Positions 1 to 64,000 of a stretch of 64,000 nucleotides of DNA are shown here, in pieces. The stretch's first letter is position 1; every line of letters starts with the position of its first letter. The stretch is from Epinephelus fuscoguttatus (taxonomy: Eukaryota > Chordata > Actinopteri > Perciformes > Serranidae): positions 27,137,617-27,201,616 of the forward strand of contig NC_064762.1 in NCBI RefSeq assembly GCF_011397635.1. Direction: 5' to 3'. The notes beneath the pieces are model-generated. The model was given only the letters and a program-made list of their open reading frames with translations. It made no database searches and was not told where the DNA came from. A program made the translations under genes and the position numbers.

Positions 1-162
1 CACACACCACAAATGAGCAAACAGTTAAGTACAGAAACGTGCTATTTTCTTAACTGAAATTCCCCTGTAGGAATCAACTCATACAATTCCAGATCCTTCT
101 GTAAATTATTCCAGAAAGACGGGGCAATGTCAACCTTCTGATTGCTGTGTTTTTTGCTGTGT

Positions 163-340
163 GGCTGTGGCTCAGAGGTAGAGTGGGTTGTCCACCAATC
201 GGAAGATCGCCGGTTTGATCCCCGGCTCCTCACGTCTGCATGTTGAAGTATCTTTGATCCCCAAATTGCTCCCAATGGCTGTTCCATAGGTGTGTGAGTG
301 CGTGTGAATGGTTACTGGGTAGCAGGTGGCACCTTGTTTA
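163..340 (+). mobile_element. tRNA-derived SINE, copy 1 (3' truncated)
   Basis: GGCTCAGAGGTAGAGTGGG resembles a Pol III A box and GGTTTGATCCCC a B box. The body (GGTAGCAGGTGGCACCTTGT-like) matches the copy at 43.1 kb. Part of the open frame reported here on the minus strand is repeat. Confidence 0.7.
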
Positions 341-2048
341 CAGTCCATTTAACTAGTTCTGTCTGAAGCTTGGTAGCAACAGTAAAATATTGTGAGAGCA
401 CAGGCCACATTGGCTTTGGTTTTTACTAGAGATTCAAAATTCAAAAGGCTTTATTGTCAATTCCACAGTTATGTAACAGACATACAGAGAATTGAAACTA
501 TGTTTTACTCTGAATTAACCTACGGAGCAGACAGTGCAAAAGGATAAGTATAAATAGGGATCATTAACCAGAGAAAATGCGTTTAAAAGAATTGCAGAAT
601 GGATAACCATAGACTATAAACCAGTTTTGGTGATAGAGGACAGGAGGACAATTGTGTCCAAATTCCAGCATTTTTGCTATGGTCCATCTGCCTAAATTCA
701 TTTAAAATTACATTTTTACAGCAAAAATTTATATTCATTAATCAGAGTATGTAATTCATTTTTTGCATCCCTACAAATACCAATTGTGTAATAAAAAATA
801 TTTCCTTGATTTCTCTCCATTACGTATTTCTGTTTTATTTGGATGAAAGATTTACTATAGAGGGTGATTTGAAAAGTAAGTACTAAATAAATATATAAAG
901 GAATATGTTGTCTTCTTATAGTAGAGAGTCTTAAGGAGCTGCAGGAGTTACAACAAAATGACAAGGCACCTTGTCTAAATCTTGAGAGCATGGAAATGAC
1001 TTGAATTCGGGTTATATTTTCTGTTTGCAAGAAGCAGAGCTGCACTGCTCTCTTCACGTTACGCCTGGAAGCATAAACATGCAAGCATCATTCGAACTGC
1101 CATGTGTGCACACACTCACACACTTTGTTTTTTTTTTTGTTTTTTTTTACCCATACACATTCATAAAACACAAGCTTGTTTGGCGCTTGAAAAATCTCAT
1201 CTTCAGCTGTGAGCAACACAGCATCGCTGAATAATTGAGGAGGTTGAGGTCGGGTGCTACTGGAGCTGTTTGGTAATTGGGCCTAATTGATGAAAACATT
1301 GGCCCCAGCAATCAGTCATCTCTGACTGCATAATCTGATATAATATGCAGCTGGAAAGGGTAGGCCTCTATTGAATTACATTCTCTATATGCTGCTCGTA
1401 CACACACACATACTGTCTTGACATTTAAATATCAGTTTAAGGTTAATGCGTCTCCCTCACAGATGGATAAAACGCCTTTAATGTCATTCAGGTTGGCGCA
1501 CAGAGCTCTTACCACATAATAATAGAAATATTGCCATGGAATGACAGCAAGTAGTGTGGGTTTTATATTTCTATTCAATATCATTGTTTATTTAGATTTT
1601 TGCCTTCAAATAAAATACCTGTTTTACTCTGCCTTGGGGTGGTAAGCTTCAGTCCCTGTGACCCTGAACTGGATAAGGAGGTTTACAAAAAAAGCATGCA
1701 CAGGCACTGACTGCAATCATGTAAATATATAAAGTACTATATTCGAAATTATTAAGTATCTTTAGTATAGATCAGTCTCTTGTTCCCTCCTTAAAAATGT
1801 ACTGATTGGCACGATCTAGCTCGGCTCTAGACTTCTGAATTGCAACCCACAAATCTGGGTGTCATTTGCTCTTTTCATATTCAATCGGTAATCCATAATC
1901 AGAAAATGAAAAGACGATTTGTCATTATTCATTTATGATTAATCAGTGACTTCCATATTAAGCTTTGCCCCACCCAGCAGGGATACCCAACCCAGTCGCC
2001 AGATAAAATGTTTGCATTTATCATTTTTATCATTTATTTATCACTTAT
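341..2048. other. Non-coding DNA with a LINE-tail-like fragment and a possible conserved element
   Basis: 430-545 (TCAAAAGGCTTTATTGTCAA) resembles LINE 3' ends in fish. A T-rich run lies at 1126-1149. 1215-1385 is a unique AT-rich block with TAATTG-type and CAGCAATCAGTCATC motifs. No gene. Confidence 0.4.
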
Positions 2049-3087
2049 TTTTTTTTTTTTTTTTTTAAATAACAGGGACAGTACATATTAATAGACACTT
2101 GCATGTAAATATGTAGGATTGTAGCCATTGGCTAATTTCCATCCTTTGTCCCTGGACAGGTTGATGTTAATATACAGTCAATAAAACAGAGTTACAATAG
2201 CAATAAAAGGTGAAAAATACAATGACATTAAGACAGACAATAAACCATGTCACTCATAACAGACCAGAATAAAGTGACCATAGGAATTTGGAATATCAAG
2301 TGTTAAAGTGCTTTAAGTGCTTTAAGTTTTGAAGTGCTGTTGTATATTGCATGTTGCCCTATTGCACATATTTTGCACACACAGACGTGTGTGTGCAGGT
2401 GTTATTGCACAGGTTAGCACACATAGGTAAAATTATGTATGCACTATTTTACGGTATTTGCATACATAACAAATGTATGTAAGCATTCAAGGTCACTTAA
2501 CTGGCTTGTCACCAGCAACATCCCCGACAACCAGACAGATACACAGAGAACAATACAAATATCATTTACATCCAGTACACATGACAATACCGCATATCCA
2601 ATGGCTTTTAGGATTCATTGTGATTGCAGCTTTGATTCTCCAATAACCACATTTTTAGATGCTTAGTGAAAGATGTAAGGGTTGATACGTTACGTATGTC
2701 ACTTGCTATCATGTTCCATGAGTGAGACGCTCAGTATGAAAAAACTGACTGCCCAAAAACACTTTTCCTGAAAGGGACCAGTCAGTCACCTCCAGACCCT
2801 GCTCTGGTTGACCTGTTTGTGTTTGTCTTTATAAATTCTTTTAACGGCGGTGGAGCTAGTCCATGGAGAATCTTGAAGACTAAGGTGGCATCTGCATATG
2901 TTATTATATTTTCCCAACTCAACAGTTCATGTTTCTCCAAGATGTTACAATGGTGGTGCGAGTTAGGCTTTTTGTCTAAGACTTTTAGAGCTTGCTTATA
3001 TGCAATTTCTACAGGCTTTAGTGTGGACTTGCATGTCAGTACCCAAGTTGTTACACAGTAGGTCATATATTCAACGTTTTTGAAACA
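2049..3087 (-). mobile_element. 5'-truncated LINE (non-LTR retrotransposon) 3' end
   Basis: Minus-strand frames read VEYMTYCVTTWVLTCKSTLK, LYKQ-like AYKQALKVLDKKPN, LVFKILHGLAPPPLKEFI and, after an in-frame TGA, LVPFRKSVFGQSVFSY and ASHSWNMIASDIRN. This is the typical C-terminal end of a fish LINE reverse transcriptase protein. The 3' untranslated part runs to a poly-A tail (T run at 2049-2067 on the plus strand). Stops show it is dead; the clade is uncertain. Confidence 0.75.
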
Positions 3088-3780
3088 TTGTGTTTGAAGA
3101 TTGCTGCAGTTAACTTGTGGTTCAGTTTCGGCACCAAAACCATCTGGTTGTGGTTCGGAAAAGATCACGTTTTGGCACAGAATACCCACATTTGGGACAA
3201 CAATTCCGCTTGGAAATGCAGGAATATATTGTGGCACTACCCCCGGTGTAAAAACAGCGATGGTCTGCTACAAAACACCCATGTTTGGTGCCTAAAAAGA
3301 CACCGGTAAAACAGTGACAGATCACTTATTCACAACTGGTTTTGTTGTTTGTTGGTCTTGACCATTGATCTGCAGCTTGGCAGGCGCCTCAAGAGCAAGG
3401 TTAAGGCAGGGAAAGTCCGGGTAGGGCAGGTGGGAGATGTGGTGGATGGGTCCAACAAACACTGACCATCCTGTAAGATTATAAAGCCGAACCATTTTCT
3501 TTTTTCCTAAACCCAACCACGTGTTTTTGTTGCCTAAACCCAACCCCGTGCATTAGTTGTTGGAGGAAACAAAATGTCAGTTTGCGTTGCTGTACTGACA
3601 TAGTGCATTTATTTTGGAAGAGACTGTATGTAAATAGTAAATGTTCTGTGAAAATAGAAGTGTATGTTGAAAGAAGACAATGCATGTAACAGGCAGAACT
3701 TGACACGGCATCCCAGAATGTCAACAACCAACACATCCAGGGTACCTTTCACGTCGTATCTGGATGTGGAAGCAACTGGC
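3088..3780 (+). repeat. Dispersed repeat, two joined parts
   Basis: 3100-3440 matches 52.73-53.1 kb and the 31.7-kb minisatellite monomer. 3420-3770 matches 12636-13097 and 30001-30540, including AAGAAGACAATGCATGTAAC and CAGGGTACC with TATCTGGATGTGGA. This suggests both are parts of one larger element. Confidence 0.7.
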
Positions 3781-4860
3781 GACACTGAAAATCAATGAAT
3801 TTGAAAGTTTTATTTAGAATAAAAGTGGCAAACCATTTTCATCAAGTCCAACCTTCTGGCAACAGTGGCTTGATAATGTTATATTGTTGGCCAGTGTTGC
3901 AGAGGTTGTGAATGTGGAACATTTCAAAACCATGACATGTGCCAGTCCATTTAATTAGTATGGAGGCAACAATCAATGTCAAATTTATGTTCCTATGTAA
4001 TATAAGTGCCTTGGTTACAGAAACATTGTAAAGACAAGCACATGTCAGCAGTGTGTGTTTAATCAATAGACCCAGTAAATTTAAAGATACAACACACTTG
4101 GGTAGTTTGTTGTTCTGCAGAGAACAGCATGTTTTGGGATTGGTTCAACTCTTTTATAAGACTTCTTCCTAAGGGGCTAGCTCATAAAATACGCTGTCTC
4201 ACTTTAAAGGCTGCTTTTATAATTCTGTAGTTAAATAATGACACGGACATGGACAATCTTTTGTCTGTGCAGAAGGAGCTTATTTAGTGGGTATTGGTGA
4301 TGTTTTTTGTAGGGCCGGATGAAATACAAAACATGCATCTTAACTGGGGCAAAATGAAGAATGGATAAAAAACATCCATGTTTATTTAAAGGACTTTCAC
4401 CTCACTCAAATTTAATAGATTATTCTACAGACAGTTTCACTTTCAGTAGATATAGATCAGCTTTATTGGGGCAAAGTCATGTATTTTGTGACCCATCCAC
4501 CACCCAGACCTGCTGCCTTATGTGGACTATTTCCTAATTTCCTCCCATCAGTGCACTGGTCACATGATCACAGCTGGTTCCTGATTACGCAGGTCATACA
4601 CAAATTACTGGCTCATGATTGCTTGTGTCATATATGAATTTTAGTGCATTACTTTTTGTAGGTATACATAGAAACAAACAGTGCATGAGAACAGCCTGAC
4701 CATTGTCAGCCAGGGATAGTTCAATGGCTGTTGGCGTCTGATTTTGATGCTCAAGGTACCTTACAGCATCTGTATGACATCACAGGCTTTTATCTACAAT
4801 GACACATTCACAGCGATAATGTTCTAAAGTATAAATAGCAAGAATGTCCAAGTAGCATGG
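3781..4860. other. Unique-looking non-coding DNA
   Basis: No coding, RNA or element signature recognised; frequent stops in every frame. Confidence 0.5.
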
Positions 4861-5210
4861 GAGGGAGGGCTGGATCAATCAAACAAACCCAGGACTTTCA
4901 CCTGAAAGACTGCCGATCATGCTCTGTGTGAAACATTCAGGGTTTCTTTTAAATTATATTACTCTTACATAAATCAAGTTATGAAACAAACTTACTTATT
5001 TTAATCCAAACCATGATCTTTTTTCAAAACCCTAATCAAGTAGTTTTGTTGCCTAAAATTTTGGTGAGGAATCTGTTGTTGTGAACATGGAAGTTTATTT
5101 TGTGAAGACATTATGCATGTAATGAACAGAAAATGACACGCCTTCCCTCAGCGTCCAGAACTGAAGCTAGGAGTACCAAGAGCGTCATAGTTTGAAGGGT
5201 AGGGCCACTG
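4861..5210 (+). repeat. Diverged copy of the 12.6/30.0-kb dispersed repeat
   Basis: Shares the order of motifs CATGATC, GTAGTTTTGTTGCCTAAA, GAAGACATTATGCATGTAAT and the final GTCCAGAAC block, but is heavily mutated. Confidence 0.5.
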
Positions 5211-7890
5211 ACCAAGCTGCTTAATTTGCCGAGTTTTGAGCGAAGTAGCAGCTGCTGCAAGTGAATGCAAACTTTTAGACCCAGCACGATGAAAGGTTAA
5301 GTTTCACTGTGCTCTCCGCCCTGAGTGCCCTCTGCACTCCAGCAATGTGGTGCTATAATTAGCTGAACAATTTATATACTCTAATAGCACTCCTGATGAA
5401 CCGCCCAGCTCCAAAAAAAGAAAAAAAACTATTTGTGGCAGCGGATATTTTAATTGTTGTGAGCTGCCACAAATAAATGAATGTGTGGGAAACCCTGGAG
5501 TGAGAACATGTTGTGTATGCATTGTCAGATCAAGTTTATCCTCAGCTCTGCAGAAAACAGCTGCCTGCTGCTGCTGTTGGACACGAGCTCGATGAGAGTA
5601 AACCAACGCAGCTTCTGTGTGCAACCCTGCCCACACAATTTTTTGCCGTATCAGCTTTTAGTCACACTTAGCAATTTATTTTTTGCCTGTCCAATTCTTG
5701 ACTGACCTTGACATTAGATCCTGAACTGATGAATAGAACCATTAGGCTTTAAGTAAGTGATGAATGAAGGAGTAGTGCATGATATTCTTTTTCACTAAAC
5801 TTTCAATAAACTCCATATCTTTCTAAAAAGTAAAACAAAAACGTCCAAAGAAATCTTTAGACACTGGATTGCCAATACAAACATAATGCATTGGCAGGAG
5901 ACCCAACAGTCATGTTAGAAAGCTGCATATTGTGTTGACTCTTAAACACAATGTCAGTTTTATAATCAGTGTCGCATAAATAAATTCCTTTTCTGAGGTC
6001 CACAACCTCAGAGACTTTGCACGGCGGGATCACTGTCGGGATGACTGCTATCGCTGCACATTCAGCCAAGCAGACTTGCAAATATGAGATAGGAGACTGT
6101 GCCAAGGATATATCTCTTCCAATTTCCAGAGACTTAAATCATTTGGAGGCACTGGCTGAAAAGGTATTTGATTATTGTTTAATGACAAAGTCGGCTTTTA
6201 TCAGATTAGTCTTAAGCTCAGTGTGCCTGGATGTGGTGATGGCAGGAGGTTATTTGGGTACGCAGTATTCTTTTGGGACACAATTTGCATAGACTGACGC
6301 GTATAAATGCACTCTGGAGCATTGGAGAAGAGGAGCAAAGTTTTGTGAGGAGAAATAATTTAAAGAATGGGAAAAAGTGTTAAATCCATGCTTGTTATGG
6401 TCTGACACTGGCTGTGGTTTAAATTAAAGTCAGTAATTACTAATGTTAAATTTCACCTGTATCTTAATTCATACTTTTCGTGGCCAGCAGCTCCTCTGGA
6501 CGTGGAGCTTTAAGATAACTGCCCCCTGCTCTGACATCATTACTTTCTTTTACACTCATTCCACGCTTCAGCACATCTGAAAGTCAACATCCACTTTTGC
6601 CAGAAAGAAAATCCAGCACAGTGGAAAGTTTCAGACATCTTTATAAACCTACTCTACTGAATCCAAGCTGAACACCTGTCTGAGAGGATAGATTGCAGAT
6701 TGATTATGCGGAGCGGTGATCTGGGGTTCAGACATGTGATCTCAAGACCGGAAAGCCACAATTCTGTCCAGTTGGGGAAAGCTGAGTGGGGAAATTGGTC
6801 ACTTCCTGCACAATTTTTGCAATATCAGTGTGCATTCATGCAGGACATTTAATCCCCACCTCAGCAGAGCTGCTCAGCGGCCAACAGTTTGAAGCTGGTT
6901 GTACTGGGCAGCTTCCAGATTTGAGAACCCTTTGTGCATAAATCTCTCTCTCTCTTGTTGCTTTAAATATGATGATAAGACATTCACTGCCTTTTTTTTT
7001 TTTTTTTTTTTGCTCATTTCGATGTTAAGAGGTCCAAAAAGGCACACAAACACATACACAACAGTCGTGGAATTGAGTGGCAGTGCTATCTTAATCGTAC
7101 TCGCCCGTTAAGTTGTCAACTCATGCAAAGAGGTTTATTCTGGGAGGGAAGTTTTTATTTTCAGCAAAAGTTTCTCTTCTTTAACCTTAACTTAAATTCC
7201 TTTGCTTCTTTATCAACCAAAGTTGTAGATATTTAAACTTTTCAGAATTTTAACCAAAGTGGTTTTCTTTGCCTAAATTAACCAATGGCTAATCTCACTG
7301 CAGTATCACATAACCCCTTTGTGGAAGAAAGTTAACATTATTACATTATTTAACGCTACCAAAGTTTCAAGTGTGAGTCAGCCACACTTGATGATGTAGT
7401 AAGATTCAGTTCGAAGCCCAGGAAAACCAGAAGCTCGGTTATTTTGTTGCACACACATTACTTGTGTCTACAGCACATGTTGAAATGTGTGATCAGTGGA
7501 GGTTGTTGATTGGGAAACAACACTTCCTTCTTTAGTAACACATATCTAACAAAGTAATTTTCACTGAAAACCATCTGTGTGCCAGCATCCTTAGTTTCTA
7601 TCACAGTGAATGAAAGAACATCAACACATGGCAGGTGTCTCTCATTAGCTAATGACACAGCACAATAGAAGTTACCCGGGTGTCGATGTCTGCTCTTATC
7701 CTTGTGTGTCAAGAAGAACTTTGGCTTATATTCATTAAAATAAACATGCCTATCTGCAGCACAATATGGTGAAAAAAAGTTGTGCAATGTGGCACTGAAC
7801 ATTTTGCTGATATTGTATGTTTGATATGAATGCTTAACAGACTAAAATGAGACAGAGGAAAATGTTGGCATTGTTTTTTTTCTGTAAACT
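5211..7890. other. Non-coding DNA, no gene recognised
   Basis: Open frames of 60-110 codons here lack any family signature or splice context. T run at 6992-7011. Confidence 0.5.
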
Positions 7891-8057
7891 GCAAACATTT
7901 TTAGGCACCAAGCGTGGCGGATTTTTAGTGACCCGTCACTTTTTTCCGCTGGGGATAGTGCCACAAAGAGTGGTTGTTTTTTACTGAACCATTGCTGACA
8001 TTTCTGCTGGGATAGTGTGACGAAAAGCAGTTCAGTCCGGAACACTTTAGTCAAAGA

Positions 8058-8088
<31 letters not shown>

Positions 8089-8750
8089 GCAGTATTATAT
8101 TTGGCTGTATGGCTCTGTTCTGGGGGCCTCTTTGCCTTTCCTCGGACCTATGCAGAAAGCCTAAGGTGGAGAGAGCACACTTCTCTGCCCTTCCACGTGC
8201 ATACATGGAGAGCCACAAGGCAGAGAGAGCAAACATCCCTGCCCTTCCATGTGCCTACATGTAAAGTCTAAGGCAGGAAAGGCAGCAGCAAAGACCCCCC
8301 TGGAGCAGAACAGAGCAGCATCAATGACAAACAGCAATGACGTTGATAAGTCAGACACAACATGAAAAGGAGGAGCTGGGGTGGAGGTGGCTGCTTTCAG
8401 GGGAAGCAGCAACAGTAGACAGATCAGAGCAGTTTAAATAGGGCACCCTAAATGATATTAGTTGCATAGAAAGAAGTCATGTGATCTATCAGCTGACTTC
8501 CTTGCATCAATCAGCTGCTCCACCAGCTGACTGGGCTGCTTGAGATCAGCTGATGTAGCTGGGATGTGAGCTGAGCTTGACACTGGGTCCTGCCTGAATT
8601 AAGGCTATGCTCAATTTGTTTTTCACCAAGCCATCGCTGAGTTTTCTGCCAGGATGGTGCATTGAAAAGTGGACATTTTTTCCTGAACACAACCAAGTAG
8701 GTTTTGCGCCGAAACCTAACCACATGTTCACCACGGCATTGTTGAAGCAT
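7891..8750 (-). repeat. Reverse-oriented fragments of the dispersed repeat, with a short tandem duplication
   Basis: 7895-8055 and 8610-8745 contain minus-strand versions of the family (for example GCCATCGCTGAGTTTTCTGC and TTTTGCGCCGAAACC). Between them, 8169-8278 holds two copies of a roughly 54-bp unit (GAGAGAGCA, CTGCCCTTCCA, GTGC, TACATG). T run 8064-8082. Confidence 0.55.
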
Positions 8751-10495
8751 AACTTTTAAACTTATCCACTAGATATAAACCTCCAAATGTAACATACCCA
8801 TAGTCTGCAGAAATGTGTAACATTTTTCTGGCGATAAGGTCTCAGTAAGAAATCTCAGAGATGCTACATTTTCTTCAAAACATATGTAGTTAATATTAGC
8901 TGTATGTTAAGGTAACTTTTAGGAGAAAGTGTTGCATTATGTACAGCGTATGTGCCTCCACATGTAAAGGGCACGCTCTCAGCTCCTCGGTAATGACTAA
9001 ACAGCAGCAGCTGCTGTCTTTTTAAAATAGAATTGGTGAAGGTCGCATGTCCCCTTAGGGTAGTTTAGCTTCATTTTTCCATTTTCTTTGTCCTTATGAC
9101 CTCTCCTGCTCACTATTTCTGTCACTCACATGTCTTTCAGGTCACAATTACTTGGTCACTAACTGCCTTCCACACAGACAGCATCCACTAATGTTTTTGA
9201 TTTGTAGTGTAACTGATAAATCAGCTGAGCGGATTCATCTCTGAGTCTTGCTGTTGTTCCTGTTTATTGAAGCATATTTGCTGTATTATCCTGGCTATCT
9301 TGTTTATTTCTCTTTTGTCATTGACAATGTTCTTTCTTAGATTATGTGCTGATTGATGGCACTGTCCCCTCCAGCATGTTTGCCCTCCCTAGACCATTAA
9401 AACCAATGTGTCCCTGCATCGCCAGAGGACATTATAGTCAGATACATACAATTGGTGGCCTGCATGATGGATCAGAACTATTTTGGTTTTGTTCACAAGG
9501 CTGAAATACCACCCTGAAATGCAGACACATTACACAGATATTCTTTAAACATCCTCAAACTGCTGGTACAATAAACTTTAGAGGATATTAGTGGGATCTG
9601 AAATGTACAATAATGACTGAATGGTCAGGCATTTTGATGGCTGCTGCTGTGATGAATGTGTGCGCATCTGTGTGTGTGAGTACATCCACCTTCCTCACTG
9701 TATTTATAATGGTGATATTTGTGATTTTATGAGAGATAAGATCAGATTTATTCCATTTTTGTTTCAGTTAAAGCGGAATTTTACCTCTGTTGAGTAATTT
9801 TGTCTTCCAAATGACTTTTTGTGTATGAAAAACACATCTTAAAACTGCTCTCCACCAGCTTATCCTCAGCATTTAACCGTTTTTTATGAATCAAATTCAC
9901 CTTGTCTTTTGGTGTAAATGGAAACAAAAACAGTACTTGAAAGTTTAGATGCACCACAGAAAATAGAGTGCATTGTAGGACTTTGACATTGACGAGTAGT
10001 TTACAGTTTGTTGATTTGATTAGTCGACTGAGCAATATTGAGAATCATTTTTATAATCAGGGCCCTTTGTAAAGGGAATTTTCCATCGGACAGGTTATAG
10101 AACAAATGATTAGGCGAAAAAATTATTGGAAGTTTAATTGATAATTAAAAAATATTTTAAGTTACAGTCCTAAAACAATTATGGCACCAGGATGTAACAA
10201 CAATGTACATACAACGGTTAAAAACAGAAATCTGTTAAAGAAAAAGAATAATAACCTCTCTTGGTAGACCAAACTTCACTCGCATCATAAATTAATTATA
10301 AGTAACAGTAGAAAAATGAACACTACAGATGGAATTAAAAGTAAAAAGGGAACCTTAACTTGTGAGAAGGAAGATGTGCAGAATAATTACCAGGAGCACA
10401 TGAATAAAAGAAAAATACAGTAAATTATCGCCTACAGATATGTATGCTTTTAAAGGCCACATCCTGTAATGCAAAAGTATCACCTTCAGCAAAAC
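8751..10495. other. Non-coding DNA, no gene recognised
   Basis: No supported feature. 10000-10150 has diverged fragments of a widespread fish element (TTGATTAGTCGACTGAGCAA). Confidence 0.45.
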
Positions 10496-10541
10496 TCACA
10501 CACACAGACACAGACAAAGACACACACACACACACACACAC
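10496..10541. repeat. CA microsatellite (imperfect)
   Basis: CACACA runs interrupted by CAGACA and AAGACA. Confidence 0.9.
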
Positions 10542-10549
10542 CATCTTTA

Positions 10550-10985
10550 ATGTCAAGTAATTGAAGAGAAACTCTGAGGGGTGAGAGGGAAGTCTCAGAA
10601 GTTTGCTGGTAAACTTGACTAATTAATACATCATGTTATTGCGGCTGCAGAGCCGACCTGAACAGCTCTCTTATGAATGAGCGTACAGCAGCTCTGATGA
10701 TTGATGGTCCTACCAGACAGATTAATAGAGCTGCTATTTGCAAACTATAGCCAGAGAATTAGGCCACTGATTTGCATGTTGCTCTAAAGGGTAACAGCTA
10801 ACACCAGCTAATGCGTCCAGGTCCCTGGTGGATTCATAATGTAAGAAAAAAAACCCTGATATTAATGTGTCTTTAAACTACAGGGGAAACTAATTAAACT
10901 GTCCTCTGGGGATCAGCCTGCTTCATATTCTATATATAAGAAGTTTGCACCTGATGAGGCTGTTGTTAATTTTAACACCTTAAAT
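10550..10985. other. Candidate conserved non-coding element
   Basis: Unique, no repeat similarity within the window, and dense in homeobox/octamer-like motifs: GACTAATTAATACATCATG, CCACTGATTTGCATGTTG, AAACTAATTAAACTG, CAGATTAATAGAGC. It also has smooth base composition and no frames. This is the look of teleost developmental enhancers; conservation cannot be tested here. Confidence 0.35.
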
Positions 10986-11229
10986 CAGATTTCATGTCTT
11001 TTCCACCAGACGTCATCTCTTCCTGTCAGCAGCCTGTCACCAGGTTGTCTGTATTGTGAGGAGCTTTACAAGGTGTGACTTGTTTACTTGTTATTTATGC
11101 ACTGCATGAGGTCAAATGTTCCAACTTCTCTAAAATGTGGAAACACTGAGTTCAAACTGTGTAGCAGTGATTGTGATGTACAACAAACTCAGTAGATGCT
11201 CTGTTTGTTGGCAAGAACAGAAGTGTGGT

Positions 11230-11430
11230 TGTTTTTTATGTGGTGGCTACTTTGGACTTTACTTTTATATTGAATTTATTTGATTATTTGAGTTTTTCAT
11301 TATCCGCTGTGAGGGTCCTAAGGACAGAGGGATGTCGTATGCTGTAAAGCCCTGTGAGGCAAATTGTGATTTGTGATATTGGGCTTTATAAATAAAATTG
11401 ATTGACTGAGTGATTGATTGATTGATTGAT
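11230..11430 (+). mobile_element. SINE/LINE 3'-tail fragment with GATT tail repeat
   Basis: GCTGTGAGGGTCCTAAGGAC, GTAAAGCCCTGTGAGGCAAA and GGGCTTTATAAATAAAATTG followed by a (GATT)n tail, a common fish retroposon end. Confidence 0.6.
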
Positions 11431-11989
11431 GTTCGATACAACACTAACAAAAAACACCAACCTGATCTATTCTACTATTCTACTGTTCTCATGTGCCTGT
11501 CAGGTCTCGCTTGGTCGAGGCGGAGCTGTCTACGGTGGCCGAGAGAGGTCACAACACACGCAAACTCGTGTTTTTGTTGAATACCATGACCACTTGCTCG
11601 TGACTCGTGCAAAAAATCTGTTCTATTTTCGAGCTTGCTCGCGAAAGCAGCGCAACTCGAGCAGCTCATAGAACGGATGTGGTGTGAATGCTCTAACCTG
11701 TTAACATGCTCGCCGAAATGAAAGCGCAGGTAAACAGCGACTATCGCCAGCGCTACGCGAACTCAATGCTTACGGTGTAAATGAGGCCTAAAGGAAATTG
11801 TGGTCCGTATTTTTCAATATTTTCATTAACATTAACAATTAATCAATAGAATAGTTGATAATGATGATTTTATGTTGCAGCCCTACTGCTTGAAATTATT
11901 TAAACTGTTGATTGGAAGATTATAAATTGTATGAAATACATGGAAACAAAAACAACATTATAATGTAGGGAAGGAACCCACAGAATGAC
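11431..11989. repeat. CpG-rich MITE-like block and element end
   Basis: 11500-11790 is unusually CpG-rich (GAGCTTGCTCGCG, GCTCGCCGAAATG, CGCCAGCGCTACGCG), bounded by GTGTGAATGC and GGTGTAAATGAGGCC. 11812-11886 (ATTAACAATTAATCAATAGA to TTGCAGCCCTA) is the end of a widespread fish element also seen at 35.95 kb. Confidence 0.45.
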
Positions 11990-12190
11990 TGACGATACGA
12001 TACGATGCGATGCAATATGAAACTGGTACTGATACTGATATGATACAATAAGGATACGGATACGACACTGATACGATAGGATATGATATGATGTGCTACT
12101 GATACGATACAATACGATGCGATACGTTGCCCACGATAACGATGATATCATGATACAGCGATTCTGTGATACTTAATACATTGCAAAACA
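11990..12190. repeat. Degenerate GATAC pentanucleotide tract
   Basis: Many ACGATAC, TGATAC and GATACGATGCGATAC units with substitutions over about 200 bp. Confidence 0.8.
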
Positions 12191-12635
12191 ATCAACGATA
12201 CATCACAGTGTCTGTAAGTAAATCATTATGTATTTATTCACTGCATTGTGTTGTCAGTTTCACAGAATTAGACAACTGAGATGAAATAGTAAAAAAAAAA
12301 AGTGCAAAGTAGATTCGTACCTCTGTTATATAATTAAGGACTCATTCTACCACACCAAATACTGTTCCTAAATTTAACTTTTTAAAGTTTCTTTGAATAT
12401 TTAACAGCTGCTGCGGTTTACCATGCGCCACTGTAGAATAGATATAGCTGATACACTGGAATGGATATGTCACATAATATTTTGAGTTAAAAAAGCATTT
12501 TTTTTTGGCTTGGCAGGGACTCCAAACAGTTAATGTGGCCCCAGATTTTTGACTTGAAAATAACAGTGCCTTTCTGATTTGGTTTCCCCCACTGTCTGAC
12601 TCTGCACTCTGCACTGTTCAGTGACTCTGCAGTTT

Positions 12636-13097
12636 CAACCCGGTCTCATTCCAAAGTCATCAAAATCTGGTGCTTGGCCAGTGACTTGCGGCACCAGACA
12701 CTAACAAAAACATCGTTCTTTAATGTCCGTATGATACGTGGCTGGTTGCTATTATAGTTTAATGGTGCTTGGCAATATCAGGGGGAAACGTATTGGGACA
12801 AGGACGAAAGTTAAGGTGACAAACCAACAAAGATGTTGAAGGGAAAAAAACGTCAATTTGCTGTGTTTTACAGATGTAGTGCATTTATTTTGAAAGAGAC
12901 TGTATGTAAATGATAAACTTCCTGTGAAAACAGAAGTGTATTTTGAAAGAAGACAATGCATGTAACAGGCAGAACTTCACACGGTGTCCCAGAACGTCAT
13001 CAACCAATGCACCCAGGGTACCTTGCACATTGTATCTGGATGTGGAGGTCCATGACCAAACGTCAATATGTGACGAGGTCGGAGTGAGAATGTGTTG
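12636..13097 (+). mobile_element. Non-autonomous dispersed element with imperfect inverted ends
   Basis: 462-bp copy. The left end CAACCCGGTCTCATTCCAAA and the reverse complement of the right end (CAACACATTCTCACTCCGAC) agree at most positions. The full-length sister copy is at 30001-30540 and a partial copy at 3420-3770. No coding capacity; family name not assigned. Confidence 0.6.
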
Positions 13098-13224
13098 TCA
13101 TTTTACTCTTGTTAGTTAATGATAGAGTGAAATTTGTAAAATTCAAAACTTCTGGATTTTACTGTCAAATCTTTGGGGGCCTCAAAACTAATCCCTAAAT
13201 AAGCCTAAAGCTCTGTCCCACAAG

Positions 13225-13600
13225 AAAACCTAATACCATCCACCCATCCATTTTCATAGCCACTTATCCTCTTGAGGTTCACGGGGGGGAGCTGGAGCCT
13301 GTCCCAGCTGACATTGGGCGAGAGGCAGGGTACACCCTGGACAGGTCACCAGACTATCACAGGGCTGACACATAGAGACAGACAACCATTCACGCTCACA
13401 TTCACACCTACGGACAATTTAGAGTCACCAGTTAACCTGCATGTCTTTGGACTGTGGGAGGAAGCCGGAGTACCTGGAGAAAACCCACACTGACACTGGG
13501 AGAACATGCAAACTCCACACAGAAGTGCTCCTCCACCCTGAGGTTTGAACCAGGAACCCTCTTGCTGTGAGGCGGCAGTGCTAACCACCCCTAAACCTAA
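13225..13600 (-). mobile_element. tRNA-headed SINE, near full length
   Basis: On the minus strand it runs from the tRNA-like head (GGTTAGCACTGCCGCCTCAC, then B-box-like GGTTCAAACC) through the body to AGGATAAGTGGCTATGAAAA and a TGGATGGG-type tail. The same body is at 60.0/61.4 kb, and a fragment at 35090-35185. The open frames on both strands are repeat sequence. Confidence 0.7.
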
Positions 13601-16129
13601 TACCTTTTTAAGTTAAAGTTGCAGCATATAGACTTAAGTAAAGCTTCTTTATTGATGTACAGCTTATGGAGGCAAACAAATACGTCTCCTTAGAACATAA
13701 AGTTTTGCTTGAAAAGTTTATTCCAGGACATCATAGAACTGGAGGGTCTTTCTAAGGAAGTGTTTTTTTTTATTTAAAAAGAGAAATCAAAAGCTCAAAA
13801 CAAGAAAAAAAGATATTGACTGTAAGTCCCCAGAGAAGTCAGTGTTAGACGTTGACCATTGCTGAACTCCCATAAAGGCATGTATGACAAAGAAATGTAA
13901 ATATTCTGCTCAGAACAAAACACAGGAGAAATGCACCTTCATCCACAGCTGACGTAAAACCTTGTACTTCTTGAACACAAACAAAAACTGTGGAAAGTTT
14001 GCTGAAATCTTAACTATTTTCAGACACCAAACAATAATTCTTGACACTGCTCTGTGGTTTGATTGACATACTGTAACACGGCTGGGATTCTGGTGGGTCT
14101 TATTTGGTGTACAGAAAAGGGATGTGTTTTCTTTCTAGGTTTTAGTTGAAAATAAAAAAGCTTTTCTCTGTGAGCAGTGATGGCAACAATCAAAAGGAAA
14201 AGATGCACACTGTTTGATTGACATGTGATCTTTGGAAAGTATAGTTTTGAAACAGCACAGCAATGAACATTTAACGTCTAAGATGGAGACATGATAATAG
14301 AAATAATTTGTGAACTCACGTGCTGGTGTTTGAAGAAAATGATTTAAATATTAATGTTTCCTTGTGTGGTGTCCCCCTATATGTACGGAGGAGTTTCCAT
14401 TCATCTGCTCATGAGTTGTGACAGATTTAGCATATTAAGATCTGCTTGTAGCAAGGTGTTCAGACTCGTATGAGGTACTTCCCATTCCTTTTGATTCTTT
14501 TTTCTCTTGCTCTGACTGTGCAGACTGTCTGTTTGATGGATTGTCTCTATTCTCTCCTTTAGTTCCTCTGTCTACTCCAGACTGCATACTTCAGAAAATA
14601 ATTGAAAATACCTATTCCAGCTCGTGCACACACGCTGCTTTTTCAACTTTCTTTTAGGGAGTTCTCCACTCACTCGCATTTTTGACAATACATCTTAGTT
14701 TTCAGATCACTCTGTGCATGTCTGTGCTTTTATAACATACATCATTCACTGGGCTCATTACTACAATAGCATGGCCCGATGTTGGAAAGCAAAAGCTGAA
14801 AAAAACCCTCACTTTTGATCCGTGTTCAGTTTTTCTTTAGTATGTACAAATATCCAACCAACACATTCTGATTGGGAGCGGAGGTATTGTTAGGCCGGGA
14901 GCCAGGTCCAGCTGTCATGATGTTTTCTGCTACCCTGTTTTCATTATCATTTCCTGTTAGCCTGTTAACCGTGGGCCTTCACAAGTTGATGACAAGCACC
15001 CCCACCTCGGGGCCATTTGGTCTTAGGGGGCCCCAAACCCCTTTTGTTGGGACAAAGTTCTGGTAAAATTGTGTAAATGCAAATATTAGGGCACTAAATA
15101 AATAATCATACAAGCATGAAATTTGGCAAGGAGTATCCTGACACAAAATGGGAAGAAGCAAAGTAAGATTGTGGGGCTTGCTTTATTTCAACATATCACA
15201 CACAACATCCCCCCAAAAAAACAATGTACATAGAAAACTCCCCAAGTTGATAAGCTTCAATTTGAGCCCAAGATGACCTTTCTATTTTGAAAATTACACT
15301 TGCTTTGGCATGAATATGTCACTACACTTCAAATCAGAGAAAATGGATTTTTCAGTTCCTAGCTTTCGGAATCCGGAAGTGTTGAGTTCTCCAAAGTTTT
15401 ATGTCAGAAATACACAGAATGGGTGCCCAACATTAAGAAACTGCAGGATGCTAACTTGAATATGTTGGGAAATTTGCATAATTAGCATTTATTAGCATAA
15501 TCACCTATGTAGGGTCCAATATTGGAGTGGTCTTGGGAGTTACTGAGGATGCTGAATCAATTTCTGACATGTCACATATGTAGCAATACTTTGGCTCAGT
15601 GCCTTCAGATATTAAGTGAGATGCTTTCACTTGCAGAGTTTGTGCCTTATTGCTTGGGTTTAGATAAAGAACAATGTTGTACAATATGTACAGTAACACA
15701 AAATTGCAATTGACATTTTGCCTGATAATCAGACTCTCCATTACATTTCACTTTGTTATTCATTATTTGGCTTTTTTTTTTTCTTTGCCCAGTGATGTAT
15801 TCATCCCGTCTGGATCATTTTTAATCAATACAAAAGCTGCCGTATTATCTGTTAAATTTTTCTTTTTCTGTTACATTTTTCAGTGATGTAGCAAGATAGC
15901 TAATAGGAAGACAATGTCCTCATTCTAAGGGTATTTTCATATTAAGTATGATTGATTCATACCTTGCCTGAGTGCAATTGCCCCTGGACACTGCTGCCCC
16001 AGCTGGGCACCAGCAGAGCAACGAGGTGAAACTCTGCTCTTGGTCAGAGGAGAAGCCGCTGCTGTTGGGCAGAGAGAGCCTCCTGCCAGAGCTCAACCTG
16101 CAGGTTGAAGGTAGTCTGAGTGGGTGGAA
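13601..16129. other. Non-coding DNA, no gene recognised
   Basis: AT-rich. 14870-15540 may be part of a larger element (GGGGCCATTTGGTCTTAGGG, AGGGGGCCCCAAACC) but ends were not found. T/A runs only. Confidence 0.4.
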
Positions 16130-16496
16130 GTTCGCTGCATAGATCAGCTTCTCATTGGGCGGAACGAGCCACCCGCTAAAGTCCCGCCCTACCACCTCCG
16201 GTTGCAGTTTTAAACACATCCTTTACTAACTTTTGCGGTGTTTGATCTTGTGGGGATGTAGCCATTTTTCTGCCATTGTTCGCGTCCTGTAGGCGATATT
16301 TTTGTGGGCGTGTTACACCAAAACCTGTTTCCCCCGGCAATATTTTTGCAAGCGCACCGTTGCTGTGGCACCGCCCAGAACGGTTGTGATTGGTTGAAAG
16401 AAATACAAGCAGCCGGGCCGTGTTTTTCTCCAATCTCAAAGTGTCAGCCCAGCCAGACCTTTCTTTTCTTGAGAAAGGTCTGGTGAGCGAGACTAG
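16130..16496. repeat. CpG-rich MITE-like repeat with terminal hairpin
   Basis: GC-rich repeat-like block ending in a 12-bp perfect inverted repeat CCAGACCTTTCT/AGAAAGGTCTGG (16453-16464 and 16472-16483), a common motif at the ends of a fish dispersed element. The 124-codon minus frame across it has no family match I recognise. Confidence 0.45.
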
Positions 16497-16759
16497 GTTG
16501 AAGGTGACAGCAAAATCGAATAAGAGTCTGTCCGCTCCCCTGGCGAGCATTTGCCATCTGACATAGAGGCATCAGTATTAAACCCAGATTGTTTCATAAC
16601 TGGTTAAAAACTCCTCATGGTCGCGTTAAATAGCAGCTCCCTTCCATGTTTCCACACAGCTGGTGTTCACACCTGACGCATATTGTACTGGAGTACACAT
16701 GAAGCATCCCCAAGACCACCTTTCCAAGTGGACTCATGAGCGGATTGGCATATGGAGCT

Positions 16760-18260
16760 ACATTTGTTTCTTTATTATTAAATCAAACAGAGCAGGTTTT
16801 GCAATCAAAAAAAGATTTGAGAGCAAAAGTATCAATATCGCAATCAAAAAATGTTTTATTGCAAGTAAAAAATGACTGATTAAAAAATGCAAATCCTAAA
16901 GTTTTGTTTGCAAATCATTTTCTTCCCCGTTTGCTAGTCAAAAAGTTTTGCGAGCAAAAAGTTGAACCTGGTGGGTGGGGCCTAAACTGAAAGCTGTAAG
17001 ACATGTCCATTGGCCAGTCTCAATCGGAATGACAGCTTGCAAAGCAACATGGGAGTTCTGTAGTTCACAGGGAATTCAATTTGAGGGCTGTGGCGAAAAT
17101 CAATGAGCAGGTATGTTTATACATAACTAATAATAGCAAGAATGTTTTATTTGAACTGGTGCATGTAGATTGCTTTTGTTTAGCTAGAGCAGAACTATTT
17201 GACGGCGTAACGGTCAGTACCGTCGATGCCCCGGGGTGTAGCAGTAATGCGACTGTCGAGCGTTTCCAGTGGGAGTGATGGAATCGTGGGTGTAGCTCAC
17301 TCTGGAGCCACATCAAACCCACCAATAGAAACTCCTCTCTCATCCATCAGCATAGGCCCCGCCCATTAAGTGCAGTTGAACTTGCAAGCAAAACTTTAAC
17401 TCGCAAGAAAAGAGGACTGATCTGCAAGCAAAAGTTTTTAACTTGCAAGGAAAAAGGACTGATTTATAAGCAAAATGATCATACATTTTTACTTACAAAC
17501 TTGATTTTTGATTGCAGTTCAAGAAATATGCTCTCAAATAGGGTTGGGTCTGTATGAGAAAAAAAAAAACGGTCCGGTTTTTGTAAAAAACCGCATCAAG
17601 TCGGTAATACCAGATTTTTGCCACTTGGGGGCGTAATTGACTCATTTAAAATAAAAAAACGACCTTAGGACAACAGAGTGACAGTAACAAGTTTTTTCTT
17701 TTATTCCTTACAAATAAATTTTGCAGCTTACTCAATCAGTGCAAACAAGGGTTGCCTCCTTCGTCTGGCTTAAAGCTAAAGTGTTGCCATATTGGCGCAT
17801 TCTTTGATTTCGCTGAGACTATATTGTCTGCCATTATCGACTACCCCCTAGCTCATCCCTGCCCCACCCCCGTCTCTCTCCTGCTCGCTGTGCACTTGGT
17901 GAAGAGGCAGACACAGGTGCTCACAGACTCTGGCGTACTATAAGTGGAGCGGACTCCATGTAAAAATGTCCGTGAAAAATCCCTGTGATGTGAAAAATAC
18001 ATGCCAAACAGTCTTTTGTGTGACACTGGTGCGCAGAGCGGAGTCTGGTGGGTGTGGATGTCCACTTTTACCGGGTGGACCTCCGTGGATGTTCCGCCCG
18101 AGTATGCGGTCCGGTCGGTCTCAAAAAAAAAAAAAAAAAAAAAGAAACGGTCCAAGATGGAGTACCGAACCGAATTGGTATTACCGAGAACCGACCCAGC
18201 CCTACTCTCAAAACAGTTTTATATGATTGCAACAAAAAAGGCACAAAATAACCTCCATAC
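16760..18260. repeat. Dispersed repeat hosting a nested hAT insertion
   Basis: Repeats of GCAATCAAAAA, GCAAGTAAAAAA, CTTGCAAGCAAAA and GGACTGAT on both sides of the nested element, at 16795-17530 and 18213-18255, mark an older element split by the insertion at 17539-18204. Confidence 0.6.
17539..18204. mobile_element. Non-autonomous hAT element (666 bp) with perfect 8-bp TSD
   Basis: Ends TAGGGTTGGGTC and, reversed, TAGGGCTGGGTCGGTTCTCG, flanked by CTCTCAAA at 17531-17538 and 18205-18212. It has internal AAAACGGTCCGG-like and ACCGAACCGAATTGG motifs and a long A run (18122-18142). No transposase frame. Confidence 0.88.
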
Positions 18261-19617
18261 TGGCGTACCATGCATGCCCAGGTATGGTACACAGTGTTCA
18301 CACTAATTGAACAAACTGGACTTTGAAGTCAAGTGTACTCGGATCCAATTCTGGACCCCTGAAGCGAAAGTCCCCTTAATCCCCTAGAACGATTGGATCG
18401 ATCACTCAACCAATGGAAAATGCATTATGACAGCACCCCAGACTGAGCCAGACAACACCCCAGGGTACTGCATCAGCCTGGTTGAGAAAAAGCTGATCTA
18501 GAGCTATTTTAGGTGAAAATCAATGATTCTAGGAATTTGTGAAATAGCCTGGCTAGCTAGTTCCCCCTGTTTTCAGTCTTTAGGCTAAGCTAAGCTAACA
18601 GGCCAGCTGTGGCTTTTAACTTAACCATTTTCTGTTAATCCTCTGTTATTTAGAGGTACTGTGGTGGTGAGGTCAGAAGCTCATGTAATTTCTACCTGTT
18701 TTTCCCTCCAGCTGTACTACTGAAAACATTTTTGAGTTGTCAAAAGAGAACCTCCTTTGTTATGATTGTTAGCGTCCTATTGCAGCAGGAAACATAAAAC
18801 ACAGGTTAAAGTAGGTTTAAACCAGCCAAAAAGTATGGGTAATCTGGTCTCATACTATGTCTTTCCTTGTCATTTCCTGTGTCCCTCGCTCTCCTGAGTC
18901 ATCCGCTGCTCATATATAGTAATATCTACAACTTGAATAAAAAATTATGCATCTATAAGCACCCACATCTTCCTCGACTCAGAACACAATACAGGTGGCA
19001 CAGGGTTTGAAAAAGATTATAGTTTGTCATCTTTTCCTCCCCCTGCCTCATTAATCATTCCTGTCGTTTCCTCAGGAATCCCTTATAGTCTTTTCATTCA
19101 TCTTTTATATGTCACCTGTCAGTTCCATCAGTCTTTATCTTTTTTTCTGCCGCACAGTTTTTTATCCTGTCTCATTAGGGTTCCTCGCTGCTTTTCGTGC
19201 CTCCAAAAACATCTGAATTATTGGACCTATTCTCAGAAAGTGATGGTGATTGCTGGTTTTCTTATTTGTTTTTCTATCTCTGTCTCCTCTGAGCAACATA
19301 AATGCATACATAATACATAACAGCAGGTCTGCGAAAACGCACAGCTATGAAATGTAATTGTTCTGTAATTGTCAGTATGAGATGAGAAATGAGAGACTGC
19401 TTAGAAGGCTAGACTGATCACAGGTTGAAAGAATACAGATAAAGATGCAGATTACATGCTGTATACAGACACAGAGAAGAAAGACACTGTTTGCATTAGA
19501 TCTAGTTCAGGGGCCTTCTGTTCCTCTCTCTGCCTGCTGACTGAGGTCCATCACAGCTGTGTGTCCACATTCACAAGCAAAATTAAAACGTTCCTGTCTT
19601 CCCGGGCTTATGGTTAA

Positions 19618-19651
<34 letters not shown>

Positions 19652-20279
19652 TGTTTGCACTTCTTGCAGTTAGTTGTGACAGGGCAGGGATTTCTGTTTG
19701 ATTATGCTGGTGTTTTTTTTTTTTGTTTGTTTTAAGTTTCATTGTGTTGACTTTGAGGACTCATGCTGCTTTTTTAACTAATATTGTTTATTCTTCCTAT
19801 ATTCTCATGTGTTTGAATAATTTTTTCTTTCAATGTAAAGCTCTTTGAGTTTACGTGTAATGAATTGTGATGTATAAATCAATTTTACCAGACTGTCATT
19901 GCCATGCATGTCACATGCTGGCAAGTAGCATTTTCAGCTTGAGCAGATATTTACTGCTTGCTGTCTCTCTCAGCCTGCTTTTACGTCAGCAGCTGATAAA
20001 CTGTAGAGCAGAGGCTAGGAGGGAAAATGTACTCAGACAATAGAAAAAGAACACGGGCAAAAAAATGGTTTAAGTCAAAGGCGTACTTTGACATTTGAGA
20101 ATTAAAAATAGTCCCGCTGATGCACACTCGACCACAGTATGACATTTTTAAACTTTGGTATTTGTACAGATTAAAAAAACAAGATATAACATGACGATTA
20201 GTGAACTTTAGAGGCGCTGGTAGGTACATTTTTTACAGTTTTTTTGTTAGAACCAAGTGGCAGAATGTAGCCGACACAG
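18261..20279. other. Non-coding DNA with minor repeats
   Basis: 18535-18640 is a fragment of a common repeat (CTAAGCTAAGCTAACAGG), also present at 21.19-21.33 kb. A GT microsatellite lies at 19619-19648. 19838-19885 is a retroposon-tail-like AAGCTCTTTGAG fragment. No gene. Confidence 0.45.
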
Positions 20280-21180
20280 AAGTGCCAAACACTGCAGTTC
20301 CTCTAATGGCCACTTGAGGCTGGCTCAAATCCCCACTGACCCCCATGTTGAATGCCCAAATAAACATGTTTACAGCCTGGTTTGACGCAGCATCTGCAGT
20401 GATGCCGGCACTATGCTGGACCGTTGAGGCAAAGCTTTTGATTTATTGGTCCATCTACATCCCAACCCTCATCTATGGTCATGAGCTCTGGAAAGAATGG
20501 GGTTGTGGATACAAGCGGCTGAAATGAGTCTCCTCTGTGGGGTAGCTGGGCTCAGCCTTAGAGATAGGGTAAAGAGGTCGGACATCCGGAGGGAGCTTGG
20601 AGTAGAGCTGCTGCTGCTCCTTCACGTCGAAAGGGGTCAGTTGAGGTGGTTCGGGCATCTGATCAGGATGCCTTCTGGGTGCCTCCTGTTAGAGGTGTTC
20701 TGGGCATGTCCACAAGTGGTAGACCCAGAACATGCTGCAGGGACTATATATCTCATCTGGCCTGGGAACACCTCGGCATTCCCCAAGAGGTCATGGAAGT
20801 TGCAGAGAGGGACTGAGTTTGAGACATCAGTGAGTGGAGGAGGAGGAGAGGGACGTCTGGATTTTATTGCTCAGCCTGCTGCCCCTACGACCTGGCTTCA
20901 GATAAGCGATTGAAAATGGATGGATGGAAATGGATGACAACTGTACGGGGGGATACGTGACCTGTTTACACATATTTATGGCTGGACGCTTTGAGTGACA
21001 AGCTGTCTGTGACACATCACTACAGTCTGTGTCAGATACAATAATCACTCCTGCACAGCTCCAACCTCTCAAAACAAGATGGCGACAGCTGAAATACTTC
21101 AAAACAGGAGTCCACAAACCAGTGGGTGATGTCACAGTAGCTACGTCCAATTATTCTATACAGTCTCTGGCTAGGACAGA
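20280..21180. repeat. Dispersed repeat split by an RTE-type LINE end
   Basis: The left part 20280-20395 (TGGCCACTTGAGGCTGGCTC, AAATAAACATGTTTACAGCC) and right part 20935-21180 (GACAACTGTACGGGGGG, ACTACGTCC-like ending CTATACAGTCTCTGG) are two halves of one common fish repeat. Confidence 0.55.
20395..20935 (+). mobile_element. RTE/Rex3-like LINE, 5'-truncated 3' end
   Basis: The plus frame reads QAAEMSLLCGVAGLSLRDRV and RSDIRRELGVE, RGQLRWFGHLIRMPSG, the conserved C-terminal end of a fish RTE-type reverse transcriptase. It is frameshifted after about 20700 and ends in GATTGAAAATGGATGGATGG, a GATG-type tail. Dead fragment. Confidence 0.75.
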
Positions 21181-22160
21181 GTCAGGCTAGCTGTTTCCAT
21201 CTGTTTCCACTGTTTGTGTGAAGCTAAGCTAACTATCTCCTTTCGTCTCATCTGACTCTTGGCAAGATAGCAAATATATCCCTAAAGGTAAGGGGACACT
21301 GGTTTATTAAATGTACAGTTTTCCACTCAGGGACAGGTTTGGAGTTTGGCCTTTGTCACCGTGAGATGTATAATCCTTGACTCCACGGAGTGCATTTGTT
21401 TGCTAGCATAAAAAATAATTTTTACTGTTTTTATTTTTACCACATTTTTTCTAAAGCATAAACACACTTGAGGTCTTTCCTGAGTTAGTCTATTTTGACA
21501 CTCAGTTACTTGTGGCACCAGTTTCCAAATAATCCACCGGCTGTTGTCATGGATGTTTCATGTGGGTCGAGTGTGTTTGGTGGTTGAGGGAGAAAAAAAA
21601 ATCTGATAAAGGAGAAAGTGTGAGTGGTTCTAACATGAGACTCTGGGATCATATTTGTGCCTCACTGAATCATTCATGGGGAAGAGATGCTTAACTTAAG
21701 GCATGCTTGTGTCACTGTAATGATGTGAGCCTATATACAGTGCACATGTACATATATAAGGTGAACAAGCTTTCCTCACGATCGAGAGATGACAGGTTTC
21801 CCGCCCCTCAAGAGGATTAGGTTGAATCCAATAAACACTTTACAGGCAGAGAGAGAGGGAAGTGTGTTTCCATTCACTTGTTTTTATGTGCATTTTCAGT
21901 TTTCACCTGATATTTGCCAGATATTTGTAAAGAAAATGGAAATATCGAAGTAACTAGCTGCGGTGAACACATCTGAAGCACGAGACTTGACCATCCCCTA
22001 AAGCTCCCACGCCACTAATGAATAAGAGATGCAAGAGGCGACATCAGACCTGTGTGAAGTTATGACAAGACTTAATATTAAAATTAATACTTGAAACAAA
22101 GACAAACACCATTTTCACCACTTTGTTTTTTAACTTGAGGTTGGACTGTGTCTTTTTTAA
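21181..22160. other. Non-coding DNA with one repeat fragment
   Basis: 21185-21330 (CAGGCTAGCTGTTTCCATCT, AAGCTAAGCTAACTATC) is the repeat also at 18.5 kb. The remainder is unremarkable. Confidence 0.4.
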
Positions 22161-22162
22161 TT

Positions 22163-24205
22163 ATAGGACCAGTGTTTAGAATACAGTGGCATCTAGTGGT
22201 GAGCGTTGCAAATTGCAACCAGGTGAAACTTCTCCCATGTACCAAGCATGAACTCCTGGTTAGGATTCCTTCAGTCAGTTGCTGAGGAGGTTTTTAACGG
22301 AGCCGAAGTATCCGCAGAGATCTCTTCCTCTCCAAAACAAACTGACCAGGTCATAAATATAAACCCTGACCCTATTTTATAGGCCTCTGCTCAAAAATTG
22401 CATATCCATAATGAAATGAATATCTCTCTGCAACCACAAGGTCTATTTGAATACTTTTGGTGTCATGGTAAAGGGAACACTTGTGAGATTGGTTAAGATG
22501 TGTAAATATCAGTATATGTGTTATATGTGAAGAGTAAATGAAGATGGCACACAGCACAAATGAAATATTTTGAGGTTCGCCTGGGGAAAAAAAAAAGCAT
22601 TTTTATGATGAGTATGCCTTTGGAATGATGCAGCAGCAGCTCTAAACCTCTATCACATCATAGTACAATATGTGAACATTAACTCTGTAAAGGCTGATTC
22701 TGATAAAGTGGAGCAGAACAATATAAGAGAGGTTTTAGTACAGAAAATTCAGGCGAGCTCTCCAAAATTGCACCATGTTTGCATGTGATTTTTGTCATGT
22801 ACAATCCCGTATCTTTAATTTTTTGTTTCTGTAAATCCCTACTGATGTTTAGGGTATACACATACAACTGTCATTTTCGTTTTTTTACTCTTATTTCCCA
22901 CTCCAAACTGACCAATATGCACCTACTACATTTGAACCTGAGTTTCTATTCTGAGCTTTGGAGGCCCGTATTTCTGCGACGGCTTGGCTGATTGACACCT
23001 CGTTTGATTCGTTAGAGCCAATAGAATGACGCCATACCCACCAAAACAAGATTGACAGCACTGTAAGCCAATCAGAGTCAGCAGAATGTGTTGTGGGGAG
23101 ATGTCGGCTGCTGTGAGTGGTCATTATTTTTGTTCCCCCGGAACCTTTTTTTCTGCCTGGATTCATTTGAATGACGGACAGCTTCCGGTAGTACGCGAAC
23201 GGAGTGTGAATCAACAGCAGAATGCGCATTTTACGGCGAACTTAATACAGTAAGAGTCGTATTACAAATATATTTTGGCAAAGAGATTTCTGTTGTTGTT
23301 GTTCTTTGGGCTGTAGCTCTGTGATGGTTAAAGGGAGAGTGATTTGGATTTGGATTTGAGATGAACAGCGTGTGTTTTGAATAACGTGTGGTCGAGTTAG
23401 AGCCCAAAATATACTGAGTGGGTTGGGATATCGGTGCTGTTGGAGTTGTTGGAGTTAGTTGTTGTTGTTGTTGTTGTTGTTTATTTAGTTGATGTTAAAA
23501 CTGAGTTTGGGGCATGTAAAAAGTTTGTTTACAGCCTTGTAGCTGAGGTTCTGCTGTTAAATTTGATGGGCAACATCACTATATTCTTCTGATCAGTGTA
23601 TTGATACACACCAGGCCTTTATTAGCAGCTCTAGAGGTCCCCCAACATTGAATAAAGTAGTTTTACATTACAAATCAGTGTCTCTCCTACGCTATTCAGC
23701 TTAGCGCAGACGCAGTAGCCCAGCACCAGCAAATATGTGCTGACCTTTTTTCTCTGATAATTTAAGATACAGACGGTTTTTACAGGGAGCTGAATTATCC
23801 GCAGATGTCTCGTTCTGTCTAAAACAAGTGATTTATATTGGTGAAAAAAAAAACACTGAAAAGAGCAGTTTCATATTAAAAATCTATGGTTTTCCAAGGT
23901 TGTTTGGCTCGTTGAACAGGGGCTTCTATCTACAGTGGCCAATGCATAAACATGAATGGCCCTTTCCAGAGCCACTACTTGGTTTGTCCATTTTGGGTTA
24001 CTGTAGAAACATGGCAAATATAGTGAAACATGGCTGACTCCTTAGACAAGGACCTGTTCCCTATGTAGATATAAAGGGCTCATTCTAAGGTAACAAAAAC
24101 ACAACAGTTCTTATTTACAGGTGACTTTACACAAAAGAAAATATACTTATTATATTCCAATTCTGCCAACATATTCCAATTAATCCTACATACTGGACCT
24201 TGAAG
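22163..24205. repeat. Split dispersed repeat with unique DNA inside
   Basis: The left part 22163-22390 (ACCAGTGTTTAGAATACAGT, GGCATCTAGTGGTGAGCGTT) and right part 23740-24205 (GAGCTGAATTATCCGCAGAT through ATCCTACATACTGGACC) fit two ends of one common element. 22900-23270 is CpG-richer unique sequence. A GTT run lies at 23455-23481. Confidence 0.45.
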
Positions 24206-25474
24206 TCATCTTGTTGTGCCCTCTTATGCAGTCCTGCAAAGGCAACTGACCATAGAATCAGCACCACTCACTGTTGTGCCAAACTCTTAATATTCACACA
24301 ACAGTAGTGAATGGAAATGGATATGCACTTAAATTTTTTTTGTCAATATATGCACTAAATGTGGATGAAAACTTGACTGAAGAAAGACAGACAGATAGAT
24401 AATAAGGGACAAAAAGAGTCACTTATCCTCTATCAGTTATTTTGGGAACTAACAGTTCCAATAATTTAAAACTCTTTTACCTTGTGAATCTGATTTGTTC
24501 TTGGATCTTGGAGGTTACCCTCTGGGATTTTTTAAATTCTCTGTGAAACAGCCAATGTATTTGAGGACATTCATAAAGCTGTTTAATGTTGAGTCTTGTG
24601 GGGGGGTCAGTGGAATTCCAGTTGGATTCTTCTAAATTTAACCTAAGATTTGTAGACACAACTCACCATAATGCTCCAGTGTCTTGTTTAATGGTTTCCT
24701 TCAGCTACTATGCACAAAAAAACTGCCCATTCTGCCATCCGCGTGACCATTTTTTTTTTTTTTACACCGTACTCTTAGATGTAGACTCAAATTTTGATTT
24801 TTTTTCCTTCTTTATTGATTATGTCTTAACAATTTTGGTGATGAAACCTATAGTATGAAAACAAACAGTGCTATCTGAACAATCCCTTTAAAGGTACAGT
24901 GTGTAAGGATGCTTTCACACCTGCCCTCTTTGGTTTGGTTCAATCGAACTCCAATTTGTTTGCCAGCTAAGTGGGTTTGTTTGGGTAGGTGTGAACACAG
25001 CAATCACACTCAGGTGCGCACCAACACAACCGGACCGAGACCTTCTTGAAGAGGTGGTCTCGGTCCGGTTACAAACAAACTCTGGTGCGGTTCATTTCTG
25101 GTGAGAACATGTTCCGACCTCGATCTGAACCAACTGCAGTCGCATTACGCATTGTTTGGGTTAAGCATGAGCATGAGCAAGACATTGTTTTCTAGGTGGA
25201 GCTGCTCCTCGTTTTCAAACTGTAAGGTTTGTCTAAAATGAAAAATGCAAGCAATATAGTCCACGATGACCAGCGCTAAAATCAACCTGCATAGTTGTCC
25301 CTTCGTTGTGACATTAGAAAGTATTGCATGTTCTGGGCTACTGTAGAAACATGATGGTGCAACATGGTGATTTTCATGGATGAGGACTCACTACCTATAT
25401 AGATATAAACGGTTCATTCTAAAGTCACAGAAACACGAGAGTTCTTATTTTCCAGTGGCTATACACTGTACAGC
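24206..25474. other. Non-coding DNA with nested repeat fragments
   Basis: 24888-24908 and 25319-25466 are pieces of the same common repeat as 23.7-24.2 kb (TACTGTAGAAACATG, ATATAGATATAAA, AGAGTTCTTATTTTCCAGTG). Between them sits another element starting GCTTTCACACCTGCCCTC with a perfect 15-bp hairpin (25028-25042 and 25056-25070). Confidence 0.5.
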
Positions 25475-27542
25475 CAGGGGCGGACTGGGGCAAAAAAGAG
25501 GCCCAAGAATTTAGTACCTGACTGGCCCACTCAGGGGCCAGGGTGGCGAGTGATGGCGGCAAATGCTGGCGGCAGATGATGGTGGTGGATGATGGTGGTG
25601 GATGATGGCGGTGGATGATGGTGGTGGATGATGGCGGTGGATGCTGGCGGTGGATGATGGCGGTGGATGCTGGCGGTGGATGATGGTGGTGGATGATGGC
25701 GGTGGATGCTGGCGGTGGATGATGGTGGTGGATGATGGCGGTGGATGATGGTGGTGGATGATGGCGGTGGATGCTGGCAGTGGATGATGGCGGTGGATGA
25801 TGGCGGTGGATGATGCCGGCGGATGCTGGTGGTGGAACAAATATGTTCTCACATATGTGGGAGACAAAAAAATATACATGTAAACATTATTGAAGGGATA
25901 ATGACACATCATTTAACCTGAGGCCTTGATTAGAACAAATATGTAATATTTTTAATGTTAGTTAAAATATTTAGTCTGCAATAGTCGCTTAATAGTATGG
26001 AGCCTGGTGAACATGTAAGTCACACTAATAATGATCATAACATAATAATAAACATATCATCACCTTACTGAAGTAGCAATTTCTGCAGCAGATAAGTAAA
26101 CACAGGTGAAAAAGTGTACTATGTAATGTACTATACAGTATGTGTTTTATTCATAAGTACACAATGGTCACTAAACCAGGTTTAGTAAAAGTTAGTAAAA
26201 GGCAATGATGGTCTTGTCTGAATGCTTCAAAAAGAGAAGGCTTTAATTCATCCAAAACATTCCAAGTGTTGTGAAAAGACAACATGTTGAAAAGTAAACA
26301 CCAACAGTACACATCATCTGAGTCACCATTAAGTTGATTTTATGTGAGCTGCATGTGAGTGAACATATTATTCTGAAAGCCTACTAACTGTTAACATATA
26401 ATAAATGCACTTTAAATGTCAAAATTTACTTACATGTATTGAAGAACATTCTCCTACATCGTGTTGCTTGATATTTATGTTTTAAATATGTATATATTTC
26501 ATTATATTATATAAAAAATGTTTAACACATTAACCTATGGTGCCTCAGATAAGCACAATTACATGTTCTTAAGCTGTACTTACTCAGTATATACTTAAGT
26601 TTTATAAACTGCAAATAATACACTTTAAGAACAACACATTAATACACATTTCCCCTTCACAGTGCATGTAGACTGTCTCAATTTCTATATTATCCAACAA
26701 TACCCACACAAACAGAATAAAACTGACATTCATTTTAATGTTGATGAATTTGCAAAGTAATATACAGCAGAGCAGCATTGAGCTCACCGGCTGAAGGGAA
26801 ATAATGTTACACGAGATAATGATAGATCAGATGTTCAGCTATTTTATTAGTTACTTAGCCATGCTGATGTTGGCTAATGCCACTGAGCACTGTCTGGCTC
26901 TAGTAACGTTACACAATAATGACGTTTTGACAGCCAAACTAGTCTACAAGCTTTGTGCTAGAAGTTAACAAGCTAGCCAAATAATGTTGTCACATTAGCT
27001 TCCAGCCGCCTCACCTGACTAGCATCCCCCTCTTGGTCACGTTGTCCTCCTCCTGCAGATGGCGACACGAGAGCTGCAGGTGCTGCTGCGAATGCTGAAG
27101 GTCCTGCTTGAGATGCAGCAGCAGAAAATAAATGTCAACTTTTGACACTTGGCAGCATCTGCCTGTAGTGCCTGCCTTTTTTTGTCTCTCAACTTCTCCG
27201 CTCCTCCTTTCCATTTCTTCTCCATTTTTGCATGTGTGTATGATTGATTGATTGATTGATTGACAGATGCAGAGGGAGGAGGGACCGAGGACCTCGGCCT
27301 TTGGCTGTGATTGGCCAACAGCCCCAGGACCGAGGTGAAAGGGGTGTGACACACCCACGTGGGCCAATGTTGATTAGCCAGACACTAGAAAAACTGTAAA
27401 CATTGGTTATCATATTAAAGGCCAGCCCAACTGCCCTGAAAGTCGTTTTTTTTTTTTTTTCCTCAGTCTGGCCATACCGGCCCACTGACGCAGCGACCCA
27501 CCGGGAAAACTCCCGGTACTCCCGATGGCCAGTCCGCCTCTG
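25475..27542 (-). mobile_element. hAT-type element (2068 bp), transposase N-terminal exon only
   Basis: Inverted ends CAGGGGCGGACTGG and CAGAGGCGGACTGG; flanks TGTACAGC and CACACAGC agree at 6 of 8 bases. A minus frame from 27225 reads MEKKWKGGAEKLRDKKRQAL then QADAAKCQKLT, the basic N-terminal start typical of fish hAT/ZMYM-like transposases. The frame is lost after that and no catalytic domain remains. A GATT run lies at 27241-27263 and a minisatellite near the left end. Confidence 0.78.
25545..25838. repeat. 12-bp minisatellite (GATGGTGGTGGA-type)
   Basis: About 24 units of GATGNYGGYGGT/GGAT variants alternate between GATGGTGGTG, GATGGCGGTG and GATGCTGGCG. It lies 70 bp inside the left end of the hAT element. 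The His/Pro/Ser-rich minus frame across it is a by-product. Confidence 0.92.
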
Positions 27543-27560
27543 CACACAGCTGTGGAAGTA

Positions 27561-28130
27561 ACTCACATTGGTGGATGGGAGACAGATGAATGAAATGTTG
27601 GACATTTTCCGCTGGTTTTAGCATCTCTGAAGTGATCTGTGATTAATTGCTAGAGAGAAGTGTAAACTGGCAGGGAATCATGGGAAGAGCATCACATTAT
27701 AACTATGCACAAACTTTCCACACACACTGCAATTACCTCTCCAGCGGTGAGAGGTAATTGGCATCTTTGCTGTATTTGGAACATCATTTCAGAGTTGTTG
27801 GGGAGGGCTGTGTGGAAACCTGCTGATTATTTCAATCAGCCCTTTCAAACCTTGAAAAAGGTACCATCTAGTGAAGTGTGATACTACTGGGCTTGTCCTT
27901 GTCTTTGATTTGGAAAAGTACAAACGCTTCTCTGTGTGCTGGATTTTTATTAAACAGGCCTTTCTGGTACTGTTAAATAGGACGACCAGAAAGGAGATTA
28001 GGAGCTCCATTATACAGAGAAAAATATTCATAATATTTAATATTTGTAAATCCAGTAAATAACAGGAGAGAGGTCCTCCGAAGCAGTCTGACACTCCACC
28101 AAATGGTAAAGTTAGACTCATACTTTGGGC
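27561..28130. other. Non-coding DNA, no gene recognised
   Basis: Short frames on both strands lack a recognisable family. The AGGTAATT-rich part at 27730-27765 has a small inverted repeat (ATTACCTCTC and GAGAGGTAAT). Confidence 0.4.
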
Positions 28131-28205
28131 GGGGGCCTCCCTAGTGTAGTGGCTAGAACACTTGTCTCCCATGTGGAAGGTCCAGGGTTTCAAATCCTGC
28201 TGGGG
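28131..28205 (+). pseudogene. tRNA-like sequence (SINE head or tRNA pseudogene)
   Basis: TAGTGTAGTGGCTAGAAC (A-box region) and GGTCCAGGGTTTCAAATCC (T-arm/B box) lie in a tRNA-length stretch resembling a valine/glutamate-type tRNA, but the acceptor and anticodon stems pair poorly. A functional tRNA is unlikely. Confidence 0.5.
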
Positions 28206-30000
28206 TCGACGTCAGCAAAGACATGCGGTTGCAACAGGTTCCCACCACTGAATCAAAGGGGATCAGATTCCTTAAGGAGGCTTCAGGATATGAGAATAAC
28301 TGGGCCAAGACTTCAATGAGGGCGTTTCTTGAGCCTGTTGTAGACGGGAGGTTCCAGACATAAAAGCAGATTCAGCTTCATACTTGGGGTAGGCAGTTTA
28401 CTAGAAAAGGCAAGCATTTTTTTTGAAAAAAGTCAGAATTTGAAAAAACACCTTCCTCCTGCAGCTCTCCCCTCTCTGTCCTAAGCCCCTCCCACCAGCC
28501 AAGCATGGGCATATGCAAGTGCTTTATACATTAACATGTACGACTAATGTTATCTATCATCATTTTGATTAGAATAATAATCCTAAAGCCATTATATAGC
28601 ATAAATTCTATGAGAATTGTCATCATTTTTTTGGCATAAATGTGAGTCTGTATAGCCCTTCAAGATGGCATACTGTGATATGAGGCTCTAGCTAGCTATA
28701 CTAGCATGAACGTGATTAAGCCGCAGAGGTGAACCTTTGGCTTTGATTAAGAACTAAATTAGCCATATTTTCTGTCCATCTCTGCAAGGCTTTGCTGATA
28801 TTGACACGTTTTATTTCTTTTATTGTCAGACTCTCTTTAAGACTTTCTTTTTGATAACTCCATCTTCCTTTTTCTGGGTTGTTTTGCAGTGTAGTTTTTG
28901 CGAATGCTGGAATGTCCTGCAGGATTTACCGCCAATGAATCAGTCTTTCACCATCTGAGGGGGACGTGCATGTGCATCTGCATCTGCATTTGTAGAACAG
29001 CCAATGGGAACACCCTCTCTCTGAAATTACCTGTGATTGGCCATAGTCTCTGATCATAGGCTAGATTTTCTAAAGCCTGAAAACAGAGCCAAGAAAAGCA
29101 ATGGATGTTGCAAGGTACAGTACATGTCCTGCATCCCTGATGCATTAAAATCTGAATGGTGTCCTGTGGACGCACCCTATTAATTTCCTTGATGTTACAG
29201 AAACCGCTGAAAGTGAAACTTGTATTTTGATACTTTTATACTGTCTGGGATGTGTTGATGTTTTTGTTCTGTTACTCTGCACTGACACATGCCTGCCCGC
29301 CCTCACCCCAGCTCTTTGAAGCTTGTTGCACCGCTGTTTCTCAGCAAAGGCGATTGGGTGGCATGGAGGTCCTCAAGACTGCCAGCAGACCATAACCTTA
29401 TATTTTAGGTTCAGTAAATACACCCAAATTCACAAATTACTATAGACATCCTGTGATCCTATGTCCCAAAGTCCGAGCTGGCCTATGATAGCAGATGCTC
29501 TGTTTACTCATGTCAGTGACAATGATCCTTTATTGTCCAGGGGATGTGGCATATTTTTTTTCCTCCGATAATGCTATGTTGTAATAATGTGATTGTGCTA
29601 CTGATCAATACTGTATTGACTCATGTTGATGATGAGCAGATGATGTTTTATCATCCAGGGGATGATCCGTGTTGAAAAGATATCTCACTAGCTGCTTCCA
29701 GTTTCCTACCGTGAATTTCATGTATTTTGCATGAGATGTCAAGATTCCATTTTATTCATAGTTTCAGTAAGTGGAAGGAAAACAAAAAAAAAACTCTTTT
29801 CAGAAAGAAAGACAATTAGCAAATTTCTCGGAATGTTGACCCATGAAAATTTATACATGGGCGTATGTAAATTTTTATGGAATATCTACAGAAATGATCA
29901 GAAATCACAATCATATATGACATTTGATTTAGGTGATATTGGATAGCTGATTCTGGTGCTCTCTAAACTTGTGATATGACATTTGTATAATGTTTTATAC
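28206..30000. other. Non-coding DNA, part of a dispersed repeat
   Basis: 28385-29170 has the makeup of a common fish repeat (GGGTAGGCAGTTTACTAG, TAAGCCCCTCCCACCAGCC, TACATGTCCTGCATCCCTGA). 29171-30000 shows nothing. Confidence 0.4.
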
Positions 30001-30540
30001 CAATCCAGTCTCAATCCAGAGTTGTCGAAATCTGGCACTTGGGCAGTGACTTCTGCCGTCAGCCACTGCGGAAAAAAGCTGTCCTTTCATGTCCGCATGA
30101 TGTTCAGCCAATCGCCGTTATAGCTTAATGGCACCCGGCGGCCACAGGGGGAAACATGGCAGGACAAGAACAAAAGTTAAGGCGGCGAATGTCAGAGTAG
30201 GACCGATGGGTCCAACAACCACCCCAGGAGGCTGGTGTTTGCTTCCCATAAGATTGTAAAGCCAAACCCTGTTCTTTTGTTGTCTAAATCCAACCATGTG
30301 TGTTTTGTTCTGGAAGGAAAAAAGATGTCACTTTGCAGTGTTGTACTGACGTGCACTTTTTTACTGTGAAAACAGAAGTGTGTTTTGAAAAAAGACAATG
30401 CATTGAACAGGTAGGGCTTGACATGGCATCCCAGAACGTCAAAAACCGATGCACCCAGGGTACCTTGCATATTGTATCTGGATGTGGAAAGTCCATGACC
30501 GAACGTCAATATATGACAAGTTTGGAGTGAGAATGTGTTG
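30001..30540 (+). mobile_element. Non-autonomous dispersed element, longest copy
   Basis: 540 bp. The left end CAATCCAGTCTCAATCCAGA and the reversed right end CAACACATTCTCACTCCAAA form imperfect inverted repeats. Flanks TTTATAC and TTTGTAC agree at 6 of 7 bases, perhaps a target-site duplication. Sister copies at 12636-13097 and 3420-3770. Confidence 0.62.
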
Positions 30541-31709
30541 TTTGTACATAGACTGTACCCTATATACAGATGCAGTCTGTGGCTTTTGAGATAAAGGTTT
30601 CAGATTTAGGATTTTATATGTTTAATTTTCAGATACATTTTAAACATACATCAATATAACCATTATTATAACCATATAAAATCAAACATAAGTTTTACAC
30701 TATTGAAAACCTATTACTGGATAAGGTTTAAGTATTGTGTTCTCTCACACCACTTGAATTACAATACCCTCAAAGGATGTTAAGAATTTTTGGCAAAGCG
30801 AAAAAAATATTGACATCATGGTCAAAACAGTATTGCTCTTGCCAGATTCCATAGATGTCAAATGCAACATTTCACACTCAGCTCATAGGGATCCTTCTTC
30901 TTCTCTTAAAAAAAAAACAAATACAGATGTACAATGTTGCAACATTAAAATATATCAATAGCAATCACATAATGGAAAGAAACCTGGTAAAGAACAGATA
31001 CAGAGGGGACAATACACGGCGTAGAGAAGGAAAGGAGAAAAGCTTTTTATGTTTCTAAGTTGAATAAAGAGACAGCTTCATTTAAGGTTTTTACTTTTGT
31101 TACTCCCATTGATGAAATGAAAACCCAACACAAGCTCGCTCGGTGTGTTGTTGAATTTGCCCGTGAGGAGCATGAGCAAGGCTTGTCATCTGTCTTCATT
31201 CATCTCACTCTGACTCATGTTAGTGTCCAATTATCTCTCCACAGTTTGTCTTCATTCTGCTGGAGGAGATTTAAAGGATGTAGGAAAGAGAGAGTGTGTA
31301 TGTGTGAGAAAGAGGGAGAAGGGGTGATGTTGACTGAGCGATTTTAGATAGGAAACAGACAAACAGTAGTGGAAAGGGCTGGTTACAGATTCAATGAGGG
31401 AGGAGAGTGAGGAGGACAGAGTTTGGGCAGAGAAAAGTGGAATACCAAATACTCTAAACGGGTCTCACTGCACTACTTTAAAAATATAAGTTCTGTCTTT
31501 GTCTTTGGATGTTGGAAGTCCTCTAAATTAAGGGCATATGTCCACATAGCATTTTCTTAAGCAGAAAAGTGGTGGCTGGGGAGCACTTCATCCCAGCACT
31601 TCATAAAAAAGAGCTCCTGGTGGTACTCCGCATGGGTATATTTCTATGACAACGCTATCTTTGCACTAACATTTGCTAGGTAGCCAATGTACTATTACAT
31701 TAACGGTGG
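30541..31709. other. Non-coding DNA, no gene recognised
   Basis: AT-rich, with AG-rich strand bias at 31260-31450. The 95-codon plus frame at 31060 lacks any family signature. Confidence 0.4.
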
Positions 31710-32345
31710 GTTGACAACACCTAAAATTGGAGCCTAAAAAAAATACTAGAAACACTGACTGGTTGCTACAAAACACCCATAATTAGAGCTTAAAAAGGCA
31801 ACTAGAAACAGCGACTGGTCTGTACAAAATAACCACAACTGGAACTTTAAAATGCCACTAGAATCACCGACTGGTTGCTATAAAACACCCACAAATGAAG
31901 CCTAAAAAGGTCACTGGAAACAACGACTGGTTGCTACAAAACACCCAAAATTGGAGCCTAAAATGGCTACTAGAAACACTGACTGATTGCTACAAAACAC
32001 TCATAATTAGAGCTTAGAAAGGCTACTAGAAACACCGACTGGTCTGTACAAAACACCCACAACTGGAACCTTAAAAGGCCACTAGAGTCACAGACTGGTT
32101 GCTACAGAACATCCACAGATGGAGCCTAAAAAGGTAAAAGGTCACCAGAAACATTGACTGGTTGCTACAAAACACCCACAATTGGAGCGTGAAAGGCCAG
32201 TAGAAACATTGACTGGTTGCTACAAAACACCCACAATTGGAGCGTGAAAGGCCAGTAGAAACACCGACTGGTTGCTACAAAACACCCACAACTGGAGTCC
32301 AAGTAGCTGATAGAAAAACAGAAATGATTGCTAAAACACCACCAG
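31710..32345 (+). repeat. 56-bp minisatellite, about 11 units, with four-unit higher-order pattern
   Basis: Unit core GACTGGTTGCTACAAAACAC, CCACAATTGGAGCCTAAAAA, GGCCACTAGAAACACC. Variants recur every four units: the GGTCTGTACAAAA type at about 31815 and 32039, and the CATAATTAGAGCTTA type at about 31778 and 32010. Two units near 32155-32265 are almost identical. The monomer is part of the dispersed repeat at 3.27 and 52.87 kb. Confidence 0.88.
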
Positions 32346-32841
32346 TTTTGTTTTTTCTTGATCTAGAACAGTGGTCTGCAGCTTGGCAAACATCTTGTCG
32401 AGGTGACATGCTGTCCAACATCCCCACACCCTCTCGAGGACAAAGTCAGCTCATATATTATGTCACTTTAGAAATTTTGGTATAATTTGTATGAAACATG
32501 CAAACTGAATGAATTTGTGGTTTGCAGAAACTTTCCACGCTAACATTTTCTTTGGTGACTTGGCTGTATAATGCAAGTCTATGCTGCAAAAAACAAGATA
32601 CATTATCAGATCCATTCAATTTACAGTTAAGTGGTTTGTACACCACATCAGCCTTTTGCTGTCTGTAACTGAGGGTTCAGGTGTAGCACTATGCTAGAGT
32701 TACTGTCTACAGCGTATATCAGGAGGAACGTGAAGATGACATTTCCCTGCGGCATGTCTGCCCTCGACGGACACTGTTTCACTCAGATCAGCAGATCAAG
32801 ACCTGATCACTTTACATAGGGCAGTATTGTAACTACTGTAA

Positions 32842-32888
<47 letters not shown>

Positions 32889-32999
32889 TAGCTAGGTTCA
32901 GGTCAGAAGCAGATATGCAGGAGTCTGCTGCCCATCATAGCTGCATTGATTTCCTTTCTCCTGCGTCAGGCTGTCTTGTCAACAGACTCCTCGGAGCAT
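32346..32999. repeat. Dispersed repeat tail and AC microsatellite
   Basis: 32346-32500 continues the family also at 3.3 and 53.0 kb (GTGGTCTGCAGCTTGGCAAA, CACTTTAGAAATTTTGGTAT). An AC microsatellite lies at 32844-32885. The remainder is non-coding. Confidence 0.65.
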
Positions 33000-33445
33000 G
33001 GAAGATGAATTATTCACAGGACAGCTCTGCCAGGATCCGTAAATAAATACTTAACTAATATTGGCCCCCGCAACCCACAGGTCTCAGCTTACTGTGAAGG
33101 GAATATGAAGGGAGCAGAAGGAAATCTGCCCTAAAATGCATTTTCATTCATCCATGTCTGTTTAATAGTTGGCTTATTTGTGGTGACGTTAAACCGCACT
33201 AGCGTTCCCTTACCTCATACTGTATGTACAGCTGCAGTCTGGCTGGTATTTCAGTCATTGAATCCTAAACTATGGCTGTAACCTATAGGTATTTGCAGTG
33301 AGTGTCACAAATTAACTTCATCAGCAAAAAGCTGAGGCAATTTTATTGGCTTGAATTTTTATTTTATCGAGTGAATGTCCAGGGTTAAATGTGATTAATT
33401 AAAGCCAAGGTCTGCCACTTATTTTAATGCTTTTAAGGATGTGAT
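33000..33445. other. Candidate conserved non-coding element
   Basis: Unique block rich in AT-hook and homeobox-like motifs (GATGAATTATTCACAGGACA, ATACTTAACTAATATTGG, GTGATTAATTAAAGCC) and without frames or repeat matches. Conservation is untested. Confidence 0.3.
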
Positions 33446-34222
33446 TTAATGCCCCAGTCATTATTGGGATTTGGTCACATCCTTGTTAAAAAAAAAAAAA
33501 AAAAAAAAAAAGTCACAAGATGACACATTTTGTGACAGCTATATCTGCACTAGTGTTCTTCACAGAGTACTCAGTGAACATATGGAGCGAAGTGGAAAAA
33601 AAGAAAATCACAAATGTGCTCATTCCACAGGTTTTCAGTCTAGCAAATGGTTGGAAACAGTTTTGTATTTCAAATCAAAACCCAGCTAGAGGCATGTTTT
33701 TATACTAAATCAAGCAAGAAAATAACATAATTTGACTGTCTTTGGAGGAGCTCTAATTACACAAATGGACACAGCCTTAAACACATCTCTCCTTATTTTT
33801 AGATGGTTTTACTTCGAAATTCCCTCAGAGGGTGTTTGTGCAGCGTATCTGAGAATACCACACTGGATATGTTTTTCACTTTTTGCTTAATCTCTGAAAT
33901 AAAATAAAACACCCAAGTATCATGCTGATTTTAAAGTTGTAATATAGTAGCCTACCTAGCCTGAATGATGGAGAGTAACTAACTAGATTAGATTTATTCA
34001 AATACAGTACTTCAATACAGTTTTAGGATACCTGTACTTTACTTCTGTATTTCCATTTTCTGATATTTCCACTTTAGATATTTGATCACACTTTACTGAT
34101 TACTCGTTACTTTACAGATTCAGGTGACAAACCCTTTTAGGGTTGATGCCACAATGGTTCCAGTTTGTTAGCCGGAGGAAAAACAGGACTCTCCTCCACA
34201 GGCCTGTAGGCCACATAGCAGT
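33446..34222. other. Non-coding DNA with poly-A and a repeat fragment
   Basis: A run at 33488-33511. 33970-34130 is a fragment of a common fish repeat (CCTGTACTTTACTTCTGTAT, CTCGTTACTTTACAGATTC). Confidence 0.45.
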
Positions 34223-34228
34223 CTTAAA

Positions 34229-34410
34229 ATGTCGTGTTGTAGTGTTATTGGGAGCCAGAATAGGAGTCAGGGCTCAAAACTTAAATTTGAACATACCAAC
34301 CGTCTCTGCCCGTCAACAAAAAAAAAGACGAATGGGACAAAGCGGGGGCGATCATCAAAAATGCTACATGTGCAGTGCACACTTCATGTCAGGTCATGGA
34401 AAAGTATTTA
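34229..34410 (+). pseudogene. THAP-type zinc-finger relic (frameshifted)
   Basis: One frame reads CCSVIGSQNRSQGSKLKF. After a shift near 34285 another reads IPTVSARQQKKRR and then CYMCSAHFMSGHGK. Together they match the order of a THAP domain: Cys-x-x-x-x-Cys (second Cys here Ser), IPT turn, basic block, CSxHF. THAP domains are found in P-element-like and other transposases and in host proteins. Loss of a zinc ligand and the frameshift show it is dead; origin in a DNA transposon is inference. Confidence 0.55.
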
Positions 34411-35480
34411 CTGTAGTAGGGATGAATAACATTATGTGTATTAAGGGTTATCATATTCACCTCATCAGGGAGGTATTAAGAGGATACCATTCAGGTGTCG
34501 TCCTCCTTTGTAAGATTGGCATAATAATCAACCACAAAGCTTCCTGTGACATCATTCATCCACTGAGTGAGAGCATACGGGTCGTCCAGCCTGGTCCCGT
34601 TGGTCAGTGTTTACTTTTTCAAGTAACACTCGCAGTCCCGTAGAGTGAGTGACCTGACATGGTGCGTCCCTAAATTCAGTCTGACGCTCTTCACTATAAT
34701 GAGAGCCCTGATAGTTGAAGAAATGGAGCATTATATTTCTACATTTAGTAATGAACAGTTAGGTTAATCACACATTTACTCCGCCTGGCACAGCTGCTCC
34801 GTCTCCTCAGAGTGCCAAGAGTGCGCTCTGCCACTCCGAGAGTGCAGTGCTCTGGATAACCAAACGGTTCATTCAGACAGTGCACTTATGAACGGTCCAG
34901 TTTGTACCAGAGTGCGCTTTGACACTCAGAATGAATATTTCAGAATGCACCACTCGTATCATCTTCATCCAGAACAAGCCAAAAGAATTCCCTAGCTAGC
35001 GCTGGCCAATGTCTGTGGAGAATTGTTTTGCTCCCAGCTAAGCCCCGCCCACCAAAAAACTTCATACTGTTTACTAACAGTAAAAGAGTCTACTCCGGCT
35101 TCCTCCCACAATCCAAAAACATGAAGGTTAATTGGCGACTAAATTGGCCGTAGGTGTAAATGTGAGCATGAATGGTTGTCTTCAGAGTCAACATTTCAAG
35201 CCTGTCTCGATTTTATCTTGTCTCATTTTGTGACATTAAAATAATATTGATATGTTGCCCAGCCCTATGCTTGGCAATATTTTTCCCTCAAAAACGTATT
35301 TGCTGTTTCAAATTTTTGGGAGCAAGAATTGTTGAAAAAGGTTTTAGTCTCAAATTTTAAAAGCATCAGTAAAGTACAATAGAAGTGCAACATACGATAC
35401 ACATTCATGGGGAATCCCACCAGCAGACTCCCTCCTGAGTGGCTGTTAACTGAGTGGGATAAATGATTTTAATACAACAA
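34411..35480. repeat. MITE-like repeats and SINE fragment
   Basis: 34790-35065 has repeated AGAGTGC/GCACTC motifs (GCCAAGAGTGCGCTCTGCCA, CAGAGTGCGCTTTGACACTC) and ends in AGCCCCGCCCACC, a common fish MITE. 35090-35185 is a fragment of the tRNA-headed SINE (CGGCTTCCTCCCACAATCC). Confidence 0.5.
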
Positions 35481-36790
35481 GGGGGCGGTCATGTTATGAT
35501 TGCTACGCTTCACAGGTTTAATCCCGCTGTGTGAAGCAGCAGGTCTTAACCCCGATTTGTGACTGTCTCTCATTTCATGAGCTTTGGATTAAAAAAATCT
35601 GCCATGTGGTGTTTTGCTACACGTAATGAGGTTTGTAATAAGATCAGCCTGCATGACACCGGGATCACAGCTTTTTCTCTGTTACCGAGCATCAAGCTTG
35701 TGTTCGACTTTGATCTGAGCAGACAGCTCCTTCTTTCTCTGTGTGGATTTGGTGGATTGACAGAAGAAAAGGAGTTAGTCTTGTTCTTTCTGTCTGCTGA
35801 GTGCGTCTCTCTTAATGTCTCGCTCAGGCACTTTATCATTTAACGGTGGCCACTTTGGAGAGGGGGAACAAAGAATCTTGGTAATAATGGCTAATCACCA
35901 TCAGTATGAAATTTTGTAATGTGTCTTCTTGTGTATCTACAGTTGTGTATATTAGGGCTACAACTAACAATGGTACCACAACAGATTAATCATTTTGTCT
36001 ATATAAAATGTCCGAAAATAGTGAATTAAGTTCCATCACAATTCCTTTCAACCCAGTGACATCTCTAAATCACTTGCTTTGTCGGAGTGGTGGTCCAATT
36101 CCTAAAGGTATTTAATTTAAAGACAATAAAACCCCACTACAATCACACATTATAGAAGCTACACTTGACAAGTATTTGGCATCGTTACTTGATAAATGAC
36201 TTAAATAGCTCAATTTTTTTGTTAAATTTTCTGTACAGTTGACTTGTGCTCCATATTCGTGTGTGCATCATTTGGGGGCCACACAGCTTAATGCAGTTTC
36301 CCCACCTCCTGTCCACACAAGTCACGCTTCACCGTTTTTTTGGTTGTCTGTCTAAAGGAACAAATATGCTTTTACTTTATCCAATGCAGCTGTGTACACC
36401 TGCTGTGTGATGGCACGCGTTTCACATGCACACCTGCTCAACCAAAGGTGTCTTTTTTACGTGTCAAGTCAATATTTTCTCCAGTGCATCCAGTGTAAGC
36501 AGCCGAGGACTGAAGCTGCTGCTGCTGCTGCTTGTGTGTGGCTTTCACTGCATGGCTGCTGTTAAACTGTCTCTTTAGATGTGCCACATGAATACACATA
36601 AAACTCCCATACACATGAAGTATTACACAGCCCTCTGCTGGCTCACCCAGTCATGTATAGCGCTGACAGTCGAGGATGACACAGCTGTACACGGCCCTCC
36701 TGCAGTGATTTTATGAAGCTCAGTCAAACCAGAAAGCGGAATCAAAACAAGCCTTCAACTTTTAATGGATTTACTCAGCGGGGGGAGGCT
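35481..36790. other. Non-coding DNA with one element end
   Basis: 35953-36130 starts TAGGGCTACAACTAACAATG, a widespread fish element end, then decays. 35500-35850 is unique. The overlapping 89-94-codon frames on both strands are not supported as genes. Confidence 0.4.
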
Positions 36791-36801
36791 GCATATCTGT
36801 T

Positions 36802-36806
36802 TATGT

Positions 36807-36847
<41 letters not shown>
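36802..36847. repeat. GT microsatellite
   Basis: About 20 GT units with a TATG start. Confidence 0.95.
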
Positions 36848-37039
36848 GTAGCTCAAGGAGGCTCTTGCTAATACTCAGCTCAAGAAGAGTGGACATAACA
36901 AAACGGAGAATGCTGCCATCAGCTTTGCACATAATTGTCCTAAAAAGTGATGGTAGATAGTAATTTAGATGTCATTTCTAAAGCTGAAAACACACTTCCA
37001 CCACAATGCACTGGCACGTCTTTATGATGTATGTCAAAT

Positions 37040-37480
37040 ACCAGTCAAAACACACAGTGCCTTGGCCAAAGTGTTCACCCCCCCTTTGGTGTTTTTACTA
37101 TTTTGTTGCATTACAACCTGTAATTTAAATGGGTTTGTTATTTGGATTTTAGGTAATGGGCCTTTCATAAAGTACGGCTCATAGTGGTCCTGTAGACAGA
37201 TACTCCAGTCTCTGCTGTGTAGCTTTCCAGCTCTTTCAGGGTTATCTCTGGTGTCTTTGTTGTCTCTCTGATTAATGCCCTTCATGCCTGGTCTTTGAGT
37301 TTTCATGGGCGGCCCCTTTATTGGCAGGTTTGTTGTAGTGACAGTTTTTTCATTTTGTAATAATGGATGTAATGGTTTTCAGTGGGATGTTCAGAGTTTC
37401 AGATATTCACATTCAGATCTCTGAACTGTCATATAAATGGGGGTGTGCCTGTACGAGTTCGCAAAGTTTTTCCTCCTCGC
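37040..37480 (-). mobile_element. Tc1/mariner-like element fragment
   Basis: ACAGTGCCTTGGCCAAAGTG then ATTTTGTTGCATTACAACCT is a Tc1-like end. On the minus strand 37300-37190 keeps pieces of a transposase helix-turn-helix region (ETTKTPEITLKELESYTAET, with frame breaks). The right end is missing. Confidence 0.6.
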
Positions 37481-38960
37481 CCGCCATTTTCCATACCTGC
37501 TTCTTCCATGAATAACAAAAAGTGGTTAATTTCAAGTACGTCGCTTGCATTATCACCCTCACAGGCATCGCAAGGCATTACGAGTGTCGCCGCATTGCGT
37601 AACAAAAAAAGGAACACATTTTGAGACACAAGCACGCATCATGGTGGCCAATGCGTATCGATGCGTCCCAGTGCGTTCGCATCTGCGTGCCTTTGCGTCG
37701 ACTATGAAACGGCCCTAAGTCACTTACCTGGGTTCCAGTGTTCTTAGCATGTAAAGCCTTCATTTTCAGCAATGCTGTATGGATGCATATCTTTGCACAT
37801 GAAGTAGGAGATGGAGTGTGTTCATTGTCTTTGCTCTCTCAGAGTTGGATGGTAGTTTTGTCGAGCTAAATGTGTCCAGTGTTGGTTGATTTTTCGATGC
37901 CGTTGAGCATTAGCTTGGCTGTCAGCGGCCAACGTTATCTCTGGATGGAGGAGTGTGAGGTGAGCCCTCATGTTTGTAGTATTCCCAGAGTATTTTTATT
38001 CTTTAATGACACTGCTTGCAAATAGCATGTGTCTCATCCAATTCCTTGTTTCCTTATGTATTTTTAAAAAAATCCAAAATGAATCCAGATGTTTGATTTA
38101 AACACTAATGGTGCATTTCTGATTTCTTTCTCCGGTGCCTCCATCTTTGCTTTGATGAACTTCCTGCTGAATGTCACTGACTGAGACCTCTGCTGACCTC
38201 ACCAGAAAAAAACCCCCCAAAACATCAGCACCACCTAGTGGACCGAAAAGGCAATTAAATTTGATTATTTTAGTACCAAAATATGTATTATTAAAATGTG
38301 TTTTTGCAAAAATCTCTAATGTATAGAAAATATCGAAACCTGGCGTCTGTGTATCAATCCTATATTGCCACGCAAAATATCGCGATACTGTGCTGTATTG
38401 ATTTATCCCCCTACTCTCATCTTTATGTTCTTAACCTGCTGTTTTTCCTTTATGAAGTCCTGTATCCAATACATAAACACTAACAAGAGCTCAAAGCCAT
38501 CAGTGCTGAGGCAAACCTTCATCTAATTACAGCTGAAACACAAAATTGCTCATGAAAAAAATGTGGAATAATGGGGAATAAAGGAAATAATGAAGTGAGT
38601 GGTTTTCATTTTTCTGCTGGAGGCAGTGAAACAACAAAATTTGAAGGTTCATGATAAGATATTTTTGATATGTTTATTGATATCCACTGCGTATATCTGT
38701 CTGTTTTTCTGCCTATTTGCCTGTTTGTTTTTAATGTCTCTCTGTCTGTATGTCAGCTGTCTACCTGTCAAACTGTCTATTTCTCTGCCGCTCCATGCTG
38801 AGATGAGCAAGGAGTCGAAAAATGAGAGCGAGCTAACACACACAGACACACACAAAGAGAGAGAGAGAGAGAGAGCAGTAATTGCTCTGGGGGATTGTAT
38901 CCACATTCGGTCACTACTTGGGAGATTGGTGACATCCACCATATTGATCAGTGCATTTAA

Positions 38961-38963
<3 letters not shown>
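37481..38963. other. Non-coding DNA
   Basis: 37555-37725 is CpG-rich with repeated GCATTGCG/GCGTATCGATGCG words and may be a MITE end. A GA run lies at 38857-38876. No gene. Confidence 0.4.

Positions 38964-38964
<1 letters not shown>

Positions 38965-39022
<58 letters not shown>
38965..39022. repeat. CA microsatellite (29 units)
   Basis: Uninterrupted CA run. The Thr-His and Val-Cys frames across it are artefacts. Confidence 0.97.
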
Positions 39023-39023
<1 letters not shown>

Positions 39024-40640
39024 CAGTACAACATGAACCCATAGCCACACTCCTCATTTCAAACCTGGTTCCCTTCTATTATTATTCCTACACTCTTTTC
39101 CTCACCCTCACCTTCCTCACTACATCTTCATCGTCTCATTTTTTTCTTCTTCTTTTTTTTTTTTTGTCCGTGGCCCCACCTCACTTTCCACTTCCACTGT
39201 TCCACTGCTTGTGTTACGAGCAGCTCTCAGGGTGACATAAACAATAATCTGTGAAGCAGCAACAGGCGCTGACAACAAAAAAAATTAGGTTGAAATCCAT
39301 CTACCTCAAAATAAAATAATCAGTCTTGTAAAAATAATTATTAAAAAAACTTACAAAGTGCTTAAAATTGGGGGAAAAAAATAGCCCTGCACACTCTTGA
39401 TCACTTCCACTCTTCATATTAAGGAGCTTTCAATCCTCAGATGCTCACTGAATAAAATAAAAGGTCATTAAAATAGATTGGTCTGTGTGGGTCAACAATG
39501 CTTTGCAGGATTTTGACCCAAAAAAAAGGTCCCTAGGACTGTGGACCTGTGGTGTGCAAAATGCTTGTCATATTTGTCCACAATATAAAATAATAATATT
39601 GATATTTTACTGACAGTTTTTTTTTCTTTGCAGATGATACCGTAATTACAAAAATATGATAGGAACAATCGCAAACATAAGAAAAAGCAGTGATTGAAGT
39701 GTTTCTGTTAAGGACATGCATAACATTCTCTAATTTTGTTTTAGAAATAAATTGGGGAAATTAGGTATTTAAAGAAGAGGTGGACCAGTGTTGTATGGTA
39801 GTTACGATGGGCCCCACTGCACGCCATTATGTCGGGCCCTAGTGCAGGCTATGACACATATTGTTTCATCACATGATCAAAGACTTGACACTGGATACAA
39901 GCAACATACATGTGACCCGACGATCATCATTGCATATCTATTTATAACAAAATATTTAAAAAAAAAATAAGAAATTAAGAATTTGATCGATAATAGCTTA
40001 TAGTTAATGGTTAATTTATAGTCATAGAATATTTGATGTGTAGAATAGTAGTCTTATAGTTATAGAATAAGCAGTTGCCTTTTCCAAGGCTAAATATAGG
40101 AAAAGTATTTTCTTTAATTATTATTTATTTAATGAGAGTTCTTTTTTGAACACATTTTCAAGGTAGCCGGCATTCATAAGGGCTCCACCCAATGCATTGT
40201 TGGAGGGCCCCCCACCTTACGAGCCCCAGTGCAACCGCACTGCCTGTACTGTGTATATTTACGCCCTGGAGGGGGAGAATAAAATGTGGGAGACAGAGAT
40301 GGAGCGACTGTGCTGTTGTGTTCCTGTCCTGAAGCTTTTGATGATTGATGACATATTTGGCCCTTCTTACTTGTTTGCCCTGACTGACTTCTCACAGGCG
40401 TGCATCAAGAGGCCACTCCAGGAAAGTGGGAAAAAAAAAAAAAATCCTGAAAAACAGATGCCTTGTTAAATTTTTTTAGTTGTCAGTATGATTTTTGTTT
40501 AACTACTTTGAAATAAAAGTCATTTTAATTTTTAAATGATCTTTTTTTTAATGGATTTTGTGAAATTAGGATTATGTGCTGCATATAATTGTTTTTTCCA
40601 TTGATTGAACTGTAGATTATTGTCTAAATTAAATGTCCAG
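39023..40640. repeat. Non-coding DNA with a MITE-like element
   Basis: About 39786-40280 is bounded by GATGGGCCCCACTGCACGCC and GAGCCCCAGTGCAACCGCAC, opposite-facing ends of a common fish element. The remainder is AT-rich and without features; T run 39152-39164. Confidence 0.45.
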
Positions 40641-41380
40641 TGTGTCAGACTAAGGACATTTAATGGCAGACATGTTGGCCAATGTTGTTCTCTAGAGAAG
40701 TTTCAGTTCTTCAACCTCACCACTGGATGCCACTAAATCCTAAACACTAGACCAGGGGTCAGCAACCTTAACTATCAAAAGAGCCATTTTTGACTAAATA
40801 TAATTCAAAAATCTGTCTGGAGCTGCAAAACATATTTAAGCCTTATGCTAACAATGCATCTAAATGAGCCTATCAACAACAAGATGGTTCCTCTGCAGTG
40901 GGCTATTTATGATTCCTTGGTTCTTTGACCTAACTCAACTTTAACATGAAAGCAAATAAATCTATCCACCCGCCATTAAATTCTGCAATTTCCCCTGAGA
41001 CTTTTACTTGTATGGATTTGGAATCCATTGCTAGCCCTATATAGGAAGGCTCAAAACTAGCCACAGCTGTTGAGGTTTGGCAAAATTCAGAGGAAAGGTG
41101 CCACGCTAATCATGACGCACATTTTAGTTGACAAATTGTTAAAACCTTTTACTTTTTAATTCAGTGCATAGGATAAACATTTCTACAATTTGAGAATGGA
41201 AGAATTTCTTTAGATCTGCAATAATGATAAATTAAGATGAAAATTGTTATTCATTTTCATGTAATTTTTATGTTATTTTGTCAACGCCACAGGGAACCAC
41301 TGGAGAGGGGCTACAGACTATGTTTCCGGAGCTGCAGGTTGCCTACTGCTGCACCAGACCTTTAATTTGATTATAAAATG
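40641..41380. repeat. Dispersed repeat hosting a hAT insertion
   Basis: 40641-40752 (GTCCAGTGTGTCAGACTAAG, CACCACTGGATGCCACTAAA) is a fragment of the repeat also at 22.2-24.2 kb, entered by the hAT element. Confidence 0.5.
40753..41351. mobile_element. Non-autonomous hAT element (599 bp)
   Basis: Ends CAGGGGTCAGCAACCT and, reversed, CAGCAGTAGGCAACCT; flanks CACTAGAC (40745-40752) and CACCAGAC (41352-41359) match at 7 of 8 bases. No coding content. Confidence 0.85.
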
Positions 41381-43100
41381 AAATACTGTCTTTAGAATTC
41401 CAAACATTTAAAAAGTGGAAACAATGGAATATTTGGCCCATTTATTGAAAAAGTCATCATTTGATTTTTTTCTTGATTGTCTCATGAATTTCTTTCTTTC
41501 TTTATTTCTTTGTATCTCAGTTAGCACCAGCATTAGCATTGCTTAATCTTCCTGGTATCCACACACATACAGTCACACACTTCATAAAATCATATCAAAT
41601 CATAAAAAATGTAGAATTCCTTGAGAATTCATAGCAGACGTGATTTTTTTGATCATTCTCTTCTGATGGTGACTTTAGCCCAGGTTTAAATTCTTACACC
41701 ATTTTCATGATATACAATTATTGGTTAATCAACAACTTATTTAAGGTGTGGTGGGACCATGCGGCAGACATGTTTATATAACATTAACAGTTTGCTTTTC
41801 ATTTTAACTTAAGTTCCTCCAAATTGTTAATTTAATTGGGTGATAATTCATTCTATTGAAATGAAGCTGGCTGTAGTGGATGTTATTTACTTTTACTTCA
41901 GTTTTAATGACTCCATAAACCACTATAGTCACAACAGGATTGTTTTCTGTGCCACTAAAAAGAGAAGACCATTTCAAAACCATTTTATTTTTATCATTAT
42001 TATTATTGCATTTGATCTTCACCCAGTGGCTCAACAGCTAATATGAATGGCGAGAATGTGTAAGGTGAGTAAGTGAGGGGAAGTCACCTGACTCTCCGAT
42101 GCGGCTGAAATCATATTGACTGAACTGTCATCAAGACGTACAGACCTCTCATGCATTTGATATGCAGATGTCAGGATCCACGCCGACTACATGACCCCCC
42201 CCCCCCCCCAATGTATTAATGACGTGTCGATAAAGAGCTCTCCCGTTACACCCACACTCATCTTTAACCTTGATGCTGATCTGTGTTTGTGTGTGTCTGC
42301 CCTCTGTCATAGCTCTTCTATTATTTACCACGCTCCTCTGTCTGGGCAGGGCTTGTGTGTGAGGCCAGCAATCGCCTCTAGGTAAACAACCACTGCCAAT
42401 GACATGGGTGACCCTCACACACACAAACACACACATACCTTTCTAACCTCATCCGTCCTCTGACCACATCTCATTTCCAATCGATATGTTTTAAGCGGAG
42501 CCCCATCCGCCCAAAACAAACTTTGCTTGCTCGGTTGGTGTGTGTTTGTTTTATTCTGTGGGGGAGATTAAGGTGTCATTTTCGGGGATGGTCTATGATG
42601 CCCTTTAGGTTGTTTTCAGGCGACAGTGAGAGAGATCCATCATCCGTTTTTTTGACACCTCGGCCTGCCTGGACTCCTCTCTCTGAAGGTCTAGTGTTGG
42701 AAAGAGGCACGCAAAAGTTTAACCGTCATTACGTCACATTAGAAACTGACTTCAGAGCTACTTATTAAAGAAATCCTCATACCTAGATGATGTAATAGGT
42801 CTGTCAGCAGTGCCAAAAAGCTCATTATTTTGGTTTTGCAGCTGGAAATGAGACTGCACAGACTACCATAACACTGCACTACTGTTTGTGTACATTTTGG
42901 CAAATTTGCACTATTAAAAGTTTGGCAAATTAGCTATTAGCAGTTCCTGTTTGTGATTGGTTTACTTTGACACTGACAAAAACTGTGACGTTATAATTGA
43001 TGATTAAATGATGATTCAAACCACCAAAGTGGTTGAAAAGGAAAGGGGTCTTCTCCCAGTCCGTCTATTTGTTTTTGTTATTTATTTTGTGAGCCTTTGA
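41381..43100. other. Non-coding DNA with a candidate conserved block
   Basis: 42050-42300 is a unique block (TCTCATGCATTTGATATGCA, AATGACGTGTCGATAAAGAG) interrupted by a C run at 42195-42209. The rest shows nothing. Confidence 0.35.
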
Positions 43101-43394
43101 GGCAGCTTTGGTTGAGAAGGTAGAGCGGGTCATCCACTAATCGTAAGGTCAGTGGTTCGGTCCCCAGCTCTTCCATAGAGAAGCATTTCGAAGTATCCTT
43201 GGGCAAGATACTGAACCCCGATTTGCTCTCAATGGCTGGCGTACACTGAGTAGCAGGTGGCACCTTGTATGGCAGTCTCAGCAGCCAGTGTACGACTGCA
43301 TGTGTGAATGGGTGAATGTGACTCATCGTGTAATTAGTGCTTTGAGCAGTCAGAAGACTAGAAAGGCCCTATACAAGTACAGGTCAATTTACCA
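43101..43394 (+). mobile_element. tRNA-derived SINE, copy 2 (near full length)
   Basis: A-box-like TTGGTTGAGAAGGTAGAGCG and B-box-like GGTTCGGTCCCC (about 43154-43165), body with GAGTAGCAGGTGGCACCTTG shared with copy 1, and 3' end GCTTTGAGCAGTCAGAAGAC with CCTATACAAGTACAGGTC. Confidence 0.8.
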
Positions 43395-44780
43395 TTCCAA
43401 AAAGCATCAGAGATTAACCAACAGTGAACCTTTACTGTAACATAAACCACCTTGAATACTTGTTGCTGCTACTGCTGAAATAAAATATTGAACATATATA
43501 TTGAAATGAAAATTCATACCATTACAAAGCTACTTCTATTGAAATGTATGTAACCCGCGAATAAATGTGGCTATGGTTTAATTAAGTTTTGTTTTTTTTT
43601 TTAATTTTTTAAATTTTATTGAGAGAACTCACACACAAATAAAAATGAACAAAAAAGCAATGTAAGCACAAGCAGTCATTTCATTGTAGCACTTTTACTG
43701 TTACTGTTTCATAGAGGACAACAAACGTTTTTTTTCTGGAGTTCGGTGGTGGTTAATGGAGTCACATCAGCTGCGCCGATGGGTAATATTGCTTGTCAGC
43801 TTCCAGTGAAGAGATGAGCTGTTGTTCTTCCTTACACAGTTTCTCTTTGAATTGGGCATTGTTTGCTACCTGGGGTTTAGAATCTTACTTAAAATGGCCG
43901 AGCTCCCTGTGCAGTCTACTTAACAGGGAACTACTTGGCGATTGGAACGCACCACTGTATTCTCTTTAGGGTTCACTTCAGCCTCAGTTTAACCCAGGAG
44001 CAACTGGCCAGGACTCAGGTTCAGAAAGGGAAATTCTACAATGGCTGCCGCTGCTCACAACACTAATGCTGGTATGGAATCAGTCCTGTGTTTTATCAGG
44101 TAGTGAATGAGGTGACAGTCCACATACAGCTTTTCACTTTTCCTTGACAAGAACTCACTGAACATGAAGATGCTTCAGTATTACAAGCCACCACTGCCAC
44201 GTAGCTTTAATGTCTGAACTGCTCTGAAGATAGCTTTCATGTAGTGATGACTTCTTGCCTACTTCTAGAGTCATTATCTTGGTGCTTATCAAACAGTGTG
44301 CCCAACTCTGCACATTTTAACACTCAGTTTCAGTCCCCCAATCACGTGAACGCGCAAAACCAAGGGGAAGGGCCAAGACAAGCGCTAAGGGGAAGAAATG
44401 AAATTGGTCCTAGGTCTGTAAGGGCTTAGGGCCTGAGTCAATGAGTCTGTAAGGGATCCATTTGGGATTGCTTCCTGAGAGGCAGGAGTGTACTTCTGAC
44501 TAGATTGAGCAAAAAATTGGGACCTTGTCTTTGGAATTGGACTTTATCATAGGTGTTGTTTATAATCTGACAAGTGAAAATATGGGAATATGTCAAGGTG
44601 TTGAACAAACTTTGTGTAAGCTTGTGCTGCTTTCAATAGACTCAAATGCTTATTAAAAGAACCAGATACCTTCATGTCTCCCAATATTATTCCTATAAAA
44701 TAAAAAACTATCTTAATTTTCGTCAATATGAAATCACAAGAACTTGACTCACAACAGAATCTGACTTTTTTCTTTGCAGT
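43395..44780. other. Non-coding DNA downstream of piscidin gene 1
   Basis: No gene seen. T/A-rich at 43588-43620. It may include 3' flank shared with no other copy. Confidence 0.4.
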
Positions 44781-44786
44781 TTTATT
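44781..44786 (-). promoter_or_regulatory. Poly(A) signal of piscidin gene 1
   Basis: AATAAA on the minus strand, about 210 bp after the stop codon. The surrounding sequence (GCTGAATAAA and the following C/A-rich stretch) is conserved at the 3' ends of genes 2, 3 and the partial gene 4. Confidence 0.75.
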
Positions 44787-44996
44787 CAGCAGGACAATTT
44801 GCAGTATTAAGCCATTTCACATTTTCTTTCAAAAACATTTTCTTCTTTGCTTCAGCAACCTGATATCTGTTTCAGGTTTATTATCCGTTGCAAAGCACTA
44901 AACTGTAGAAGTCTATAGGACAATGCATTTCCCTCCCCCCGCTAAACTATACAGCTTAAAAACTGCATTGCTGTATAACTTCAGTTTCAATAAGGT

Positions 44997-45823
44997 TTAG
45001 CCTTTGGTTTTTCCTCCTGCTGGAGGACTCTGCTGTTTCGATCCAGGCCTAGTCAAAGGAAGAAATTCAGATATGAATTTTAGGTTTTGAGGTATCTTCA
45101 GTTGGTCTTGTTTGATATTAACAGCAATTACTAGTCTATAGTCCTTACCCTGGAGCCGTCTCCTCAGCGGGGAGGCTGTTTTTAAACGCTAAACAAAGAG
45201 ATGAAAATATTTAATTACTAAACATGATTTAATAATGTCTAAATAATCTGTGCATCAATGATGCACTTGATTATCATCACTGATATCATCACAACAATAT
45301 TGTACTGGCAAATAGTGAACCAATTTAGCATTCTTTAGTCATTTACAGTACATTTAAACAAAAAAAGTCACTAAAAGTCACATTGAAATAAAAAATTATA
45401 GTTAAAAAATATAATGTCTCGGTGGGAGAAAAGAAATCAGTTCAAAAAAGAATCGCAATTTGACATATTTGCTGTTTCAGATTAGCTGTATATAAGCGTA
45501 ACTTTGAGGAGACAGGGCTGAAGTGGACACAGTGTCACTTAACCTTTCAATGCTGCCACCTTTCCACATGGCTTTTCCAAAAACAGCATATTCATGCACG
45601 ACTTATGGTATGCAAAATTGTTGTTGACGTAAATTGTAGGTGAATCTTTTAAAAAGTCAATACAGAAGTACACTTTTGATTTACCTGTCCATCCTGCCTT
45701 GGCACCATTGTATATGGCCTTGGCCCCGTTCCATAAATTTCGAAGGTGTTTCATAATACACTCCCCAGGTTCAGCCATGAGGACAACCAGCGACAACACG
45801 AGAAAGATCATGGTGCACCTCAT
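44997..45823 (-). CDS. Piscidin-family antimicrobial peptide precursor, gene 1 (piscidin-4-like, charge-reduced)
   Basis: Spliced precursor of 76 residues, read on the minus strand from three coding exons: 45823-45685, 45188-45149 and 45048-44997. Introns have GT..AG ends and phases 1 and 2, as in genes 2 and 3. Residues 1-22 are a hydrophobic signal peptide (MRC, then a Leu/Val-rich core, then AEPGEC). The mature part starts near Ile23 with [20 protein letters not shown], an amphipathic helix, followed by a Gly/Pro/Gln/Lys tail. Piscidins are secreted or granule-stored helical peptides of fish mast cells, granulocytes and mucosa that disrupt microbial membranes. Compared with gene 3, three Arg positions became Asn and one Thr, so the helix carries about half the positive charge. 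The ATG was chosen because it lies just inside exon 2 and starts the family signal peptide. Reading through the exon 2 donor (GWTGKS and onward) is intron, not protein. Family assignment is firm; activity is inferred. Confidence 0.88.
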
Positions 45824-45967
45824 CCTGGAAAAGCAAAACACATCACAAACACTTAATATGTAGCTCAAACATACCCACGTATCCAGCAGTATAGCAGGGC
45901 TACAAGTGAAGCACCAATGCTTTTTGAATACCCCAAAGACATTAAAGGAATAAGACAAATATTTTAC

Positions 45968-46079
45968 CTGTCCACAGACTGATAGTCAGAGCTAAAAGAG
46001 AGTGAGGTGAGCCACTGACAGATCTCCAGGAGATGTGAATGTCTGCGCCTAACAGTTGTGATGTACTTATGTTTTTATA
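45968..46079 (-). promoter_or_regulatory. TATA box and non-coding exon 1 of piscidin gene 1
   Basis: On the minus strand a TATAAAAA box lies at 46079-46072. A transcript starting about 25-30 bp downstream would give exon 1 ending at 45968, followed by a GTAAAA donor. The last bases of the exon, a CTATCAGTCTGTGG-like block, recur at the same place in genes 2 and 3. Upstream, at about 46098-46110, a CTCACAGTATTA block resembles one at the same spacing in gene 3. A C/EBP-like TTGTGCAAT lies near 46133. The function of these sites is inferred. Confidence 0.6.
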
Positions 46080-46084
46080 GGACA

Positions 46085-46819
46085 GGGGTTAAATTATGCT
46101 CACAGTATTAACATACACATCATTAGTCACTCTGTTGTGCAATGCCAAGTTCTGTAGGAAGATGACAAGATGTTTAAGAATTTTCAAGCAGTATCTGATT
46201 CGACTCTGTTTCCAAATGTTGAGAAACATCCTGAACTTTAAGTTTTAATTCTTCCAGTAGCTCCAGGATTTGTCTCTCTGAAGGGTTCAGTCCTGTCAAC
46301 AGCCTTTATGTCTTAGCTCAAGGTTAAAAGTTGACCCGAAATATGATTCGACTGCAGAGGTTTTTAGTTAATATACCTGCAGTGTACTGTAGGCCTACCG
46401 TGGCTGCGCTGTATTATACTAGTGACCGTTGATAAACCCAAGACAACCCACTTTAGATTAATTTCCTGCATCTGTGACACATTGGTTTGACCACTGCCCT
46501 GCCCCTGTAGGAGACTAGCTGCAGCCCTGAGTCTATTCAATCCAATGGGAAAATGTGAACATGAGTACAGATTATGACCGTGCCCTTCGCCCCATAGTCA
46601 CTGAAGTAAATTTTGGACAAATTTTTCACAAGCAAACATTCTGACACTAAAATAGCATTTTTTCACACACATAAATCAGGAGAAACTTTATTCGAGACAT
46701 GTTTCTGTTTCAGCAACATATTCTCACAAGATCTGGCAACAGCTGATGTGACCTTAAGTAGGATTTTCTGCTTCGAATCGACGCCATAACCTACGCTGTA
46801 GCTTGATGTGCACTAGAGG
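46085..46819. other. 5' flank of piscidin gene 1
   Basis: Upstream region with no further exon seen. Family-shared blocks lie only in its first about 60 bp. Confidence 0.4.
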
Positions 46820-47010
46820 CTGACATTTTTTCTGGAGTCCCACGGGTCACGTAATTCCCGTGGGATTCCCACGGGATGGGAATCAGTTTCACTATTCTTC
46901 ACGTGATTGGGACGAGATGGGGAAAAAAGTCAACGGGAGCGGGTGGGACTGGGAATCATAATTAGGCCTGTCGCAATATGCGATGAGTCGGTTAATTGCA
47001 CGGTAAATTA
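46820..47010. repeat. Dispersed DNA-element fragments upstream of gene 1
   Basis: Contains repeated CCCACGGG motifs (CTGGAGTCCCACGGGTCACG and ATTCCCGTGGGATTCCCACG) and then a new block starting TTAGGCCTGTCGCAATATGC. Both look like hAT/MITE termini common in fish, but no complete element could be bounded. Confidence 0.4.
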
Positions 47011-47820
47011 AAAGGGATTAATTGCCATATTCATGCGTGTTTGTTTTCCTCGTCTCTTTCCACCAAAAAGACTGGATGACAAGAGCATTCACTTCCGTGC
47101 ATCGTCTGGCAGTCAGGTGAATTGGTTCATTAGCGTAATGAATGGAGGGAAAGCTCTTGTCATGTATCTCCCCAGAAATGTAACTGCATGATGCGGCGAC
47201 GCAGGCCTCCTGTCTATTTTTGTAAGCTGAAACCATTTCCCTCAGTGGAAACAAAGCTCTTCCAAGACAAAAGAGCCTCCACAAAATGTAATGGAACCCA
47301 ATTTCGTAATGTTTGTTAAATGTTGCTGTAGTCCCTGGCTTCATATGAGTAGAGGAAAAGTCTGCTAGCCACTAGGCTGATTTATACAATGTAAAATGCC
47401 ATAGGCTTATGCTAATAATGTTAGCATGTTGTATTTGTGGGGAAAATGTGTCCAGATAAAGACAAGTGTTTGTCTGTGAATGCTGCGAGTTATAGTGAAG
47501 CTGATTTTTGTACTTGTGTTTGAAATTGTTGCTATTAAAGGGAAACTAATGTTTTTTTTTCAACCTGGGCCCTATTTTTCGATCTACTTTTGTTTAAATG
47601 AGTGATAGGATGTTCAATATTTGGCATTCCTCCAGTACGAAGCTAGGGCTGACCTGCCTGCAGCCCATAAGTGCGTGTTATATTAAATAATAGAGCACTC
47701 AGACAGCGTCAAACAACGTCAAAATACATCCACTAAAAGTGCATTTATTTCACACAGATAGGCTCGGATGGTTAGTATAATTATCCGACAACATAACGGA
47801 AAGGAGAAATGAACGTCTGT

Positions 47821-48017
47821 GTTTACCTTTAGCTGGATTCGGACATGTTCCTCTGCCTGTTGCTGCTCCCTCTCTCTCCTCGTCAGCTCTTGAATTTCAA
47901 TGAGTTCTGCGTCTGTGTATGTCCATGTACTCCGTGTTCAAATAAATACGGGCGGTCATCATATTCAAATGGCTCATTCAGATCCAGTTGGTCAAAATCG
48001 GGTAAAAATTCGGACAT
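47821..48017 (-). pseudogene. First-exon-like ORF of a multicopy family, minus copy (possible P2X7-like family)
   Basis: Reads MSEFLPDFDQLDLNEPFEYD then DRPYLFE from the ATG at 48017. After a one-base frameshift it continues as TDAELIEIQELTRREREQQQ and AEEHVRIQLK, ending at a GTAAAC donor-like site at about 47825. The acidic start with a PYLFE motif and Glu-rich coiled part recall the start of the teleost proteins annotated as P2X purinoceptor 7-like, which are often multicopy. The family call is tentative. The frameshift and lack of a downstream Cys-rich exon indicate a broken copy. Confidence 0.5.
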
Positions 48018-48161
48018 GTTTGTTGTGGCAAGTCAAAACACTCACTCAGAGAGTGAAAGTCTGGCTTTGAAATCTCACGTCTCGCGAGATTTGAGTTGTT
48101 GCAGGAAGTTACCGCTGGAGTGACCTTACAAACGCAAGGAGTTACTCTGTTTGGAGTAGTC

Positions 48162-48236
48162 ATGGCTGAATTTTCACCCAGTTTTGACCAACTGGATCTA
48201 GATGAGCCATTTGAATTTGATGACCGCCCTATATAT
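48162..48236 (+). pseudogene. First-exon-like ORF, plus copy in divergent orientation
   Basis: Reads MAEFSPSFDQLDLDEPFEFD then DRPIY, clearly the paralogue of the minus-strand ORF starting at 48017, but homology stops after the DRP motif and the frame runs into unrelated sequence. The two ATGs face away from each other across 144 bp. No further exons were recognised on the plus side. Confidence 0.55.
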
Positions 48237-48245
48237 ACCATTTCG

Positions 48246-48780
48246 TGTCATATTCTGTTGCAGAGTATCTTTGACTATACTTTGGTGTTTGGTGTAGATG
48301 CCTCTGTGGAGGTTTGATGTAGTCATTAATTTATCATTACGCATCAGTCCCAAAAAAAAAAAGCTCCCCCAAAGGCCAAGTATAAAGCTGCAGAAGTTGC
48401 AAAGAATGCAAACACTCCACTAAAGTACAAGTACCTTGACCTTGCATTTAAATGCACTTGGTTACATTCCACCACTGGTTGATGGGGAAGAATTTAATCT
48501 ATTATATCTGCAAAATGTTGTGCAAACAGTGTGAATAAAGCATTTGAGAGGCAACATTTAAGATCCTTATTGGTGTGTTTAAAGGACTGTTGTCTTAGAA
48601 AATAATATCGTAATACATAATACTGACAGTGCTCTAACTGTGCATGACAGTATAACTGTATTTTCTAATGACATTGACAAACAAACTATTTAAATTGGAT
48701 CCGTTACCTGATCTGTGTAATACTGTAAGGTCAGTATCAGCGTCAGTACCTGCTTTCTCATTGGTGCATTCTTTATATTC
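48246..48780. other. Intergenic DNA between the divergent ORFs and gene 2
   Basis: Holds a fragment of a dispersed repeat at about 48400-48480 (ACTAAAGTACAAGTACCTTG to CATTCCACCACTGG), related to the fragment at 33.95-34.14 kb. No gene. Confidence 0.4.
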
Positions 48781-48826
48781 ACTGAAATGAAAACACCAAG
48801 CACAGTTTGACTCTTTGTGTTGCAGT

Positions 48827-48832
48827 TTTATT
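48827..48832 (-). promoter_or_regulatory. Poly(A) signal of piscidin gene 2
   Basis: AATAAA on the minus strand about 195 bp after the gene 2 stop. The 48820-48970 stretch aligns with the 3' untranslated region of gene 3 (57725-57890), including a shared TTGCTTTGCAAAGC-like block. This confirms that the 49-kb exons belong to this family. Confidence 0.7.
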
Positions 48833-49026
48833 CATCAGGAGAGTTTCAGGTAGCATTTCATATTTTTAAAACCAACTGGAGCTGATGCCCAAATGATCTC
48901 TACATGATTCCTGCAAACCTAAAACTACCAGTTTGTTTGCTGATCCATTTGTTTCTTGCATTGCAAAGCTCAAAGCATTATATTTAGGGGTCATTGATTC
49001 CCCCAGCAGAGCATAGCTTATTAATA

Positions 49027-51999
49027 TCACATCTGCAACTCCCAGGCCTGATAATCTGCAGGAGCTTGATCCTGGTCTCCTGCTTGCACCAAGACAGGTC
49101 CATACCTTGACGTGAGAGGGAATTAAGATGCAGATTTGAGTTTGTGAAATCCTGGCTAATTCATCTCATTCACTATGCTTCTATAGATAATATATTTCTG
49201 TTTAATATTCACTTAAAAACAATTCCAAATAACAGTGAAGTCTAGTCATGAGGTCTTACTTTGCAGCCAACCTCAGGAATTTGCGGCCTAAACAGACAAG
49301 GAGATGAGAATGAAAAGACATTAGAACAATATCAAAGCATACATTATTGGATTTTTTCAGTATTTAAATCAAAAAATGATAAATTAATAATAAAAAAAAA
49401 ACAACAGTTGAAATACATTTTTTTTCTTTTTTTTTTAAAACAATCGCTAGCATCCTTTTGTCTCATCTGTAGCCAGATTTTCAAAACTCTGAACACAATT
49501 AGGGACTGTTCTTTATTTATCAGAGGAGAGGGGTGGCTGGGGTGTGTCTTATTCTTTGTTTTTTTTGTATTGGATGGACACTATACTCATGTATACAGGC
49601 AATATGAATAACCTTATTTCCCTGTGGTTATGTAAACAGCACATCCCGAATGTGAAAAATCTCCCCAAAACCTCATAAACGGCTTATTCATGACTCCATC
49701 ACTTTTACAGTATACCGTGCAGTTATGAAAGTGTATTGTCAAAAATGCACACATTTAACAAGTTGTGCTGTGATTGACTGTGTGTTCCTCTTGGATGGAA
49801 AGCAAATGCTAGTGTCTGAAAGAATGATTTCATATTGAGTCTGCTTTGCCGTGTTTTAATAGAGTTTGTGCATTGTTTGCATTTTGAAATGTATATATGT
49901 ATATATATTTATATATAATATATATATAATATTTTGTAATCTAATTTCAAAACATAATGAAAATAATTACCCGTTTATCGACCGGCCAATAGCCATTAGA
50001 GAATAAAAGTCAGTCAGCCAACTTTTGGCCGTTTGACGCCGATGTTAACACTAATAAAATGCAGGGAATATGGTGTTTTACTTAGAAATGATGTCCTTGT
50101 GTTACTTTTTGCACTATAACCTACCTCTGTTAAATTGGCAATAATAAGAACAACTCTGGTACTGTGAACATACATGTGAATGTCTTAATTCATATAGACT
50201 TTGCATGATTATTTTATTTCCCATAGGTTTACTGCCTTTTTGCACATCATATTGTTGATTTATTTTGTGTTCAGATTGTTCATATGCTGCTTGTTCCACA
50301 CAATTTCTGATAATAAAAGTATTTGAAAATAGTAAAATGTTCTTCCTTCAGTTTATAGCACAAGTGACGTCACTCCAGATTTCAAAGGGTTAAATCATCA
50401 CACTAGGATGTTAAGCAGAAAATTTACTTTGTGGCTAATTGTGTGTTGCATGCTGTTGGTAGGATTAGTTTTAAAACGTAATCCATCATAGATTACTGAA
50501 AACATGCCCTGAAATGTAATTTGTGATATATTCCTTTAGATTACTCCCACTAGGTAATGTATTCTACAATTTTTGGATTACTTTTGGAATACTGAAGAAT
50601 CGTCTTGCTGAGCTCATTTGTCTGGGTCTCATATTTCCATGTTGAAAATACACATCAGAGTCCTTGGTGTGGATCTCCTCTGCAATTGACGTGTGGCAGC
50701 TGCACTGCACACACTTTTTAAAAAATCTGTTAATGCGATATGCCTGCCTCCTATGAATTTAACACCGTGTCTTAACACCAAGCGAGAATTGCTCTCTGTC
50801 CACACATTTCTGTTACATCATGTAAACAAACCATGTGGGCTACCTATCAGCTGTGCACCCAACTGGAGGATGTAACCACTGAAAAGATGGGCAAGTAATT
50901 TATCCATCTATGTTTTCACCCTGAAAACAGAAAACACACATTTTATATTGTGATATTTGCAGATGATGTGATGTAATACAATACAGCCAAGAGCAGGTAG
51001 CCTGGCTTGTTTTTAGCGCTGATCATGTACCAGAAACTGTCAGCCCCCTGGCCCTCCTCAAGCCAGCTACCATCATAGTTGCATTTTTGAAGTTAAATAA
51101 GAAGGTGTTTAGGAAGCTTCATTTCAGCTTCCTTGATCAGCAGCTCTTCATCCATTGCAAAGCGTTAAAATCAAGCAACAGGAATCAGTAGAAACCATTC
51201 AAGTTGGAAACAGCACAGTCAAACTGATTTTGTTGCTGACGCTCACTCGTGTTGCATTCAGTTAGGACAAAGTGTTAGAGCACATAAAACAAAAAAGTTT
51301 TCCTTTCAAGTAATCTCTTCTTAGAAACAGTAGTTATGTTCAGAATACCACAAATTTAAACTGTCTATGGAATACATTTTATTTTATTATTTTATTATAT
51401 TATTTATATTATTTTAAATACGTAAACAGTTTATGTTTTCTTTTTTTTAATCTGTATTATTATTATTATTCTCTTAGTCCTCAACCTTGGTGATGTAGGT
51501 GTGTTACGGTGTTATGGGTTTAAAAAAATCTATCCTAAGTTTAGGTAAATTGCTTGATAGCAATAGTAAAATATGTAAAACCTACTTACCAAACATTTAC
51601 TGCTTATATGGGGAACTTTACGTAAAGTAAAACCAGTACATGATGCTCTTATATTTTTATGTATTACATTTTGTTAAAGTGTTAGTTTTGTGCTTTGTAA
51701 CAAATACCACTGAGCTGCCAGTACTGAAAAATATATAGTAAAACACAGAACTTAAAACAAAAGCAAGTAAAGATTTCCAATCCGTGTGAAGTGCCCGTAA
51801 ACATCTCATAGCAGTGCTTTGTACAGCAGCTGCAACCCTGTTTGCTTAAAGTTAAAACTGAATATATGTTCAGTTGTGATTCACCTCCTTTCTTTGCTTT
51901 TCTCCAGAAGGATCTGAAACGTTTTGAGCCCCGACTGTCCACAGGTTCAGTCATGAAGACAACCAGCGTCAGCACCAGAAAGATCACAATACACCTCAT
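49027..51999 (-). CDS. Divergent, highly basic piscidin-family peptide precursor, gene 2
   Basis: Predicted 73-residue precursor from exons 51999-51885, 49287-49260 and 49105-49027 (minus strand). The phases (1 then 2) match genes 1 and 3, and the frame stays open to the TGA at 49029-49027. Residues 1-22 are the family signal peptide (MRCIVIFLVLTLVVF, then MTEPVDS). The mature part begins RGSKRFRSFWRKAKKG and continues GRKFLRLAAKYGPVLV. About 12 of the first 26 mature residues are Lys or Arg, and the Phe-Phe/His start of typical piscidins is missing. The C-terminal part, QAGDQDQAPADYQAWELQM, is a Gln/Asp-rich acidic propiece like that of classical piscidins. Exon 2 is 24 nt shorter than in genes 1 and 3. 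Intron 2 is about 2.6 kb against 0.35-0.5 kb in the others, so exons 3-4 could alternatively be the relic of a separate gene. The consistent phases favour one gene. Confidence 0.72.
49300..51884 (-). other. Intron 2 of piscidin gene 2 (long), with AT repeat and a possible 3' UTR relic
   Basis: No coding sequence was recognised here. It holds a poly-A/poly-T-rich part (49390-49440), an AT dinucleotide tract (about 49888-49935) and, at about 51090-51190, a weak match to the 3' untranslated regions of genes 1 and 3 (CATCCATTGCAAAGCGTTAA). That match might be the relic of a lost piscidin copy, or chance. Confidence 0.45.
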
Positions 52000-52093
52000 C
52001 CTGAAAAACAAGAACACATCACAGCAGTCACATTCAGAATCAGCTAGCTTCATTAGACTTCATTAAAGCAATATATAGAATTTTACTGCTTAC

Positions 52094-52195
52094 CTTTCCA
52101 CAGACTGAGCATCAGAGAGAGCAAAGAGAGCAGTGTGAGATCTACAGGTGATGTGAACCTCTGAGCCTCACTGTTGAGGTACCTGCCTCTTTATA
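52094..52195 (-). promoter_or_regulatory. TATA box and non-coding exon 1 of piscidin gene 2
   Basis: TATAAAG on the minus strand at 52195-52189. Exon 1 ends at 52094 before a GTAAGC donor, and its last bases (CTCAGTCTGTGGAAAG) match the exon 1 ends of genes 1 and 3. The segment 52140-52196 aligns with 46020-46080 of gene 1 (GATCT-CAGG-GATGTGAA), so the promoters are paralogous. Confidence 0.6.
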
Positions 52196-52729
52196 GGGAC
52201 AGAAATCTATGAATTTTCTCAGACTACACTTTTCATTTAGTAATATTGTATTTTTCATTGTATTTTGCAACATCAAGCTGTCTAGACACATTACAAAATA
52301 TTGATCTAATCGCAATTTCCAATCCCACTTCTACAAATTTAAGGTTTTTGAGGTGTGCGAACGTGATGTTTGTCTTCTGTTAGACAACAGGCCAATTTAA
52401 CTCTTACTAAATACATTTGAAAAACAGCCCTAATATGGTGGTAGAATGATGTTGACAGTCACACACATAAAAAAAATACAGGCTCGCTTGTTGGCATCAT
52501 AGGATGGGTTCACAATTTTGCAACTCCTAAAAGAATGGTCAGCTACCTGTATGTACAATGAAACAGGTTTTGGATATTGTAATTGTTCCTTCTGTCCACA
52601 CTGGCTATTCAGATATCCCTTCCTAAAGTGACCAATGTTTTCTGGTGACGGTTGTGAACGTTTCTGCAAGCCAAGGATATGTTACATTTGAATGCTATTA
52701 TGTAGTAGAAACATTGAAACTAACATGTA

Positions 52730-53830
52730 GTTTTGTTAAAGCACAAAAACCACTTGGTTATGGTTAGGAAAAGATCATGTTTGGACTTAAAATACCCAGT
52801 TTGAAAGGCACAATCCCAGCAGGAGAAGTAGTGCTGTGTTGGTAAAAAACAGCAGCACTGTCCCTGTGAATGGGTCGCAACAAAACACCCATGTTTGGAG
52901 CCTAAAACGGCAATGGAAAACACTGACAGTTTGCTGGAAAACAGCCATGAGTGAAGCCTAAAAGGTAATGGAAACAACGCAATGACACATCACAACGCAG
53001 CCGGTTTAGTTGTTTGTTGGTCTGCACTGTGGTCTGCAGCTTGACAGCCATCTCGCCTAGTTGACACTCACCATCCCCCTCCACCTCCTGACGCCTGTAC
53101 TGCGATGCCAGTTTAGCTTCCCCAGGATATCTTCTCGTTATCAGGTTTGACTAACCCTAACATTGGCCAATAACGGCTACTACAAAACTGGTTATCAACT
53201 AGTTCAGTCAGCTCTGGGTTTTCCTATCCAGCCAGGAGTGCGTTCATGTGAAAGAGGCAGGGGTGTCAATTACGAGCGACATCATCAGAACCATGAATGA
53301 AGTAGGCTACTTCATATCATATGAGATGAAACGGTACCCAAAGTGTGACTGCAAGACAGTAAAATGTCAGTGGCATTAGAAGTAAACGATACTCTGTAAT
53401 CTAATAACTGAAATGTAGAAATATTGAAAATACTATCCAAAAAGTCCGCGTTGTGTCGCAACATTAGTTTAGTTGGATGATGATAAACATGTCACATACA
53501 ACACCGTTAAGTAATGACAGACTGTTTCTGCTGCTTAAGTAAAGGGTATTAAATAATAACAATAGACAGGCCTACTCTTTTTTACCTGACACTCCGAACT
53601 TTTGTCCATGGATACTTTTTCCTTCGGTGATCTGATTGGTCAGATGTTCAGCATAAGTTGCCACAATGATTTATCCTGACAGAGAACCAGCTTAGTGGTA
53701 CTGAAAACTCAGCGTTAACCCTGAAGTTACCTTGCTAACTCCAAATCCTGCTTCGTAGTACTGGCCTCTGGTCATGTATTAAATCACTTTAGAAACGTTG
53801 ATATGATTCGTATGAAATGTGCCAATGTAA
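52730..53830 (+). repeat. Dispersed repeat (same family as 3.1-3.4 and 31.7-32.5 kb)
   Basis: Shares CAAAACACCCATGTTTGGAG with 3275 and with the minisatellite monomers at 31.7 kb. It also shares GGTCTGCAGCTTG (also at 32365) and the end block ACTTTAGAAACGTTGATATG (compare 32463). The repeated short frames here are repeat sequence, not genes. Confidence 0.7.
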
Positions 53831-55678
53831 GGTATTCATGGGCCTGTGCGGAGACTTGCGTTACCATTTTATGAAGGTCAGCAAGAATGATCAAGGTCAT
53901 ACTGATACATCGAACAATATTGTCCTTATGTTTACATACCTGTTTGTTTCCGTGAGAATTTCAGCAGCATAGCTGGTATGTTGTTACTTTTGGACTTTTT
54001 CTTAACAATGGTCCTAACCATTTAGAAACTGGATTTACAGTGTATTGCCTGTAAAGGAATCACTCTCTATACCTGGATTATGTTCCAATATTTTATTTTA
54101 TTTTTTTCACAATACACTTATAACATCAGAATATTCTTACATAAAATTCTTCAAAGAGTTGAAAGGTCATTGCTCTCTACAAAGGTGTACTTGCATTATT
54201 ATGACATTGTATTATCATTCTATCAGTGGCATAAAATCCACGAAATCGGTGCCTTTTCAACTTTGAAAACTTCAAATTTAATTTAGATTTAATTGCTATT
54301 TTTTTTAAGTAGCCAGGGATTAAAGGCAGTTAAAAGTTACAAGAAATTGTATTGTGCCATCTCAGGCTGTGGAATTTCATATTTTGTACAGTTTTGACAA
54401 TTGTTCGATTTAATGTCGTGATAGTTTTGTCAACCCTGTTACTGACCTAAGTATGAATATATCTAATATTCCTAGTTATAAATATGCAGTTATGTCAAAT
54501 CTGGAATGTACCATTATTTTGCAAAGTTGTTTTTTTTTTTTTTTTGTTGTGTAGCCTAACAGGGTTGACATGAAATCACGGGAAACTGATAAATTGATAT
54601 TTATTTAAAAAAAAAAATATATTTTTACCAAAATTACTGTTTAACAAAAAGATCAGTTTTAAAACATGTTAATGTGAACATTTTAACATTATGCCTACAT
54701 TTTATGAATGAAAAGTCTTGCTGAAGTACAATAATCATGGCAAGGGACAGGCCAAAGACCTCGCCCCTCATCAGCATAAAAGTAATTTTAATAATTTAAA
54801 ATAATGTCATATTTAGGACAGAAGACAAAGTAATGTTGTGATTAAATTACATAATTATTGTTATGGAGATTTTATGACTTGGGACCCAAAATTCACCGAA
54901 TCCCAAGATCCTTTATAACATTTTTTATTCCAATTCTTTCGGGAACTAAATATCATCCAACAGCAGTAGTTATTGTGTCCTTGTATGTAGCCTCTTTGTG
55001 GTTTGCACAACCATATCAGGCCAACTTTTTCCTCTGGCACATGGTCTAAGTGATGTGAGCCTGATAGACGACCCTCAATTTGTGAAAAAATACATTCCCA
55101 AGTTAATGTGACACTTGAATCAGTCTGAGCTAAACAAATAAAGTGGCCATTTTAAGTTCCACAGAACTTGAGCAACAGCTCACATTTAGTGATAGGGGCT
55201 TCATTACAACAAATCATTTGAAAAGAAAACTGACATGAAGTTTTGGCAGCGAAAGTAAGGATTTTTTAGAAGATACTTAGTAACTGTTGGCATCTAAAGT
55301 TAGTTGTAAGTGCACATGACTACACAGCTTGAATACCAGCAGGTGTTTTTACTTATGTTGCCTAATTAGACCTCTTCTCCAGACAGTGTGGGCAGAGTCA
55401 CCTCCCTCACCCCTCTGTTGGTTTTGTTGCATCTGTTGGGGTGGCACCACTTACCCTGCTATCAGTCTTAAGCCCGATTCGGATGGGATTAGTTTTACAT
55501 AGGTACGTGGGGTAAAGTAATAATTGCCAGAGATTTTAGTCCCGTCCAAATGTGCCATAATCATTACCGCACAATGTCAGTAAAAATTACCGCGACTTTT
55601 ACCTTCTGTAAATGCTCCGGGAAAATTACCTCGGGTAGTACTAATCCCATGCAAATAGTGCTTTATAAGTATACAGAG
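53831..55678. other. AT-rich intergenic DNA between genes 2 and 3
   Basis: No gene recognised. It has poly-T (54531-54545) and poly-A tracts. About 55465-55665 looks like a MITE-type fragment (AGCCCGATTCGGATGGGATT near its left end, ACTAATCCCATGCAAATAG as its inverted right end) directly abutting the hAT target site. Confidence 0.45.
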
Positions 55679-56722
55679 TAGGGGTGTAACAGTACACAAA
55701 AATCTCGGTTCAGTATGTACCTCGGTACACAAGTCACGGTTCGGTTTTTTTTTTCGGTACAGTAATGAAAAAAAATAGACAAATATTAAATATCTTTTAC
55801 TTATTGGTAACCTTATTAAAACATACCACCAAAGCAGTTAACTCTTTTTACACATTTTTTTGAAAGAAACAAATATATATAAAATCCTGCTTTTTCACAT
55901 TGTTTGAATGAAAATAGAAATATAAGAGTGAAAAATAAAATCCTGCTGTTTTTTTAACTCATTTTTTGAATGTAAAATATAAATATACATTTCTGCTTTA
56001 ACAGTTTTACTCAATTAAAATAAAAAGTATAGTGCAGCTGGTCAGCTTTAAAGCCTGCTCAGATTCAGTTTTACTAGGAACTTACTTAGCTTTCCCACTT
56101 TGTTAAAGTGCAGTAAACAAAACATGCTTATATCTAAAGTGCAGCTTAAACAATTTTACTCACCTCCAATGGCGTTGGGTATTTTTTTAGCGCGATGGTC
56201 AGGGAAACGCTCTTTCTTTTTAAACGACAACGATATCGTAGTTTGCACCAGATTGCTTTTTCTAGTCATGCCGGTTAATGTTCAAACTCGGATGGTGTCG
56301 CTTTAGATGTGTTAGCATGTTAGACGTGTTTCCAAGTACATACCCGACCACTGTTCTGCAGTGTCGGCACACTGCTTTTGTCTTGTCCACTTGTTTATTT
56401 CCATCTTCGTATTTTACCCTGAAACCAAAGTGTTCCCAAACGGAGGACTTAAGGTTTGCGGGTGGGTTTTCAGGTTCGTCAGGCTCACTTGCCATGTTGT
56501 CAAAATGCGAGAATGCGCTGCACAAAGTGAAAGCGGAGACTTACGGGACTCGGTCCGTCACTCAATTATGTCCGTCGGGGAACTAGATATTTTAAATGGT
56601 TCGGCTCGCAAAAACAGAATTAAAATAATATCCTGCGCCCAATAATTCGGTACAGGGTCGAGCCGAACCGAAAGTCGCGTACCTAACGGTTTGACACAAA
56701 TACATGTACCGTTACGGCCCTA
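55679..56722 (-). mobile_element. hAT transposon with BED zinc-finger exon (internally deleted)
   Basis: A 1044-bp element with inverted ends starting TAGGGGTGTAAC and TAGGGCCGTAAC, flanked by a perfect 8-bp target-site duplication ATACAGAG (55671-55678 and 56723-56730), diagnostic of hAT. On the minus strand 56495-56262 encodes 77 residues with a BED finger: SSVWEHFGF, CRHC, then HLKRHH as zinc ligands, as in ZBED-type hAT transposases. No catalytic RNase-H-like part remains, so it is non-autonomous. Confidence 0.9.
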
Positions 56723-56755
56723 ATACAGAGTTTTAGTGACATCATTTTCCCTTGA

Positions 56756-56817
56756 GATCCTCTTGAGACCCTGTGTCCTCATGTGTGGACATGAGGACAC
56801 AGGGTCTCAAGAGGATC
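56756..56817. repeat. Perfect 28-bp inverted repeat (hairpin) with 6-base loop
   Basis: Arms 56756-56783 and 56790-56817 are exact reverse complements (GATCCTCTTGAGACCCTG and on to CTCATG), with loop TGTGGA. A further direct copy of TGTCCTCATGTGTGGACAT follows at 56821-56839. In the duplicated copy only the right arm survives (about 62882-62910). Confidence 0.9.
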
Positions 56818-57730
56818 ATGTGTCCTCATGTGTGGACATTTTGGGGTTAACTTGACCTTATACTTTGTTCTGATTAACTTAGACCTGCTGTCCTCATTAA
56901 TGGACACTATTTTGTGCCATCTTATGGTAGTCCAACCACAACGCACTAAACCATGTAAAAACAAAATGGCAGCCATCTCTGCCAAGTCAGTCTGCAGCCG
57001 ATCCCACACAAAAGTGGACAAGGTCCAAAACCTGATCACATTTTATGGTTGAAACTATTATTTATGATTATTAATGTTTGTAGTTTGATACAGCAACACA
57101 TTTAACCAATATTAGTGACAGTTATAAGACGCTGCAAATTAGAAAACACTTGTGTGAAGACATTTAGATGTTATTATTGTCTCATTTGAGGACATTGGGA
57201 CTTTATGATCATTGACAATGTTGACAATGTGTTAAGGTTTTTATTCATATTAACTGGGTCCTACTGATCCCAAATAGCTAGAAAAAAATAAAAAATGCTT
57301 ACTGAGCAAAATATCTGGTCTCAGCGGGTTAAAAATAACGCTTACAAAATAACAGTCCTTCAATCACATGTGCTTGGTCACTGCTGAGTGGAAAATTGTG
57401 AATTCATCCCTTTTGACCACATTGTGATTAAAATGAATCTTTGTAATTGGGAATGATTAAAGTAGCAGTAAATATTTTGGCTGATTTCTATATTTTAAAA
57501 AATCCAAATGTAAAAACCTTCTTTTTTTTGACAAAAGCATCAACTGTGCTTCCTCTCTTAAATCCAAAGACTTGTGCTGCTTAATAAGAGACACAAGCTC
57601 ACTCAAAGTGATTGTTTTATAAACTCATTCCACCAAACACACATTGTTTTAAACATCTATTCTACCAAAGTTATGTAAATATTTACATAACTTGCAAAAA
57701 AACTACAAAGCAGACATGGCCTTTTACACA
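56818..57730. other. Spacer downstream of gene 3, no gene recognised
   Basis: AT-rich sequence shared with 62911-63820. It ends in repeat-like TCTCAGCGGGTTAA near 57318-57331. The short minus-strand frame at 57039-56779 starts in this spacer and runs across the palindrome, and it has no recognisable family. Confidence 0.5.
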
Positions 57731-57732
57731 AC

Positions 57733-57738
57733 TTTATT
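57733..57738 (-). promoter_or_regulatory. Poly(A) signal of piscidin gene 3
   Basis: AATAAA on the minus strand about 186 bp past the gene 3 stop, in the conserved 3' block GCTGAATAAAGTTGTG. Confidence 0.7.
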
Positions 57739-57923
57739 CAGCAGGGCAGCTTGCAATATTTAGCAATTTTAAATGTTTAAAACCAAATTGTAGCTGTGCC
57801 AAAAATAACTACATCTGAAGTAGTTTATACAAACTCCACAACAGGTTTGTTAACTCATGTTTTTGTTTCTTGCTTTGCAAAGCAGAACGCTGTGGCTCAG
57901 ATCTTCCCTTTGATTGAACAGAT

Positions 57924-58958
57924 TCATTTCTGCCAGTATGGCGGAGTTCCATTGTCCACTTCGTTTCCTCCACCCCTAGTTAGAGAGAGGAATCAAAGAA
58001 TTTAATAAGTGGATAACCTCGCAATATTTTTTCAAGCGATAGTTACAGAATTCCACTGATTCCAGTTTCTTGAATAAATCTGCTTTACTTCCCGGTACAC
58101 TCTAAAAAAAAAAAAACGTAACACTGCAACTTAATTTATGAAGTTGGTTAAAATCAAAACATTTTTAGACATTTTTGATTTGATTTTTAAATAGCTGGAT
58201 ATAATAAGGTGTGTAAAGATGTCTCGGTGAAATAATGATGGGTATGTCTCACTGTCATTTTGTAGATCAAATGAATCAGTTAGTGAGAGTAATCACATAA
58301 ACCAGGTGACCCGGTAATAGATAATTACACACTCTTCTTGAATTTGTTGTGAGGTTTAAAGTTTTTTGTTTTTTTTTTAACTCATTGATATCAGTAAGTA
58401 ATAGTCAGTGCTTACCCTTGATCCATCTTGCGCTGCTTAGACAAGGCTCTGTGTGCTAAACAGACAAAAAGATGTAATTGACGTAACATAATTATATTAT
58501 CTTGTTATCACAGTCTATGAATTTATTCATATTGGAATGTTTGAAATAATAAGCAACACAGAAGCTCTCTTTACTTATGTTTAGGGTTAGTGCTTTGCAG
58601 TAAACACAGCTGAGATGCAAGGACTAAAGAAAGACTTAGCATATATTGGAGCTGTAGTTGTATATATTTATGCATAATTTATACCAGATTGTTGTTGATG
58701 TCAGGTTAGGGTTACGCTAATAGAAAACATAGTGCAGAGCAAATGATGTTCTCTATTAGCCTAATGAGGAAGTGAGGTCTATCTGTTGAAGTTAACACAG
58801 ATGCGCACTTGTGATTTACCTCTCCATCCCTGCCTGGCACCCCTGAATACAGCCTTGGCCCCTCTCCAGATAGATTTTAAGTGTCTAAAAAAACACTCCC
58901 CGGGTTCGGCCATGAGGACGACCAGCGACAGCACCAGAAAGATCATAACAAACTTCAT
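57924..58958 (-). CDS. Piscidin-family antimicrobial peptide precursor, gene 3 (piscidin-4/5-like)
   Basis: Spliced 76-residue precursor from exons 58958-58820, 58455-58416 and 57975-57924 (minus strand). Exon lengths (139, 40 and 52 coding nt) are identical to gene 1, as are the intron phases (1, 2). Residues 1-22 are the signal peptide ending AEPGEC. The mature part starts [20 protein letters not shown] and goes on with [14 protein letters not shown], an Arg-rich amphipathic helix with Phe-Phe and His near the N-terminus. This matches the piscidin-4/5-like class of sea bass and croakers. The C-terminal tail is Gly-rich, then weakly acidic ([14 protein letters not shown]). It is expected to be a secreted membrane-active peptide of innate immune cells. 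An upstream in-frame ATG exists in intron 1, but the exon 2 acceptor (CAG just before GATGAAG) excludes it. Confidence 0.9.
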
Positions 58959-58981
58959 CCTGAAAAGCAAAACACATTTAG

Positions 58982-59036
58982 ATAAGATAGCTAGATAAGA
59001 TAGATAGCTAGATAGGTAGGTAGGTAGGTAGGTAGG

Positions 59037-59076
<40 letters not shown>
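58982..59076. repeat. GATA/GGTA tetranucleotide microsatellite in intron 1 of gene 3
   Basis: Runs of TAGA, then TAGG (about 59014-59037), then TAGA again, lying 24 bp upstream of the exon 2 start. Confidence 0.95.
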
Positions 59077-59190
59077 ACGACAATGTAACAAGACTACATG
59101 TCGTAACATTTCTAAAATGTCAATTGATATAACTTATCCTAATGACTTTGCATTAAGTAAAGCAAAATGAAAATGAAATATTAACTTTAC

Positions 59191-59288
59191 CTTCTGACAG
59201 ACTGATAGTCAAAAGACTGTTGTCAAGTTGCAGCTGTGGTCTCAACAGTTGATGTGAATTGTTGTTATACCCCACAGTTGTGATATAA
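59191..59288 (-). promoter_or_regulatory. Putative core promoter and non-coding exon 1 of piscidin gene 3
   Basis: Exon 1 ends at 59191 before a GTAAAG donor, and its end (GACTATCAGTCTGTC) matches genes 1 and 2. The best-placed TATA-like sequence is the weaker TTATAT at 59288-59283; another, TATAAC, lies at 59269-59264. A CTCAGTATTA block near 59322-59331 corresponds to one upstream of gene 1. Exact start sites cannot be read from sequence alone. Confidence 0.45.
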
Positions 59289-59299
59289 GATCATTTCAA

Positions 59300-60039
59300 G
59301 TGGGTGGGACAAACGTCACTTTCTCAGTATTAGTGTGAAACAGCCTATTACTGTATGATTTGTTTCACCATATTCTTCAAGCCACAAAACAGTGGTTAGA
59401 TTCAAAATCAACTTCCCTATATGAGGATACTTTGTCAACTGAACAAACTGGTTTTTACATTGCTTTGATATTATTGTTATGCTGGTGCACACAGGGTCGT
59501 GTCATGGTCCAAACATGAATCCATAGTTTACACAGACAAAGTACACTGATTCTACTCCTGGAGACACAAATGTGCTATTTAGATAAAGTTGACTTGACAT
59601 TTTTATGCCTCCACGCTGATAACAGCCAGAGGCATCATGTTTTTGGTTTGTCTGTTCCATTTTTTTGAACGTGCTATCTTGGGAACACCTTCTCTTCTAA
59701 TTTGGCACAAACATCAACTTGGACTTGGATGAACTGATTAGAGTTTGGTGGTCAAAGGTCAAGGTCACTGTGACCTCAGAAAACATGTTTTTGGTCATAA
59801 CTCAATAAATTATCGACTAATTCTACTAATTCAACTACTCAACTAATCATACATGTCAATATAGTGATAATTTGTATTTTGCCAAAAAATAAACCTAATA
59901 TCTCTTATTAAATTATTAAATTCCTTCAAAGTCTTCACTGTATTAGTCTGGACAGACATGGATGTAAACAGCAGCTCGACTGACTGGCAGAAGGTTTCAG
60001 CACATTTTTGCTCGGTCAAATAATTGGAAAAAAAAAGGA
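59300..60039. other. Intergenic DNA upstream of gene 3
   Basis: No gene seen. 59590-59830 resembles a dispersed fish repeat (TGCCTCCACGCTGATAACAG and TCAAGGTCACTGTGACCTCA), family not assigned. Confidence 0.4.
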
Positions 60040-60266
60040 GGTGGCACGGTGGTGCAATGGTTAGCATTGCTACTTCGAACCCAGACTGTGGGTGTTCGAA
60101 CCTCAGGGTGGGGGAGCCCTTCTGTGTGGAGTTTGCATGTTCTTTCTGTGTCAGCGTGGGTTTTCTCTGGGGACTCCAGCTTCCTCCCACAGTCCAAAAA
60201 CATGCAGGTTAATTAGTGACTCTAAATTGACCGTAGGTGTGAGTGTGAATGGTTGTCTGTCTCTCT
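60040..60266 (+). mobile_element. tRNA-headed SINE, 5' part (interrupted)
   Basis: Starts GTGGCACGGTGGTGCAATGG (A-box-like) with a B-box-like GTTCGAACCTC near 60093-60103, then the body also found at 13230-13600 in opposite orientation. It is interrupted at 60266 by a DNA element; the body resumes at 61400. Confidence 0.75.
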
Positions 60267-61399
60267 GGCCTCTAGTTTCGCAGACCGGGCGAGGGGTGTG
60301 GCCAGGTGGATTTTGCAAGTTTGGCACACCGTGCGCACTGGCACAGCTACTCCTCTTTCCCACCTCAGTCCCTCCTACCTGCGCAAGTCGGAAAGAGGGA
60401 GGAGAGAAGGCAGGGAGTGGGTTTTACACAGCCCATTCATACCCCATTCTCATTCACATCACACCAATCAAATGAGCCCCTCTCCTCGACCTTAAATGTG
60501 CCGTGCAAAGGCGTAATGAGAGTTTACTCAATTCGCCATGAGAGCAGCAGCGTCAGACGGCCAAACTTCTCCCAGGAGGAAACTAATGTTTTAGTCCGGG
60601 AGGTCCAAGGTCGCAGTGTCCAAATATACGGAACTGCGAGCAGACCTCCACAGGCTGATGATGCAAAGGTAGCCTGGGAGGAGGTCACCACAGTTGTAAC
60701 TCAATGTTGCGTTTCTCTCGTGTGCGCGCTCTCTCTCTCTCTTTCTCTCTCGCAGTCTCACTCTGTTTCTTTTCTTTTGACTTTTCTAAGATGACAGATG
60801 CTGAATATATACTCCCTATCTGATGCTGTGGCTGTTTGTGGTTGGCTGAGAGGGATGTGAACTCATTAGTTTGCAGCTGTGTTAATCAAATCAGGTTGGG
60901 TTTCCATTACGTGTGCCAAACATGCCAAACAGTGCCAATCCCCTTTGATCTGACATCAGATGTGACAGGACAGTCGATATAGAGATACATTTATGTGCTG
61001 ATTGCAGATAGTTGCATTGAATAGTTTTTTTTGTGTATTTATTGCATCGTTAATGTGCCTGACATTCTAGAAACCTGCTTGTGAGGTTTTGGTGACGTGT
61101 GCGCACTGTCCGCCGGTCAGTCAAACTTCCACTTACACCGGCTGCGCTCCGCCTGCGCTGACAGTAGACCTGGTTTCACCTGGCGAGCTTTTAGCGCACC
61201 TTCAGCGAAGCCTTTTGGCACGAAACTGTGACTGCGCCAAGCTGGTTCTGTTGACACCTCCCCCTGCTGCGCCGCCACACCCATCTCAGTGCACCTCGGT
61301 CTGCCAAATTACCAAACTGAGCGTGCCTCGGGTTGCGCTGCTCGAAACTAGCTCTGCGCGGGGTTCACCACCCTGCACTGTGCTGGGAAACTAGAGGCC
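60267..61399 (+). mobile_element. PIF/Harbinger-like DNA element with Myb/SANT-type ORF relic
   Basis: A 1133-bp insertion splitting a SINE. The inverted ends agree in 16 of 17 bases (GGCCTCTAGTTTCGCAG and GGCCTCTAGTTTCCCAG). The flanks TCT and TAT fit a mutated 3-bp duplication. The plus frame around 60516-60700 reads RRPNFSQEETNVLVREVQ and ADDAKVAWEEVTTVV, a Myb/SANT-like DNA-binding start as in the accessory protein of Harbinger elements and in NAIF1. It is truncated after about 60 residues and no transposase was found, so the element is non-autonomous. Superfamily assignment is inference. Confidence 0.65.
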
Positions 61400-61527
61400 T
61401 ATATGTCAGCCCTGTGATAGTCTGGTGACCTGTCCAGGGTGTACCCCGCCTCTCACCCAAGGTGGGCTGGGATAGGACTGGCTGGGACCCCTAACAGGAT
61501 AAGCAGTTACGGAAAATGAATGAATTA
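61400..61527 (+). mobile_element. tRNA-headed SINE, 3' part (interrupted)
   Basis: Continues the SINE body (TATATGTCAGCCCTGTGATA) exactly where 60266 stops and ends in AGGATAAGCAGTTACGGAAA plus an AATGAATGAA tail. The tail resembles the end of the RTE-type LINE at 20.9 kb. Confidence 0.75.
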
Positions 61528-62308
61528 TTGAAAAAAACCTGGAAACACCCTTTAAAGTGTGGATTACTCACAATTAAAGGTTCATACTTGTATTTAGTTT
61601 TCACCCTCTGTCTTAAACACTTTTTTAGTGCCCCTACTGAGAATGCCCAGTTTGCTCTGATTGGTCAGGGTTTCCAGGTCTCTGCATCGTCACTGCAGCC
61701 AGGGAATTACTGTAAATCAGTACAGCTGCACTTTTTACTGTGAAAAATCAAAGCTTCTAAACCAAAGTTTTCACAACAAGACATGTTCAAGCAGGAGCAT
61801 TATCCAACACTGGGGAGAAATCAACAGCATCACCAGCCAAGAGTACATGTTTCCCTGATGTTAGCATGTAGCTACATGTAGCAGTGTAGGCTACATAATG
61901 TAGACACTTGCAGTAGCGTGCCTGGAGCACATGATCATATGACAGATGGGTCAAGATCAGTCTTATAAATAAAGGAAAATATTTGAAAAAAGTGTATGGA
62001 GAATGGTCTAAAGCTTGAGGTTGTTGTTTGCCGTATTAACTTTACCATACATTAAGCTCATTATTTGAAACTTTTGCCATGTTTATTATGAACACCTGAC
62101 ACTGTAACATTATAAATATGACAAAAAAATTAAAAAGCGTTATAGGACCCCTTTAGAGGTTGACAGTGGTACTACATTTATTCATGCATGTTTTCAAAGC
62201 AGTGCTTTTGTTCCTGACTGATGTTTGCAATAGGATATGGAGTCATTACATTTATTTGGCAGCAATTTACAGTTATCCTACCCACATCATGAAAACAACA
62301 CATGCAAC
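61528..62308. other. Intergenic DNA, no gene seen
   Basis: Lies between the SINE tail and the left junction of the right duplication copy. It is low in CpG with stops in all frames; nothing was recognised. Confidence 0.5.
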
Positions 62309-62858
62309 AACAAAACATGCTTATATCTAAAGTGCAGCTTAAACAATTTTACTAAACTCCAATGGCGTTGTTTATTTCTTTAGTGCGATGGTCAGGGAAA
62401 CGCTCTTTCGTTTTTAAACGACGACGATATCGTAGTTTGCACCAGATTGCTTTTTCTAGTCGTGCCGGTTAACGTTCAAACTCGGGTGGTGTCGCTTTAG
62501 AGCGTTAGCATGTTAGACGTGTTTCCAAGTACATACCCAACCGCTGTTCTGCAGTGTCGGCACACTGCTTTGTCTTGTCCACTTTTTTATTTCCATCCTC
62601 GTATTTTACCCTGAAACCAAAGTGTTCCCAAATGGAGGACTTAAGGTTTGCGGGTGGGTCTCCAGGTTCATCAGGCTCACTTGCCATATTGTCAAAATGC
62701 GAGAATGCGCTGCACAAAGTGAAAGCGGAGATTTACGGGACTCGGTCCGTCACTCAATTATGTCCGTCGGGGAACTAGATATTTTAAATGGTTCGGCTCG
62801 CAAAAACAGAATTAAAATAAAATAATATCCTGTGCCCAATAATTCGGTACAGGGTCGA
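62309..62858 (-). pseudogene. Truncated second copy of the BED-finger hAT exon
   Basis: Duplicated with the segment. The frame starts at 62687 on the minus strand but a single-base loss in the T run near 62572 shifts it after VDKTK, destroying the CRHC zinc ligands in frame. Both hAT ends are missing. Confidence 0.85.
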
Positions 62859-63825
62859 GCCTGTACATGTCCATGTGTGGACATGAGGACACAGGGTCTC
62901 AAGAGGATCATGTGTCCTCATGTGTGGACATTACATTTTGGGGTTAACTTGACCTTATACTTTGTTCTGATTAACTTAGACCTGCTGTCCTCATTAATGG
63001 ACACTATTTTGTGCCATCTTATGGTAGTCCGACCACAACGCACTAAACCATGTAAAAACAAAATGGCAGCCATCTCTGCCAAGTCAGTCTGCAGCCGATC
63101 CCACACAAAAGTGGACAAGGTCCAAAACCTGATCACATTTTATGGTTGAAACTATTATTTATGATTATTAATGTTTGTAGTTTGATACAGCAACACATTT
63201 AACCAATATTAGTGACAGTTATAAGACGCTGCAAATTAGAAACCACTTGTGTGAAGACATTTAGATGTTATTATCGTCTCATTTGAGGACATTGGGACTT
63301 TATGATCATTGACAATGTTGACAATGTGTTAAGGTTTTTATTCATATTAACTGGGTCCTACTGATCCCAAATAGCTAGAAAAAAATAAAAAATGCTTACT
63401 GAGCAAAATATCTGGTCTCAGCGGGTTAAAAATAACGCTTACAAAATAACAGTCCTTCGATCACATGTGCTTGGTCACTGCTGAGTGGAAAATTGTGAAT
63501 TCATCCCTTTTGACCACATTGTGATTAAAATGAATCTTTGTAATTGGGAATGATTAAAGTAGCAGTAAATATTTTGGCTGATTTCTATATTTTAAAAAAT
63601 CCAAATGTAAAAACCTTCTTTTTTTTGACAAAAGCATCAACTGTGCTTCCTCTCTTAAATCCAAAGACTTGTGCTGCTTAATAAGAGACACAAGCTCACT
63701 CAAAGTGATTGTTTTATAAACTCATTCCACCAAACACACATTGTTTTAAACATCTACCAAAGTTATGTAAATATTTACATAACTTGCAAAAAAAACTACC
63801 AAGCAGACATGGCCTTTTACACAAC

Positions 63826-64000
63826 TTTATTCAGCAGGGCAGCTTGCAATATTTAGCAATTTTAAATGTTTAAAACCAAATTGTAGCTGTGCCAAAAATA
63901 ACTACATCTGAAGTAGTTTATACAAACTCCACAACAGGTTTGTTAACTCATGTTTTTGTTTCTTGCTTTGCAAAGCAGAACGCTGTGGCTCAGATCTTCC
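63826..64000 (-). other. 3' untranslated region of a fourth piscidin gene, cut by the window edge
   Basis: Near-identical to 57733-57907, the 3' untranslated region of gene 3, with its own AATAAA at 63831-63826. By alignment the stop codon would fall about 17 bp beyond position 64000, so no coding bases are inside the window. Presence of a gene beyond the edge is inferred from the duplication. Confidence 0.7.

Follow-up and report, generated by a model that had tools for sequence, protein, structure and literature searches.

Short coding exons on the minus strand of the analysed stretch of DNA, a window of 64 kb, raise the question of which peptide family they encode and how many genes they make up. 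The initial annotation proposed a same-strand cluster of at least four fast-evolving piscidin-type genes. The reading that we favour, with a probability of about 95%, is that three genes, A, B and C, form a piscidin cluster of a teleost, most likely a grouper, which would encode secreted membrane-active peptides and would have grown by tandem duplication.

Gene Structures

When the exons in the 64-kb window were spliced and translated, three complete piscidin-type coding structures were obtained, all on the minus strand, in agreement with the proposed same-strand cluster. Gene A (44997..45823) has coding exons at 45823-45685, 45188-45149, and 45048-44997, gene B (49027..51999) at 51999-51885, 49287-49260, and 49105-49027, and gene C (57924..58958) at 58958-58820, 58455-58416, and 57975-57924; the coding exons are numbered 1 to 3 below. 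The precursors comprise 76, 73, and 76 aa, respectively. All six coding introns are bounded by GT-AG, with phase 1 followed by phase 2 in each gene, and the ATG is always one base past an acceptor. Upstream, each gene likely has a non-coding first exon with an approximate start, at 45968..46048 in A (donor 45968/45967), 52094..52170 in B, and 59191..59265 in C (donor from reading of the sequence), all on the minus strand. A TATA-like box lies ∼30 nt upstream of this exon in A, another is upstream of it in B, and the one in C is weaker. The AATAAA signals are at 44781..44786 (A), 48827..48832 (B), and 57733..57738 (C), also on the minus strand.

In a side-by-side alignment, the three genes share the end of the likely non-coding exon (TCAGTCTGT...AGGTAA), the acceptor and donor context of exon 1, a 3′UTR block (GCTTTGCAA), and the AATAAA block. 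Hence the common signal peptide, intron phases, exon-1 end, and poly(A) block described by the initial annotation are real. Four exons and three introns, with a non-coding first exon and a tiny third one, is the published piscidin plan, matched here at the sequence level; the third exon, counting the non-coding first, has 40, 28, and 40 nt in A, B, and C, within the 19–49 nt quoted for fish piscidins (PMC7369796).

Searching the 64 kb with a nucleotide profile built from exon 1 of the three genes retrieved only the sites of A, B, and C (156.3, 156.0, and 113.3 bits), the next site having 4.3 bits; in 20 windows of this length simulated with a Markov model, the top scores lay between 1.1 and 6.3 bits. 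The initial claim that no long ORF would reveal these genes is not entirely accurate, as listed ORFs of 139 and 123 aa contain exon 1 of A and B, although both run into introns.

Family Identity

All three products match the pleurocidin/piscidin family PF08107 above the curated cut-off of 22 bits: A with 51.6 bits (E-value 7.8e-14), C with 53.9 bits (1.5e-14), and B, scored over exons 1 and 2 only, with 30.4 bits (3.4e-7). The 22-residue signal peptide is identical at 19/22 positions between A and C, 14/22 between A and B, and 12/22 between B and C. It ends in GEC in A and C and in VDS in B, the piscidin endings named in the literature being GEC, GES, or GEG (PMC5359322).

A cecropin- or moricin-like nature of the peptides, or any other identity outside the piscidins, has a negligible probability: a Moricin profile does match gene C weakly, at E 0.034 and 14.3 bits, under its cut-off of 27.6, but PF08107 is far stronger for all three genes, and A and C closely match published piscidins (see below). 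A search of solved structures yielded no piscidin relative, either with C alone (a single chance match, E 1.5) or with a three-row profile (25 matches, best E 0.09, mostly TRPV1). These null results are uninformative, because piscidin chains are short and the set of structures leaves out PDB chains of fewer than 20 residues.

Counterparts in Giant Grouper and Largemouth Bass

The printed peptides of giant grouper (Epinephelus lanceolatus) provide the closest comparison for gene A, which agrees with piscidin-1 (g6496.t1) at 27 of 28 printed residues; gene C agrees with piscidin-2 (g6497.t1) at 22 of 26, and the cross-comparisons give 12/28 and 12/26 (PMC7065771). The precursors g6496.t1, g6497.t1, and g6498.t1 have 77, 77, and 70 aa, compared with 76 aa in A and C, and gene B has no counterpart in this set as described there (PMC7065771). 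The giant grouper peptides were reported from liver cDNA, and the 77-aa coding regions were cloned by RT-PCR (PMC7065771). A review prints the g6496.t1 peptide, which corresponds to the mature part of gene A (45749-45689), as g6498.t1 with tilapia as the source (PMC8224320); this looks like a mislabel.

Judging by these comparisons, A and C are largely known genes, the counterparts of published giant grouper piscidins. The piscidin identity proposed at the outset and the same-strand array are well supported by the family matches, together with the closeness of A and C to peptides of giant grouper. Largemouth bass belongs to a fish group other than the grouper's. Its MsPiscidin2 is identical to the mature peptide of gene C at 21 of 27 positions, with six substitutions, and this C-like peptide is active against a fish rhabdovirus (PMC12229855). 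C alone is thus about as near to largemouth bass as to giant grouper. The most likely source of the window, a grouper or close relative whose sequence differs from that printed for giant grouper, is indicated mainly by A and the primers.

Primer Sites and the hAT Element

The window was searched for the primers published for the giant grouper genes (PMC7065771). The reverse primers of g6496.t1 and g6497.t1 match exactly at the ends of genes A (44997-45021) and C (57924-57944), the former taking in the stop of A. The forward primer of g6497.t1 matches with one mismatch at 61284-61267 (minus strand), in non-piscidin DNA ∼2.3 kb upstream of the ATG of C. That of g6496.t1 matches exactly at the ATG (56495) of an ORF in a hAT-type element, and with one mismatch at a second copy, at 62687. 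The g6498 type (EP, epinecidin-like) was not seen in the window: no site fits its reverse primer with up to four mismatches, and its forward primer has only a three-mismatch match, at the start of gene A.

The hAT-type element (55679..56722, minus strand) is 1,044 bp long, with terminal inverted repeats and an 8-bp target duplication (CTCTGTAT), and its ORF encodes a BED zinc finger (PF02892, E 2.2e-10). The second, partial copy (62309-62861, minus strand) has a shorter ORF and is one duplication unit away.

The position of the g6496.t1 forward primer could mean that the element beside C provides some transcripts with an alternative first exon, whereby a BED zinc-finger start is joined to a downstream piscidin. 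A donor at 56343 (7/9 consensus bases, phase 2) would indeed join exon 1 of A in frame. Still, we hold such fusion transcripts to be very improbable: a fused gene prediction is far likelier, since the cloned ORFs have 77 aa (PMC7065771) and no phase-2 donor scoring at least 6/9 was found after the g6497 primer site. The location of the g6497.t1 forward primer in non-piscidin DNA upstream of C also suggests a fused gene model. The simplest explanation would be that upstream exons had been included, and B skipped, in the gene models on which the primers were based.

Among other repeats, 31716-32297 is a tandem array of a 56-bp unit in ∼10 copies with a higher-order period of 224 bp; 52873-53066 is related to it (71% identical to 32215-32408). 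At 25551-25836, a 13-bp unit (TGATGGCGGTGGA) is repeated 22 times; on the minus strand the region carries a long histidine-/proline-rich ORF, which is probably not a gene.

Gene B

Gene B is possibly an undescribed, strongly cationic member of the family; a string search of open PMC papers for its peptide gave no match. Its exon 3 was set at 49105-49027 by aligning the acceptor with the acceptors in A and C; of all the exons it is the least certain, because many AGs could serve as the acceptor. The first coding intron (51884-49288) has 2,597 nt, more than the 126–1,654 nt given for intron 2 in piscidin genes of other fishes (PMC7369796).

The intron length could be taken as a sign that B is decaying or silent, which would leave A and C as the working cluster in the window. 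The Pfam score of B is also the weakest of the three, and B, despite lying between the sites of the g6496 primer pair, is missing from the giant grouper set g6496–g6498 as published (PMC7065771). On the other hand, B has a full-length ORF, GT-AG splice sites, a TATA-like box, and a poly(A) signal; the peptide is cationic and strongly amphipathic, and exon 3 starts at a column homologous to those of A and C. We therefore regard decay or silencing of B as unlikely.

The Right Edge of the Window

At its right end, the window carries 1,129 bp (62872..64000, minus strand) that copy 1,128 bp of 3′UTR and downstream DNA of gene C (56780-57907), 98.6% identical overall and 100% identical over the final 212 bp. 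The spacing of the C flank and its tandem copy is 6,092–6,197 bp. The copy starts at the base matching 57907, the 17th after the stop of C (which ends at 57924), and thus is without a coding base. Accordingly, of the at least four genes initially counted, three are intact, and what the window contains of a fourth is 3′UTR and downstream DNA. It is reasonable to infer from the duplicated 3′ flank that a C-like gene lies just past the right edge, and its exon 3 would be expected at about 64017-64068.

The two copies have diverged unevenly. On the gene side they differ at 5 of 1,089 aligned bases, compared with 21 of 497 in the adjoining hAT part (Fisher P = 2e-7, a nominal value, as the split was chosen post hoc and neighbouring sites are not independent). 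Four alignment blocks do not enter this count: two heavily gapped ones at the join, and two at the end with declining similarity. In addition, there is a deletion of ∼100 bp between the gene-side and hAT parts.

A copy of this length and identity that runs off the window edge might be an assembly artefact, namely an uncollapsed haplotype, in which case there would be no fourth gene. We consider this a minor possibility, though one to be reckoned with. The uneven divergence and the ∼100-bp deletion are more than expected of a simple allelic copy and therefore suggest an older tandem duplication. One reading of the uneven divergence would be an old tandem duplication followed by homogenisation near the gene. 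With tandem duplication as the preferred origin, the cluster would have grown by this process, and the youngest event visible would be that of a ∼6.1-kb unit with gene C and its flanks.

Peptide Properties and Possible Mode of Action

To characterize the peptides, we scored as the mature part the first 24–25 residues after the signal, encoded by exon 1 in A and C and by exons 1 and 2 in B. The net charge of this part is +4 in A, +11 in B, and +7 in C. The mature parts are amphipathic, with hydrophobic moments of 0.50, 0.77, and 0.79, values reached by fractions of 0.0008, 0.00035, and 0.0001 of 20,000 shuffles, respectively. AlphaFold predicted, with modest confidence, a helix at residues 24–48 of B (three-row alignment) and 22–59 of C (single sequence), the mean pLDDT of these models being only 61 and 68. 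Under the split used, with the cleavage site assumed, the C-terminal tail has a net charge of −3 in B and +2 in A and C. The prodomain of epinecidin-1 has been reported as anionic, unlike the tails of A and C.

Each precursor is thus predicted to consist of a signal peptide of 22 residues, a mature peptide that is cationic, amphipathic, and helical, and a tail at the C terminus. Secretion of the mature part would be expected at mucosal surfaces or from immune cells, after which it would bind and disrupt microbial membranes, as described for the piscidin family. Expression, processing, and killing of microbes along these lines is the likely mode of action of A, B, and C, and for B we infer it from the family. 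The reported activity of the synthetic giant grouper counterparts speaks for this explanation: MICs of 15–60 µg/ml are given, for 5 of 10 strains in the case of A's counterpart and 7 of 10 in that of C's, the other strains being given as ‘ND’ (PMC7065771). That these MICs are modest is a point against it.

Sequence Divergence within the Cluster

The mature peptides were initially described as differing strongly. This is true for B, but A and C agree at 11 of the 24 residues in the exon-1 mature part, with only 3 of 30 identical in exons 2 and 3 (ungapped). The latter exons are too diverged in A and C to judge their rate.

Between A and C, replacement and silent changes number 20 and 4 in the exon-1 mature part and 4 and 7 in the signal (Fisher P = 0.015). 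This fits a mature part that changes faster than the signal in A and C and, coming from one gene pair and few sites, is no proof of positive selection. The replacement excess speaks slightly for the description of the array as fast-evolving. At the same time, replacement changes outnumber silent ones in the signal of gene B as well (8 : 4 compared with A and 10 : 3 compared with C), and the differences of A and C from giant grouper are 1/28 and 4/26. So small a difference argues against very fast change of gene A.

Comparison with Other Piscidin Clusters and the Flanking Context

Similar arrays are known in other fishes. In European sea bass, five of the six piscidins 1, 2, and 4–7 are on one contig and are described as tandem, the exception being piscidin 1, which is found on another contig (PMC7369796). 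Like A, B, and C, they have four exons and three introns, a non-coding exon 1, a conserved signal, and a divergent mature part. However, none of the sea bass coding exon pairs (101/19, 131/19, and 119/40) matches those found here, which are 140/40 in A and C and 116/28 in B, including the G before the ATG (PMC7369796). In Nile tilapia, an exostosin-1a-like gene hosts the cluster TP1–TP5 in one of its introns (PMC3511469). This cluster is multi-gene like ours, and four of its five genes have the same four-exon plan (PMC3511469).

In an arrangement like that of tilapia, exostosin-1 exons would be expected to flank the cluster on the opposite strand. We searched the window by tblastn for an exostosin-1 catalytic-domain exon with a 267-aa EXT1 domain as the query (identified as exostosin-1) and found nothing better than E 1.3; the window may sit wholly inside such an intron. 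A Pfam scan of 20 of the 112 ORFs of at least 80 aa, one of them trimmed to its ATG, identified no flanking gene: only the BED zinc finger was above the curated cut-off, and matches to DUF1404 and At4g08330 were under theirs. Three of the remaining 92 ORFs cover exon 1 of A, B, and C.

Seen next to the sea bass (PMC7369796) and tilapia (PMC3511469) arrays, the locus is largely an ordinary grouper-type piscidin cluster, and the general view of such clusters is unchanged. It adds a map of a piscidin locus of grouper type, in which the highly cationic gene B is possibly undescribed, and suggests that the gene models behind the giant grouper primers extended into upstream repeats and passed over a gene. 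Both are useful to aquaculture immunology and to annotation.
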